Origin: Ganoderma boninense
Taxonomy: Eukaryota; Basidiomycota; Agaricomycetes; Polyporales; Polyporaceae
Direction of reading: 5' to 3'
Length of the DNA: 64,000 nucleotides
Assembly: GCA_002900995.3 (NCBI GenBank)
Contig: CM035309.1
Coordinates: forward strand, 2,548,389 to 2,612,388
Position 1 is the stretch's first letter, and each line of letters begins with the position of its first letter. The notes beneath the pieces are model-generated. The model saw nothing but the letters and a program-made list of their open reading frames with translations, did not search any database and was not told the origin of the DNA. Position numbers and translations under genes: made by a program. Positions 1 to 64,000 of the stretch are shown here, one piece after another.

Positions 1-11
1 CGACGAGGAAG

Positions 12-595
12 TTGGCAAGGCCAATTCCCCTGTACAACATAGATGGTACCGAGAACCGTGATGGAACGATCACGGAGGTCGCCGTGTTGGATATGGCGAT
101 TGGAGACCACCAGGAGAAGGTGGTGTTTGTGGTGACAGACATAGGAGAAGAGGATGTGATCATTGGCCTGGACTGGCTGCGCGAACACAACCCTGAAGTA
201 GATTGGGAACGTGGCTCGCTGCGCCTATCGAGATGTCCAGAGGCATGTCCGGCTCATCGGAAGGCATCCAAACCTGTTGAGACCAAAGCGCGTGATACGG
301 AGGTATGGCTTACGGCGCGCAATGGTTCTCGACGGGTGTGGAAGGCAAAGATGATGGGTAGGATATGCACGGCCGTAATGGTCGAGGAGGAGGAGGAAGA
401 TAAGCCTCCACCACCAGGTTTTCTGCCGGAATGGGATGGCACTGAGGAGTCTCTCCTCAACGCACTAGAAGATGGACGACAACTTCAAGGTACCCCTAAG
501 ATCTTTGTGTCGGCGAGTTACACCTACTCTCAACAGCTCACTGAACAAGAGTACCAGAAGAAGGAAGTCCGTCCTGTCGAAGAGATTGTATCCCC
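12..595 (+). CDS. Ty3 polyprotein, aspartic protease C-terminal part (partial)
   Basis: This is the end of the retropepsin domain that matures the element's polyprotein. The stretch reading VVTDIGEEDVIIGLDWL followed by NPEVDWERG is the usual retropepsin C-terminal half (hydrophobic strand, then GLDWL, then the P-x-(V/I)-D-W turn). The catalytic D-S/T-G triad is upstream of the window. An acidic, proline-rich linker follows, then a QLTEQEYQKK stretch that normally leads directly into the RT domain. The frame stays open to 650 but the homologous continuation moves to another frame at about 592, so coding is taken to end there. The start at the edge is artificial; the frame continues upstream. 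Confidence 0.8.
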
Positions 596-3549
596 AGTAC
601 CACGAGTATCTGCGTGTGTTCTCGAAAGAGGCGTCCGAACGTCTACCTGAGCATGGACCCTACGACCACGCTATAGAACTCGTACCAGATGCTAGGATGT
701 TCCATTCCAAGGTGTACCCCCTGTCGCCCAGCGAGCAGGTTGAGCTTGACAAGTTCCTTAGCGAGAACTTGGCCAAAGGATATATTCAAGAGTCGAAGTC
801 ACCGATGTCGTCACCATTCTTCTTCGTTAAAAAGAAGGATGGCAGCCTACGTCCCGTACAGGACTACCGGCGATTGAACGACATCACCATTAAGAACCGA
901 TACCCACTACCGTTGGTGTCAGACTTGATGGATCGACTCAAGAGGGCCAAGTACTTTACCAAGCTTGACATCCGTTGGGGGTACAACAATGTGCGGATTA
1001 AGACCGGTGATGAATGGAAGGCTGCCTTTGTTACCAATCGCGGACTGTTCGAACCGAACGTGATGTACTTCGGACTGGCTAACTCGCCCAGTACATTCTC
1101 TGCGCTCATGAACGACATCTTCAAGGACCTCATCATACTCGGCAAAATCACTATCTACCTCGACGACATCCTCATATTCACCAATGACATCGAGGAACAC
1201 CGCACATTGGTGCGTGAGGTCCTGAAGCGTCTGGCGGAGCACGACCTGTTCTGCAAGCCAGAGAAGTGCGAATTCGAACAGCCGAAGGTTGAGTACCTAG
1301 GTGTGCTCGTCTCAGAGAACCGTGTGGAGATGGACCCAGTGAAGGTCAGGGGTATCGCAGAATGGCCTGTCCCTCAGAACGCCTCAGACGTACGGAAGTT
1401 CCGCGGTTTCGCGAATTTCTACAGGCGGTTCATTAAGGACTTCAGCGCAGTATGCAAACCCCTTGACCGTCTCACGGGTAATGCTCCCTGGCAATGGGGT
1501 GCCGAAGAGCAGTCAGCATTCGATGAGCTCAAACGTCGTTTCACTGAAAGCCCTGTCCTGAGCATGTATGACCCAGACCGCAAAACCCGCATTGAAGTCG
1601 ATGCATCCGGGTATGCTACCGGTGCGGTTCTGTCTCAGGAGGGGGAGGACGGCAAATGGCACCCTGTGGCTTTCCACTCTGAGTCAATGAGCGATGCGGA
1701 ACGCAACTACGAGATCTATGACAAGGAGATGCTCGCTATCATCCGTGCCCTGCAGGCCTGGCGCCACTGCCTCGAGGGTCTTCCCAGTGTGTTCGAGATC
1801 CAGTCGGACCACAAGAACCTCGAGTACTGGAAGGCCGCACAAAACCTCACGCGCAGGCAGGCACGATGGGCTCTCTATCTGTCGCGGTTCGACTTTGTCA
1901 TTGCACACAAGCCAGGCACCTCCAACAGTAGGGCAGATGCGCTGTCGCGCAGGCCTGATCACCAGAAGGATGACGCCGATGACAACCTGAACCGAGTCAT
2001 GTTGCAACCCGATCGCTTCCGAGTACTGGCAGCCAAGAGAGGGCACATGTCAGTGGTACCAGAGAAGGCACTGCTCCGCCGCATTCGAGAATGTGGAGAG
2101 CGTGAACAGGAGGTCGCAGAGGCACTCAGCAAGCTCGATAAGCTAGGGCCAGCACGTCTACAGAACGATTTGGTGGACTGGAACACAGAACAAGGCCTGC
2201 TACTCTACCGCGGCCGAGTTTATGTCCCCAAAGACGATGCGCTCCGAGCAGAAATAGTGCGCATTCACCACAACCTCCCGCCTGCTGGACACCCTGGCCA
2301 GGCAAAAACGGTGGAGTTGGTCACACGGAACTACTGGTGGCCGGGCATGGCAAAGTTCATTAAGGATTACGTTGAGACCTGCGACACTTGTCGCCGTGGC
2401 AAGACTTCACATGCGAAGCCACACGGTCCCCTTCAACCCAACGAGATCCCGGACGGCCCAGGCCAAGTAGTTACCTGTGACTTTATCACTAGACTGCCGG
2501 AGGTGGACGGATACAACGCGCTCCAGCTTATCACTGATCGGCATGGAAAGATGATTCACCTTATTCCATGCACCGAGGAGATCGACACGGAAGGGACTGC
2601 AGACAACTTCATTAGAGAATGGTTCCGTCTACATGGACTCCCGCGAAAGATCATCTCTGATCGGGGGCCCCAGTTCTCTAGCAAGCTCTTCCGTGCAATC
2701 CTTAAAGGCCTCGACATAGAAAGCGCGTTATCCACAGCCTACCACCCACAGACGGATGGACAGTCGGAGCGATGGAACCAGGAGATAGAGGCGTACCTAC
2801 GGATGTACTGCTCAAGGCGCCGCGACGATTGGGTCAAGTGGCTACCAACAGCAGAGTACTGCTTCAACTCGCGCGTACATTCATCCACAGGGTACTCGCC
2901 GTTTTACCTCATGTATGGCTATGAACCTCAGTTCCACGTTCCAATGCTATCCACCACGGTGCCTACGGCGGATGAACGAAGAGAGGAGTTGCGGCAGGCA
3001 AGGGAGGATGCGACCTCAGCCTTAACCCTGGCAGCAGAGCGGATGAAGGAGTACTACGATCGCTATGTCTCCGCTGCTCCAGAGTTCAAGGAGGGTCAGA
3101 AGGTGTGGCTCGACACGAGGAACTTCCGTGTCCCAGGAGTCTCTCGGAAGCTGGTGGATCGGTACGCTGGCCCGTACCCTGTCAAGCGCAAGGTGGGCAA
3201 CTTGGCTTATGAGCTCAAGCTCCCCAAAGACATGGGGCTCCACCCGGTGTTCCATGTGACACTCCTACACCCGCACAAAGAAAGCCAACTTCCCGGTCGA
3301 CATCCCCCTGAACCCGCAGCTCTCGAAGTGGAAGGAGAGGAGGAGTATGAAGTGGAGGAAGTGTTGGACTCGCGTCGGTATGGGCGGTGGAAGAAACTGC
3401 AGTATCTTGTTCACTGGAAGGGCTGGGGCCCTGAACACGATAGCTGGGAAGACGTGTCGGATCTAGCAAATGCGCCAAAAGTGCTGCAAAAGTTTCATTC
3501 GACACATCCCGACGCCCCTGGCCCTCTCAACAAGAAGACTCGATCGTGA
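592..3549 (+). CDS. Ty3 pol: RT, RNase H, integrase, chromodomain
   Basis: This frame is open from about 472 and homologous from QYHEYLRVF (about 592). The reverse transcriptase has the catalytic Y-L-D-D at 1156-1167 followed by ILIF. RNase H follows (IEVDASGYATGAVLSQ, then the SDHKNLEYW block). The integrase has the HHCC zinc finger (HH ... CDTCRRGK), then the DDE core with D in VTCDF, D in ISDRGPQFSS and E in GQSERWNQE. The C-terminal chromodomain (EYEVEEVLDSR ... YLVHWKGW ... DSWED) reads modified histone tails and directs integration into heterochromatin in this clade. Translation depends on joining the protease frame. One extra C in the CCCC run at about 592 would restore it, so either the copy is disabled or the consensus is one base short. 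Confidence 0.92.
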   Translation, partial: PQYHEYLRVFSKEASERLPEHGPYDHAIELVPDARMFHSKVYPLSPSEQVELDKFLSENLAKGYIQESKSPMSSPFFFVKKKDGSLRPVQDYRRLNDITIKNRYPLPLVSDLMDRLKRAKYFTKLDIRWGYNNVRIKTGDEWKAAFVTNRGLFEPNVMYFGLANSPSTFSALMNDIFKDLIILGKITIYLDDILIFTNDIEEHRTLVREVLKRLAEHDLFCKPEKCEFEQPKVEYLGVLVSENRVEMDPVKVRGIAEWPVPQNASDVRKFRGFANFYRRFIKDFSAVCKPLDRLTGNAPWQWGAEEQSAFDELKRRFTESPVLSMYDPDRKTRIEVDASGYATGAVLSQEGEDGKWHPVAFHSESMSDAERNYEIYDKEMLAIIRALQAWRHCLEGLPSVFEIQSDHKNLEYWKAAQNLTRRQARWALYLSRFDFVIAHKPGTSNSRADALSRRPDHQKDDADDNLNRVMLQPDRFRVLAAKRGHMSVVPEKALLRRIRECGEREQEVAEALSKLDKLGPARLQNDLVDWNTEQGLLLYRGRVYVPKDDALRAEIVRIHHNLPPAGHPGQAKTVELVTRNYWWPGMAKFIKDYVETCDTCRRGKTSHAKPHGPLQPNEIPDGPGQVVTCDFITRLPEVDGYNALQLITDRHGKMIHLIPCTEEIDTEGTADNFIREWFRLHGLPRKIISDRGPQFSSKLFRAILKGLDIESALSTAYHPQTDGQSERWNQEIEAYLRMYCSRRRDDWVKWLPTAEYCFNSRVHSSTGYSPFYLMYGYEPQFHVPMLSTTVPTADERREELRQAREDATSALTLAAERMKEYYDRYVSAAPEFKEGQKVWLDTRNFRVPGVSRKLVDRYAGPYPVKRKVGNLAYELKLPKDMGLHPVFHVTLLHPHKESQLPGRHPPEPAALEVEGEEEYEVEEVLDSRRYGRWKKLQYLVHWKGWGPEHDSWEDVSDLANAPKVLQKFHSTHPDAPGPLNKKTRS

Positions 3550-3575
3550 GGACACGATCCTTAGGAGGGGGGTAT

Positions 3576-4035
3576 TGTCATGAACGGCACGCTTGGCGCC
3601 TACCCCAGCGTCTCTCTTTCCCTTTTTGGACTGTTTGCCTCCCGCGTCGTCCTTATTGTCCTCCATTGTTTAGCAAACCCGTCCCTTGTTCTCGCAGTAC
3701 AATAACTCCTGTTACCCATTGTTCCCGTCGTCATTGTACTACATACCATTGTTCTTCCACTGGCTCCCGTGTCCATAGTTACCTATTGTCCCCGGTTCCC
3801 ATTGTCCGTTACATGTATATAAGGCCTGTACTTTGCTACCTGGAGACCTCAGTTTCGACCTCTTGTCTCCAGGTAAGCCTCGCTGTATTCTCACTCGTTA
3901 GTTACTCGCTCAATACATCTTGTCTCCAGCCTGACTGTCGAGCCCTGCTCCGCTCTCGCTGCACAAGTGCTCGTCGACGCCCTTGCTCGTCTCGTAAGCC
4001 TCCTCCCTGATCTTACTCGACAGCCAGTCGTAACA
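3576..4035 (+). repeat. Right LTR of the Ty3 element
   Basis: The LTR begins TGTCATG just after a purine tract (AGGAGGGGGG at 3563-3572) and ends GTAACA, giving the canonical TG...CA ends. It is about 460 bp. A TATA box, TATATAAG, lies at 3816-3823, marking the U3 promoter; the U5 end is inferred only from the CA terminus. No second copy of this LTR is present in the window to confirm the boundaries. Confidence 0.75.
3816..3823 (+). promoter_or_regulatory. LTR TATA box
   Basis: TATATAAG sits roughly in the middle of the LTR, followed by a pyrimidine-rich stretch. This is the expected position of the RNA polymerase II core promoter at the U3/R border. Confidence 0.6.
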
Positions 4036-4689
4036 AGTAGGACACTAAGACGCTAAGAGTTACAGTCAAGCTCGTGTAATCCTGCGGCACATTCTATTGG
4101 TCTAGTCAATGTGGGAAAGTCGCGGAAGTTGCCGCCAACCACGAGCTGTGACTTGAAGGCGCAGACAGGGGTTTCTACGATTCTTGACCCTTTGTGCGTT
4201 CGATCCGAGAGGCTGGAGGCTATGTAAAGTCATCATCTCTTTCGCAGTGCTGATCTGAAAATGCTATGTGGCCTCTACATGCGCCGAAGAACACCCGCCG
4301 GCCTTCCATTCGTATCAGAAGCCATAAAGTTTGACGTTGCCAATGCCGCTCTGACCTGTCATAGCGCTTCCCGAAATCGCTGTTCTTCCTCCCAGTCCAC
4401 ACTGTGTGACCACACCAGTGAATTTTGATGAGCTATTCCACTCCTTCGGCACCATACTTACGACATCCCTTCAGGGCTCCCACTGAGCAGGTGTTGGTTA
4501 CCGAACAAGTGGAGCACATGCCAGGTAGAAGACATTCTCACTCCTACCTGAACTCTAACATGACGCCCGCAGTGACAACTGAATAGTATGACGTGTCTGG
4601 CCCTATCCTATCCAGGGCGACTACATTCATCCAATTTATATCTGTATGGTTTTCCTGCCAGGACCAACCTTGTGCCTACCCACTGCAGT
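4036..4689. other. Intergenic, nothing recognised
   Basis: Short open frames only, none with a recognisable domain. It probably holds the promoter of the plus-strand gene beginning at 4690. Confidence 0.5.
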
Positions 4690-5746
4690 ATGCTACCCCG
4701 AGGAACTTATATCCGCCTTCCCACTTCACCCTCGCCTCCTAGCAATCTCCAACCCCTCGAGTACGACGAGGACGTCATCTCTGAAGGGCACAATACTTCT
4801 TCGCACTCTAGCCGGTCTCTGGTAGGACTGTCCGAAAACACTGCCTGGAAGTGTTTCCTATACACATGTATTGCCACCCTCGCCTTATCTGTGGTCAACC
4901 TCTCCTATTTGACGATGTCCACCACCTTACAAAGGTCGCAGGCAGCAACGGCAGCCTCGCCCTCCCGAGACCTCAAGCGCCCATCTGTCTACGTAGGACT
5001 CGAAAACATTGTTTTTGAGCCGTCGTACTGTCGCAGCCGCGGGACCTTCCCCAAATCGTTCTTCACATACGACGTCCGCGATAGACCACATGCGCAGCCT
5101 CGCCGCATCCACGCACCTGACGACAAGATGACGCTGAAGTTCGGCGGCCCGGTACGTCACGGCCTTGTGTTCTATCTCCCATCTAACCTTCCGCCAAACG
5201 GGCCCTGACACACTCGCCTTGCCTATTCCGCCAGGTGCACACGGTCGTCGACTTTTATGTCCCCGACTACAGGCTCGAGAACTGTACACTCAGCACACGC
5301 AGCTATCCGGCTCACCGCACTTCCTCCGAAGCTAGCGCGGCACTTGACAGCGGTGCACTGGCACACGCACCCGAGGTCTTGGACGCAGCGGTCGACATAG
5401 ACGTCTATCTGCTCCCGTCACAGCATCCCGATGACCGCGCACACGCCACATTCTTAGACACCTTGGCCTTCGTCCCAGGCAGGGAAAGCACGTCTAAGCC
5501 GTTCCACTGTCCCGGCCGCTCACATGTGTTCCTTGAGTGGCGCTGCACCACAGACGACTGCGAACTCGTGATCCCGTTGGAAGGCGTGACAAGTCTGAGT
5601 GAGTGGTTCCTATATGTGTCTCATCGGATCCACGTAGCTAACATGTAAAAACAGCTGCATCTGCGGAGTCGTTGACGAAGACCGGGTTTCGGATTACTCA
5701 GTACGAGGCGGTGGGATGCATTCCCAGTCCGAAGCAGGTGTCCTGA
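4690..5746 (+). CDS. Single-pass membrane protein, function unknown
   Basis: Three exons are supported by splice sites: 4690-5151, 5235-5598 and 5655-5746, with introns GTACGT...CCAG and GTGAGT...ACAG and consistent phases, giving about 305 residues. The N-terminal 50 residues are Pro/Ser-rich and likely cytosolic. Residues about 52-74 form one hydrophobic helix (FLYTCIATLALSVVNLSYL), consistent with a type II anchor. The lumenal/extracellular part begins RPSVYVGLENIVFEP and contains several Cys and an alternating strand pattern (VHTVVDFYVPDY). I associate this architecture with a lineage-specific family of hypothetical proteins in Agaricomycetes but cannot name a function. An upstream in-frame ATG at 4588 is less likely because the Pro/Ser N-terminus starts cleanly at 4690. 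It lies just outside the palindromic cluster and no link to it is shown. Confidence 0.7.
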
Positions 5747-5961
5747 CCCTGACGGTGTCTATCCCTCCGTATTTTTCAGTCCATTCACTCACGGGTGCTG
5801 TCAAGCGACAGGCATCGCATTTTCTCTTCCAATATCAGAGTTGTGGGAAGTAGTTACATTGAACGTGGATGTACAACAGTCATGAAATTCTTCCATGTTA
5901 GGCGCAGAGGACAAACAGGGTGCTCAACTGATGAATACAGAAATCATCAGGTAGACGGACT

Positions 5962-8159
5962 TTAGACCCTCTTCTCTTTGGCAGCAGTCCCTCGGTCAGG
6001 GCTCTCGTTGAGACCCCAGTTGTCGTCCGTGATCTGTTGCAGCCTGACCTCCCTCATCAGCCACGCACTCAGGAACCCCAACCCTGCAACCGCAATCATC
6101 ACCTCCCACAGCACGTCCAGCGAGTCCGCGAACGCTGCCCGAACCGCACCCTTCATCGGCTCCCCAAGCCCCTTGATCTGTGGAATTGCCGCATACGATA
6201 TCTCCACTCCCTGCGGCAGGCTCGCAAGGAACGCAGCCGGAAGCCGAGTCCGCAGCTGGTTCTGCAGCACCGTCGCTCCCACCGTGATGCCCCACGCCTG
6301 CAAACGCAAACACACCATTACATCTCGCATCAGTGGCCTGCACAGGAACGCAGAGAGATGGAAGCCGCACCTGGAAGAACGTCCGGATGAATATGAAGAA
6401 TTCCAGCGCACTCGCATTCAGCTCCACAGGCAGCGGGGCCAGGATCGGGAACGTCGTCGCCGTGAACTGGTGGATGCATGCCTCGGGTCAGCACTAGCAC
6501 TAGCACACGCCATCTCCGGCACCAGGGGGGTCGGCACGCACCAGCATCCCAAACCCGATCCCCGCCACAATCTGGAACCCGATCCAGTTCCGCGTCGCGC
6601 TGTCCGCATGCAGCGTGCTCTGCAGCCCCATCCCGATCGTGATGCACGCCCACGCAATCACGTTCTGCGGCTTGTACTTGTTCATCCCCGTTGCCGTCCG
6701 CCCGCCACAATCGCAAACGGCGCAATCGACAGGCTGTATGGCAGCACGTTCACCCCGCTCCCACCGGCAACGAGTCCTTGCATGCCTGGAAGTACACGGG
6801 CAGGTAGACTGCAGCGTGTGCGTGTGCGTTTGTTTGTGGTGAGCGAGTGCTGATCGCATTGCAACGAAGGACGAAGAGCAGCGAGCAAAATGCACTCACA
6901 CAGCGCGGCAGAGATGATGAATCCGTGCAGCCCAGTCCCGATGTACCCGCTCAGCGTCGTCCGGTTCGTCAGCAGCCGGAACGGGATTGTCGGCTCCACG
7001 GGCATGTAGATCTCGTACACCACCCACACCCCGAGTCCACAAACCCGACGACGAGCGGCGCGAGCACCTGCGCAGAGCTCCACGCAAACTGGATCCCGCC
7101 CCACGTCAGCCCCAGCAGCGCAGACGTCGTGCTCCCCATCACCAGGATGTTTCCGCTGCCATCCACACCGTCAGCAACCTGTCTACAGAGCGGAGGCGCG
7201 TCCCGGGTGAGGGCTTACATCCAGTCGATCCGCGACAGCCGTTCCGAGAGCGGGGCGTGCGGCGTCTTCAGGTTGAGGAACAGCAGACAGAGCACCATCG
7301 AGATTCCCGTCAGCGGCAGGTTCATGTCTGTGGGCCGACGATTCAGCATTCAGTTTCCAGCACTCGTCTCGTCTCGTCTCCTCTTGCAGCCGTCGTCGTG
7401 GGAGCACTCACAGAACAAGCCGCGCCACGTCCAGTCTGTCCGAGCAGCGAATGCACCACCCTGCCGTCCAAGCCGTCAGTCTCGTCCGCCAACTGTGAGT
7501 GCGGCAGAGTAGTACGCACCACGAGCGGGCCGATGATGGACGCAATCGACCAGATCAGCCCAATCGCTCCCTGGTACGCCCGCGCTCACGCAGCGGGACG
7601 AGGTCCGCCAGGATGATCTCCGTCAGCGCAAGGATCACCCCTGCACCCAGACCCTGCACGGCTGCACATGCGCGCATGCGTGTGTCAGACACCGCTTCGC
7701 CACACAGAATGCCGCAAGCACTCACTCCGCCCGCCGATGAGCATCGCCATACTGCTCGCCGCGCCGCACAGCGCGCTGCCGACTGTGAAGAGCGTGAGAC
7801 CGATGAGCAGGATGGGCCTGCGTCCGAAGAGGTTTGCAAAGTGGCCCGAGAGCGGGAGGAAGGTGACGCCGGCGAGGGTGTAGGCTGAGCCGATCCATAC
7901 GAACTGCTGGCCCTGGAAGTGGTTGATGATGGTCGGCAGGGCTGTCGACACGGCGCTCTGCAATTCGCAGGAAGGGCACTCAGTACTACCACTCGGGGAA
8001 AGGTGGGTCTGGGTGGCTTACGGTGTCGAGTGCGGCGAGAAAGGTGGCGATTGTAATTGCAAGCAAGGAGAGCCAGAAGGACGCAGTTTTCGGTGGAGAG
8101 GCATCTTCGTCCTTGGAGCTTCGGTCGAGTACTGGAATTTCGCTGGCAGGCTCTGACAT
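5962..8159 (-). pseudogene. DHA2-type MFS exporter, left copy (frame-broken as read)
   Basis: This is the mirror copy of the MFS gene at 18859-21072, with the same nine-exon structure and virtually identical exons and introns. It would encode a 14-helix drug:H+ antiporter in the plasma membrane. Only the ends differ: the first about 25 residues (MSEPASEIPVLDRSS...) and the tail after DDNWG (LNESPDRGTAAKEKRV) are unlike the other copy. Compared with the right copy it lacks one C in each of four short C runs, near 7580 (exon 3), 7037 (exon 6), 6761 and 6698 (both exon 7), and each loss shifts the frame. Very few substitutions accompany them (for example Val-Thr-Phe for Val-Ala-Phe and Pro for Leu before QGVE). 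That pattern fits homopolymer consensus errors at least as well as real decay. If the errors are artefacts, the gene is intact. Confidence 0.85.
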
Positions 8160-9205
8160 GCTGAGGCGAGAGACGAAGAAAGACAGTGGTCAGGTGAGAA
8201 AGTGGGTGAATGGCTCGCTGGACACGGGCATGCACGTTTGGGTCAGACTCTGAGTAAACAGGCTGAACAAGGAATTGTCCGGAATCCCAACTATTCCCTG
8301 GCGGCGAGGAAGTTGAGTCCCGCGCAGGAATGCGTTGCATAGTCACATTTCATCGTCCTATCGTCGATGATGCACCAGCGCTACGGGCGCTCAACCGGCG
8401 CCGGGCAGAACTTTGAAGTCGAGCGATGCATAGCCCGGTCGGACGTGAGGCGGACGTGAGGTGCTTCCGATCATGATATGTGGTCTGAAGCCGCACCCAT
8501 GACGAAGGGGGGGAATGGAAGGAAGAGTACCAGCGGAACCTTCGCAGCAACTCCGAGGCGCACGGTTTCCGCGATGTTCGGCTCGGCAACGCGCTGTGTG
8601 GCTTTGTTTGGCCGACTCAGCGCCATCCTCCGTCTTCTCGAGCGGGTCTCTCATCATGACCCTCTTCGAAGCATCCCTTCATTGCATCAAGCACTCCATG
8701 GAAACCACAAGAACAGCCAATGTGGTCGGCGCAGGGCATCTAGCGCCGTCTTTTGGCAGCGGACGTATCCTTGCCGCTCCTCGTGCCGATTTCTCAGGTC
8801 TCGCGACCTAGATTCCAGGAGGCATTGCCGATATGTTCAACTCTTCACTGAATCGTCTGACTTCGGCGTGGATATGGTGAGTTCCTTCAGGGCCGTTGGT
8901 CTATCTTTCCTAGCTTCTGCGCTCATAATCTCCGCAGCGAGGGTTCCATGCGACGGCGCCGTCGGAAGCGTGCCTGCCACACAGTCTTAGTGACGTATTT
9001 CGGGTGCTCTGTCGCTGCCATGCGTCCAAAGCTACTTGATTGGTGCTGTTCGGTTTTGGTGCTATTACTCACGCTGGTTGTTCCCAGATTCGAAGCGCCA
9101 TCAGTTCGGACCAGCGCCTTGTGACACGAGCACTGTGAACCTTGAATACCACTCATCGATGAATGTGGGACAACACAAAAGTTCCTCACAGCCGTGAACG
9201 AGCCA
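8160..9205. other. Intergenic, nothing recognised
   Basis: About 1 kb between the left MFS gene and the left peptide gene. It presumably contains the MFS promoter on the minus strand. The open frames here have no recognisable domain, and the sequence does not visibly match the equivalent spacer on the right arm (17,729-18,858). Confidence 0.5.
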
Positions 9206-9508
9206 ATACGTTTTGTCGTACGGGACCACAGGAATCGGCACGTTGATGTCTACGGGGTGCGGCTTCATTGGGCAGGGACCGCAACGAATCGGGCCCCGCT
9301 GTCGTCCTCGTCACCCTGGCGAGTCGGCCTCTGGGTTCCGGTGCGTCACTTCCGCATCTGCCCAGACTCGCACAGGCTCGGTAAGCTCTACGCAGCTTCC
9401 AGTTCCATGTCTTTCCTGATGATACCCACCGACCGGCTCCCCGAGAATCCACGAACCAAACAGGAATATGGCAGAGGTGATGGTAAGAACGCCCTGCAGG
9501 CTGCTCAC
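9206..9508 (-). pseudogene. Small peptide gene, left copy (degenerate or misread)
   Basis: Read on the minus strand this is a homologue of the peptide gene at 17417. Its C-terminal part gives FVAVPA, then in the next frame MKPHPVD, INVPIP and PYDKTY, against FVAVPA, MKPGPVD, INVPIP and PCDKKKY on the right. The hydrophobic leader is also present (GVLTITSAIFLFGSWILG). As read it is broken in several ways. The codon aligned with the right copy's ATG is GTG, there are two frame changes, and the stop codon is replaced by TGG. One of the frame changes (before MKP) would be healed by one more C in a CCC run. Codons of the shared blocks differ almost only at third positions, so the reading was under constraint until recently. 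It sits between the UstYa-like and MFS genes, as on the right arm. Confidence 0.7.
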
Positions 9509-9772
9509 TGTGTTGCGAGGGTGAGAGGAGGGCGACGTTGAGATCTAGCCCTCGTCCACTCTGGGACGATGCACGACAGTTGACAGTCTCGGTTCATAGC
9601 AGCCCGCCAGCTATTTGTTCTTATGCTCAGCGCGATATCCATCCCCAAACCCTTCACATTTAGACCGATGCGCAGATCGAGCCAGACGTCTGACCTCTGC
9701 ACCAGAGACATACATGATGCACACCGCTGGCAAAGTGGACACAACGGCGAGAACAAACATATTCCAGTTATG

Positions 9773-10494
9773 CTATACATACACCACTCCCAAGCTCTCG
9801 TTGCCGTCACGTCTTGCTTCCGCGCTCCCAAACTGCTCCTCCACCAACTCGTACACCTTTGTCCAGTCCCGACATGTGTGCGGGATCTCCGCGTTCACGC
9901 TCCGCCGCCCTAGGATCGGGATTACGGGCTCGAGCGTTGGGTTCGCTTCACACAGGATCGACTGCCGCAGGTAGTTGAAGCAGTGATGGACGTGGTCCGA
10001 CGATCGACGCGTGCTCATCGCCCGCCGGATGCGCGCAAGGCAATGCATCTGGTGGAAGAGTGCGAGGCCGAACAGACGGCCATCCGGCCCCAACCGGAGG
10101 AATCCGCCGCCTTTGGGGAAGATAGAGGCCCATTCGCGCGCAGCGTCCTCGGTGTAGATCTGGTAGTGGATCGTGTTTTCGGGAGTAAGGGAGACGAGTG
10201 GGATGTCGATAGGGTAGTAGGCGGGATAGTCGTCCTCCACGTATGCTGTAAGACCTAGGTGAGGGCTCGTGTGTAGTAACGAACCCATCTTGTCCTAGAA
10301 GGACACTTACTGTACTGGTGGAGTGTCTTTGAGTGGGAAACCTGGGTGAGAGATGGCTTATGAGACACCCATATGTTGATCAAGAGAGAAACAAGCGTAG
10401 TGAAGAAGAGGACGACGGCGGCGAAGAGGAGTGTGTGTGCGGTCCACAGACGGGCGACCCCCCGTAAGGGGGTTGTGAGCCGCAGAATGTGCAT
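9773..10494 (-). CDS. UstYa-like (DUF3328) oxidase, left copy
   Basis: Two exons, 10494-10311 and 10254-9773, joined by a GTAAGT...CTAG intron, give 221 residues. The N-terminus is short and basic, followed by one membrane helix (LLFAAVVLFFTTLVSLLINIWV), then a lumenal domain. The family's two metal-binding HxxHC motifs are intact: HQMHC at residues 129-133 and HVHHC at 149-153, with YLRQSILC and a TLEP stretch after the second, as in the family consensus. UstYa-type proteins perform oxidative cyclisation or chlorination steps in ascomycete ribosomal-peptide and other secondary pathways (ustiloxin, asperipin-2a). Its partner at 15689 has the same layout but clearly diverged sequence. Neighbouring genes are the small peptide gene and an MFS exporter on the same strand. 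Confidence 0.9.
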
Positions 10495-11405
10495 CGTATA
10501 CTGAGAGGATGTACAACGTCTCCTGGTAGCAAGGCTCTAAGATGTCCAGTGGTGCAAGAACAGGTGTGAGTAATCTTTAGTAACTTAACACGGTTCTTCC
10601 TCTGGCCACCTATTGAATCTAGATCTGCCACTAATAACGGCGCCCTTAAGCTTCACTGCTGGAGGCGAAAAATCACAGCGTCCGGCAGATGTTTGTTGTT
10701 TTCTTGTCACAACGCTCCATGTTGTTCTAACATGTACACAGTCGCACTGCTAGCAATGGTATTGATGGCTAATATGACTGTTGTTTTATTATTTATTTTG
10801 CATTCCTATCCAGAAGGGCGTCGGGATTTGCCGAGTAGGAATGTCCCATGCAGGCGTTTGCATGGCGCTTACTCTACCGCTGTTCTTTCGCACTCCCACC
10901 GGCCCCTTCGGCAGATTCCACGGCCTGTACGTTGACACCTACTTTGTGGATGGGGAATGTGAGGTCAGGCGCTGCCAGCCAGCCTGCCGCCACTCGGATG
11001 TTGTTCCGGTCCTCTTCAGCTCGGCGGCTGCACGGAGGGAAGTCCAGCCTGAAGGGTGATGCTGGTATCCATCTGACTTCGATTCCTTCTCGCCCTGTAG
11101 TGTCGTGGCCTCCGCGCGGGAAGTTTACATCGTGGTATACAGCGTCCCGAGGCCTGTGCTGTTTGTCAACCTGTAGAACTCATGTCATCGCCCATGAGCG
11201 CTGCAAGCTCTGCACGGCACCCACAGGCCCCGCTGTCTTGACCTCCCAAATACCGCTGAGCACGATACGTAAGGAAGTTAATACCCAGGCCCTCTCCGTA
11301 TTCGGCTTTGGCCGTGCCGTTTCCAATCTCGGAGTCGTGCCTCAGGCCACAGACTTCCAACGTCGACTGCCCGACTGCTGTTGCCACTTGCACCTTCCGC
11401 TCAAC
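10495..11405. other. Intergenic between divergent genes
   Basis: Separates the minus-strand UstYa-like gene from the plus-strand beta-lactamase-like gene and so should hold both promoters. A long open frame runs through 10848-11405 into the enzyme, but it shows no recognisable domain and its composition is not protein-like; the enzyme's start is placed at 11406. Confidence 0.55.
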
Positions 11406-13385
11406 ATGTGGACCCCACCTCCCTCCATGGCAGTCGCAGCCGCCTCTGTTGTGCTAGGCGCATACTACACTGGTCATCTTCAGGTTCAGATCAGCGCACC
11501 ACCCCTCGTAGAGGACGAATCTGAACGCTTCAGCTGTCGACCCTTCCTTCCGAACCTCTTCACCGAAACACCTCCCACAACCCGCCACTCTGCTATTGGA
11601 GCTGCGTCCAAAACTGCTGGTGACTTCTTCACCAAGCGTTTTTCCAAGGGCGATATTGACAGCCTCTCTATTGCTGTCGTGACTGCAGACGGCGTCCTAT
11701 TCGAGCAGAATTGGGGGGTGACCCGAGGAAACGAGACAGCGACTTCTCCCCCCACCACTAGTCATTCTCAGTATCGCATCGCATCAGTGTCCAAGCTTTT
11801 CACTGCTCTCGAAGGGTTAAATTTAGAAGAGAAGGGTGTCATCTCATGGTACGCACCGTGTCCCTGCTGTGCTCAACTTCATGACATTCATTCCTCAAAT
11901 TCTAGGGATGATCCTATTGACAAGCACTTCAAAGAGTACCAGTACCGTTTGGATGGATTAGACCCACAACATCCAGTAGAGGCCCGCGAGAACATGCCCA
12001 TGACACTCTATCAACTCGTTACCCACACCTCGGGCCTCGGCCGTGATTGGCCGCCTGGGATCGTAACTGGTTGGCCCAAGAGTCTTTTCGGTGGCGGCCC
12101 GCCCCCGACGAATGGCCACCCGTTCCCCTCACATGAGAATCTCTTCGATGTGATCGCCAAACACCACCTCACGTCGCCTCCTGCATCGTACCCTGCGTAC
12201 TCGAACACTGGCACCGGCCTGCTGGGCATCGCGCTCGCGGCGGCGGACAGCAAGGCCGAGGGCGTCTCGCCGGCGATCACGTATGCAGGCCTGCTGCAGC
12301 GCGACATCTTCGGACCGATGGGCCTCAACGGCAGCCACTTCCTTACCACGAACGAGAACAAGCACCTTGTAGTCGTGCCCTCTCTGGGGCCCGAAGTTGC
12401 TGTAAGCGGAGCTGTGCTTCGAAGTCTGACGCGACGCTTATCCATGTTCCCCTGTAGGACCAAGACTTCCTTGACGTGATGAACCCTGCGGGAGGCCAGT
12501 TCTCGTCACTGTCCGACCTGATTACTATCACACAGACGCTGCTGAACCCCAAGCATCCGAAGAGCCAGATCTCTCAGTATTCGCGCGACAAGTGGCTGCA
12601 GACAGTGCACGTGTTCGAGGAGGACGACTGGACCGAGATAGGGTTCATTTGGGAGATCATCAAGCAGAAGGACTCGAACGGCCGCGCGCGCAAGATCTAC
12701 TGGAAGCGTTCGTCGCCTTCGCTTTCTCGTCTCTTCATTCTCCGGGCTGATCAATGATTTTATATACAGTGGGGGCAATGGCGGGCTTCCACAGCGCAGT
12801 GGCATTCCACCCTGGCACAGGCTATGGCGTTGTGGTCCTGCTGGGTGGGCACTACCCCGATGCCGCGAAGCTTGCGTATGATGCGTTCGAGATCTTCCAG
12901 CCAGCCATCGACCGCGCGCTTTCAGATCTCTCCACTGAGATCTACGTGGGCAAATGGGTGGACGCGGAGAGCGGTGTAGAGAAGAAGTCGTCCGCGCGTA
13001 TTGTCGTCGAGAAGGGCATGCTGTACATCGAGGAGCTCACACTCCTAGGGACGAACACGCTTGAGAAGTTCGGCGCGCGCGGGCGTCTGGCACTCCGCTC
13101 CAGCATGCGCCGCGACGAGCTCAGGTGAGTTCCACATCTGCTGTTCCCTATACCACTTGATATTGATGCTCGGTTTGGTGTCGACACTGACCACATGGCA
13201 GGATTGACACTGGGCTACCCGGGTACAACGGCGAGAAGCACATGGGTTGCTACCCGTACTGGAATGGGCAGGACATCTGGGGTGTGCGCAACAATGCCGC
13301 AATCAACGCTATCTACTTCACAGGTTCAGGGAAAGATCGTCGGCTCCATGTACCTTCGCTGTCGATTGTCTTGAAGAGGGTTTAA
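11406..13385 (+). CDS. Beta-lactamase/transpeptidase-like serine hydrolase
   Basis: Five exons (11406-11848, 11906-12401, 12458-12707, 12770-13124, 13202-13385) with consistent phases give 575 residues. The start region MWTPPPSMAVAAASVVLGAYY looks like a signal peptide or anchor. Family S12 motifs are present: the nucleophile motif S-V-S-K at residues 127-130 (context RIASVSKLFTALEGL) and Y-S-N at 246-248 (YPAYSNTGTGLLG). The last motif region reads AGFHSAVAFHPGTGYGVVVLLGG. Fungal members act as esterases, amidases or acyltransferases rather than on penicillins; some belong to secondary-metabolite clusters (for example LovD). The substrate here is unknown. It sits at the centre of the palindromic cluster. 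A decayed second copy lies at about 60,690-62,117. An alternative start is the ATG at 11427. Confidence 0.9.
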
Positions 13386-13793
13386 AACGTACAACTGTTT
13401 CGTCATTACGGTTGTGTCCTCAGTCGCCTGTAGTATGATGGTCTAGGTATCGGATGTGAAACTAGCAACGGGACACTCATTTTTCCCTAAGTGCAGTAAC
13501 TCATGGGAACCGACACTGTTCTGCCACCTAGGCATACATCTCATGAGACCCAAACTCTAAAGGATCCTGAATAGTGTCTCCCATTCGACAGCGTCATTAA
13601 TCCACAGAATCATGATATCTACTTGTCACCATGTCCACCTGAAACACGGTACTCAGCAAGACAGAACTTCAGTTTCTCCAGTTCCAATTGCTCACAAACC
13701 AATTTCAAACTGCTTGTCGGCCCTAAGCCTTGTGCACTGAACTATCTCCGTCCGGCGACTAGACAAAGAGCGAAACCGGACCGGACTTAGAAC
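13386..13793. other. Intergenic between convergent genes
   Basis: Short spacer between the 3' ends of the beta-lactamase-like gene (+) and the membrane-protein gene (-). It should hold both polyadenylation sites; nothing specific is recognised. Confidence 0.5.
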
Positions 13794-15010
13794 TCAGACA
13801 AGCACCGAAAACGAGGAGATGGGACTGACCTCCGGATCCTGTGCCTGTGCATCACCGATGCTCGTCGCGACCTCCAAATCTCCGCCGCGGTTCTGCAGGG
13901 GTATTAGACTGGCCTCGAGGCGTGACGACTCCCCGCTGACCATCCGCAGGATGATGAAGTGCGGCGCGATGCTCTGCGGAAAGTACCTCGGTCAGCTTTC
14001 ACGCACAGCATGTGTATCGCGAGAGCTGCAGTTGTTGGCCATGGGGTTACGGGGGAGGCGAGGATGTCAAGGCTACTCACGGCAGCAGAGCCAAGGAGGG
14101 CGGAGAAGGGGAACTGGAGCGGGATGTCCTCTGCGAACATGGGGATGTAGATGATAGAACAGATCGCGTAGAGCGCGGCACTCTCGAGGAAGATCGCAAC
14201 TTCGGGGCTGTAGTATGCCCCTGCCTTCCGCTTGCTCGTGGAGTCCAGCAGAGCCCGCCGCCGGTAGATGAGGCGTGCGGCGATGAGCACTGTCGTCAAA
14301 ACGTTCATGCTGACAGACAAGGACCAGAACGGGGTGCCGAAGTCAATGACGGAGGCTTGGCCAAATACCGCCCCCGGTTTGGCTGTCTCGACCAGGAGAC
14401 CGATGCCAGTCGCTGTAGAGAGGGTCGTCAGCAGGTAAAGTAGGAAGACGCTGTGCGATATCAAGCTACCTATCGACGCAAGGTATAGAAGCGCAGGAAG
14501 GATGACCACATAAAGCTTGTCTGCAAATATCGCCACAGCCCGATACAGCTAGACAAACAAACAATTCAGCAAATAGATAATCGATACAAGCCTAGTTGCC
14601 TCACAATGAACCCGTCCGCAAGCCAGATGAGGACGGTGTATGATGTGTCCTTCAAAACAGCCAGGCGCGACGAGAGCTGTCCTGCGAACACTCCAGGATC
14701 CACCATCGACTCCACGAACTCAATTTCGCTCCATTTGGAACCGCCCACGTAGTAGATCATCTGAACCACAAACATTGCAGCGACCCATCCCAAGAGCACA
14801 TTCTTTCCCGCTCGATGACGGGCCGGGCTCTGGAGGATCTTGGCGGCAGTGTACGCAGCGATTAAGAAGTAAATGCCTAAAAAATCAAGTCAAGCAGAGT
14901 CTGTAAGCATCGAGTCTGTTCCGCCACCGCTGGGATCAACACGAACCAAATGTCACCGAGGCGACGAGCGCGGCAGCATAGCTCATGCGAGCGACGGTGA
15001 GGGAAGACAT
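13794..15010 (-). CDS. Multipass (about 7 TM) fungal membrane protein
   Basis: Four exons (15010-14947, 14876-14605, 14548-14081, 13973-13794) with matching phases encode 327 residues. Hydrophobic segments recur throughout: LVASVTFGIYFLIAAY, VLLGWVAAMFVVQMIYYV, TVLIWLADGF, LYVVILPALLYLASIGS, FLLYLLTTLST, NVLTTVLIAARL, YAICSIIYIPMF. The ending SIAPHFIILRMVSGES precedes a polar tail. The pattern, including the A-D-G-F-I-L-Y-R block after the third helix, matches a very large basidiomycete family of seven-pass proteins of unknown role, sometimes speculated to be receptors. It lies between the two arms of the palindrome, 679 bp from the divergent UstYa-like gene at 15689, so it might share its regulation. 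No enzymatic motif is visible. Confidence 0.82.
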
Positions 15011-15688
15011 TGTGAAGTTTCCAGGCTATGCTCCAGAGCTTGTGAGCACTGAGTATTGAGGATTAGAGGGAGCGTGCTATGTATATGCATCAGGAAGGGC
15101 AACGAACAACACACGCCCTTCATGCGAGCCGGTTCCTGAGTTCAGAGCGGAGCACAGGGCCCAGTTGCCACAGAAGGGGTCCCGTATGAGACTGAACCTT
15201 GGCCGTTGCCGCGCCCACTTTCCATACAGATGAAGCCAGGAGTGTTTGACGGGCGATGGCACCTTCTGTTGGGGCATGAGCGGTGGGCAATTGAGTTGGA
15301 GAGGGTGCCAGGGGAGCCGAAGATGCACCGCCGGTGGAGTTGGTTTGGGCAGAAGCAAGGGGATAAGTAAGTTTGGGTCGATTCGAATGTGGGTAAATGG
15401 ACGGGATGTTCGATAGTGCTGGCCTGGTGCTGGCGCATCGCGGTGAAGGTCATCACACCATCAACCGCCCAGGAAGCCGGAGCAAGTTCTGACTCCGCTG
15501 TTTGTGCAAGTGGGTCACCTCGCTTACGGTGGGTGCTCTCCGGTGTACCGACTCGCTCCGCCGAACAGCAGACCATCTCCGCCCTTCCAGGGATCTACCC
15601 AATGCTCTATAACGCCTCACACATTTCCAAGACTGCAGAACCGTGGTAGCTGGACGCCTTTGTACGTTCCACTGTTTCGCTTGCTGCT
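15011..15688. promoter_or_regulatory. Divergent promoter region
   Basis: A 678 bp spacer between the start codons of the minus-strand membrane protein and the plus-strand UstYa-like gene; both promoters must be here. The open frames inside show no domain. No individual regulatory site is called. Confidence 0.5.
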
Positions 15689-16422
15689 ATGGCCTCCTAC
15701 AACCTCGCACGCATGATGTCTGGCATCCTTCCCTCCACCCGACGAGGATGGTTGTACTACATTTCATCCGCTCTCATTATTGCTGTAGCCCTCGCAATCA
15801 ACATAAACCTCTCCAATAATCCGACTGTCACCTCTGCTAGCGACGACTGGCGCAAAGATGGCTTTAGTCAGTCCCCTCTCACTCATTTCCCTCTGTTGTC
15901 ATCCTGTGCCACGACTTCTAACGTTCTCCTGAAATATGTTTGCTAGCGTTTCTCGAGTCGGACTTCCCGCAATACTTTGTGCCACTCTCCAAGCACCCAT
16001 GGGACTCCACACTCGTAGTTGAGGACACGGTGCACTACCATCCGAACGCATCGGACGAGTGGGCCTCGATCTTCCCGGCAGGCTCAGGGGGATTCGTGCG
16101 CCTCGGGCCTAAGGACCGCCTATTCGGGGTGTCAATGTTTCACCAGCTCCATTGCCTCGACAAGATGCGCCACGCGGTCGTGGCTGTACCGCCGACGGAG
16201 TGGGAGATCTGGCACACTCAGCACTGTCTCAACTATGTCCGGCAGATGTTGTTGTGCACAGCAAGTGTGCGTGTCGAGCCGGTGAAGGAGGGGCATGGAC
16301 TTGGGGAGGAAGCGCGGAAAGTAGACGGCCTGGGGCTGGAGCACAAATGCCGTGATTGGACGATGCTGCGACGGGAGGTCGAAATGAATTTCGGGAGATG
16401 GCCAACGGATGCATACCCGTGA
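15689..16422 (+). CDS. UstYa-like (DUF3328) oxidase, right copy
   Basis: Two exons, 15689-15866 and 15947-16422, with a GTCAGT...GCTAG intron, give 217 residues. After a short basic N-terminus comes one membrane helix (WLYYISSALIIAVALAINI), then the DUF3328 domain. Both HxxHC motifs are intact, HQLHC at residues 125-129 and HTQHC at 149-153, followed by LNYVRQMLLC and the final H-K-C-R-D-W. The second motif falls at exactly the same residue as in the left copy, and both copies share EWASIFP, GGFxRLGP and RLFG. Elsewhere they are well diverged, so the duplication is not recent. Two UstYa-type proteins acting in one pathway is the usual arrangement in ustiloxin-type clusters. Confidence 0.92.
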
Positions 16423-17416
16423 ACTCGGATAGGTAGTGAGATGCACATGATATAGATTTGGCGTCTTCCGGGATAACATATACGTTATGACGGAAGCTCA
16501 AGGCGAATTACTGTCATAAATGAAAATTTGAGCTTCACACGCAGCGGGATTGGACAATTTATGTTGGCTTCTGGTGACGTCGAGGTCGTACATGCTTTGA
16601 TGCCTGAACTCTATTGCGTGTTATTCAGAGCTTAAGGTTCACGCGACCGACACACCGGTGCTCCAGTCATTGTTCGCTCCGCAGCAGTCGGTGGCAGTTG
16701 AGAGTCATGCTCCAAAGAGTCTGTAATAGTTCGCTCGTGGAAAGAGGGAAGTACTCTTGTCCTCCATTGAGTGCCATTGATGTGTGCTCTGCAGGAGAGG
16801 CAGTGCAAGTCGACCCTGCTGTCCTGGAAGATGTCCTTCTGTGGAGTGCGCTCGCAACTCAGCCTACAATTCTCATGCTGATGTAGCAGAAAGTACACCC
16901 GAAGAGCCCGGTTGCGTAGGGTGTACGACTTGGTAATGGAGGACTACTACATGGTCAGTGCGCGGACGGAACGAAGGGAGAAAAGCATCACAATACATAG
17001 ATGTTCAGTTGAGGGATTTTTACATGTCTGACTGAGGACATGCAATGTCCTCGAAATCACCGCAAAACCACCCCTAAACAAAAGTGAGCATGAGCAGTGC
17101 CCACTTGCAGGGACGGATAGAAGAGCTCCTTGTACCTTAAATGTATTGAGAAATCCGATGGAAATGGATAATACCATCTCTGCACTCAGCGCGCATGCCA
17201 GCTTTTCGAGAGACCCACAAATCTGGGGCATTCCACGTCTGCCGCATGTAAGCATCAGTGGAAACCCTGATAAAACATCAGTGCTGCAGCGCGCTCCGCT
17301 CGATGGCTCATGGTTCCAAATAGGATGTGCCTGGGGGCCCTCACAGACTTCTGGTATAAGATACTGTGTGCATCCATGGCTCATCTCGGCCTGACCACTG
17401 TCTGTCATCCAGCATC
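16423..17416. other. Intergenic, nothing recognised
   Basis: Spacer of about 1 kb before the small peptide gene; presumably includes its promoter. No recognisable coding remnant. Confidence 0.5.
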
Positions 17417-17728
17417 ATGCGCAGCATCCTTATCCTTGCGTCTATCCTTTCCGTCCTTGCTTCCGCCGCGTTCGCCGCGCCCACCGGTGTGTCATTACGT
17501 GCCCCGACGGGAGATCCGCCCACAGCCAAACTGACTGGCTCCTTGCCTCCGCCAGAACCAAGGGCTGCAGACCCCGCTCCCGCAGAGCCGGTGCAAGTGC
17601 GCCAGGACGACGATGATGACGGGGTCGGCTGGTTCGTCGCGGTCCCCGCGCTCATGAAGCCGGGCCCAGTGGACCTCACGATCAACGTCCCTATCCCCGG
17701 AATCCCGTGTGACAAGAAGAAGTATTAA
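17417..17728 (+). CDS. Small secreted peptide, candidate RiPP precursor
   Basis: A single exon of 103 residues. The first about 20 residues are a clear signal peptide (MRSILILASILSVLASAAFA, cleavage likely before APTG). A Pro/Ala-rich leader-like middle follows, then an acidic run (RQDDDDD) and a C-terminal block GWFVAVPALMKPGPVD, INVPIPGIP, ending CDKKKY. A homologous block exists at 9206-9508 between the other UstYa-like and MFS genes, with codon changes almost all synonymous. The position between a UstYa oxidase and an exporter, the signal peptide and the terminal Tyr (UstYa enzymes act on Tyr in ustiloxin) suggest a precursor peptide. Against this, there are no tandem core repeats and no Lys-Arg Kex2 sites as in known dikaritins, so it may simply be a small secreted protein. 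The ATG at 17417 is preferred to one at 17366 because the signal peptide starts there. Confidence 0.75.
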   Translation: MRSILILASILSVLASAAFAAPTGVSLRAPTGDPPTAKLTGSLPPPEPRAADPAPAEPVQVRQDDDDDGVGWFVAVPALMKPGPVDLTINVPIPGIPCDKKKY

Positions 17729-18858
17729 GCGTCCTTAAGTGAGCATTACTCGTCGAGTGGGAGCTTCTCCTCACCTGGAATTGTGATTCAGTGCTAACGT
17801 GATTCTCGCGCACCAATAGTACTTGATCTACAACTGCCTGAATAGCCTGGGTATACGATGTGTTACTGCCAGAGATAGTAGTTAGTGTGGAATGGATCTA
17901 TTTGTAACGCGAACCAAGCGCATCACATGCCGCATGCTCTGGCTGTGTACCGGCTTGTGCGATGCAACATGTCAGGAGAAACTCACAATTATATTGTGTA
18001 CATTGGTAGCCACAAGTGGGCTGGAAAAGGACACTGGCGGACTGGAAAGGCTGCACAATGATCGGATAACGTCGAAACCCTAGTAGGACGTAGTAAGACA
18101 GAACCCAACCTAATGTTCGTGCATTGACGCGTGAGTCATCGCAATCTCCTACTGAGCCGAACAGGCCGACATCGTATTGAGGCGACTGAGTGGATTCCCT
18201 TCGCTGACACTGACAGGATAGAGAGAGGGGGGAAGTTGGCGGCGACACTCAAGCTCGAGACTTGGGACGCTACCAAATCGAGATAAATATCCTTACATAA
18301 GTAACTGCGGCCAGCGACGAGTCATCCTAGGCGTCAATGCATTACCAGAACTACTTACTCCTCCCGCAAACTTGAACCTGACTCTTGCGTGTATTCGCCA
18401 ACTATATTGACTTGACTTGCTAGGGCTAGGGTGAGGCTCACAATGCGGCGTGAGCTCGGCTTTAGATGCTTTCATCTATCCAATCTTGAGTGGTTAGGAA
18501 GGCTTCAAGGTAGCATCCGTATCTTGATGGTATCCCAGGAACTGTGCTGACGATGATTGGGTTCTCGGGCTAGATTCAGCGCTACAAATTGTTATGTTCA
18601 TGAGAATCTCAATATGTGTCGCTGGCGATGTCACCTCAACTACTTGCCTTCTATGCCGTTTAACACTCACAAGTGTCCGCTCCTCGTGCCAACGGGGGAT
18701 ATGCGCATTACCACACCTCATGCCGGGAGTTATTAGGTACGTCTTGAGACTCTACACCATACATGTCACTTACACTGTCTTCACAACAACACTTATCCCA
18801 TCCCCCCAGTTCCAATAAGCACATACACCTCCATTTGTAGATCGCTTTGTGTACACTT
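17729..18858. other. Intergenic, nothing recognised
   Basis: 1.1 kb between the right peptide gene and the right MFS gene. No recognisable gene; it presumably carries the MFS promoter. Confidence 0.5.
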
Positions 18859-21072
18859 ATGACGCAAACCACTGTCAACAAAGCACCCACGACGAGACCA
18901 CGTCCTGACGGCGAAGGAGCTTCCCCTCCCAAAACCGCGACCTTCTGGCTCTCCTTGCTCGCAATCACCATCGCCACCTTTCTCGCCGCACTCGACACCG
19001 TAAGCCACCCAGACCCACCTTTCCCCGAGTGGTAGTACTGAGTGCCCTTCCTGCGAATTGCAGAGCGCCGTGTCGACAGCCCTGCCGACCATCATCAACC
19101 ACTTCCAGGGCCAGCAGTTCGTATGGATCGGCTCAGCCTACACCCTCGCCGGCGTCGCCTTCCTCCCGCTCTCGGGCCACTTTGCAAACCTCTTCGGACG
19201 CAGGCCCATCCTGCTCATCGGTCTCACGCTCTTCACAGTCGGCAGCGCGCTGTGCGGCGCGGCGAGCAGTATGGCGATGCTCATCGGCGGGCGGAGTGAG
19301 TGCTTGCGGCATTCTGTGTGGCGAAGCGGTGTCTGACACACGCATGCGCGCATGTGCAGCCGTGCAGGGTCTGGGTGCAGGGGTGATCCTTGCGCTGACG
19401 GAGATCATCCTGGCGGACCTCGTCCCGCTGCGTGAGCGCGGGGCGTACCAGGGAGCGATTGGGCTGATCTGGTCGATTGCGTCCATCATCGGCCCGCTCG
19501 TGGTGCGTACTACTCTGCCGCACTCACAGTTGGCGGACGAGACTGACGGCTTGGACGGCAGGGTGGTGCATTCGCTGCTCGGACAGACTGGACGTGGCGC
19601 GGCTTGTTCTGTGAGTGCTCCCACGACGACGGCTGCAAGAGGAGACGAGACGAGACGAGTGCTGGAAACTGAATGCTGAATCGTCGGCCCACAGACATGA
19701 ACCTGCCGCTGACGGGAATCTCGATGGTGCTCTGTCTGCTGTTCCTCAACCTGAAGACGCCGCACGCCCCGCTCTCGGAACGGCTGTCGCGGATCGACTG
19801 GATGTAAGCCCTCACCCGGGACGCGCCTCCGCTCTGTAGACAGGTTGCTGACGGTGTGGATGGCAGCGGAAACATCCTGGTGATGGGGAGCACGACGTCT
19901 GCGCTGCTGGGGCTGACGTGGGGCGGGATCCAGTTTGCGTGGAGCTCTGCGCAGGTGCTCGCGCCGCTCGTCGTCGGGTTTGTGGGACTCGGGGTGTGGG
20001 TGGTGTACGAGATCTACATGCCCGTGGAGCCGACAATCCCGTTCCGGCTGCTGACGAACCGGACGACGCTGAGCGGGTACATCGGGACTGGGCTGCACGG
20101 ATTCATCATCTCTGCCGCGCTGTGTGAGTGCATTTTGCTCGCTGCTCTTCGTCCTTCGTTGCAATGCGATCAGCACTCGCTCACCACAAACAAACGCACA
20201 CGCACACGCTGCAGTCTACCTGCCCGTGTACTTCCAGGCATGCAAGGACTCGTTGCCGGTGGGGAGCGGGGTGAACGTGCTGCCATACAGCCTGTCGATT
20301 GCGCCGTTTGCGATTGTGGCGGGCGGGACGGCAACGGGGATGAACAAGTACAAGCCGCAGAACGTGATTGCGTGGGCGTGCATCACGATCGGGATGGGGC
20401 TGCAGAGCACGCTGCATGCGGACAGCGCGACGCGGAACTGGATCGGGTTCCAGATTGTGGCGGGGATCGGGTTTGGGATGCTGGTGCGTGCCGACCCCCC
20501 TGGTGCCGGAGATGGCGTGTGCTAGTGCTAGTGCTGACCCGAGGCATGCATCCACCAGTTCACGGCGACGACGTTCCCGATCCTGGCCCCGCTGCCTGTG
20601 GAGCTGAATGCGAGTGCGCTGGAATTCTTCATATTCATCCGGACGTTCTTCCAGGTGCGGCTTCCATCTCTCTGCGTTCCTGTGCAGGCCACTGATGCGA
20701 GATGTAATGGTGTGTTTGCGTTTGCAGGCGTGGGGCATCACGGTGGGAGCGACGGTGCTGCAGAACCAGCTGCGGACTCGGCTTCCGGCTGCGTTCCTTG
20801 CGAGCCTGCTGCAGGGAGTGGAGATATCGTATGCGGCAATTCCACAGATCAAGGGGCTTGGGGAGCCGATGAAGGGTGCGGTTCGGGCAGCGTTCGCGGA
20901 CTCGCTGGACGTGCTGTGGGAGGTGATGATTGCGGTTGCCGGGTTGGGGTTCCTGAGTGCGTGGCTGATGAGGGAGGTCAGGCTGCAACAGATCACGGAC
21001 GACAACTGGGGCATCAACGACAAGGAGGCCAGGCCAATAAGAGACGGGTCCTCTGCGGAGAAGGCGGCGTAG
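18859..21072 (+). CDS. DHA2-type MFS exporter, right copy (intact)
   Basis: Nine exons with consistent phases (18859-18999, 19064-19295, 19360-19502, 19562-19610, 19695-19803, 19867-20123, 20215-20483, 20559-20654, 20728-21072) encode 546 residues, normal for a 14-helix fungal drug:H+ antiporter. The first helix region reads FWLSLLAITIATFLAALD. The motif-A loop is GHFANLFGRRPILLIG and the antiporter motif C region is IASIIGPLVGGAFA. The paired helices continue to GLGFLSAWLMREV before a polar tail. Such proteins export small molecules or toxins across the plasma membrane; in this context it is the likely exporter of the cluster's product. The start ATG follows several divergent bases and gives an N-terminus unlike the left copy. 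From exon 1 onward it is nearly base-identical to the left copy, including introns. Confidence 0.95.
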
Positions 21073-22689
21073 TTGTCTTTCGGTTGCTTTGTTGCCCGTC
21101 GGCACTCTTGTGCTATTGTTTCTTGGCGATGCCTCTTCAGCTAGGACGTCCGCAATGTATATATCAAATGTCATGTTGAAACTGTCCTACCTCCATTGCT
21201 GTATATATGCTATCCTATATCGCTACTTAAGCTATGGTATGTACACCAGTATGTTGCGATACCTGTTGTTTTCGGAGACCCCCCCGCTTTCTCGATGTGA
21301 AGTCAGGAGCCTTCCGCAACTTCGGGTTTGACGCAATTCTTTCCTCGCAGAGCCAATGAGCATAGACTGCTCTCGGGATTCCAAACACTCTTGCAGCCCT
21401 TCTCATGAATAAGAAGGGGGTGTATCGGCTGCATAGGATTCTCAGTGTATGCACGTTGCTCGGTTTCAAATGTATGGCTGGTAAGATCTTCCTCTTTTCG
21501 CGGAGACAGATGGCCCCCGGTGAATATGATTTGTCTCATGCATTACAGATATATCGAATTAACTCAGGTGAGGGCACGGAACTTCGAGTTGTTCGTAGCA
21601 AGAGGGCATCGAGACACCCACCGCGGGATCACATCTCTTCCCGCAGAATGAGTGGTGTCCCAATTTATTGTGGCAAATCATGGAGCACACCGTTCCATAC
21701 GTGATGGGCACTTGAAAGACAGATTCAAGGGATATTGAACCACCCGCTACTGCGTCTCGGTGATTAAGCGTCGTGCGCCAATGCACTGGTTAACAGTAGC
21801 TTGCATAGCCATCGCGCCACGGGCAGAGCGCAGCACGCGTGAGAAAACTGTTTGCTAGCACATTGCCGTCTAAGAGCCAATACAGTGTCCATCCAGCTGA
21901 AAACGACGACCACACAGCTGTGAGGGAAAGGTACAAGCCTCTGGCTCTGTGGGTCAATCGCATCTACGACTAACCATTGGCAGAGTAATTCATGGAGGCC
22001 GCCATGATATGCTGGATAGGCCTGGATTGCCATGACTGGTGAGTCTCCGACTTTCTTCCCGCATCTACTATAGAAGTAACAGCTCCACAGCATCAGGTAG
22101 ACCATCAAAAATCAGTTCAGATGGCGAGGCATAGTGACACTTCCGGGCCCTTGTTTTCACTGCCTCACGGCGGGTGTATTCTTGAGGGCACCCTAGTTGC
22201 AAGTACAGCCGTGCGAAGGGTGATCCGGACAAAACCTGACTTCAGTCCACATCCCAATGTCGCCGTGATATCGGAGCTCTCGAGTTTGTCCGGAGATAGG
22301 TCAAGTAAACCTAATCCCTGCCAGGGATATATCGATGATCTTCGCGGTTATAGAGGGGAGGTATCGGAGGCATAACTGTGCCACGCCTTCCACCAGACGC
22401 AGAGGATGCGCTGCGACTGGCTCGTCAGCAGTGGCTATAAATTCGCTACCGCTCTGTAGAGCTCTTGGGAGCCTCGAGTCTGTTCCCCTAGTTGGTATGT
22501 CACAATCCACGGCCCTCACAAACGCTCGACTCAGCTATACCGCCTCAGTAATCGTGAGCGTTTCCTACGGTGAGCGCAACGCTCATTTTCCAGGTGGTGG
22601 ATCGTCTTATGCCTTCCCCGGCCTCCCACATAGGCGCATACCAGTTGGACCTAGCTCTTCCATGCTCCAAGCCATACGGCGCGATCGTA
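21073..22689. other. Gene-poor region, nothing recognised
   Basis: 1.6 kb downstream of the right MFS gene with only short, featureless open frames on both strands. Confidence 0.5.
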
Positions 22690-22960
22690 TGGAAGAAGGA
22701 CGGGAGGAGTCGCTGAGGAGATGATAGATGGCAAGAGTAGCAACAGCCAGCCGGACACACTTTAGCAGCTGGATATCATGTTCGCTGTCACCATCCTTCT
22801 CTACCGTTACTCCATCTGTTTCCGGTTCTTTGACGTCCCTCGCGCCGACTCACATATGGTCTACAACGCTGCCACCACCACTCCGTCGCTCACGATGCGA
22901 CCCAGTCGAACTAGTCCCTCGTGGAGGTGCGCCGCGTGCTGGACCTTATGGCTGGGGACG
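22690..22960. repeat. Degenerate dispersed repeat, copy 1
   Basis: Resembles 28,040-28,330 in order: an ATGGA-rich start, then GATAGAT(G/T)GC-AGAGTAG, GCCGGACAC, GCTGTC-CCAT/AATC-CTCTACC and a GCTGCxACCACxxC stretch. Identity looks moderate by eye and no coding sense is preserved. Probably remnants of an old mobile element or duplicated gene. Confidence 0.4.
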
Positions 22961-24440
22961 TGTCCCGCACAGGACGGTCACCGAAGTCGCTATTCCCTTC
23001 TGCGGCTCTCAAGGTGAAGAGGAACCATGTTAACTTCTTCGGTGCGGGCTCGATGTCGTCGAGGAAGCGAACTCAGGGTGCAAATGGGAGCATTAATATT
23101 TTAGAGAAGGCACATCTTGCCGCGATGCGTCACCAGCACCACCAGCACCTGTTACGGCGGTGCCAGCACCGGTGTCAGACCACACTCCAACGAAGGCCCC
23201 CCTGAAATCGCAGTCTGGTTTGTAAGGTCACGATAACTGGTGTTCCGACGCAGGCAAAGACATGGGCCTAGACGGAGACGCAGCCAGCAGCAGCTCAGCC
23301 GAGCCCAAGGGCGAAGAAATACCTCCGCCCTGCCATATCGTTCGACGTCACTGGGGCTGCCGCCGCGTCGGTCGAGAGACGTTGCGGTTTGCGTATACAC
23401 CTCCGCAGGTCGTACGTGCTCTCATTCCGACCCCAGCCATCATTCCAGATACCTCGCCGCGCCCCATCTTAGTCGCACAGCCGTCCTGTACTTATCTGCG
23501 GCCCGGTTTCGTCTCCGTCTCCAGGGTCCGACTCACGCTTCCTGGGATGTGCATATAGCAAACCAGGACGGTGCGAAGTGCTCTGAGCCTTTTCTGTGCA
23601 CCAGGGATGACACACCGCCCGGCCCTACTAGACTGGCAAAATCTGGAAGTTCAATGCGTACGCTGTCCAGCAGAACAAGAACTATGTACGAGCCAAAGAT
23701 CCTCGGATGCGCAGGCAGCACAGTCCGGGGCTAGTGCCCCTGGGCCGGTTCTTCAAAGCTTCACCGGGAAGGTCATCGTGCACGACGGGGCACGAGCTCC
23801 ACGGACTGGGTGCTCCTCGTGGCCGGCAACTTGCTTACTCGCGAGCTCGCACCCGCTCGTTCTTCCCTGTGGCGGTCTGTGGCGCCGCACAGCGGAGGGG
23901 GCCGTAGCCGACACGTCAGGAGATTAGCACTCAAGGACGAGAGTCTGCGAAGCGAGTTGGGGCGCGGGGGGATAAGGTGCCGGAATTGCGAGGAGACTCT
24001 GAGTGAGCGGCTGACTTGGAGGTGGGCAGGCAACAAGCAGCAGTGGCCGGAGTTTAATAAATGACCTCTGAATCCACAGGCATGTGTGCGGACATGTCGC
24101 ACACCGACGAGTGCTAGTGAGTCTCCAGGAGGCCAACCATGAGGAGGTGCGGCCGCGCCCTCCGAGCCCGAAACGACGTCCGAGTCGGCGGTGAAGTGTC
24201 ATGGATGGGGGCAATGCATTCGAGGGTCGCACGGTCGATGCGGGGTTGGGCAAAGAGGTCGAGGATATCCGCGAGGGGTGCGATCTGTCTTCCTCAGGGT
24301 CGCGCGGCCACAGAATGTCGTTGCGATCGGAAACTTAGTAGTGGGGATGGAGGCACCCGGTAAGCGAACGTACGACTGTGACCAAGGGCCCGTCCGAGAG
24401 CCATTCTACCTGAGACTCAAGAGGCTGAGAGACGGAGGGG
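22961..24440. other. Gene-poor region, nothing recognised
   Basis: GC-rich sequence with several overlapping open frames of 80-160 codons, none resembling a known family and none with a convincing intron-exon structure. Confidence 0.45.
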
Positions 24441-24448
24441 TCGGGTAG

Positions 24449-25290
24449 CAGGGGAGAGCATCCGCAGGGGTGTCGATCCTCGGCGAAAAGTTCGGCGGCA
24501 GGTTTCAATGGTTGGGGGGCGGCGCACTGGAGACCGCGACGACGCGCCAGCGCCATTGCTGTTACACTCGAGACGTGATTACATAATGGAGGAAGGGTTT
24601 CGCACCAGGAAAGCACATCTGGATAGGCCTCGAACTCCAGCGAAAAGGCCTGCAGCTGATCTGGGTGCCGGAACTGGGAGCGGCCCATAGAGCGAACTCG
24701 CGGCGAGGCCGACAAGCCAATGCCACAGCAGTTTCATACGACAGCCAATTCCAGGAGTCGGACACCGAACGACCACATTGAAGAAGTCGTGGACCGCGAG
24801 CGCACACTTCTGTGGTGGATTTAGCTGAAGGGGAGGGACCGCGAATGGCAAGGTAACTTCAGACGCGGGCGACAAGTGCTTTCTAGCTTCGTTCTCTTTG
24901 AAACTCGACTCCATGGTAGAGGTCAGAGCGAATCAAAAAGAGTCGTCGACCCCCGAGAAGAGTTCTGGGACAGTTGTGGGACCCGGGGGTTGCAGGCGGC
25001 CAGCGAGTGAACGTGGCCTGGAGCGACAAAGTCGTTCGAGCGCCGTCTGCCCGGGAAGTCGAGAGTCTGGATGAAAGACGCCTTTAGCAGCAGGGGAGCG
25101 CATCTGCTGGGCCGCCGACTCTCACCAAAAGGCTCTTCGGCGAACTTTGATGGAGAGGGCCCGCTCAGGGAACTTGAGATGGCGACTGAGCGGTCGTTAC
25201 AGCACCATTTCGCTGAATAAACAGAGGGGTCATGCAGCAGGGGAGCGCGCATTCGCGTGGGTGTCGACCCTCGGCGAAAAGTTGCGCAGC
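24449..25290. repeat. Three degenerate repeat units
   Basis: A related phrase occurs at about 24449, 25087 and 25218: AGCAGGGGAG(A/C)GCATxxGC, then GTGTCGA(C/T)CCTCGGCGAAAA in the first and last copies, with a weaker form in the middle. The copies face the same way and are embedded in sequence without a gene. They look like decayed pieces of a multi-copy element. Confidence 0.45.
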
Positions 25291-26130
25291 AAATTTAGGA
25301 TATGGAGGCCGCAGGCACTTGTCCAGCAAACAAGACATGGTGGTCGCAGACAGGCCAATTCGTGGAGGCAGAAACCTATATCATGCCTCGTGAATTAGCA
25401 GGTCTGAGCGCAGCTTAGAGCAGGCGGAGACTCACCAGGAACGCCGCCGTTGGAGTCAAGACTGACAGGTATGAGGGATGTGACGCACCACAGGAGAAGA
25501 AAGCCAACATCAGTTGGCCAAGTGGGGGCAGGCCGTACGGTCCAGAGTGGATTTGCAGCGCACGAACGATGTCGCCGCAGTTTGAGGACGTCGAGCATAT
25601 GCCACAGGACACCGACGTTGGGATTGGGGCAAGACCTGGTCGGTGAGCCCAGGGACTGGAGACTGGCAGTGTTGGGGCCGTGCACGTCTTCCCAGGAGGT
25701 GGGAGAGGTCAGAAACGGGAGAGGAAAAGCAGCGGAGAGAACTTGCAAGCTCCGGGGACGCAGGATAGCAGCCATAAAGAGTTATGCACAGACCTTCGAC
25801 GTACTGGTGACATATAAATTCTTTGCGTCATCTCCAAACCGCCCAACTGTTCGTCTTCGCTGCTGGAAGCGATCTCTCTGCCTTGTGCCCGGCTGGTCGC
25901 ATCCCAATGTAGGATGAACAGACCAAGGGAGCATCTGGTATGAGTTATGTACTACAGGCGTGCAGGTGGGGAGGTGAGACCAGCAAAGATAGTGTGCGGA
26001 AGAAGGTTCACCAACAAAGAATGCTGGGGCGGGGTGGGGCGGGCTGAGAGGTGTGTTAGCTCCCGAACAGTGATATCCACGATTAGATTACGTGCGCTTT
26101 ATGCACCTCAACGGCTTCCAGGCGCGTCGC
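25291..26130. other. Gene-poor region, nothing recognised
   Basis: No recognisable coding sequence; open frames on both strands are short and lack domain signatures. Confidence 0.45.
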
Positions 26131-26383
26131 GGTCGCAGCAGTCTGCAACATAGGCGGATGGCATTCAACACTCTACGCTGCAGGCAGCTGCCGCCACGGC
26201 GCACTGCACGCTGTTGGGAGACATAAGTCGCGCGGTTCGGGAGCCCTAAACGAGTAACGAAAGCGAAGCGCATCGTACATCTCAATCGCTTACAGATGCG
26301 CCGTGGTCACAACAGTCTGCAGCACAGGCGGATGGCATTCAACACTCTATGCTTCAGACTGCAGCGATGGCACGCTCTGCACG
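26131..26383. repeat. Two-unit direct repeat
   Basis: Units at about 26131-26210 and 26297-26383 share GCAGTCTGCA, GGCGGATGGCATTCAACACTC, and a GCTGC/GCTTCAG...GCACxCTGCACG end. The units are about 166 bp apart start to start. No open frame spans them. Confidence 0.65.
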
Positions 26384-28039
26384 TCATTGAAATGGACGGT
26401 GCGCGCCGCCTTCACTTCCTCAACGCGTGATAAAAACAACATACGCACACAGTCACTGGGTTGTCCAGCCACGGGTCCGACTGAGGGACGCTCCATGCCC
26501 ATGTACGCAGCCACAACCGCAATTCCCGCAAGGAGAGAGACGTGTACTCACCTGATGAAATGTCAGCGAAAATGAGATGGGCGATGGAGAGAGGAAGGAG
26601 GGGAGGAAACACGTCCCGACTGCCACTGTGTTTATGCGACGCGTGCTGTCAACAAGATCATGTGACTCTAATCCGACGCGTCAATAGGCGTCAACAACGC
26701 GTGGCACGTGGTAATAACCCTAACCCTGGTCTACCAGTTGCTGTCTTGGGGTGCAGAAGCTAAGCGCGCGTTTTAGACTACCCCCACAGTCCCACCAATT
26801 GGGATCAGACCCCATCTCCCGCAGCACTCCCCATCCCACTCTGTCTTCCCGTTCTCCCTTGAATGTCCCAGTCCGAAGTCTTTTGCGCCCCAGCGCCATC
26901 AATGGCGACTACAATGACTACGCCCTCACCTCCCCCGCTTCTGAAGAGGCGATTTTGAGAATGCCGAAGTACAGCACCTAGCCTGGCCCCGTACGTCTCC
27001 TGTGTCTGTGCGCCAGTCTACAAGCTTACGCCACCCGGAAGGACAACCCATTTGCTGACTTGAATTTTCAGGTGGACGATGAGACCATACAATGTCGGAT
27101 CTGAACATTGGATGTTCCTTGTAAGTACAGCCCTCCAGTCACCACACGCCTCGGCATGCCTCTCCCTTCTTTTCATTTCTTCTATGCAGTTCTTGTCGTA
27201 GACGACGCTCGATTCGGGACCCGTAGCCCATTGCTGCAGCCCTACGTTCTGCTGATCACATTACAGGCTGTCTTGCTGGAAATCGACGGCATGCCCGTTG
27301 TGCGACATGCGGTGAAGTCTGCACCTCGCCGAATGACGGCCCCGCCACTGCTGCTGCTTGTCGATTTCAAAGAAGCAGCCTTCGACTCGGGGCCTCTGGC
27401 GCTTTCCCGTGATGGCGATGGGCAAAACCAAGGGAAAACCGTCCTGCAGGGAGCACACTCAACAGTACGTCTTCCTCCTAGCTCCCTTCTTGCTCAGCCC
27501 TCTCCCTTCCTTTCATTTGGTCGCTCTTGTGTGCTCGCTGAAAGCTGTATGCATGGCCTTGGACAGACTTTTTCGACGACGGCGGTGGATGGACATGCGA
27601 CCACGCGCCCGCTCTTCGTGAGCGACTAGCTCAACCCGCTGTCTATCGACGACGAGAGGCGTCTCCCCGGGATGCCCTTTCCAGGCGCCTATCTTCAACT
27701 TGAACGTCGGCCCAGCCTCAGTGGCCCAGTACGTCACTGTTCACGTCCCTATTTGAGTTCCCATTCTGACATCCCATTTTGCTGCTTCGCAGACGAGTGC
27801 CATCCAGCAAGCTCCGGCAAACACCATGCTGTCCCACGATATCCCGACAGCTGCTTACTCCAACGTTGACAGACTGGTCATCGACTGGGGTGGTGAGTAG
27901 TCTCCACGACGCCTCCGTTCCAGTCCATTAGTTGACATATTTGTAGTAGGCAGCTTGCATGTCGTTCATCCCCCCATCCGTCCTGACCTCATTCACGCGG
28001 TGATCGCTAACACTTTGCCCGCTGCCCGCAACGGCCAAG
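26384..28039. other. Gene-poor region, possible unidentified relic at 27.1-27.9 kb
   Basis: Splice-like sites and short plausible peptide segments occur between 27,100 and 27,900 (for example around ACGTCGGCCCAGCCTCAGTG at 27,704 and the TSAIQQAPANTMLSHD reading at 27,790). No family is recognised and frames are interrupted, so no gene is called. Confidence 0.35.
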
Positions 28040-28330
28040 CATGGATAGCGAAGAGGGTCGGGATGCGCCTGTTGCCCCTCAGGAGAGGATAGATTGCGAG
28101 AGTAGTGAGCCCAGAACGATTTAGGAGCCGGACACTGTGTGCGCTGTCGCCAATCATCTCTACCACTACCATAGGCCTGGCGTCAACCCACACATGCTCC
28201 GGAGCGCTGCGACCACGACCGCATTCCTCATTCCTCAGGACTCGTACGAGTCGGACGGCTATGAGACGGGACGGAGCGCGCGCGAGTCCCTCATGCAGGT
28301 CGCGTGTCTCGCTTGCTGGACCAGGACGTG
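28040..28330. repeat. Degenerate dispersed repeat, copy 2
   Basis: Second member of the pair described at 22,690-22,960, in the same orientation about 5.4 kb away. Confidence 0.4.
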
Positions 28331-28984
28331 TCGGCGGCCGTGCCGCTCATGGCGTACGGGCCTCGCCTCTACTTGCTCTTCTGTCGGTCTCGCAGCTCCA
28401 GCTATTGTCAGAGCTCAGCCGGTCGCGATCAAATACTTGCACACGGAGCTTGATGGAGAAGGCGGTCTTGAGTCTCGGGCTGCCGCATCACCCGCGTTGG
28501 TTGGTCCGTGAACACGGTTGCGGAGATTATTAGATCTGGCTGATGTGGTGTCGTGCTGTTCCTGTACGGAATCAAGAGTACGTACATAATTGTCGTGTCG
28601 AACATCCTTCCCCTCATGTTGAGCCATTTTCAGACTACACGATCACGGTGGCTCGACCGGAACGATCCAGTGTGGCCGCTGGAGAGGACTGCAGCGAATC
28701 GGAGTGGATCGCAGAGCAGTTGATGCAGGTTGCATCCGAAAAAAAACCTTGTGCGTGTCCTGCGGGTTGGGCAGCAGAGTGCGGGCAAGCACGGCACTCG
28801 ACAGTCCACGGAGTCTGTCATCGTCGCACTAAGCGCAGCATTGGGATTTCTTGCCTGTGCGTATTGCCGCCGTTCCCTATTTTGTTTCAGACTCAACGAC
28901 AGGGCCGCCGCAGGAGACACGACCGAAGCTCCGGTCTTGCGAGCAACGCATGTGCATTTCACCTGCCTCTTCTCCGAGCGCCGT

Positions 28985-29052
28985 GCAGGCAGCCGTGGTC
29001 TATGTTGGTCCGCCAGCATACACTCTCGCCGGCGTCGTATGCCTCGCTCTAT
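28985..29052 (+). pseudogene. Scrap of an MFS transporter exon
   Basis: The reading VYVGPPAYTLAGVVCLAL matches the exon-2 segment VWIGSAYTLAGVAFLPL of the MFS genes in this window, including a near-identical core TACACTCTCGCCGGCGTCG. The frame ends at once in a stop. Nothing else of the transporter is preserved around it. Confidence 0.55.
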
Positions 29053-29125
29053 AAGCCTATTTATTAAGCTCGTGAACCATGTTGCTGATTAGACGTGCCG
29101 TTCATAGCCTTCCCTACTGTGTGGC

Positions 29126-29260
29126 CAGCTAAGGCTGAACACGGCTCTAACCGCGGTTGAGCCGGAGCCGTAGCCACGGCTATTGAGCCGTAGAAATTGT
29201 CGATTCAGAGCCGTGGTTCAATAGATCCACGGCTTTTATAAACCCGCAACTCGGCTCATA
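29126..29260. repeat. GCCGTGG-type repeats near the hAT gene's 3' end
   Basis: The motifs GAGCCGTAG, CCACGGCT and AGCCGTGG recur in both orientations over about 130 bp, beginning TAAGGCTGAACACGGCTC. Clusters of short subterminal repeats are typical of hAT element ends, and the transposase gene lies just to the right. The matching opposite terminus was not found, so the element boundary is unproven. Confidence 0.4.
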
Positions 29261-29261
29261 A

Positions 29262-29345
29262 AACCACGGTGTAGACCACGGGTTCGAACCGAGACCCGCA
29301 ATAACCGCAGTCTTTATAAAATCATGCTGCAACCGCTGGGCTATG
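29262..29345 (-). ncRNA. tRNA-like RNA polymerase III promoter (SINE head or tRNA relic)
   Basis: On the minus strand an A box TAGCCCAGCGG (29343-29333) and a B box GGTTCGAACCC (about 29290-29280) match the tRNA consensus with slightly long spacing (53 nt start to start). A partial T-stem can be drawn, but the 7 bp acceptor stem does not pair, so this is not a functional tRNA. It could be the head of a tRNA-derived SINE or a tRNA pseudogene. Confidence 0.45.
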
Positions 29346-29571
29346 AGACTTCAAAATCCAAGTACTGCAGCGTAACAATATTGTGCACGGCTACTAATTA
29401 GCAAGCAAGTTTAGTGTTTGCCATCCATTGTCACATATAAAAAGAACTGGCACAAGGACTTGAAGTCCAATTCTATTCAAGGACTATTGACATGTTACAT
29501 GAGCACCAAGCAGCCTCCACGCATCTAATTCTAAACGCTACTTCTAGTCGTACATATGCCGCGAAGCGGGC

Positions 29572-32500
29572 TTACTCTTCGTCGTCGCCTGAACCGGACG
29601 AGCCGTGGAAGTGGTGTCCGTCCACGTATTGAGACTCCTCCTCCTCGGAGATTGTGTCCGAGGGTAGAAGGGCAGCGGCAGGCGCAGCACGGGCTTTGCG
29701 TGCACGAGGGTCGAACAGAGCGACCAAGTCCGGCTCCTGGATCAGAAGTGGAATGCGCGCCCAAGAGCCGAGCACAGTGTTCGCGCGAACAGAGCGGTCG
29801 CTCAGGGAACGGCGGAGACGGGAGACAGTAAGGCGTCCACGGGAGAAAGCTCTCTCGACATCCGTCGAGGTGGCTAGTCAACAGAACACGATCAGTACCT
29901 CACAATGTCAGCGAAGCGATGCAGGTGTGCATGTACCTGGGATCGAGAGAAAATCGAGGGCCATTCGCGCAAGGTTGGGGTCTTCCGAGCCTGATTCCAG
30001 CGCAGCGTTCCAGTAAGCCAACGGGTCCTTGACCGTCTTGAGCGGGCTCGCCTCGAGGTACGCCTCGAGGGCATCTTGATTTGCGTCTCCGGGCCCTGAT
30101 CCACGCCCCCCCACAGACGCGAACAGGGCGCGCATTTCGTCCTGATAAATGTTGCATTGTTAGTGTAGAGCACAGAGGACGTCGAGGCAGTCTGCTTACC
30201 AAAATCGCAGATGCTGAGGCCTTCGCGTTGAGACTCGCTACCGCCCTCTGCGAACGCGCAGCGCTCTGCCTACCCGGGCGCGGCAGAGGTAAAGCGGGAC
30301 GAGTGGAGGGCCCCGTGCGACCTGCAGAGGGCACGCGAGGACGTGCAGGCTTGTAGTGCTGTGCCCACTCCTCCCGACAAAGCTCGAGTGCCGTTCGCTT
30401 CCAGGACTGTAACCACTCTTCTCGATCAAAGTATTGTGTCTTGTATTCCGGGTGGAGGACTGTCAGAGGCGACTATGAGCAATGTTAACAGTGAATTTAA
30501 GTCGAATACGTACTGAGGGCGACGCGATAGAAGTTTGACTCGTCGGTAAGACTGTAGTACTTGTTGATCATGATGCGCCCCCGGGCCGCGGCCGCACGCA
30601 CGCTCGGATGGAGGTCGAGATTGTCGCTGAAGTTGTCAAGATGACACGTGAGGATGTCGATAAAGGGAATGACTTGATGAATAAGACCCTCCGCGCTGTA
30701 CGAGATGCTGTCTGTAGCGTAAAGAAAGGCCTGGGAGCGAGGTTAGTGCCAAGATGAATTATGAGTAGACAGCGCAGAGAGGACATACCTCGAGCAACGC
30801 TTCAAGTTGCAACAGGATCTGCCACTCCGCGTCGGACAGAGTGAATCGCTTGAGGCGCGCAGAGCCCGCGCGGTTGAACTGGGTCAGCTGGCAGATGTCG
30901 TGGAGCGGGTAGCGCATCTCAAGAGCACGCTTGATGACCATAGCCATCGTGTTCCATCGCGTCTTGACAGGACGGATGAGAACGTCTGCGTTGACGTCGT
31001 GGGACCGCGCGCGAGCGATGAGCTCCTCGCGGATGCGTGGGCTGTACCACACGCGCTGGGACAACTTCGTGATCTGTACACGTGTTCGCACGTTAGCAAA
31101 TGGATGGCTTAGCAGGTGAACGGGGGTGCGCACTTGCCTTTTCAAGCGCAAGGCGAGCTAGTTGCACATCAGCTGGCGTTAGGATGAGCTCGGGGTGGTC
31201 TTCTTCCATCTGGTCGATTTCGTCGATCTTCTGGGCATCGGAGGCCTCCCTCTCGGGGTCCGCTTCCTCGGCCGCTTCCAAGTCTTCTTCGTGAATGGGA
31301 GCTGGCTCGTCCACAACCGCTCCTGGGACATCGTCGAGGGCGACGAGTTGAGGGTCCTCTGGGACGCTGACCTCACCCTTGCGTTTCGCACGCTCGCGGT
31401 CAAACTGAGACATAATAGCCTGCGTTTCTCGAGTAAATACAAAGCACTAACTCTGGTGCTAAACAATAAATACCTTCACAACAAGGTTGAGGACGTGTCC
31501 GAAGCAACACACCCGCGCCGCTGATCCACGGAAGCCTGGCAGGAGCACCTCCATCTCATGCATCATAGTGGAGTTGTTCTCTGCGTTGTCACACGTAATC
31601 GTGAGGACCTGAAGCCGGTGTATGTGAGCATCCCCCAGCTCAGGAGGGCTTGGTAGCGGTGAGGAACACACCTTGTCAGCAATACCATAACCTTTGAGAC
31701 AGTCGACGAGCTTCTCGGCGAGGTACTTGCCCGTGTGCGTGCTCGTGAGCCTGATAATCACGTTAGTACAAAGGATACTGAAGCAAATGATGAACCGCAT
31801 AATCACGTACTTGATGAAGTCGAGAATAACATGTTGAACCTTGCCGTCCTCATGCCAATGCGCGGTTACACCGAGGAACGAGATGACATTGGGCGAGGTC
31901 CAGCCATCAACGCATATATGTATTTTGCCCGGGATGTCCTGTACATGGTACATGAGCCCCTGAAATCGCGAGAGAGACTAGAGTGGAAGACGTACATGAA
32001 GATAGTCTATCAGCCGGCCTTTAACCTCAGCAAAGATGGCCTGTACATCTCGCGATAGCGTGACGCGCGACAGGAGCTGCACCTTCGCATACAACATCTT
32101 GCAGATCTCGCGGAATTCTGGGTCCTCGACGATGGTAAACGGACGGTGCCGGCGCGCGACCCACATCGCAATGAGGAAGCGCATGCGCGCCGGCGAGTAC
32201 GTCGCTCCAGAGGCATAGGCCGTGATCATCTCAGCCTCCGGAGTGGCCTGTGGCGAACACTGCTTGACATGGCGTGCGAGGTTTCCTGTTGATTCCGCCC
32301 AGGCGAGACGGTCTACATGCCTGGAAGGATGTCTACAAGCCCAAGGATAAGGCGCGAGGCTTAAAATTCTGACTACACCGCTCGAGGGGAAAAACACTTA
32401 CTTGCGACACTTGAAACGATAAATAATCGTGCCGTTCGGCCCTTCGATGATGAGTGGAGTATGGAAATGTTTGTAGTGCTCTGACATCCATCGCGCCGAC

Positions 32501-33041
32501 TGAAGCTCTGCGCGTGGACAATGTCAGCTCATGAAAGTGTTCGTTGAAAAAAAAATGCACCGAGTGCCTTCTCCGGCGAATGCTTGCCGTACTTCTCGAG
32601 GAAGATTGCACGGCGACTCCCCGGGGGGGCCGGCATACCAGCCATAAGAGCGGCAGCCTTCGTGCGCGCACTGAGGGCCGCGACGAGGTCCTCAGCCCCA
32701 TCGTCATTGGACGAGGTCTCATCGGCGTCGTTGTGGGCTGGATCCGGGCTCGCATCGTCGTCGTTGTCAGTGCCGGAGGGGATGTAGGCGGGCTCTGTGG
32801 TCTTGCGCTTGATAGGAGGGGCGCGCAGCTTGGCAGGAGCGAGAACTGGCTGGGCATGAGCCTTCGCCTTACCCTTGCCCTTCGACTCCTTGAGTCGCTT
32901 GCGGTCTGGTGAGCGGACAGCGGAGGCGGCTGCAGTCTTTCCCGAGCCCGAAGGAACTTGGGAGATGGGATCGCTACCGCGCGAGTCGGTCTCTGCGCGC
33001 GGCTGTTTGCGGTCGGGTTTGACAGTGGACTGAGAGGCCAT
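29572..33041 (-). CDS. hAT transposase with BED zinc finger
   Basis: A multi-exon gene on the minus strand. The N-terminus (from MASQSTVKPDRKQPRAE at 33041) is basic, Ser/Lys-rich and disordered. A BED-type zinc finger follows (FKCRKH ... LARHVKQC) and recognises the transposon ends. The RNase H-like core shows the first Asp in HICVDGWTSPN, the second in TITCDNAENNS, and the Glu in STDVERAFSRGRLTVSRLR. The last sits in the hAT C-terminal dimerisation domain (DPLAYWNAAL ... LSIPATST). All three catalytic residues and the dimerisation block are present. An acidic insertion (AIMSQFDRERAKRKG..., about 31.1-31.4 kb) lies in the central domain. Splice sites have been followed by eye for most junctions and no stop interrupts the exons, so the copy may be active. 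The acidic tail ends GSGDDEE. Confidence 0.88.
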
Positions 33042-33362
33042 GGAAGGCAGACTGTTGAGAGAAGTGGGGGGGGGGGGCGAAGTCAGTGCGAAATCGAGAA
33101 GATGCGCAAGACGTGAAGGCCGATGAAGGTGAAAAGTCATCGAGTATAAATGGGGCACTTACGGCGTGGACTTGGCATGGTCTCTCGCAAGAAACGCACA
33201 CATGTTGGATGACATAGCGGCCGGTACAACGAGCCATTCTGGCAATTGGCTCCCCGATGATGTGTACGGTCCGGGGAACTGCTGCGAAAAACAACAGAAC
33301 CAGCTAACCGGAAAAGAAGGAGGGAGTCGTCGGGTGCTCGCTAATCGCTACGAACCAAATAC

Positions 33363-34192
33363 CACAGAGGGCCTAAGACCAGCGGACTAGTCGGTCCAAG
33401 AGTCGCGCGCGATGCGCGCAGGGGGAAGTAGAATACGAGGGGCTCTCGGCGAGCGACGTGGAAGACGATGGCGAACACGAAAGGGACTCTCGGGTCCTGC
33501 AACGATGGACGAGCGACGATGTGCGAACGAATACGATAATGACTCTCGGTGAGCCGGATACGATGGGCGACGAGCGATGCGATGAGCGAGCGAGGCGAGC
33601 GAAAAGTGAGAAGTCAACGGGGTGCCGAAATCTGTATTGCCAAGACTAAGAACATCATCTATATATCGGTACAGGAAGGAAACCCTAGAAACCGACGGGA
33701 AAACAACAGGAAACGAATGACCGACTACAGCAACCAATCACAGAACGGGATAGCGAAGACGAAGGAGGAAGTGGAGTGAATTTGTCGATGACTTGTCGCC
33801 TTGGAGCGACCGTCGCGGGACGACCGATGAAAACTCACGGGCGATCGAAGAGTCCCGGCCGGTCTATGAAAGGCCCTACCAATGGTGAAATACGAGCGAG
33901 CGATCGGAGGTGTACCATGCGTATACCACGGCCGGTCCGACGCAGAAAGGGGGTCCTAAAGAGCGACCCGGGGACCACACGGGACCGATACACGGCGGCG
34001 AAGCACCAGATCGGACACCGAGCTTGGCGAGGTGTAGTATCGGCCCGCAGGCGAGCGACGGAGTGGGCGACAGGGCGAGCGACCGAGCGAACGAGCGAAG
34101 ACAGACGGAGTCGGCGAAGGCGAAAAGAACAGGGCGATATATGGAACAGGAATACGGCCTATCCGAGTGGTAAACAGGCTACAAGCCCATCA
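33363..34192 (-). repeat. Possible LTR (minus orientation)
   Basis: On the minus strand a G-rich tract (GTGGGGGGGAGG) is directly followed by TGATGGGCTTGTAGCC. A TATA-like GATATATAG lies about 530 bp further on, near 33,660, and a TGGTATTTGG that could be a primer-binding site lies near 33,363. These are the parts expected of a polypurine tract, LTR and PBS. No partner LTR or pol gene is seen, so it may be a solo LTR or a misreading. Open frames across it are arginine-rich because of repeated CGA triplets and are not taken as genes. Confidence 0.35.
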
Positions 34193-34343
34193 CCTCCCCC
34201 CCACTGAAATCCGAACTGTCCTCAGTTCGCGTGCGATCGTTGGAGCCGATGACGAAGAAGCGCGGTAAGCATGACGTCGGGCGATGAACGACATTGGCAG
34301 AGTCCGAGCGAACAGGGGTAGACGATCTTTCGCCTTGACCATC

Positions 34344-35072
34344 ATGAACACCGACGAAGAAACTCGCGACGAGATTAACAGCCTGGCGAGTATGATTCTT
34401 CCCCCGTTGATGGATCGCCTGCGGGGGGACGTGGACGAGATTGAGGGACTCATCCAGAGGCGTCCCATCCCGGTAACCGATGTGCGAGCGCGGGCGCGGG
34501 ACCTAGCCGACCGAGTGGTACGTGAATCGCGACGTAGGTCCGGGCGACTGACCGAGAAGAGATCGTTATAGTGCGCCAGAGTGATCCTTGGCGGGACGAC
34601 GCGCGAGTTGGTTGCCCTAGTCGAGCGACTCCAGGGGATCCTAGACCGTGCGCCCGCTAGTGACCGGCTGGGCGACGCGTTCGGTCAAACCTATACGCGC
34701 ACTCGCCAGCCGATGCGCTATCGAACGGCAGTTGTCGAGCGAGCGACGGCCGACGAAACGTGTGGAAAGGCGGCGGCTCTCGAGCTTGCTTACGAGCGAG
34801 TTAACGACACTTTCGTCCATACGACAGTTGGTTTCAAGATCCAACACTTGGTGGAGGCGGCCCGCGCTTCGTACTATTCGGCGTGTAACGCAGTGGACAG
34901 GTGCGCGGTGACGGGCGACACCAGAGAGGTATCGGCCTCGGACTCCCTGAGAGAGGAACAGCGCGCAGAGGAACATAGCAAGTTGCAAGCGCAGATCGCG
35001 CGCGAGCATCGCGAGATGGCGACGCGAAGTGTTGAGGGCGATCTGGAGAGCTGGAGCGGGGGAAGTGACTAG
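34344..35072 (+). CDS. Helical protein of unknown function 1
   Basis: Two exons, 34344-34517 and 34572-35072, joined by a good GTACGT...TTATAG intron in phase 0, give 224 residues. The protein is predicted almost entirely helical with heptad-like stretches (LPPLMDRLRGDVDEIEGLI, LVALVERLQGILDRA, EEHSKLQAQIAREHREM). There is no signal peptide, membrane helix or known motif. It is the first of three co-oriented genes in a CGA/GCG-rich block. Function unknown. I do not recognise the family, and the gene could belong to a mobile element. Confidence 0.5.
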
Positions 35073-35269
35073 GCAAGGCACAACGGGACAGGTGTACGAT
35101 AGGGCGACGTTCCAATTGAAGTCGCGAGCCGGTTGTTGATGAGTTAAGAGCGATGACGCGTAGTGACGCAGGCATGCGCGAAATGTGGTGAGCGAGCTAG
35201 GGGCGAATGGAGTAGTATTTTAAGTGGGCGCGACGCAAGGCGAACGCGAAACACTCCCCCTTCCCTGCC

Positions 35270-35914
35270 ATGTCGACAACTCAGCGACCACTGCAGCCTC
35301 TTGTAGCGACACTGCGGGATGCGCGCGACGAATGCGATGAGCTATACGACACAGTCGCGTCGGCTGTCGCATACCAGATCACGTCGGACGTAGCCAGCTT
35401 TGCCATGGTCGTTGGGGCGATGTCCGAGACCCGAGAGGAACTGAACCGGCTGCTTGACGAGGTTATTCGCGAAATCGTACGTGGTAGTCGCTCGTCGGAG
35501 GGGGCTGTGTTAATGAGGGGATTGCAGGAGCACTTTGACCTTGTGACCGAAAACACAGTCCAAACTGAAGGGTGGATTCGCGACCTCCGCGCAAGTATCG
35601 GACGATGTCCCGAGGACTACGCGATGCTGCCGTATTTCGCTCATCAGACTGGGAGCCTTATCGCTCGCTTGACTGAGCGTCGATCCCGGGCGGACATAAG
35701 GATGCTGGCGCGGTCGCGCGAAAAGGCGTTGCGATCGGCTCGCCTTGTACAGCAGCTCGCGAACGCGTCTATGGACCTGGGCGAACGGGTGAGGCGCAAC
35801 CTCGAGTACTTGTGCAGCCCCACGGCGGCCGATGCAGCCGTGCACGCGCAGTGGGAAGCCTTGCCCGACCTCGTCGATCAGAGCGAACCGATCAACTTCG
35901 AGACCGAGTTCTAG
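35270..35914 (+). CDS. Helical protein of unknown function 2
   Basis: A single open frame of 214 residues starting MSTTQRPLQPLVATLRDARDE soon after a CCCTTCC-rich leader. It is helical and rich in Arg, Glu and Leu (ETREELNRLLDEVIREIV, SREKALRSARLVQQLANA), with an acidic C-terminus (SEPINFETEF). Size and character resemble the preceding gene, and the two may be distant paralogues, but no convincing residue pattern proves it. No domain recognised. Confidence 0.5.
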   Translation: MSTTQRPLQPLVATLRDARDECDELYDTVASAVAYQITSDVASFAMVVGAMSETREELNRLLDEVIREIVRGSRSSEGAVLMRGLQEHFDLVTENTVQTEGWIRDLRASIGRCPEDYAMLPYFAHQTGSLIARLTERRSRADIRMLARSREKALRSARLVQQLANASMDLGERVRRNLEYLCSPTAADAAVHAQWEALPDLVDQSEPINFETEF

Positions 35915-36373
35915 GCGACGGGCGAAAGAAGGCGAAAGCGAAGTGTCGCGGGCGAAAGCGAAGTAATGTACGATAGTCGCTTGTATCGAGTCGTCGAGTA
36001 ATCGCGATTAGCTTGCCGGTACGTCTTCTTGGCACTGCTTGATGGCTTGGGCCGCCTCGGGATGTTCCGCCTCGGAGACCGCGCGACACATCGTGTTCGA
36101 GAAGCACCGCTTCTTCGGGACCGAGGGCATGGAAGCATTCGACGGGCGGGGCGCCCAAGAAGGCGCGCGTCGGTGAAGCCTGGTAGAACCCTCGGCGACG
36201 GGGGCTTGGTAAACGTCGAGCGGGTGCAGAAGGGTAACGATGCCGCCGGTTTGCTAGGCATAAAGGACGGTCTCGACGCTGGTGGTGTTCCTCCTCCCCC
36301 CAGCTTCGTGCCGCCTCTTGCTCCTCATTCGTCCTTGCTTTTCTTCATCCACCGCTACACCACTGCCACCCTC

Positions 36374-37098
36374 ATGTCCCCCACCGCCCCACGCCAAGAC
36401 ACAGGCCCGGCCGACAAGCCCGACGGCCTCACGCAAGCGCGCTCCTTCGTCGCGCAATTACGAGGGATGGAGCCGACGGTCGAGGACGACGACAAGGCCC
36501 ACATCGGGTGGGTCGAGGACATGGCGATCGCTCTGGTACGTCGCTCGTCGCTTTTCGCTTGTAACACTGACGCGACTGTTTTTGCAGGGGAGCGCCTCGG
36601 AAGCGGGCGAAGAGCCCGAAGAAATCGAACGGCTCGCGGACCAGGTGTTCACCGAGCACCAGACTCAGCTGTCTTCGCTTTTCGAAGACTGGCCCGACTG
36701 GGCAAGCCCCGACATCACCGGCGCGTACGAACGCGCGAAGGAGGCGGCCAAAGCTGCCAAGGCCGCCGCAGCCGCCGAACGCGATCGCAAGACCGCCGAA
36801 AGCAACGCGCGACTCGCGGCTTTCCTCGCGGAGAAGAAGCGGGCGCTCGAGGAGAAGAGGCAGGCACGCGCGACCGCTGCCTCGACTACCCCTGGGGCGA
36901 CGGGACTCGCCTCCCCTGCGCGTATCCTCCCTCCTCAACCACCGGTCGCGTCAACCTCCACAACTCGAGGCACGGGCGACGGCGGCGCGAAGCGTAAGCG
37001 CGACTCTTCGACTGTCGCTGGCGAACCCGAGGCGAAGAAGACTCGCGCGAAGGCGGCGCGAAAGGATCCCGGGCCTGTGCTGGCCCACGTCATCGATC
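36374..37098 (+). CDS. Lys/Ala-rich coiled-coil protein, cut by gap
   Basis: Exon 1 (36374-36535) is spliced by GTACGT...TTGCAG to exon 2 (from 36588), which runs into the N gap. An acidic N-terminal region (EDDDKAHIGWVEDMAIAL) and SLFEDWPDWASPDITGAY precede a long Ala/Lys/Arg coiled coil (ERAKEAAKAAKAAAAAERDR). A Pro/Thr linker and basic nuclear-localisation-like clusters (GAKRKRDSS, AKKTRAKAARK) follow. Basidiomycete genomes carry many such coiled-coil proteins, often continued by Cys-rich zinc-binding segments, which would lie in the gap here. Function unknown; probably nuclear. Confidence 0.6.
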
Positions 37099-37198
37099 NN
37101 NNNNNNNNNNNNNNNNNNNNNNNNNNNNNNNNNNNNNNNNNNNNNNNNNNNNNNNNNNNNNNNNNNNNNNNNNNNNNNNNNNNNNNNNNNNNNNNNNN
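37099..37198. other. Assembly gap (100 N)
   Basis: Exactly 100 unknown bases, the usual placeholder for a scaffold join of unknown length. It truncates the coiled-coil gene to its left. Confidence 0.99.
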
Positions 37199-38447
37199 AA
37201 GATGGACTCAGCAGTCAGAACGTGCGTGCGAGTCAGAGTTGGTGGCTCGAAAAGGTTATACGCTTCGTGGCGTTTCCCTGAGAGCCGAGCCAACCTGGAC
37301 GTATACGAAAAGGCTCTTCGTTGAGGGCTCGAAGGCAAGCCCTACGCACTGCTTAAAAACAGACCCGTGTGCACGCTGTAATCGTACAGCAGATCGCCGG
37401 GCAGTCTCACGGCTGTCACCGACATCCGCTGTGATGGCCAATTGCAATAGCCTCTTTCGATCCACGACCCAAAAAACGTTTTCTTCTCGAGAGGATCCGC
37501 ATGAAAGACGATGGATCAACTCACATGCCATTATTCTGCCAGGGGAACGGTCTGCCTGGTGCCGCGGTACAACTGCGCGCATTCGTCTCTTCCGCAGACT
37601 CCATCGGAACAGCAACGATTTTCGTGGTGGAATGACCGTATGTCGTCGCGGGGCCCAAGAGGTGGGGGTTGAGCGTTGAACGTGGACACGCACGAGGGTG
37701 TAGCTGTCCTACACGAAGTCAACCCTGGAACGTGCACGGTCTTGCGCGGAACCACGCCGGTGAGGCGAGACTGACATTATCCTGGGAACGAGATAAATAC
37801 ACGCATCAAAGGACCTCGGCGGAGAGATGCGGCCATACTTACCTGAACTATGTCCCACTGTCTTAATATACCGACCAGATGGTATTGGCGAGACAGTAGC
37901 TCGATCGTAGGCACTGTTTCGGAAGGCGTGAGTGTCCCTAGGACGGAAGCCGGCGATATATGTACCCTTAGTATTACGGTACCGTCAGCGGCCAAATATC
38001 CGAGCAGAGGACAGGATGCCAGCATTGAGAATGAACTATGGGTGACCAGGCCGAAAACCAGGCAGATGGCCAGTGGATATGGAGCACAGGCTGTCCTCCG
38101 CATGAATTAGTCCTAAGCACTCTGTAAGTCTGGAAGTCTTACTTTACACATTTAGAAGCTTGATCCTGGCTGGCCCAACTTTGCAACATTTCATGGATCG
38201 TACATGCAAGCGATTGAGAGGCATCTGCAAACTATTCCGGGGCTCGGTACACTAAAAATTAGGGCTGTGAGGAGGAGAAAGCGAGCTGTTGGTTGCAGAC
38301 AGAATAGACAGAAAGAGCAGAGTGTGCAGAGGCAGGCTCAGGCAGCAGAGCCATGCGCTCGTCTAGCGGCCGGCAAATCCCGGAAGGCCGCGGGTAAATC
38401 CGGTCGTCATGGAGCGCACAGCGACACCTCCGAAGCTTGTCTCCTTA
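37199..38447. other. No gene recognised
   Basis: 1.2 kb right of the gap with no convincing coding sequence and no visible continuation of the gene cut by the gap, which suggests that more than 100 bases are missing. Confidence 0.5.
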
Positions 38448-38800
38448 CAGCAGATTCACAAATGCATGACGCGTGTCGAAAAAATTTCGACGCGTTCGAA
38501 TCTTCCAACCTATCTTCCGAACCAGTCTTCCAACCCACAAGCGCCCGTCAAACCCTTACAAAGCGGCGTGGCATGTTTGGCTCCTCGCCAGAAATGGGCT
38601 GTGTGTGACTCTCGTGACGGCACGCGTTCGCAACGGGGGTTCGTCACGCACCATTTCGGGCAGGGGACCAAACAAACCACGCCGGCGGGGATTGGCCCGA
38701 TGGGCGTCTATGGGTTGGAAGATTGGGTCGGAAGGTTGCTCGGAAGATTGGGACGCGTCGAAAAAAATCTTGGACGCGTCATCCATTTGTGAATCTGCTG
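38448..38800. mobile_element. MITE with long imperfect terminal inverted repeats
   Basis: The left end CAGCAGATTCACAAATGCAT and the right end read in reverse (CAGCAGATTCACAAATGGAT) match over about 28 bases except one. Imperfect similarity continues for about 100 bases (GACGCGT, TTCGACGCGT, AATCTTCC, CTTCCAACCCA on both sides). The ends are flanked by TA on each side, as left by Tc1/mariner-type transposases. The 353 bp interior has no transposase, so the element is non-autonomous. Confidence 0.85.
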
Positions 38801-39299
38801 TAACTTACACTTACTACAACCAACCTTCATCTCATGCATGTACTTCAAACAGGCATAAGCATGGAGACTCTGTCATCACCATTTGTTAGCCACCCGGCAG
38901 GGCATGTGGACGATACCCCAAACGTCGCCTTCTCTGTCAGGTAGTCGTTCGAACGACTTTGACTTCTACTGCGCACTCCCCAGGCAAGTCACGGCAAGGT
39001 GAAGTACCCTATTCACCCTCAAGCATTCCAGATACTCATGGACGTTCCTGGAATCCACAGTTACCCATCACCTGTGAGGGTCGGGTACAGTAAGATTTTA
39101 AGACGGCGCTTTTTAGACTGGCGATCCTTCTCGTCTACGTCTTCTCCTATACCAACCTACTGCTTCTTGACCCCGATGCTGTCCATCAAGCTCTATGGGC
39201 ACACCCCTACACCTTCGGGAACCGAGCACGCCCGGTTATAACGGCACTGGGAGCACGCGACACGCAGCGTCAAGTGCGCGACTCGCTCCTCTCGATACC
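38801..39299. other. Intergenic upstream of lipase 1
   Basis: Half a kilobase between the MITE and the first lipase gene; it should hold the lipase promoter. Nothing specific is recognised. Confidence 0.5.
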
Positions 39300-40559
39300 A
39301 TGGCTCCCATCTACTCGCTGGCTGCTATGCTCTTCGCCGTGTCGTCTGCAGTCCTTGCCGTACCCGCTCCTTCGTCCCTACCGAGGCAAGATGCAGACAC
39401 GGCCGGCAAAGTCACATCACTCCCTGAATCTCAGATCACGCCGTTCCGGCCATACACTCATTTTGCCAGCACTGCCTATTGTCTCCCCATCACCGTCGTC
39501 AACTGGAGCTGTGGCCATAATTGTAAAGCCAATCCCAATTTCAAACCTCTCGCGTCGGGAGGGGATGGCATTTTCGTACAGTTTTGTGAGTCATTCTCCT
39601 GTTTCACCACTTCCTTCCTTCTCAACGCTGCGAGTGCAGGGTATGTCGGGTACGATCCCGACCTCGACGAGGTCATCGTCGCCCATCAGGGCACAGACCT
39701 GCTCACCATGTAGGTTAACGTAACGCCACGCTGCGCGTTATGTGGCTCACGGTTCCATTTAGCGTCCCGGTGTTGGAGGATTTGGACATATTGCCACTCC
39801 CTTTGGACCCTAAACTCTTCCCTGGAATACCCCTAGATGCTGTCGTTCACAATGGCTTTGCAATAGCTCAAGCAGAGTACGTTTCGATAAGGCTGCGTGC
39901 GCCACACTAGCTAACTGCATCCCAGAACATCTCAGTTTGTCTTGACAGCTGTCAAGAACGCGATGCAAGAATTCAATACGACCAAGATCACGACTACCGG
40001 CCATTCTCTCGGTGCGTTCTGCGCTGTTCGCCCGGTTGTCGATTTTGACTTAAATCCTCGGCCTGCATCAGGAGCGGCGATTTCGCTACTCGACGCCGTA
40101 TTCCTGCATTTACAGCTCCCCAACGCGACTGTTCGCTATGTCGGATATGGTTTACCCCGAGTACGCCGTAACGCTCTTTCCCCTGCATCTGTCCCAGGCT
40201 CAAAGTTGGCGTGCAGGTCGGCTATGAGCCGTTCGTGGACTATGTCGACAAGCTCGGCTTCGAAGTGAATCACATCGCCAACAAGAAGGACCTCGTCCCC
40301 ATCCTCCCCCTGTGGCTCCTCGGCTACCGTCACATCAGCGGGGAAATACATATAGACGAGCTTAATCAGTGGATGAACTGCCCTGGTGCGTTTGCTGCGC
40401 TTTCTCGCGACCGTGCTGCGGCGCCGCCTGACCACCGTGCCAAGGACAGGCCACGACAACATCAGCCCGTTCTGCACCGTTGGGGACGTTAATCTCGTGC
40501 TGGACTTCAACATCTTTGATCACAATGGGCCGTACGCAGGTGTGCTTATAGGGTGTTAA
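39300..40559 (+). CDS. Secreted class 3 lipase, tandem copy 1
   Basis: A multi-exon gene for an extracellular triacylglycerol-lipase-like hydrolase. The signal peptide is MAPIYSLAAMLFAVSSAVLA, followed by a short propeptide (QITPFRPYTHFASTAYC, the family's conserved start). Then come WYVGYDPDLDEVIVAHQGTD and the nucleophile elbow G-H-S-L-G (about 40,003; a GTGCGT...CATCAG intron splits its last Gly). The catalytic Asp is in HIANKKDLVPILP and the catalytic His in SGEIHIDE. The protein ends GPYAGVLIGC. Intron positions match the second copy at 41816, so the two arose by tandem duplication. The usual family role is esterolysis of lipids or plant esters outside the cell. Confidence 0.9.
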
Positions 40560-41815
40560 TGTCATGTGACGAACAGCCATCTCGTCCCTCCGGAGTGCAG
40601 TCCGATATGGCTTACGAAGTTGGTCAGAAGTGCCAGCGTTCAGTACCAGGCACAGGCATGTCGCTGATGCATGCGTCGCTTGCCGTTGAGGGTTCGTGCG
40701 GGGATTTCGGCGCTTCTAGCTCGGTCCCGCGGCAGGCAAGAGAGAGAGACCTGGGGCAGACAGCCCTGATAGACGTCGGTAATTCAGTCATCCGGTGATG
40801 ACGATAGCCGGAGTTATGATGTCAGATTCTCACCGGATCCAAAGGCCTTGACAGAACAGAAGGACGACGAGTGAATGGCAACAGCGACGCTTGCAATGGT
40901 GTGCCGCAGTGCCAGTGAGCCTCTTTGTGCCCCCCTCCCGTTCTCTAGTCACGCAGCATCCAATTTAACAGGTCATTTAAGAACGATCTCCGACGTGGAG
41001 CTAAGCATCGCGGTTCTGTGGCTCCTGAGCTTGTGTTCTGACGTCAACGACGGAATGTTCACCCGCTTTACATCCGTTCCCATTCGCCCGTCCGTCGTGG
41101 GTTCATGACTTGCTTATTGAGCGCTCTCATGCTCGTCCTCGTTCAGCTGACGCGTTCCCATATAGATTCTCAGCACACCAGGTACCTGTCTGTCCACCAA
41201 CGAGATGAGCAAGCGCACTACCGTCTACATCTACATCCATGCACCAGTCCATCATCCACCGCCGCACGCTGGCATCCGAACGCATTCCCTCTGTCAAGGC
41301 TGGCACGATGCGCGGCCGTGCTTTTTTTACTGCGTGGGTAGTCCGCCTTCCTGCTCGCGTCATACTTCCTCTGATCGCTCTCGCACCTGCCAGAACGAGG
41401 AAACAGGGTGTCGCTACGAAGACCCTTGCTGCACATGCTGCCCTCGACCCGCGCGCCGAGCCACCCCCATCCATCGTGATCCGACCGCCACGTTCGTGGG
41501 CCTACCGGTCCCAGCGATTCAGTGTCCCTATCCGGGCTCTCCCAACTGACAACCGCTGACACCGCGGTGCCCACATACGACTCCTTAGGCCAGGCTTCGC
41601 GTCTTCCGCCCTGCAGATGCACAAAGCGCAGCCGGCGATCCTCGTCCAGGGCGAAGCAGCCTTCCAGGAGTATAAGACCTGCGCATATGCGCCCTCCCGG
41701 TTCCTCGATCGCGGGCTCTCTTCTCTCGGCTCCCCTGCAGCAGCACCCCGGATCCCCCACCCCCGCGGCACTTCCATCCGCCCTTCCCTCCAGGCTTCCC
41801 AAACTCTATCCGACA
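40560..41815. other. Intergenic between the lipases
   Basis: 1.25 kb without a recognisable gene. The stretch 41,560-41,815 is GC- and pyrimidine-rich, as expected for the promoter and leader of the second lipase. Confidence 0.5.
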
Positions 41816-43275
41816 ATGGGTTTCTCATCCTCCCTGAAGACCATCGGCTCCGCCGCGCTCCTCGCGGGGGCACTCCTGCCCGTCGCCCTCGGTGCTGCAG
41901 TGCCTGTCCCCATCCCCGCCGCCGCCGCCGACGCACTCACGAAGCGACAGAGCACGTCGGCGATAACCGCGCTGTCGACGACGCAGATCACCGCGTTCCG
42001 GCCGTACACGCACTACGCGAGCACGGCGTTCTGCTCGCCGAACGTGACGCGGACGTGGACGTGCGGCGCGAACTGCGAGGCGAACCCCTCGTTCGAGCCG
42101 ATCGCGGCGGGCGGAGACGGCGCCCTCACCCAGTTCTGTGCGTCGTTCCATCTGCCTCCTCCCGATCCTTTCCGCTGACGGTGGCAGGAACGCCAACGCA
42201 TGTATGCAGGGTTTGTGGGATTCGACCCGGTTCTGGACGAGATCATCGTTGCGCACCAGGGCACGGACACGAGCAAAATGTGAGGCCACTTCTCGTGCAG
42301 TGGTATCATGGCGGCGAACAGTCGACTTACGAGGAGGTCGTCCTGCCCGCCTTCGCCTTTTGCAGCCTTCCTATCATAGAGGACGCCGACATCATCCGCG
42401 AGAGCTTGGACCCGAAGCTGTTCCCCGGGATCAGCAGCAGCATTGGCGTACACAGTGGCTTCGCCGGGTCGCAGTCGAGGTCGGTCCCCCTGGAGATCTT
42501 CGCTGCTGAGTGCATACATTGACCTTGAATGGAACGCGGTGCCGAATCGCGCAGATCGGCCTCGGACGTGCTCGCCGCGGTCAAGGCAGGGATCGCGCAG
42601 CACAGCGCGACGAAGGTGACGGTGACGGGCCACTCGCTCGGTGAGTACAGTCTTACTCCCAGCACCAGCGTCCACTCGGGCCCGAGCTCGAGCCTCGAGC
42701 GAGGGAACGTGGGACGCTTCCTGAGCAGAGGCTGACCGAAACGTGCGAACGCATATCAATTGCAATTGAATTACATGCGTCCTGGCTCCATTCAATCATT
42801 ATCCATTATCGCCCGGGAAAAAACATCGATACAGGCGCAGCGATCGCGCTCATCGACGCGGTCTTCGTGCACCTGAACCTGCCGGGGGTGACGACGCGCT
42901 TCGTCGGGTACGGGCTGCCGCGCGTGGGCGACCAGGCCTGGGCGGACTTCGTCGACGGGCTGCCCGTGCAGGTCACGCACGTGAACAACAAGGAGGACAT
43001 CATCCCGATCCTGCCCGGCAAGTTCCTCGGGTTCCACCACCCGTCGGGCGAGGTGCACATCCAGGACTCCAACGCGTGGCTCGCTTGCCCTGGTGCGTCG
43101 TGCATAGCATTTCGTGTGGTATCGGGTGTGTGGAGGGGCTGATGTGCGGGTTGGGGGACGGACAGGCCAGGACAACTCGAACAAGGAGTGCATCGTGGGG
43201 GATGTGCCGAACATCTTCGAGGGCGACGAGTCGGATCACGACGGGCCTTACGACGGGATTACGATGGGATGTTAG
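41816..43275 (+). CDS. Secreted class 3 lipase, tandem copy 2
   Basis: Same family and intron layout as the gene at 39300. The signal peptide is MGFSSSLKTIGSAALLAGAL with LGAAVPVP after it, and a likely Kex2-type site LTKRQ follows. The fold markers are QITAFRPYTHYASTAFC, then GFDPVLDEIIVAHQGTD, the nucleophile elbow G-H-S-L-G at about 42,630, the Asp in HVNNKEDIIPILP and the His in SGEVHIQD. The C-terminus is GPYDGITMGC. All catalytic residues are present. A KR site absent from copy 1 suggests processing of a propeptide here. Third positions are G/C-rich compared with copy 1, so the copies have been separate for some time. Confidence 0.92.
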
Positions 43276-43813
43276 GATGGAGTGACTTGGTACGATATTT
43301 ATTACAATGCAAAATGTCCTTGAAGGCTTTATGAACCTGGTTCCGGATTGCTCGATGGCTATGTGCAACTGGGAAACGAGGCATGCAGTCTGGACTTGTC
43401 AGGGTCTGGTCTTCCACCATGAAAGTTGTCCAGGAAGGAGCTCAATACTTGAAGGGAAATCGACTTCTGTATATTCCTTGCAACCTCGCTGTCTCGAATA
43501 AATATTATACAAGCATCCACCCCGTGTGTCGCGCTACATAAGGTTATGTCGGTCTTGCCATCGCAGTCGGCCGGGCTCTGTGCGGAGCTAGCAACCCGGC
43601 ATCCGTTCACCACCGTCCCAGGTACTCGCGTCGCTCCATATTCACCAGTATCGGCTTTCAACAGATGTTCACGACATCCGCCTTCAAGACGCGGACCTGG
43701 TTCCCATCCCCTAGCTTCTCGATGGTGGCAGTCTGCGAAGCGGTGTCTTGGCTCGAGTGCATTCCTCCTGAGGTAGAGCGGCCTGATTGGAGTCCGTCAA
43801 CCAAACCGGCATC
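43276..43813. other. Intergenic between convergent genes
   Basis: Spacer between lipase 2 (+) and the DUF6534 gene (-) with no recognised content. Confidence 0.5.
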
Positions 43814-45991
43814 CTACGGGGAAATCGGCAGCGACTTACCATCGCTGTGGGTTATGGTATTGAATTCGATCGCGACCGGCAGAGTTGCACCAGCCCGGTC
43901 GCCCTCGCGAATCTCGGTTCCAAATACGAAGTCGGTGCCAACCATATGTATAGCAGCACGGTCCTTGAGAGACTTCCTGCGGTTCAGGCTTGATGTAATG
44001 ATCAATAAATAAATAAATAAAGGAAAAAATAGTAAAGCATACGCGGCGAGTAGTGTATTTGCGTATACTAAAGGGGTGGTCAGTACCATGGCCGTGAAAT
44101 GCAGAACGGAAGGGCGCACATTTGGATACAACGATAGCCATCGCCGTAAAGATTCCGACCTCATCGGGAACGATGACGAGCTGTATCAACAGATGCACAA
44201 TGAGCAAACATGCCCTCCGGGTTAATGAGGATATGTGGTTCATACAACGAGGAATAAAGACATCATAGATACACTGTAGATTGGCGAAGAAACTTTGCGT
44301 TAGCTAGCGGCTACGCCATGTCTTGTGGTCGAGTTACTGACCTGGTGATCAACCCTGCCGTGAGATGAAAAGAATTAGTCACTGCCGGATCTATTGTACG
44401 AGTCGGGGCCCACCTGTGGTGATAGTGTACAGGACCAACACGTCCACCGTTGAGTCCGTTCTGAGGCAGGACGATAAGAAGTGGATCAGAGGACTCGGAC
44501 TCGGAGATTTCCAAGACGGCTTACCGCTTGACTCCGCTACGACTCTTGCGCAATGCAATAATGAGGACAGTGGTCAGGATCAAGTCAGCACATGCGGCAA
44601 ATCCTGAGCCGCAGGCCAAAAGCCACTAGGAGCCATGAGTGTCAGTACACAAAAACGCTTCCGAGCAACTCCAGTCTACGCACAGTCTTGGACACGAAAT
44701 CGTCGAAGCTTCCAGATTGGCTGCGTTGCATAAAAGTTAGGTATATGCCAACAACGTAGCCAACGATGCACAGCTACGCACTCTCTGGCTGTCACAGCTA
44801 GGAAAGTAGGCATTAATATATGGACAATAGTCAGCTGAGTCGACCTCTCACCAATACAAAATCCTGGCAGTGTCAATAGCGACTTGCAGTAAGCATACAA
44901 TATTGTAGTGATGGAGGCCCGGAGGGACGAGAAATTCTCACCCAATTCGCTAAGCAAACAAATGATCTGTCCCCGAAATGAGATGCCAATATTGTCCCTG
45001 TCTAGCCACAACGGATGCATACTTACCGCCAGGACTACCCATATTCTGTACTGCTTTCCGACTACAAGTGGGCAAATGTTCAGTCAAATGCGGCATGAGC
45101 TACCCTCGTCATAACTTACAAAGCCAAGCACGGCGAGCGAAAAATCTGCCACAATTCAGTCCGTTTGATAAGCCGGTCTATACTTGATGCTGCAAAGAAG
45201 TGTCACATACCCTTGCGCGGTCGCAATGATCAAACTCTGATGGCAAGAAATCATTAGCATCGATTACAGGCTGGTCGTAAGGTTCGACTGCGTACTGTGA
45301 ACATTGGAAGGAACTGTAGGTATGAACGTCATTAGCATCACCTGTAACAGCCCGAGAATCTGAGACACACACCTGCATGGGGCTACGTAGGTTGATAATG
45401 AACCGGCGTTGAGTCCTTTCAAAATCGAGTCACGCTAGAGCGTAGTTACTCACCGAGTAGGCACCGCGAGAAGGAAGGGGTCGAAATACGCAGTGACCAG
45501 GTAGTAGTAGCTAATGATTCTGGACTCTGAGCGCTGTGGGAATCAATGAGATTGTCGCAGTGGGCTTACCATGTGTCGCAACTCAATGCGATGTGTACCG
45601 TCTCGAGGATGCTATAGTGATAAATGTTCAGTCGAGGAGCGGGAGGAGAGGGATATAGGAGACAAACACTGTCAAGTACACCTATACAGAGGATGACTGT
45701 CAGACATAGGGTAGCTAGAAGGGGAGTATGTATCGGCCTCATACGCACCGCTATTTTGAGCTCAATCCTGTCTGAAGTGTACATTCGACTGTACCTGTAC
45801 ACTTGGTTCAGGATGATTCCATATAGCCTATTGGTCAGAGCATCAGTAGAACGCCACCTCGGCATGGAGTACACATAAAAGTTTACGGACGCTATGCCGA
45901 GGAACGTGCCTATAAGCACGGAACCAAATGATTTATCGATGGAAATCTGGGGAAGGGCGTCCAAGGGAGAGGATGAGGGATCTGAGGACAT
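43814..45991 (-). CDS. DUF6534-type seven-pass membrane protein
   Basis: Many small exons on the minus strand assemble into the pattern of this basidiomycete family. It starts MSSDPSSSPLDALPQISIDKS with FGSVLIGTFLGIAS, then LYGIILNQVYRYSRMYTSD. Next come CLTVILCIGVLDSV, YSILETVHIALSCDTW, YYYLVTAYFDPFLLAVPTR, FFARRAWL and ADLILTTVLIIALRKSRSGVKRTDS. The last helices lead to VYANTLLAALNRRKSLKD, the family's hallmark end. The (A)NTLLA-N-RR motif and the HTC-like third-helix position are as expected. Several exon joins in the middle (44.7-45.4 kb) are uncertain, so the exact length is not given. The molecular role of the family is unknown. An AAAT microsatellite lies in one intron near 44,005. Confidence 0.75.
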
Positions 45992-47169
45992 CTTGAGGGG
46001 GATGGAGACAAGTGGTCTGTCTGAGGCATCTGCGCTGAATAGCATCTATATACAGTGTACGGCATCGTATGCCGCCTAGTATGTCATCCGTGGGATCCAC
46101 AAAATCAGATTTCATCACGACATCATCAACGCGAGCCAGATTGGGTGGCAAGTGGATGGGATGAGGAACGCCAGGTTTTCGAGAGGCAGTAGTTCACCTG
46201 TGCCGAAGATAAGTCAGTGTTTGATTCCACATGTGGCTTCCGAACACCGTCCAGCCATATAGAGGATGGTGAAAGCTATCTCTCACCTAGTGACCCATCA
46301 CCGCCGGTTCAGAGCTCCGTGCCTTAGTTCTCGAATGTCCAGCCTGAGGCAGTACAACCTTCGGGGTACGCACTGTACCTGTGCCCCACGCGAGGTCCGT
46401 GGTGGATAGGATTCAGCGTCCAGTGACCAGTTTTTAATGGTCCACACAATGACCCGGAAGATCGATCTCCTAAATAGATACAGGTTAACGACTCAGTTCG
46501 AAATATGTGCGGCGTCCCTGACCTCGAGACGCCAGCGAGCGGCCCCTCTTGGCTCGTAGTCGCCTTCCGATGCTTCCGGCACCCTGATACTCCCACAATA
46601 GGTCAAGCAATCCTCTCCATCGATAACATAAAGTTAATTGGCCCGTAATGGCTTCTGCGGTTTTCGCAATGGGAAGGCGGTTCGACCCATCATACTCACG
46701 GGATAAAGGCAGCGAATGATCGCATCGTATCGGTAGACAGATTGCAGCGAAGCATATTCGGTGCTTGAAGCTTGAACTTCCCTATCCTCCGGCAGCGTGA
46801 CAACAGCAATAGGAACCGAGGAATACGAACCTTCTCCCGCCGCGCGCGATTCACAGCCTGATTTCAATTTGTAAGTTTGGTCGCTTGACAGATGGTACTG
46901 AGTTCAAGGGCGAAAATTCGTCGGTTGTTGTCAGTGGCTTTCCGAATCGAGAGTCTCCATGCAAGTGGTATTACCACGGCGGGGAGCGGGTATATATGCG
47001 AGGCTGGAGGCAGAGTTCCATTATGTGAAACTTTCTACCAGTTAATGTCCTTGCGTTATGCACGGACTAAACACATCCCTTGAGTGGACGTTGACTGGCG
47101 AAAGCGCTCACAGTCTCCCAGTCTCCACGCCACTACTGGCTCGATCCTGAAGGACGACGCATGGCAGTG
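45992..47169. other. No gene recognised
   Basis: 1.2 kb with short frames only. It includes the upstream region of the DUF6534 gene and the 3' flank of the first reductase gene. Confidence 0.5.
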
Positions 47170-48624
47170 CTACGGCACGTAGCCTTTCGCTTGACAGTAT
47201 TTACGGTGCTCTTCCCGGTGTCCGACAACTTGTGCGTCGACAGACCGTCGCCAGAAGGGCAGGCCGACCTAGATGCGGAAGGATATGGCAGTATTAGGAG
47301 ACCATTCTCATACGCTCACAGCGATGATCGGTACTCACGAAGCCTATAAGCCCATAGACGAGACCTAAAACGGGATTAGACCGCGGGGAGGCACACGCGG
47401 CTGTTGCACGGAAGACATCGCCCAAGAAGTCCATCGTGATGTGGAATGTGCCCTTCTCAACGCCTGGAGAATGCATATCCGTCAAATGTCGATTGCGCTG
47501 GCACAGGAGATCGGCCACATTCAGGGTAGCTCAGCCCTGGAGCTCACCTCGCAGGATACCCGCCGCGATATCTTCCGGAGGGCTGCCGCTGTCGGTCTCC
47601 TCGATCTTGAGAGTGATTTTGGGCTTGACTTCATTCTCCTCGTCCAAACCAGGCGAAAGGATCGTGGCGGGGAACGCCACATGGACGTCGATGCCGTATA
47701 CCTGGAGCTCCGAGCGCAACCCCTCCGCCAAACCTGTCCAGGGGACGTCACTCAATCTTTCAAGGCACTAACGCGCAGTGTGAAGAGAGAAGACGCGGGC
47801 TTTCTGACTTACCTCTTATCGCGAACTTTCCCGGCGAATAGGGTGTGTAGCCCACAAAGGACATTAAACCGAGCACAGAGCAGACGAAAACGATCTTCCC
47901 CCTGACACCCTGCTGTACCATCATTTTCGTTGCCGCCTGGAAGATGTGTGGGAGGAGAAATTTTCAGCGGTGGGAACGACGCGGAGGCTTTCGGAATACA
48001 ACCCACCAGCGCCGTGAAAGCTTGTGCACCGAGGGTCATTTGGATGCCCGCCATGAAGGACTCCTCCGTTTGGTCGATAAAGAAGCCCGGCCGCGACGCG
48101 CCTGCGCAAAGGAATACAACGTCGGGACAGCGTCCGCCATGTGCCTCAGCAGCGGCGTTCAACGCAGCGGCAGACCCGGCTTCAGAGTCCACCGCGAAGG
48201 AGAATGCACGGAAGATCTGTTTTGAGTCCTGGCGTTCTCGCTGTTGGGAAAAGAGGCGATGACGTGGCAGCGAGGCAACCCTTCTGTCAGCTGTGGCAAG
48301 GAAGTGGGGTGATGAACTTTGAGAATACCTCGAGCTCTTCGAGACCCTTGTCCAGCTTGAGCTTATCTCGGGCGACGATGGTCACATGCGCACCACGCTT
48401 TGCAAGCAGAATAGCGAGTGCGAGGCCTGTCCCTCGCGACCCACCGGTAACCAAGCAATGCTATGGATAGTTACCAATGAGCTGAGGCCGCATTGAACAT
48501 GAACAACACTAACCTTGCCCCGAGGGTCCCACTTCTTGGAGAAAAACATATTGGACAACGCCAACGTCGCGGCGACGAGGAAAACGGAGATGACGATTGC
48601 CTGGATCGCTGTTGGGGTGGTCAT
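47170..48624 (-). CDS. 3-ketodihydrosphingosine reductase-like SDR, tandem copy 1
   Basis: A multi-exon SDR on the minus strand. An N-terminal membrane helix (AIQAIVISVFLVAATLALS) leads to NMFFSKKWDPRGK. The NADPH-binding motif G-G-S-R-G-T-G follows (TGGSRGTGLALAILLAKRGA), then VFLCAGASRPGFF and the catalytic Y-S-P-G-K in GYTPYSPGKFAIR. The C-terminal part (HVAFPATILSPGLDEEN...KPKITLKIEE) and the final GLPFWRRSVDAQ are as in eukaryotic KDSR/Tsc10. The enzyme reduces 3-ketosphinganine to sphinganine at the ER, the second step of sphingolipid synthesis. The end is placed at 47170 by splicing GTGAGT...TCTAG after YGLIGFV and reading to the stop after KGYVP. A second copy follows immediately upstream at 49470-50869. 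Confidence 0.88.
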
Positions 48625-48969
48625 GTGTCCTGGAAGTGGCACGAATCTGTCATATATGTGTCGTCAGCTAGCAGCGAGCGGTGATCTCAGTACCGAATGA
48701 ACTTCACCATGCAATGGGTCAAACGCGAGGGGTCGGCGTCGCACTTGCCGACTTCCCAGCCCGTGGTGCAGGCACGGGCGCGGACTCCGAAGTTTTGGTA
48801 GTGTCCAAGAGCGCAGGCGGCTGTGAATCACGCACCGCCCAAACCAGCGTTAGTTTCCTCCTGAGTGAAATAAAAGTAATTGAGAGGATCAGCAGAAATC
48901 CGCAAGGCGTGAGGAAGGAGGCTACACCAACTAAATTAAGGTCAATACAGGGTTGCGGAGGCCCTCGTT

Positions 48970-49469
48970 AGGCGCCGGCAGGTGGAACAGCTTCGGAATT
49001 TGAATCTCCGCTATCTAGGGTTATGGTCAAGCATTCCAAGGCAGCCTTTCTGTCTCCAGGCTGGACCTTGCACAATCTGCAACCACATTCATCCTTGACA
49101 AGTATAGAGGACATTTTTTCTAATATTGAAAAATACAGCCTGTCAATTTTTGACATGTGGAAGTTTTTAAGTTGGTGCAGTTAAAGCTTTACTGACAAGC
49201 TTTCCTGTAGCTCTTTTGACTTATAATTCTTGGATGAGAGAAAGCACAGTTCATATTTCTGTCTGAAATAGATTTTTTGACTACCACAACAAGGCATTGA
49301 GCATTTAAAGTCAAACATTTCAGCTCATTCAAGACAATTGGTACTCATGTATTTATTAACATTATACAGGACCACTGGCAGTATGGTAGGAGGTAGCCAC
49401 AAGCAACAAAACAGTGCAAGATAGTAAAGGTTCTCACTAGCTAGGCTAATTGAATTTACAACCTAGAAT
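48970..49469. other. AT-rich spacer between the reductase genes
   Basis: Strikingly A/T-rich for this window (runs such as ACATTTTTTCTAATATTGAA at 49,111). No gene is recognised. It forms the left part of an AT-rich tract that continues into the second reductase gene to about 50,270. Confidence 0.6.
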
Positions 49470-50869
49470 CTAGAAGGTGAGATTCTCAGGAATCCCCTTG
49501 CTATGGAGATATTCCTGATGCTCAGCACGATGAGCAACTACCAGTGAGTCCACAGACTTCCTCCAAATAGGAAAGCCAACCTTTGAAAAAATAAATTAGA
49601 TGAGCATAGGATTCTGAATTCCACTGCAGTACTCACATATCCAACTAAACCCAAAAGCAGGTCTGCTAGGTAATTGTTACGAGGAGATGATCCTGTGGTT
49701 GAAGCACGGAAGATATCTCCTAGGATATCACATGTGATATGAAAGTCACCCCTTTCAACACCTACAATAAGAGAAAAATAATGAACTTCAGTAAATTGGT
49801 GAGAGCATACTGGAGCCATGCACCTTTGAGAATACTGGCAGCAATTGCCTCAGGAGTCTTCCCTCCATCAGTCTCCTCAATTTTGAGGGTGATTTTGGGT
49901 TTGATCTTGTTCTCCTCAATGTAACTGGGAGAAAATATTGTCGCCGGGAATGAGATGTGAACACCAATGCCATAGAGCATCAGCTCAGAATGAAGGGTCT
50001 CTGCCAGACCTTTTACTGCCCAATCAGGTTGTGCATCCAATGTATTATATGCATCCACACACCTCTGATAGCAAACTTGCCAGGGGTATAGTTGGAGTAT
50101 CCAATGATAGACATAAAGCCCAGGACTGAAGAAACAAAGATGATCTTTCCCTTGACACCTTGCTTGACCATCTCCTTAGCACCAGCCTGGATAAACCATT
50201 TTATGAACATTAATTGTACAAGCATAGGTACAGGACATCTCGAGATCATGACACCCACCAGGGCTGTGAAAGCCTGGGCGCAATAGGTGATTTGCAGTCC
50301 GTCGCGCAGGGTCTCTCCAGTCTGTTCGATGAAGAACCCGGGCTTCGACATGCCGGCACAGAGGAATAGAGCGTCGGGGCAGCGGCCATCGTGCGGCTCT
50401 GCAGCAGCCTTGAGAGCGGCCATGGACCCCTCCTCGGAATCGACTGCGAAGGAATAGGCTCCGAACACTTGGGTAGCGCTTTGGCGGGCGAACTGGGGAG
50501 GCGAAGAGGGGGGAACATAGTTGGAAACGCGGCATTGCCAACCGGGACAGACGAGGAAGGCTCTCACCTCGACCTCCTCGAGACCCCTTTCGAGCTTCGC
50601 TTTGTCACGCGCGACGATGGAGACATGGGCACCTCGCTTGGCGAGCTGAATTGCGAGCTGGAGGCCCGTGCCGCTCGACCCGCCCGTGATAAAACAATGC
50701 TGCATTCCCCGGTCAAGACTGAACGCCTGTCGGACTGAGGGGAGGCAAGAATGATCCTGACTTTACCGCGGGGGTCCCATTTCTTCGAAAACAGCATGTT
50801 CAGGGGCACGAGAAGTAAGACAGCAATGAGAGCAGCGAGGGCAGCGAAGGATGGACTCAGGAGGGGCAT
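49470..50869 (-). CDS. 3-ketodihydrosphingosine reductase-like SDR, tandem copy 2
   Basis: Same architecture as copy 1: an N-terminal helix (FAALAALIAVLLLVPL) and NMLFSKKWDPRGK, then the cofactor motif in CFITGGSSGTGLQLAIQLAKRG, LFLCAGMSKPGFF, and the catalytic Y-T-P-G-K in GYSNYTPGKFAIRG. SFPATIFSPSYIEEN and KPKITLKIEETDGG follow. After the last intron VGFPIWRKSVDSLVVAHR runs to the stop at 49470. It should act at the ER in sphinganine synthesis. Base composition switches within the gene: the N-terminal half (50,280-50,869) has G/C third positions like its neighbours, while the C-terminal half has A/T-rich codons and introns, yet the protein stays fully conserved. Divergent paralogue, introgressed allele and assembly chimera are all possible sources. 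Confidence 0.88.
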
Positions 50870-52432
50870 GGGACGAGCTCAAGCCCGGGGGGGAGTGCAC
50901 GACGGAAAGGAATGGCGGGGGGAGCCCGGGCAGGCGACCTGTGCTCGTGGGATGGTCGCTTCCAAGTCCCTGTACCTCATGCCAGCGCGACACGTTCCGA
51001 ACACTGTGAAGTCCTTACGGAAGTTCTAGGTGCTCATTCACACCGCAGACGCACGGAAATCAGGCAGCTTCTTTGCAGGCCCGGGGACTGTAATGGGATC
51101 AATTTTAGAGCCTGTGCATGGAGCGTGATTTGGTTCACGGAAGCGCACGATCGGAAGAAAGGAGCCTAAGGTTCGCACCGAAGACGAAAGATGCGTATCG
51201 GACGGGGAAGAGATCTGAAACAGCATCGTCCATTGGATTGTTCGGGCCACTATTCGACTGTCCATGCAATCTTGCAAGTGTCACATAGAAGGAATAGGTT
51301 CTTCCGGCTGTACCCAAGAAATGAAACGGCGTCCACATGTAAGTACGCTGCGAGCCGCTGACGGAAATGTGGGCGACAGTGGACACTACTTATGTACATG
51401 TGGGATCTGATAAATTGCACGATTTTCAAAAGGATGAGCGTAGCGCGGATGTCAGAACCCCCCGACAGACTCACCTAGATCAAGCATGGCATGTTCGCAG
51501 GCCGCAACACTGATGAACGCCGTGCATCCCGAAGCTTCGCTTCCGCTGACAGGGGTTCAAGCTGCCAGCCTGAGATATCCTGACGGCTCTCGAAAAACAG
51601 CTATTAGACAGATATCGACAGAGGAGGATTGAATCACAGGTGCTGATAATGCAACTTGGATAGGGTGTGTTAGAGCCAGGGAGTTGAGCAAAGGGCTGCG
51701 AGATGCCAGTGGGGTAAGTTGAGTGGGGTGTAGAAAGTGTGGAAATCAGTGCGAGCGCCGGTGAGCGATTGCTGAAGCGCTGGAATCTAGCCGATCGTCC
51801 AGCGCTGCGGGCCAGCGTACCCTTCTCATGGCCACCAACCTCAACCGCCTCGCAAACGCCGCCCATTATGCCATCCATCTCCTTCTGTGATTCCATCCAT
51901 CTCTTCTCTCGGTTCTATCTGTCTTCCTCTGTGGTGCTACTGCTCGGCGGTGATACAGACAGATCCCTGTATGCTTTCTATGCGCTTCACTCGCCGGGGA
52001 GGAAGGTGTGCCTAACCCCCGTACACCCTACCCTTGTTGACGCTAGGTTCGATTCCTGACCCTGCTGGGGCTGGGTTTGGTGCGAATTGCGCATATATGC
52101 GGTTTTTTACCTTGAATGGCACCAAAGGTATGGCAAGGGTGCAGGAGCGGTCTGAATCCGACATGGTCTTGAATTGTGTCGTCCTCTATTCGAACTCGCC
52201 ACCCTCTTACTGCTCAGCCTCTGATACACTTTCTACAGAGGCAGCTTGTTGAAGCGGTCCGGTAATATGAAGTATCGAACATCCGATGCAGGATCACAAA
52301 GTGCTCCATGGCATGCTTGGAGTAGGCTACTCATTGCGTCCTGGGACAGAGCGGGCTCGCGACATAGAGCCCTGGAGAATGCCAAGTACGTACTTCCTCA
52401 GTCACATACTTTTCATTTGACTGATGAATCCT
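50870..52432. other. No gene recognised
   Basis: 1.5 kb with short open frames and no domain. A GGTTCGATTCC at 52,047 resembles a tRNA B box but no tRNA can be folded around it. Confidence 0.5.
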
Positions 52433-53856
52433 TTATATGAAGGTCCTTAAGTGTTCAGTGAGAGCCAACAATGCCAGACTTTGACCGTACGGCATGCTGG
52501 TGAGTGGGATCTTCTTGTACCCCTCGAGGTCATCGAAAACTGGTGTGCCAAACGACGTCTGCCTCAGCTCCCCCTCCTCCGAAATATTCGCCAACACCCC
52601 CTCCATCGCCTTCCGCGCCGCGTTCACGTACCGCTCTTCCCGCGGGATCAGCCGCATCCGGAGCGCCTTCGCGATACCGTATGCGAAGCCAGCTGTCGCG
52701 GAGGCCTCTAGGTACGACGTCGGGTCGTCGATGAGCGTGTGCCACAGCCCCGTCTCCGCATCCTGGTACTTCACGAGGGCGTCGATCTGGGCGACGAGCG
52801 ACGTCACGAGGAACTTGCGCACGCCATCCGTCTCGGGCAGCCCAAGGAGCTCGATGAAGTCCGGGATCGCGACCGTCACCCAGCAGTTCCCCCTACCCCA
52901 GCGAGCCTTCGCGAAGTGGTGACGGCCGTCAAATGTCCATCCTGCAAGGGCAGCCGGGCGTGCGGCCGTGAATATCGGCTATTCGGGCCGCTGAGGCCTA
53001 GGCATCCATCCGCGACGTACCGTGGAACCACAGCCCGGTTTGAAGGTCTTGAAGGTATTTTACGCTGCACGATGTCAGCGAGCTGAGCGGAGCTAATCAC
53101 CGAGACATAAACTCACTGTAGGAGGAACTGGCGCTTCGCTTCCTCGACGTAGTGCGGCCGGTCAAGCACGAGGCCAATCTTCGCTAGGGGGAGGACGCTC
53201 ATCATGAGCGTGTCGTCCCACAGCTGCTGGTAGTTCTCGGTCAAGTACGTAATGTGCTGGAGGCCGCCTTCTTCGGTCCGCGGCATGTCGTACATGACCC
53301 ACTCCGCCCAGGAGTCCAGGTGGACACGGTAGTCCGCCGTCCCTTTCTCGTGCAGGTACGCAGCGGTTAGTAGGGGCGACATCGTGTTGACGTTCTGTGC
53401 GTAGGCATATCTAAGTCAAGTAGCGGCGGTGGCGCGGAAGTGGGAGGAAGAGACTTGCCTTCGTCGTGCCGACCTCGAACCTGTCCTTGAACCATTTGAG
53501 CGCTATGTCGAGGGCGCGCTGATCGCCCGTAATTTCGTGGAACTTCAGCAAACCGTACAGTCCTAGCGGCGGCCTCGTGTCAGGTCATGGTTCTCGTGAC
53601 GCAGATCATCAGCGCCCTACCGATTCCGTGAGTCCACTTCGAGCGGACCCTGCGGTGAGTGTCGTGTGAGCCTCTCAAATATCAGCGCGCTGCTCACCTC
53701 CCAGTCCTCCCAGCCTTTCGTATCGATTACCCGCCCGTCGGCGAGGGGCATGAGGAACTCGCCCGTCTCATCCTTGATGTTGACGAGGCAGGTTATCAAG
53801 CTGTTGATATGCCTGATCGTCGCGACCTTGGCCGGGTTCACGTTTCTGAACGACAT
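52433..53856 (-). CDS. GH105 unsaturated rhamnogalacturonyl/glucuronyl hydrolase
   Basis: Multi-exon gene for an (alpha/alpha)6-barrel enzyme that removes unsaturated uronic acids from pectin-lyase products by hydrating the double bond. The start MSFRNVNPAKVATIRHINSL is the usual N-terminus of fungal members, with no signal peptide, implying an intracellular enzyme. ADGRVIDTKGWEDWE joins through an intron to WTHGIGLYGLLKFHEITGD. Then come YRVHLDSWAEWV, the catalytic-Asp region in NYQQLWDDTLMMSVLPLAK, and GWTFDGRHHFAKARWGRGNC, the family's W-x-R-G-N block. The C-terminal half ends SMPYGQSLALLALTEHLR. It is transcribed divergently from a putative sugar-acid transporter at 54250, as expected for a pectin-use pair. 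Confidence 0.9.
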
Positions 53857-54249
53857 GGTGGCGCAGGATCCCGAGTCTCCCAGCCCAGATAGTCACAGTG
53901 TGGGTTTCAAACGACAATCTCGAGGCGAGCGTCGCCCAGCTTAAAAGTGCGCGCCGGCAGACGGGCCGACCCCCTACAAGCCGTCGGCGATCGGGCCGGG
54001 CCTCCCCACATCTCCTCGCGTTCCTGGCCGGGGGTGATATGCGGGCAAGCGGCATGCGAGCCGTTCTCTAGTTCACGAAGTGGCCTGCCCCGTGGGGTCA
54101 GGTGGGGTGCGCTAGGCAAATGTTGGGGTATAGTGCGGGGTATAAAACATGTATCCTCGTGACTGGACGGCTGTTTGCTGTCTTCTGCCATCTCCTGCCT
54201 CCACTCAACCCCCCTCGCTCGACGCTCGGAGCCTCTGGCGGGAAGAAGT
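53857..54249. promoter_or_regulatory. Shared divergent promoter, GH105 / transporter
   Basis: A 393 bp spacer between the start codons of two divergent genes that fit one catabolic route. The region is GC-rich; a TATA-like GGTATAAAAC lies near 54,139 for the plus-strand gene. No specific activator site is claimed. Confidence 0.5.
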
Positions 54250-56618
54250 ATGTCGGGACCTTCGAAAGACGGTGCGACACAGGTGCAGGAGCGACATATC
54301 GAGGATGTGGAGAAGGAACTTGTATCTGTCACCAGTCGAGCGGAGACCCAGCGTACGTGTGTTGTCTTCCTTGTGATGATGGGCAGCCTCGGTTACTGAG
54401 ACTGGCTTCTGCGCATTACAGCTGCTGCAGGCATCGATGCGGAGGTCGCAGGTGAGTTGCGATGTACCATTTCTTCAAAGAGAGGACGCACTTACTGACA
54501 AGGAGCTGGCCAGAGTTCTTCGCGACACAGAATAAAGGCCCTGTCGAGATTGACGAGGCGACTGACAGGAGGTTAAGATGGATGATCCACAAACGCGTCC
54601 TTGTAAGTGTGCAGCCGCCGTCATCTTGCTCTATCTCAGGGACTGACGAGGCCTGCCCCCAGGTTGTCATGGTCGTGACTTACTTCGCCCAAACGCTAGA
54701 CAAGGGGTAAGAGCTGATGCCAATCTAAGCTGCATTCGGGGCTGACGGTGGGGGCGGATGGTAGAACGCTCAACTTTGCATCCATCATGGGCATCGTTGA
54801 AGACACGCATCTCGTAGGGCAGCAGTACTCGTGGTTAACGACTTGCGGTATGTCCTAGTTGTCATTTCGTCTGCTATACGTACTGACTGCGCCATCTTGA
54901 CAGTGTATATTGCCATGTAAGTAAAGTCCAGAGGGGCGTCGATCTGCTCTCAACCCGTTTTCCAGCCTCGCTTGGGAGTTCCCTACGAACCGACTCATCC
55001 AACGGCTACCAATCGGCAAGTACCTGGCCTTCAAGTGAGTTTTCGTAATCGCCTCCTGCGAGACCCTCTCTCATACCACCGCCAGCATCTCGGCGTGGGG
55101 CGCAGTGTTGGCGTGTACGGCCGCGTGCAAGAACTTCACAGGCCTGATTATCGTCCGGACACTGCTCGGCATCTTCGAGACTGTATGCCAGCCCGCATTC
55201 GTCTTCCTATCGACGATGTGGTACCGGAGAGAAGAGCAGGCGTTTGTCATCGGCGCGTTCTACTCCATGAACGGTTTCCAGCAGTGCGTCGGGGGCCTGC
55301 TGGCATACGGGGTGGCTCACATTCATGACCAGCCACTGAAGAATTGGCAAATCCTGTTCACGGTGCGTACACGGTTCTATCTTCAGCAAGGTGTGGCTGA
55401 TCTGGTGGTGTGCACAGCTGCTCGGTTGTGTCACGTTCGCCTGGGGCATCTTCGTGGCCTTTTGGCTTCCCGACTCGCCCATGCGTGCCAAGTGCTTCTC
55501 GATGGAGGATAGGCTGCTCATGGCTGAGCGTGTGCGGAAGAACGAGACTGGTATTCAGAACAAGGAGTTTAAGGTGCGTCAGACTTCGAGATCGCGATCA
55601 GCTGGCATCCACCAAAACTGACACGACTACAGTGGTACCAAGCACGCGAGGCCTTCACCGATCCCGTAGTTCTCAGCTGTACGCTGATATCTGTGGGTTA
55701 CTCGGCCTCAATATCGAACCTGGAGTCCCTACGCTGACTTTACGGCCGTGGCAGTTCACGAATGGTCTCCCTCCTGGTGGCCTCGGTGCATTCTCCAACC
55801 TCATCATTACGGCATTTAGCTACACCCAGCTGCAGACGTACTTGCTCGCCATTGCTCAGGGGGCGATCATTATGGCCTTTCTTTTCAGCGCTGCGCACCT
55901 CTCCAAGAAGTACAATCAGAAGATTCTGTTTGGGATCATCTATACAATTCCGAGCATGATTGGCACCATCGTGTTCATAAGTAGGTGGCAGTTCAGCACT
56001 AGACATGTTACTTGCTGAGAATAATTGTCACGACAGCTGTACCGACCCGAAACGATACGAAGGTTGGACTCTTGATCTCATTCTAGTGCGTCCACACTTC
56101 CTTCGGTCTTACACCCCTCCGCGAGCTGATCGTCTGACTGCGTCTTCCAGCCTGACCATGGCATTCGGCGCTGTCTCGGTCTTGAACCTCGCAATCATGT
56201 CAAACAACGTAGCGGGACGGACGAAGCAGGTGATCGCGTCGTCGCTCGTCTTCGTCGCCTGGGCTGTCGGCAACGCCATCGGACCGCAGGTCTTCCGCGC
56301 CAACGATAAGCCACGGTACATCAGGGCGTTCATCGCGCATCTTGTCGTGTACTGCGTCCAGCTCGCGGCGCTCTTCTTCCTGCGCGTGTACCTGATGCGC
56401 TTGAATGTCCTCAAGCGGCGGGCGGCAGCTCTTCGAGAATCGCAGTCGCCAGCCGGCGGCGAGGAGCGGGTATGTGACAGACCGCCTCGTTCTGGAGTGT
56501 GCTAGAAAGAAACTGACTAGAGCCTGCTTCTGGTCTGTAGGACGAGCAGATTGCTCACACTCACGCCTTCGACGATCTCACGGACCAAGAAAACCCAGAC
56601 TTCCGTTATACGTACTGA
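54250..56618 (+). CDS. MFS transporter, ACS/allantoate-permease type
   Basis: Many short exons give a 12-helix anion:cation symporter-family carrier, probably in the plasma membrane importing a small organic or sugar acid. The N-terminus MSGPSKDGATQVQERHIEDVE is polar. EIDEATDRRLRWMIHKRVL leads to helix 1, then NFASIMGIVEDTHLVGQQYSW, ISAWGAVLACTAACKNFTGL, RTLLGIFETVCQPAFVFLST and MWYRREEQAFVIGAFYSMNG, all family signatures. The second half includes GGLGAFSNLIITAF, VPTRNDTKVGLL, YLTMAFGAVSVLNLAIMSNN and VAGRTKQVIASSLVFVAWAV. The ending DLTDQENPDFRYTY is typical. The donor at 55,69x (GTGGGT) and the acceptor before FTNGLPPGG keep the frame open. It is probably co-regulated with GH105 across the shared promoter. 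Confidence 0.9.
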
Positions 56619-57597
56619 ACATTTGCCAGACCGTCCGGTTCTCCGCCCCCCTTACTCGGAATTCATCGGCTTGGACCCGCTCTATGGGGTATGCGTTGTA
56701 CTCGACCTTCACGATTTGGATGGGTTCCTGACGAGTCTCCTCATTTTCCGACTTCGAACGCGTTTGCGTACTGTATTCTACTGTACATTAGGGTCATGAT
56801 GCGGTTTGATCATCCCCTCGAACGGAACGTAATTGGAAGTTCTATGATTTCTTCACCGCCAAGCAGCACTCGGCGGGGGTGCCAACGTTTCGGGAGTACA
56901 TATATGACTGCCCATCAGAACAACTTCAACTCTTGCACAACTCCGTACGAAATTGGGCCATGCAGAGCCTTCACAGAACAGAAAACTGATGGAACATGTT
57001 TACGGCAAATTTAAATCTCTTTCAAATGTGAAGTAATGAATTTCTTAAGCTTATTACGCTTGCAAAGTATTCGGCACTCCGCGCTTGCCCTAAATCAAAA
57101 GCAAACCCTAGTATAGGTCTTGCGTCTATGCTTGTCCGGTGCGACTGTCCACTTGTCTGACATCTGTCCTCCATTCCCGTTGCCTTGCCGCTGTTACTCT
57201 CATCAGGCTCTTTCCACTACTTTGGAGTTCATTTTTCTCAGTCTCAGAAAGTTCATAACAGAGTTGCAATGGCAAGTAGGCTTCAGCTGTCAATAAATTG
57301 CCCGAGTCCCTCACCTACATCGATGTCTTTGCCTGGCAGCTGTCAGGTCCAGTACATGGGTTCAAAGGAAGGCTTGAGAGAAAGTAATTCGGCAAGGGAG
57401 CGGTTTCAGCAGACATGAATACCTCAAACACAGGTTATCCATCCATTTCTCCGCCGGAAGGAGAGCGTTGGATGCCATGAGCCCACGCTCGCGGAGCCTT
57501 CCCTGATGGGCGATCGTAGATCGTTGCGTCAGGCCCCATATAAAGGATTAGAAAGTTCGCCTTCTCCAATTTTTGACCCGGCCCATCCGTTTACGCC
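56619..57597. other. Intergenic, nothing recognised
   Basis: About 1 kb; the part 56,980-57,120 is A/T-rich. It presumably includes the promoter of the acetyltransferase gene. Confidence 0.5.
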
Positions 57598-58631
57598 ATG
57601 CCCAGACATCCCCATGCATATGTCCGCCCCTCGAAGCCGTCGGAGGCACCTGCAATCATCGATCTCCTCACCCGCGCGTTCATAAACGACCCAACAATGT
57701 GCTTCTATGGCGTCGTTCCTGCCTTAGTGAAGGATCCAATGAAGCCAACTCCGTCGGAGCAGAAGATCATTCGCAGTATGCGCGTCTTCCAAGCCGCGAT
57801 GCTGAAGACACCATCACTCGCCGGAGCCAAGGTTGATGTCGTGGTCATTCCCGCCAGTGCCGACGGTTTGCCCACAGAGGAGAGCAAAGGAGGAGGATCA
57901 GAGGAACTAATCATTGGTGTTGCGACATGGCTTCCCCCGAATGTTACCCTCGACTTCAACTTCACGACCACCCTCCGCGGTGGTGCTCTCAAAGTCGCCT
58001 TCGCATGGGGATTGACTAGCGTCAAGGTGCAGTACTCATCAACCTCCCAAGAACCGACCTATAATTAACTCTTATTCATATTCAACGCAGAGACTACTCG
58101 GGGATTACACAGCAGCTGTCGAGAGAACACTGACAAGGGAGTTCAAGGCCCGCGACCTTGACCGACTCGATAGCTGGCACCTCTTCGAGATAGCCGTAGA
58201 GCCGAGCTACCAGGGTTCAGGTGTGTATCGATGTCCTGTCCTTGCAATGATCAGTGACCGACGTGCACTGATCCTGGGGTCATCCAGGCTACTCGACGAT
58301 GCTCTTCAACGAGGCCTTCCGTCGCACAGCCCCCAAACCTCTTCACGTCGTGGCGTCCAAGCCCGCGAACAAGGATATCTACGCGCACTTCGGTTTTGAA
58401 GTGCGTGTCTCCGCTATGCAACTGTTGCCGCCTGCTGCTTATTCATACTAATGCCTTCATACTTAGCTCGCAGAGACCCACATGGTTGGCGTCGGCGAAG
58501 TGGACGCGGCTGGCCTCAAGGCGCATGGTCAAGCCGCTACGGGACTCCCCGAGTTTGTTATGATCAAGGTGTGTGTCGTCCTCGCCTAGTGGGGATTCCA
58601 TTAGCTAATTGAAACGCGCTAGTGGCCCTAG
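57598..58631 (+). CDS. GNAT-family N-acetyltransferase
   Basis: Five exons (57598-58026, 58091-58220, 58288-58400, 58467-58568, 58623-58631) with matching phases give 260 residues. The last exon encodes only Trp-Pro before the stop. The N-terminus VRPSKPSEAPAIIDLLTRAF followed by DPTMCFYG is the usual GNAT start. LIIGVATWLPPNVTLDF is the central strand region, and LFEIAVEPSYQGSGYSTMLF contains the acetyl-CoA pyrophosphate loop (Q-G-S-G). HVVASKPANKDIYAHFGFE is the C-terminal strand-turn-helix. The substrate (amine, amino acid or drug) cannot be told. It lacks a signal peptide, so is probably cytosolic. Confidence 0.9.
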
Positions 58632-59064
58632 AGAGTATTCTGGTTTTTTGTTCGCGACGACCTGCAATGGCCGTTGAGCAGCCGAGGCCTTAATGTCCTT
58701 TGTATGGATTATTCTCGCATAATGCCTCTTGCTATTCCTATGGGCCAGCAATTTTCATCCAGTATCATACTAGCGCAAGCTCTCGGGATTTTAAAAAGCC
58801 TTCATACGCCTCTACTCTTTGTCAAGTGAAGCGGAACTAACGCATGAGATACCTAGTGCCATACCAAATATCAACACATTTATAGAATCGTCGCAGCTGG
58901 GATAATTCAACCCGAAGCAATACCAGTACAACTATCATCCCGACCCCCTCTACCCACGACCTAGCCATGATCCTCATGGGACGAGGCGGGCCCCTCGTTG
59001 CCCCGCCGAGCACCTTCATTGGATCCCCTCCCTTCAAGCCCTCGCATCCCACCCCTTGAGCAGC
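58632..59064. other. Intergenic, nothing recognised
   Basis: Spacer between the acetyltransferase and the P450 relic. Confidence 0.45.
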
Positions 59065-59703
59065 TCAAACTCGAACTGGCGCAACAGCGCACACTACCAT
59101 CCGCATCACCGTCAGGATGAGGTCCTTCCGGATGCAGTTTATCCGCCCATACGAGAACGGCATGTATGCCGTCCAGCCTCTGGAGCATCCCCACCTAGTA
59201 CGCGATGCCCTCGTGCGCAGCTGAGCTTGCCATGGACGACCAGCCAGCGCTCGGGCCAGAACTTGAAGACGTCCGGGTGGGAGAAGTTGTGCACTTCGAG
59301 CTGTACCGAGTGCTTGTTGCACGCGAACGATGTGCCGAGGCGGGGGCGTGTGTGGTAGGGGGCGTCGAAATCCTCATCAGTCGATGCACGATCGCGGCGT
59401 GGACGGGCACGGAGCGAAATCAACGTACATCCGGTCTGCATGCATTCGGGTGCAGGGTCATAGGACACATTGTTTGCGATCTCCGACCCAACCTGTGAGG
59501 ATCTCGACCTCCGTTCCGTATCTGCATCTCAGCGTGTCCCAGGCGCGCGAAGTGTCCGTGGCAGACTGCGAGTTGCGGTAGCACCTGTACACCTCCTCTC
59601 TAGCACAGGCTATGTCGTGGGGTCGGCCAGGATATTGTAGAACAGAGAGGTCGGGCCTCACAGCCGTCTCCGTGTCAGCGAGGGCGACGAGGTTGCCATG
59701 CAC
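59065..59703 (-). pseudogene. Cytochrome P450 C-terminal relic
   Basis: Pieces of a P450 lie in order but in different frames on the minus strand. REEVYRCYRNSQSATDTSRAWDTLR and YGTEVEILTGWVG resemble the region after the ExxR motif. HSVQLEVHNFSHPDVFKFWPERWLV resembles the PERF region (PDVFxPERW). PFSYGRINCIRKDLILTVMRMV is the haem loop, whose consensus FxxGxxxCxG is damaged (Arg in place of Gly after C-I). The N-terminal half is not found. It lies next to the decayed beta-lactamase copy. Confidence 0.75.
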
Positions 59704-60689
59704 GGTCGATCAACTCGTTCGTGTTCATGGGGCAGCTCCTGTTTTCCTCAGTCTTCGCTGATCTGTGTGTGTATCTGTAACGCCATTTGAATGTGATGGG
59801 TCTGAAGACGGACAAGAGGTCTGGTTTCTTGAACCCCCCGAGCCCATCTGGATCTTAATGCCGAGTGCTTGGCATCTGGCCATGGATCCAGTCACTTGGG
59901 GCGTGAGTCGAAAGTAGAATGCTAGCCAGGGAACATGAGCCGGAAAGGTGGCCGGTATGATTTCAGACGAGGATGAGAAACGTGTTCGTTACCAGGAAGA
60001 CTCACATTGGATACAAAACGTTTTCTTGTGCGTAAGACCTCCGAGGAATCCGCTACAAAGGTAGGATGGCCGCATTGGACAGCATATCGTGAGCTAGGCG
60101 GGACAGGCGAGGGAGACTCATACCCTGTTGACGACTTGAACTCATGCCTGGATTAGATGGCACTGTAAGCACGGCAAAATGCTTCATAGAAGCGAAACTG
60201 CGCACGTACATGGTCCGAACAGTTGCTGCACACCGGCTACTTGGCCACATTGCGACTCGACGGACCGGATGAACTCGATCATTGAGTTCTCTATGAGGAT
60301 CTCATGCTGCTTCGGGGCGAAAGGAGTCACTGTGGCTGTACCGGTGTTGCAGCTGCCAGCGCAGGCGTGCTCGATTTGCGCCGGCCCCGGACCATGATGC
60401 CTACGCAGCTCTTGAGGTAGCCGTCGGGGGACCAAGTGGGCCAAGTGGGCAAGGACGCCTGAGTAGGTTTCGTATAGCCAGAAGTTAGAACGGTGAAACG
60501 AGTGCTGTCCTCTGGCAGTAAGTAATCAGCGCTCAGCACGACGCGGGGGAGTGTATTATGTAAGTGTTTAGCGCCGCATCTGTCCAGGGCCCATGGCCAG
60601 TTGAATGTCCCTCTTCCTCTCGCGGTTTTAGCTGTCGTCAGGATCTGAGCTCTGCCTCCACTCTCTGTCAGCAACGGCCGTCAGTCTTG
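59704..60689. other. No gene recognised
   Basis: About 1 kb between two gene relics. It may contain the scrambled N-terminal part of the P450 or of the hydrolase, but nothing can be aligned with confidence. Confidence 0.4.
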
Positions 60690-62117
60690 CACTGGGAGTG
60701 CTACACTACCTTTCTCCCCAACCTCTTTTCTGAGACTCCGACCAGCAAACACTCTGTCGTATGACCTGTGGCTGAAAATGACCAAGTGTTCATCACTCTG
60801 GCAGCGATTCTTAGAAGGCGACATCGACCACCTCTCCATTGCTGTCGTGACCTCCGGTGGTCTCCTCCCCAAGGACAACTTGGAAATGGCCAGATGAAGC
60901 AAGAGCGCGACCTCTTTTTCCACATACCGTGGCGTCGGTCTCAAAGCTCAGCTTCACAGGTCTTGAGGCTTTCATCCTGAAAATGAGAGGCAATATTTCA
61001 TGTTGCGTACCCATCTCATCGCTTGCGCCAACATTTCTACCACTGACGTATCGAGCCGCCGCTCAGGTATGTCCCCATCGACAAGGACTTCAGAGACCAC
61101 TGCCAATACACCCTGGACGTCTGGATCCCCCTGAGCATCCAATCGAGCCCCACGAGAACACGCACTTAGGATCTTAACTAGAGGCGAGCACCTGCCGACC
61201 AATGTCCACCCGATCCCTTCGTGTCAGCCCTGTTCGAGACCGTAGGCACCACCTCACGTCTCTGCCCGGCTCGTATCCAGCCTACCCAAGTACTGGGAAC
61301 GGAATGCTGAGCATCTTCCTGATAGCGGATGCCAGCAAGGTGAGGGTATCCCGCTGTCAGACCCGATCACTGTCACCCATGCGCTGCTGAATCCCGGCCA
61401 CCCCAAAGGTCAGATCTCGCAGTGCTTATACGACAAATGGTTGCAGACCGCGCATGCATTCGAGGAGGAGGACTAGGCCCCGCGATCGAGTTTATCTGGT
61501 GGATCATCGACCAGAAGGACTCAAACGGCCGTGCGCGCCATCTCTACCGGAAGCGTGCGTGTCTCTCGTCCTCCCTATCATTTTCAGCTATGCTACTGAT
61601 TTTTCTTTAAATAGCTGGATACATGGTGGGATACCACAGCACGGTACTGATCCACCCTGGGACGAGCTACAGTGTTGTCATGCTGCCCAGAGGCCACTAC
61701 CTCCGATGCCACGATGCTCGCTGCGACGCGCTCGAGATCTTCCAGCTCTTCATCAACAGAACACTGATTGACTTCTCCAAGGAACGCGCCTACCCTGGAA
61801 CGTGGATGGATGGGGAGAGTGGTGTGGATCTTCACGCTTCAGGTCTTCTGGGAAAGAGCGAAGCTCGATGCGATGAGCTCAGGTGCGCAGTCTCTTCTCT
61901 TTTCCAAGCATGTTGCCATGGTCGGGCATCAATTCTGACCATATCGTGCTCCTTTGCAGGCTTCTATCTGGGTACGACCAGAAGCACGTTGACGTACAAA
62001 AATAGGAAGGATGTCTGGGGCATACGCAACGGCACCACAATTAACACCGCTATCCACCCCACGGGTTCCTGGAAAGAGCATACCCTTTCGCTGTCCCTTG
62101 TACTCAAGCGGCATTGA
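60690..62117 (+). pseudogene. Decayed second copy of the beta-lactamase-like gene
   Basis: Segments match the intact gene at 11406-13385 in the same order but with stops, indels and lost exons. FLPNLFSETPTSKHSV stands for FLPNLFTETPPTTRHSA, GDIDHLSIAVVT for GDIDSLSIAVVT, and SYPAYPSTGNGM for SYPAYSNTGTGL, so the Y-S-N motif is lost. Further on are SQCLYDKWLQTAHAFEEED, RPEGLKRPCA for KDSNGRA, HSTVLIHPGTSYSVVMLPRGHY and INTAIHPTGSWKEHTLSLSLVLKRH at the end. The nucleophile SxxK segment is scrambled. The gene is long dead. Confidence 0.85.
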
Positions 62118-62231
62118 CTCGGAGGTGGGTCTCAGTGTGCCTCTTCAAGTCCTTTGTTCAGGGAGAAGTACGCAACAAATTCACGGTGTGAGTAGCCTAT
62201 CTAAGTACAAGTACACGATGTGATTGATACT

Positions 62232-63323
62232 CTAGTGGAACAGCGGAAGACACGATGGCGGGAAGAAGCCAGTGAACGGGTCCTCCGAGCCACGACGGGA
62301 TGGCTCGTCCTGCGTGCCTGCAATGGTCTGCACAATACCCTCCATGGAGAAGTCCTTCACCGGCTTCGTACGGACGAGCAATCGGCACGTCGGGCAGGAG
62401 TATTTCGGGTGTGGCGTAGCGCTGACCTCCATGATAATATCGCGTTCGATTTCGCGTTTCTGGACAGATGGGACATCGGCGCGAGCGAGGGCTCTGCGGT
62501 GATGCATGGGGATGATCTTCCCCAGGTCGTATGCCCTGTGCGTGTCTATATGACGTCTATATGCAGTGTAGAACCATTGTTTGAGGCACTCAGCGCAGAA
62601 GGTGTGCCCACACCCCAGCCTATGAAGGGGCGTGGGTAGATTCAGTTCCCATTTCTGTCCTCAGCTGTGGTGCGGGACGCACTTGTATGGGTTCCACATC
62701 CTGCTGGCGCATATCGCACACTTGACGTGATCCTCGATCGCAGAAAACAGCTGCGTCGGTGGTCAGAGAGACGCATAGATAGAGGTAGTGCAGCACTTAC
62801 TGCCTTCAGCCTCTTGTTCTCCTAAACGACTCAAGGGAACATATTGTCAAGTGACTATGGGACTCGGACAACGGACTGGATGACACACCTCAAGCTCAGT
62901 CACGTTTTCCTCAGTAGCATTGGCTGCAAGGGGGTTCTTGACGGACGACTCGTCCTCATCGGAGGAGATCTCAATGATTTCAGCGCCGGGGGGCTGTGGG
63001 GCCTTCGCCTTCCGTTTCGAGCGTTGTCTGGCTGACATACGTGCAACAGCCTGCGGCCTCCGTGGAGGGCTGCCGCCATCTTCCGCATTCATGCTTGAAA
63101 CGCTGTCAGGTTGACAGGAGGACACATCAACGTCCTGCGACTCGGAGTATGGCGTAGGCGGGCGAGTACCTTGCCAGAAGCCGGAGCGAGTGGCGAGCGT
63201 TACAGCGACAATGTCGGCGATGGGCGGAGAAGCGCGGGGGCCGGCCTCGGAGACAAGAGACAATGCAGGTGTTGACGTTGAGGGATTGAGGGGACTCGAG
63301 GGAAAAGAGCTGAGGATGGCCAA
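62232..63323 (-). CDS. RING-finger protein with SUMO-interaction-like motif
   Basis: Four exons on the minus strand. The N-terminal part is Ser/Pro-rich, then basic (ARQRSKRKAKAPQPPG), followed by EIIEISSDEDESS, a hydrophobic core plus acidic run as in SUMO-interacting motifs. A tiny coiled exon (ENKRLKA) joins to the RING: C-A-I-C in HVKCAICASRMWNPYK, then LGCGHTFCAECLKQWF and the last pair in YSCPTCRLLV. KPVKDFSMEGIVQTIAG and DPFTGFFPP close the protein, as in a multi-copy basidiomycete RING family. RING plus SIM suggests a ubiquitin ligase acting on sumoylated nuclear proteins; only the domains are seen. The stop is at 62232. Confidence 0.8.
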
Positions 63324-63725
63324 GCAACTTGAGCAGTGAGGGGATTAGCTTAAGTAGGCCGTTGGGACGGGGGTTGCCGGTTCTCTAGTTATCCACCGAT
63401 GTCCATATGTACATCCGTCGATTGCTGTGGCTGCAAATGTTGCACCGGACCACCAGGTCTAACACCAGAGCACCTTCTTTCCGACTCTGGCGCTCCGGGA
63501 GGTGACGCCGGGCGCCTCCTACCATGCTCACTGCTCTCCAGCTTCGTCTTGCGCGCACGACGATGGCGGTGAGAAGTCGACGTGTGGTTGGGCTAGGCGC
63601 CGGCGAAGCCGGGCGGACGCGGGGCTCGAGGAGCCGCTCACCCAAATAAATGTACGCTGCGCTGAGCGAGAAACTGCGGTGACACGAGCACCGCCAGCCC
63701 AAGAACAAAGGAGAGGAAGCCGGCG
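63324..63725. other. Intergenic, nothing recognised
   Basis: Spacer of 402 bp between the RING gene's start and the recombinase's stop. It should contain the RING promoter. Open frames here have no domain. Confidence 0.5.
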
Positions 63726-64000
63726 TTACGGCACATAGCGCGCAGCTAATCCCGCCGTGTGGGTGTTCATGACCTGCTCGAAGGCACGGATGTAGGTCTC
63801 GTAAGCAAGTGACTTCCACCTGCCACTAATGCGGACCATTTCTGACTCGACTCCTTGCCCGAGGAAGAATGATGCACCACCGATGCGGAAAGAGTGTCCA
63901 AAGGCGGTCCCAAATCCTCCCGCCGAGAGGATTCGGTTGATGATGTCCAGAGCCGCGCTCCGTACCATTGGCACCTGATCATCACATCATAGTAGTTAAT
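63726..64000 (-). CDS. Tyrosine recombinase C-terminus (partial)
   Basis: The last about 90 residues of a tyrosine recombinase enter from the right edge. HSFRIGGASFFLGQGVESEM carries the H-x-x-R pair of the active site. ISGRWKSLAYETYIRAFEQV carries the W/H position and the likely nucleophile Tyr (the Tyr before ETY or in TYIR). The first catalytic Arg is outside the window. Such recombinases occur in fungal Crypton and DIRS-type mobile elements; the type cannot be decided without the rest. The protein ends AARYVP. Confidence 0.8.

Follow-up and report, generated by a model that had tools for sequence, protein, structure and literature searches.

A probable RiPP-like locus in Ganoderma boninense with two UstYa-type oxidases and a single-core precursor peptide

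The cluster at 4.7-21.1 kb of the window (the whole stretch of 64,000 nucleotides of Ganoderma boninense DNA analyzed here) comprises two UstYa genes, a peptide gene, two MFS genes, an S12 gene, one membrane-type gene and one YVGLE gene. We consider it probable that this is a basidiomycete RiPP-like locus in which the two oxidases, UstYa-R and UstYa-L, act on the single core DGVGWFVAVPALM of a secreted 80-aa precursor. The features of the locus are the following:

4690..5853, + strand: membrane-anchored ‘YVGLE’ protein (name coined here); exon borders approximate, no Pfam match
5962..8159, - strand: left MFS gene; in this assembly its exons have four G-run gaps of one base each, which interrupt the frame
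6014..8051, no strand: left half of a near-identical tract (partner 18970-21011), a proposed gene-conversion tract
9212..9321, - strand: remnant of a second, degenerate peptide gene; tblastn matches in two pieces, 9321-9271 and 9277-9212, whose frames differ
9773..10494, - strand: UstYa-L; exons 10494-10311 and 10254-9773, 221 aa, HQMHC..HVHHC, PF11807 (E 4.1e-17)
11406..13385, + strand: S12-type serine hydrolase/beta-lactamase-like; five exons, 575-aa model, PF00144 (E 2e-39)
13794..15010, - strand: membrane-type protein with no assigned family; 327-aa model joined by eye, no Pfam match at E ≤ 1
15689..16422, + strand: UstYa-R; exons 15689-15866 and 15947-16422, 217 aa, HQLHC..HTQHC, PF11807 (E 3.4e-18)
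17417..17728, + strand: precursor peptide; exons 17417-17486 and 17556-17728, 80 aa, single core DGVGWFVAVPALM
18859..21072, + strand: right MFS transporter gene; nine exons, 546 aa, PF07690 (E 2.7e-36) and TRI12 (E 1.7e-17)
18970..21011, no strand: right half of the near-identical tract (partner 6014..8051)

In agreement with the first-pass annotation, we found two UstYa genes, both above the PF11807 cut-off and with two HxxHC motifs each, and, at the center, an S12-family hydrolase gene, in which SVSK and YSN motifs were recognized by eye. The first exons of both UstYa genes encode a hydrophobic stretch. A peptide gene and an MFS gene had been placed on both arms: the right peptide gene is intact and of the secreted type, but its left counterpart is a degenerate remnant, and both MFS genes are present, the left one with a broken frame in this assembly. 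The YVGLE protein matches two genome loci at E ≤ 0.01, both beside an R/L-type UstYa pair, and its gene probably forms the left edge of the cluster. Core membership of the membrane-type gene (13.8-15.0 kb) is unsupported, its genome relatives not being located at the second R/L-type cluster (on C12). Between and beside the cluster genes, 19 further frames (3.4-33.1 kb) have no Pfam match at E ≤ 0.01. No tyrosinase, methyltransferase or peptidase was identified among the cluster genes and these 19 frames, although the S12 enzyme itself could be a peptidase.

UstYa-L and UstYa-R are 39% identical and belong to different clades on the tree (support 100/99 for R and 99/97 for L), each of which spans Polyporales, Hysterangiales, and Agaricales. 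The nearest relative of UstYa-L among the matches listed is V8D89_001591 of Ganoderma adspersum (84% identity, L clade), and that of UstYa-R on the tree is from Dichomitus squalens (77% identity). Among the 120 UstYa matches listed, 11 cases of two UstYa matches on equal-sized contigs were encountered; the eight of them over 10 kb are all on the tree and consist of one R and one L member each. A recent origin of the UstYa pair by duplication was rejected, since both clades are supported and span several orders. As judged from the protein sequences, R and L are old, separately conserved paralogs that occur together in many Agaricomycetes, and they possibly form a hetero-pair. A search by sequence revealed no solved structure related to the UstYa family at E ≤ 1, and relatives of neither UstYa nor the peptide were confirmed in viral contigs.

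The peptide gene is located 1.0 kb from UstYa-R. Its model includes a 69-nt intron, giving 80 aa versus a 103-aa open frame, and the product carries a predicted signal peptide and is presumably secreted. Acidic residues directly precede the core motif in the peptide alignment, and the window peptide has dibasic residues at the C-terminus only. The left remnant is altered at residues that are invariant in the window peptide and the first eight homologs, including Trp and Cys; a hydrophobic frame upstream of it (9544-9311) has no ATG, and an unseen upstream exon is possible. The DNA pattern GxxGWFVA is found at a single site in the genome, which is the right peptide gene. A genome protein search with the peptide recovered the window gene plus four weak matches with E 0.1-0.8, which lie within residues 22-79 and mostly in the Pro/Ala-rich part, but the sensitivity of this search for further copies is limited, since it missed the left remnant. 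The genome contains 19 UstYa places, and the same peptide was not found near the 17 others (18 stretches; best 50 tblastn matches); the best match outside the window among these 50 (E 0.002) covers the N-terminal and Pro/Ala-rich part only.

Eight relatives of the peptide were retrieved by single-sequence search and 23 by profile search. The profile search required shared 5-residue words and scored the 8000 candidates with most words in common, so the core identity among its matches is partly built in. All 23 relatives contain GWFVA.P.[LF]M once each and 21 contain GVGWFVA, with one core copy per precursor in all 24 sequences (window peptide included). Tyr is absent from six residues before to nine residues after GWFVA in the window peptide and 22 of the 23 relatives, while Trp and Phe are present.

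The conservation of the peptide on contigs with UstYa genes in relatives supports the earlier proposal of a RiPP-like pathway. A UstYa match (120 listed) is present on a contig of exactly equal size for eight of the 23 relatives, equal size indicating the same sequence record and not adjacency. Split by contig, the link is found for eight of 14 peptides on contigs larger than 10 kb and for none of nine on shorter ones; the other six on long contigs have no UstYa among the matches listed on an equal-sized contig. The distance between both genes is tightly bounded only by gene-tag pairs and by contigs of 19.9 and 22.7 kb. Consecutive tags for peptide and UstYa were found in Trametes cinnabarina (scf184943.g46 and g45, respectively) and Trametes versicolor (VTO73DRAFT_7647 and 7648), and Ganoderma adspersum encodes the peptide as V8D89_001587 and UstYa as V8D89_001591. 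The presence of relatives on UstYa contigs in several mushroom-forming fungi suggests a previously undescribed ribosomal peptide product of mushrooms.

The C12 cluster of the same genome encodes an R-like and an L-like UstYa, an S12 enzyme, a YVGLE protein and three small secreted-type peptides. In splice models made by eye, the signal peptides of the latter are similar (16-18 of 22 residues alike) and the rest is changed. The R-like UstYa has lost its second HxxHC motif. Over the piece searched, the window S12 protein has one relative at C6:2738413 (90%) and two on C12 within the cluster (53% and 65%). Since an S12 gene likewise accompanies this second R/L-type pair, at a distance of about 6-8 kb, the suggestion that the hydrolase is part of the pathway gains some support.

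In the pathway that we propose, several elements are putative: the action of UstYa on the peptide, the reaction chemistry, the sequence of steps and the roles of the MFS and S12 proteins. The 80-aa precursor would enter the secretory pathway via its predicted signal peptide, and UstYa-R and UstYa-L, as two different oxidases of the copper type, would oxidize the core in the lumen of the ER/Golgi. Known UstYa enzymes suggest, as the likely modification, a cross-link or a hydroxylation in which Trp or Phe and an aliphatic residue take part. Proteases would remove the pro-region and also, in Polyporales, the basic tail (KK) at the C-terminus. Trimming, release or ring closure of the peptide may be the task of the S12 hydrolase, and the MFS proteins may serve export or self-protection. 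The near-invariance of the core between orders, an uncommon trait among toxin-like RiPPs, counts against this explanation, as do the absence of a dibasic Kex2 site before the window core and the lost motif in the C12 R-like UstYa.

Two characterized members of the UstYa/DUF3328 family, AprY and ApnU, are of ascomycete source. AprY is a cyclase and ApnU a halogenase, with the copper motif HxxHC(x)nHxxHC, and the ascomycete enzyme CctR oxidizes a cyclic peptide in a copper-dependent manner and is described as a hydroxylase and a homodimer (PMC12435403). The window UstYa proteins share family and copper motif with these three enzymes, but here two diverged UstYa proteins occur together whereas CctR works as a homodimer. 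The known dikaritins have been described in Ascomycota; their cores are repeated and separated by dibasic Kex2 sites (PMC9769878, PMC9233826, PMC12048977). The locus resembles those of dikaritins (ustiloxin, phomopsin, asperipin-2a, victorin) in having two-HxxHC UstYa/DUF3328 oxidases beside a secreted-type precursor. It differs in its basidiomycete origin, in a single core that is free of repeats and Tyr and nearly unchanged across orders, in two co-occurring UstYa clades, and in that no tyrosinase was found in the cluster. Tyr is not essential in a dikaritin core, since victorin is reported to be cyclized through Phe (PMC9233826). The Kex2-processed repeat proteins (KEPs) of Agaricomycetes are likewise small secreted precursors but are defined by repeats; the window peptide was rejected as a KEP since it has no repeated core, and a KEP survey would miss it for the same reason.

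Borosins and amatoxins/phallotoxins are likewise basidiomycete RiPPs, and their precursors are not known to carry a signal peptide. Their processing is described as cytoplasmic, by S9-family oligopeptidases (PMC9769878), and the scan of genes and frames around the cluster revealed no S9-family domain. The open-access literature that was searched (subscription papers and preprints being outside the scope) yielded no paper with the core sequence or a basidiomycete UstYa product. UstYa genes are numerous in basidiomycete genomes: besides the 19 places in the present genome, Pleurotus is reported to have 16 UstYa genes, six of them developmentally expressed (PMC8893723). In the kingdom-wide survey of Umemura (2020), 103 of 1680 basidiomycete KEPs were near DUF3328 genes, and the small number of repeat precursors beside basidiomycete UstYa raised the question whether cyclization is rare in Basidiomycota or involves other sequences (PMC7329392). 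A conserved precursor that has one core and no repeats and is encoded next to two UstYa genes suggests a direct answer to this question: basidiomycete UstYa substrates may have been missed for want of repeats. We tentatively suggest an Agaricomycete peptide family of several orders with a dedicated UstYa-R and UstYa-L copper-oxidase pair, which may form a hetero-dimer. As the core DGVGWFVAxPALM is almost constant among Polyporales, Hysterangiales, and Agaricales, the product of this family may be a conserved mushroom-fungus signal and not a diversifying toxin. If true, this would establish a first UstYa-RiPP class for basidiomycetes, whose non-repeat precursors are invisible to repeat-based KEP and dikaritin searches. 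A named core and a named enzyme pair in many species constitute a testable system.

The near-invariant core and the acidic residues before the motif would also fit a conserved binding peptide, that is, an unmodified secreted signal or a UstYa partner (copper chaperone or subunit), with the UstYa enzymes, which reportedly also act on non-ribosomal peptides and polyketides (PMC12048977), working on another substrate. We consider this unlikely: the scan of genes and intergenic frames around the cluster revealed neither an NRPS nor a PKS domain, a signal peptide, a short pro-region and a core beside UstYa are the usual RiPP layout, and the three C12 candidate precursors (splice models by eye) retain similar signal peptides and differ in the rest. 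A canonical dikaritin pathway shares with the locus the two-HxxHC UstYa genes and an adjoining secreted-type precursor, but the single core in 24 of 24 sequences, the rarity of Tyr near it and the window precursor without a dibasic site before the core make such a repeated, Kex2-cut, Tyr-bearing system most improbable, and the term dikaritin in its strict multi-core sense is unsupported.

The first-pass annotation had further interpreted the arms as an inverted duplication. Taken as a recent duplication of the whole UstYa-peptide-MFS module into mirror copies, as the mirrored gene order, the peptide sequence on both sides and the 99% identity of the inverted MFS bodies may indicate, this model is now very unlikely and, for the UstYa genes, refuted. 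The near-identical inverted repeat is the MFS body only (6005-8109 versus 18912-21020, 99.05% identical), the UstYa genes belong to diverged clades that each span three orders, and just outside the tract the MFS flanks differ by 11 substitutions in 58 nt, nine at third codon positions. The tract itself has three substitutions and four one-base indels over about 2.04 kb, and the left MFS differs from the right copy at its N- and C-terminal ends. Apart from the left copy, the closest genome matches of the right MFS do not exceed 59% identity over the piece searched. On this sequence evidence, peptide and MFS genes likely underwent an older local duplication and the MFS body appears to have been homogenized since; the sharp edges look like gene conversion, or like an assembly artifact. 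The latter, an assembly or polishing error compatible with the RiPP-like pathway, seems rather unlikely: four of the seven tract differences are one-base G-run gaps, all missing from the left copy, an error pattern of repeats that are beyond short-read polishing, but each copy retains its own distinct, homologous ends beside the tract. The window has one further inverted match (38.4-38.8 kb, 73% identity), which is unrelated.

Contig C6 of the 55.6-Mb host genome carries the window. The cluster spans 4.7 to 21.1 kb of the window and contains the following genes, from left to right:

Genes of the cluster (window coordinates, strand, description)
4690..5853, +, YVGLE protein, a membrane protein
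5962..8159, -, left MFS gene
9212..9321, -, remnant of a peptide gene
9773..10494, -, UstYa-L oxidase gene; open, two exons, two HxxHC motifs
11406..13385, +, S12-type hydrolase
between UstYa-L and UstYa-R, -, membrane-type protein with no family match
15689..16422, +, UstYa-R oxidase gene; open, two exons, two HxxHC motifs
17417..17728, +, intact precursor peptide gene with a 69-nt intron
18859..21072, +, right MFS gene; open, nine exons

The peptide gene intron was assigned from the annotated proteins of Ganoderma adspersum and Polyporus arcularius, in which the corresponding stretch is missing. No Pfam domain was matched in 19 more frames among or beside the cluster genes (3.4 to 33.1 kb). 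At the left window edge (469-3549) there is an open Ty3/gypsy-type frame of 1026 aa; its domains are reverse transcriptase, RNase H, integrase and chromo. Part of another S12 gene (61354-61746) has 72% DNA identity to 12509-12901, and a 90% identical S12 gene (C6:2738413-2738814) is found some 178 kb rightward of the window S12. An inverted self-match of about 360 nt (38445-38803, 73% identity) possibly represents a hairpin or transposon end.

Relatives of the precursor peptide were collected from 5.8 billion proteins by a single-sequence search (eight relatives) followed by a profile search with a cut-off of E<=10, which gave 23 relatives, 22 of them at E 0.015 or better and the last at 0.1. 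The pattern GWFVA.P.[LF]M occurs once per sequence in all 23 and GVGWFVA in 21, a uniformity that is partly a product of the search since only proteins with 5-residue words in common with the query become candidates. Close relatives have a longer conserved tail with a Lys run at its end, while the distant ones (Hysterangium stoloniferum, Lentinula lateritia, Mycena leptocephala) keep little beyond the core stretch near the C-terminus.

Unlike the uniformity of the core, the linkage of peptide and UstYa is not built into the search. Eight of the 23 peptides lie on a contig equal in length to that of a UstYa match among the 120 listed; these are eight of the 14 on contigs longer than 10 kb and none of the nine on shorter contigs. 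Organism names agree in all six pairs in which both partners are named. The gene tags are consecutive in Trametes cinnabarina (g46 for the peptide, g45 for UstYa) and in T. versicolor (7647/7648). In G. adspersum, three tag numbers lie between the peptide (001587) and UstYa-L (001591), equal to the three genes that separate them in the window. Six peptides on long contigs have no partner among the 120 UstYa matches listed, which is weak counter-evidence because the comparison covers these matches clustered at 90% identity.

Both UstYa genes carry the two HxxHC motifs reported in the first-pass annotation and are open across their two exons, but that annotation also read the arms as an inverted duplication. 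UstYa-R and UstYa-L are only 39% identical at the protein level and fall into two old clades. In a maximum-likelihood tree of 59 rows (40 hand-picked among the 120 listed matches, 17 exon frames of the host genome and both window proteins), the clade that includes UstYa-R has 18 members (support 100/99) and the one that includes UstYa-L has 17 (99/97); the closest named relatives of the two window proteins are from G. adspersum and Dichomitus squalens, which we take to be Polyporales. Both clades presumably include Polyporales, Hysterangiales and Agaricales; Auricularia and Piloderma are further members of the R clade, and Bondarzewia of the L clade. Among the 120 matches, 11 contigs, told apart by length, bear two UstYa. 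Three are shorter than 4 kb, where the length match may be coincidence; the eight longer than 10 kb are all in the tree, and each bears one R and one L. The arms therefore did not arise by recent mirror-image copying of a single module and, judged by sequence, are best described as two old co-occurring enzyme types with local duplication of peptide and MFS around them.

In the window self-comparison, the MFS gene body is the sole near-identical inverted repeat. Across 18970-21011 (left copy 6014..8051) the copies differ by three substitutions and four one-base indels. The exon continues directly beyond this tract with 11 mismatches in 58 bases, nine of them at third codon positions, and the protein reading is nearly unchanged. 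This fits two MFS paralogs of old origin, with bodies that would have been homogenised later by gene conversion. Misassembly of an unpolished repeat is a serious alternative for the tract, since all four indels lie in G-runs and each base is missing from the left copy. The peptide gene claimed for both arms is intact in the right arm only. On the left, tblastn revealed two pieces resembling the right peptide (9321-9271 and 9277-9212, minus strand) in different frames, with a stop within the frame of the second. The upstream hydrophobic frame has no start codon, and changes affect positions, Trp and Cys included, at which the window peptide and the first eight homologs all agree. We read the left copy as a probable dying copy.

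The accounts of UstYa RiPPs in PMC9769878, PMC12048977 and PMC9233826 describe them from Ascomycota only, with repeated Kex2-cut precursors. UstYa genes are already known in basidiomycetes (PMC8893723), and Umemura 2020 (PMC7329392) reported that 103 of 1680 repeat precursors of basidiomycetes have DUF3328 genes next to them, suggesting that cyclisation may hardly occur in basidiomycetes or that the motif differs. No mention of the core heptapeptide or four shorter variants was found in the open-access literature searched. The locus has an enzyme and a precursor of the kinds that define dikaritins but lacks their repeats and core Tyr; we therefore classify it as a putative pathway working like a UstYa RiPP pathway, outside dikaritins as originally defined. 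It would count as a member under a broader definition with DUF3328 as the class-defining enzyme (PMC12048977).

The UstYa family is regarded as one of copper oxidases anchored in the membrane and facing the lumen. Its member CctR works as a copper-dependent homodimer that hydroxylates a cyclic peptide, and others of the family perform cyclisation or halogenation (PMC12435403). The cross-links described join an aromatic to an aliphatic side chain, Tyr-Ile in ustiloxin and phomopsin and Phe-Leu in victorin (PMC9233826). Since Trp and Phe in the window core have Gly, Val, Ala, Leu and Met as neighbours, we propose that, once the signal peptide is removed, UstYa-R and UstYa-L would oxidise the core, with trimming afterwards at acidic or basic borders. 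We infer from the conserved linkage that the peptide is their substrate, and the chemistry from the enzyme family; roles for S12 and MFS are guesses from linkage.

UstYa genes are also paired on contigs C4 (835-862 kb) and C11 (2082-2275 kb; loci L014-L017 and L024-L029). All six motif-complete members (HxxHC..HxxHC) have an altered neighbour within about 7 kb that reads HQLRC and lacks the first His of its second motif; this suggests enzyme and pseudo-enzyme partners. Frames containing NSYVGLEATVRDPSAPP, chance tblastn rows near UstYa genes at L017 (~6.5 kb, C4) and L030 (~7.5 kb, C21), resemble the YVGLE protein; they may be distant family members because the genome search with that protein did not return them.

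A second R/L-type pair is located on contig C12 (~1531.9-1544 kb; loci L033, L018 and L019). One UstYa branches off first within the R clade and has lost its second HxxHC; the other belongs to the group sister to the L clade. An S12 gene is located close to the pair (two pieces, 53% and 65% identical to the window S12), as is a YVGLE protein (41% identical). With the pieces searched, the genome contains three S12 loci (E<=1e-8), two of them beside R/L-type pairs, and two YVGLE loci (E<=0.01), both beside such pairs. An MFS-like gene was also seen by eye, its two exon pieces having no Pfam match. The cluster further contains three short genes, with splice models predicted by hand without backing from relatives. 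The first exons of all three code for signal peptides that resemble one another (16 to 18 of 22 residues alike), and a DNA pattern for this start hits four genome sites, three being these genes and the fourth having MSG for MRG. The later exons of the three genes are unlike one another; a common leader with varying cores has the look of RiPP precursor families.
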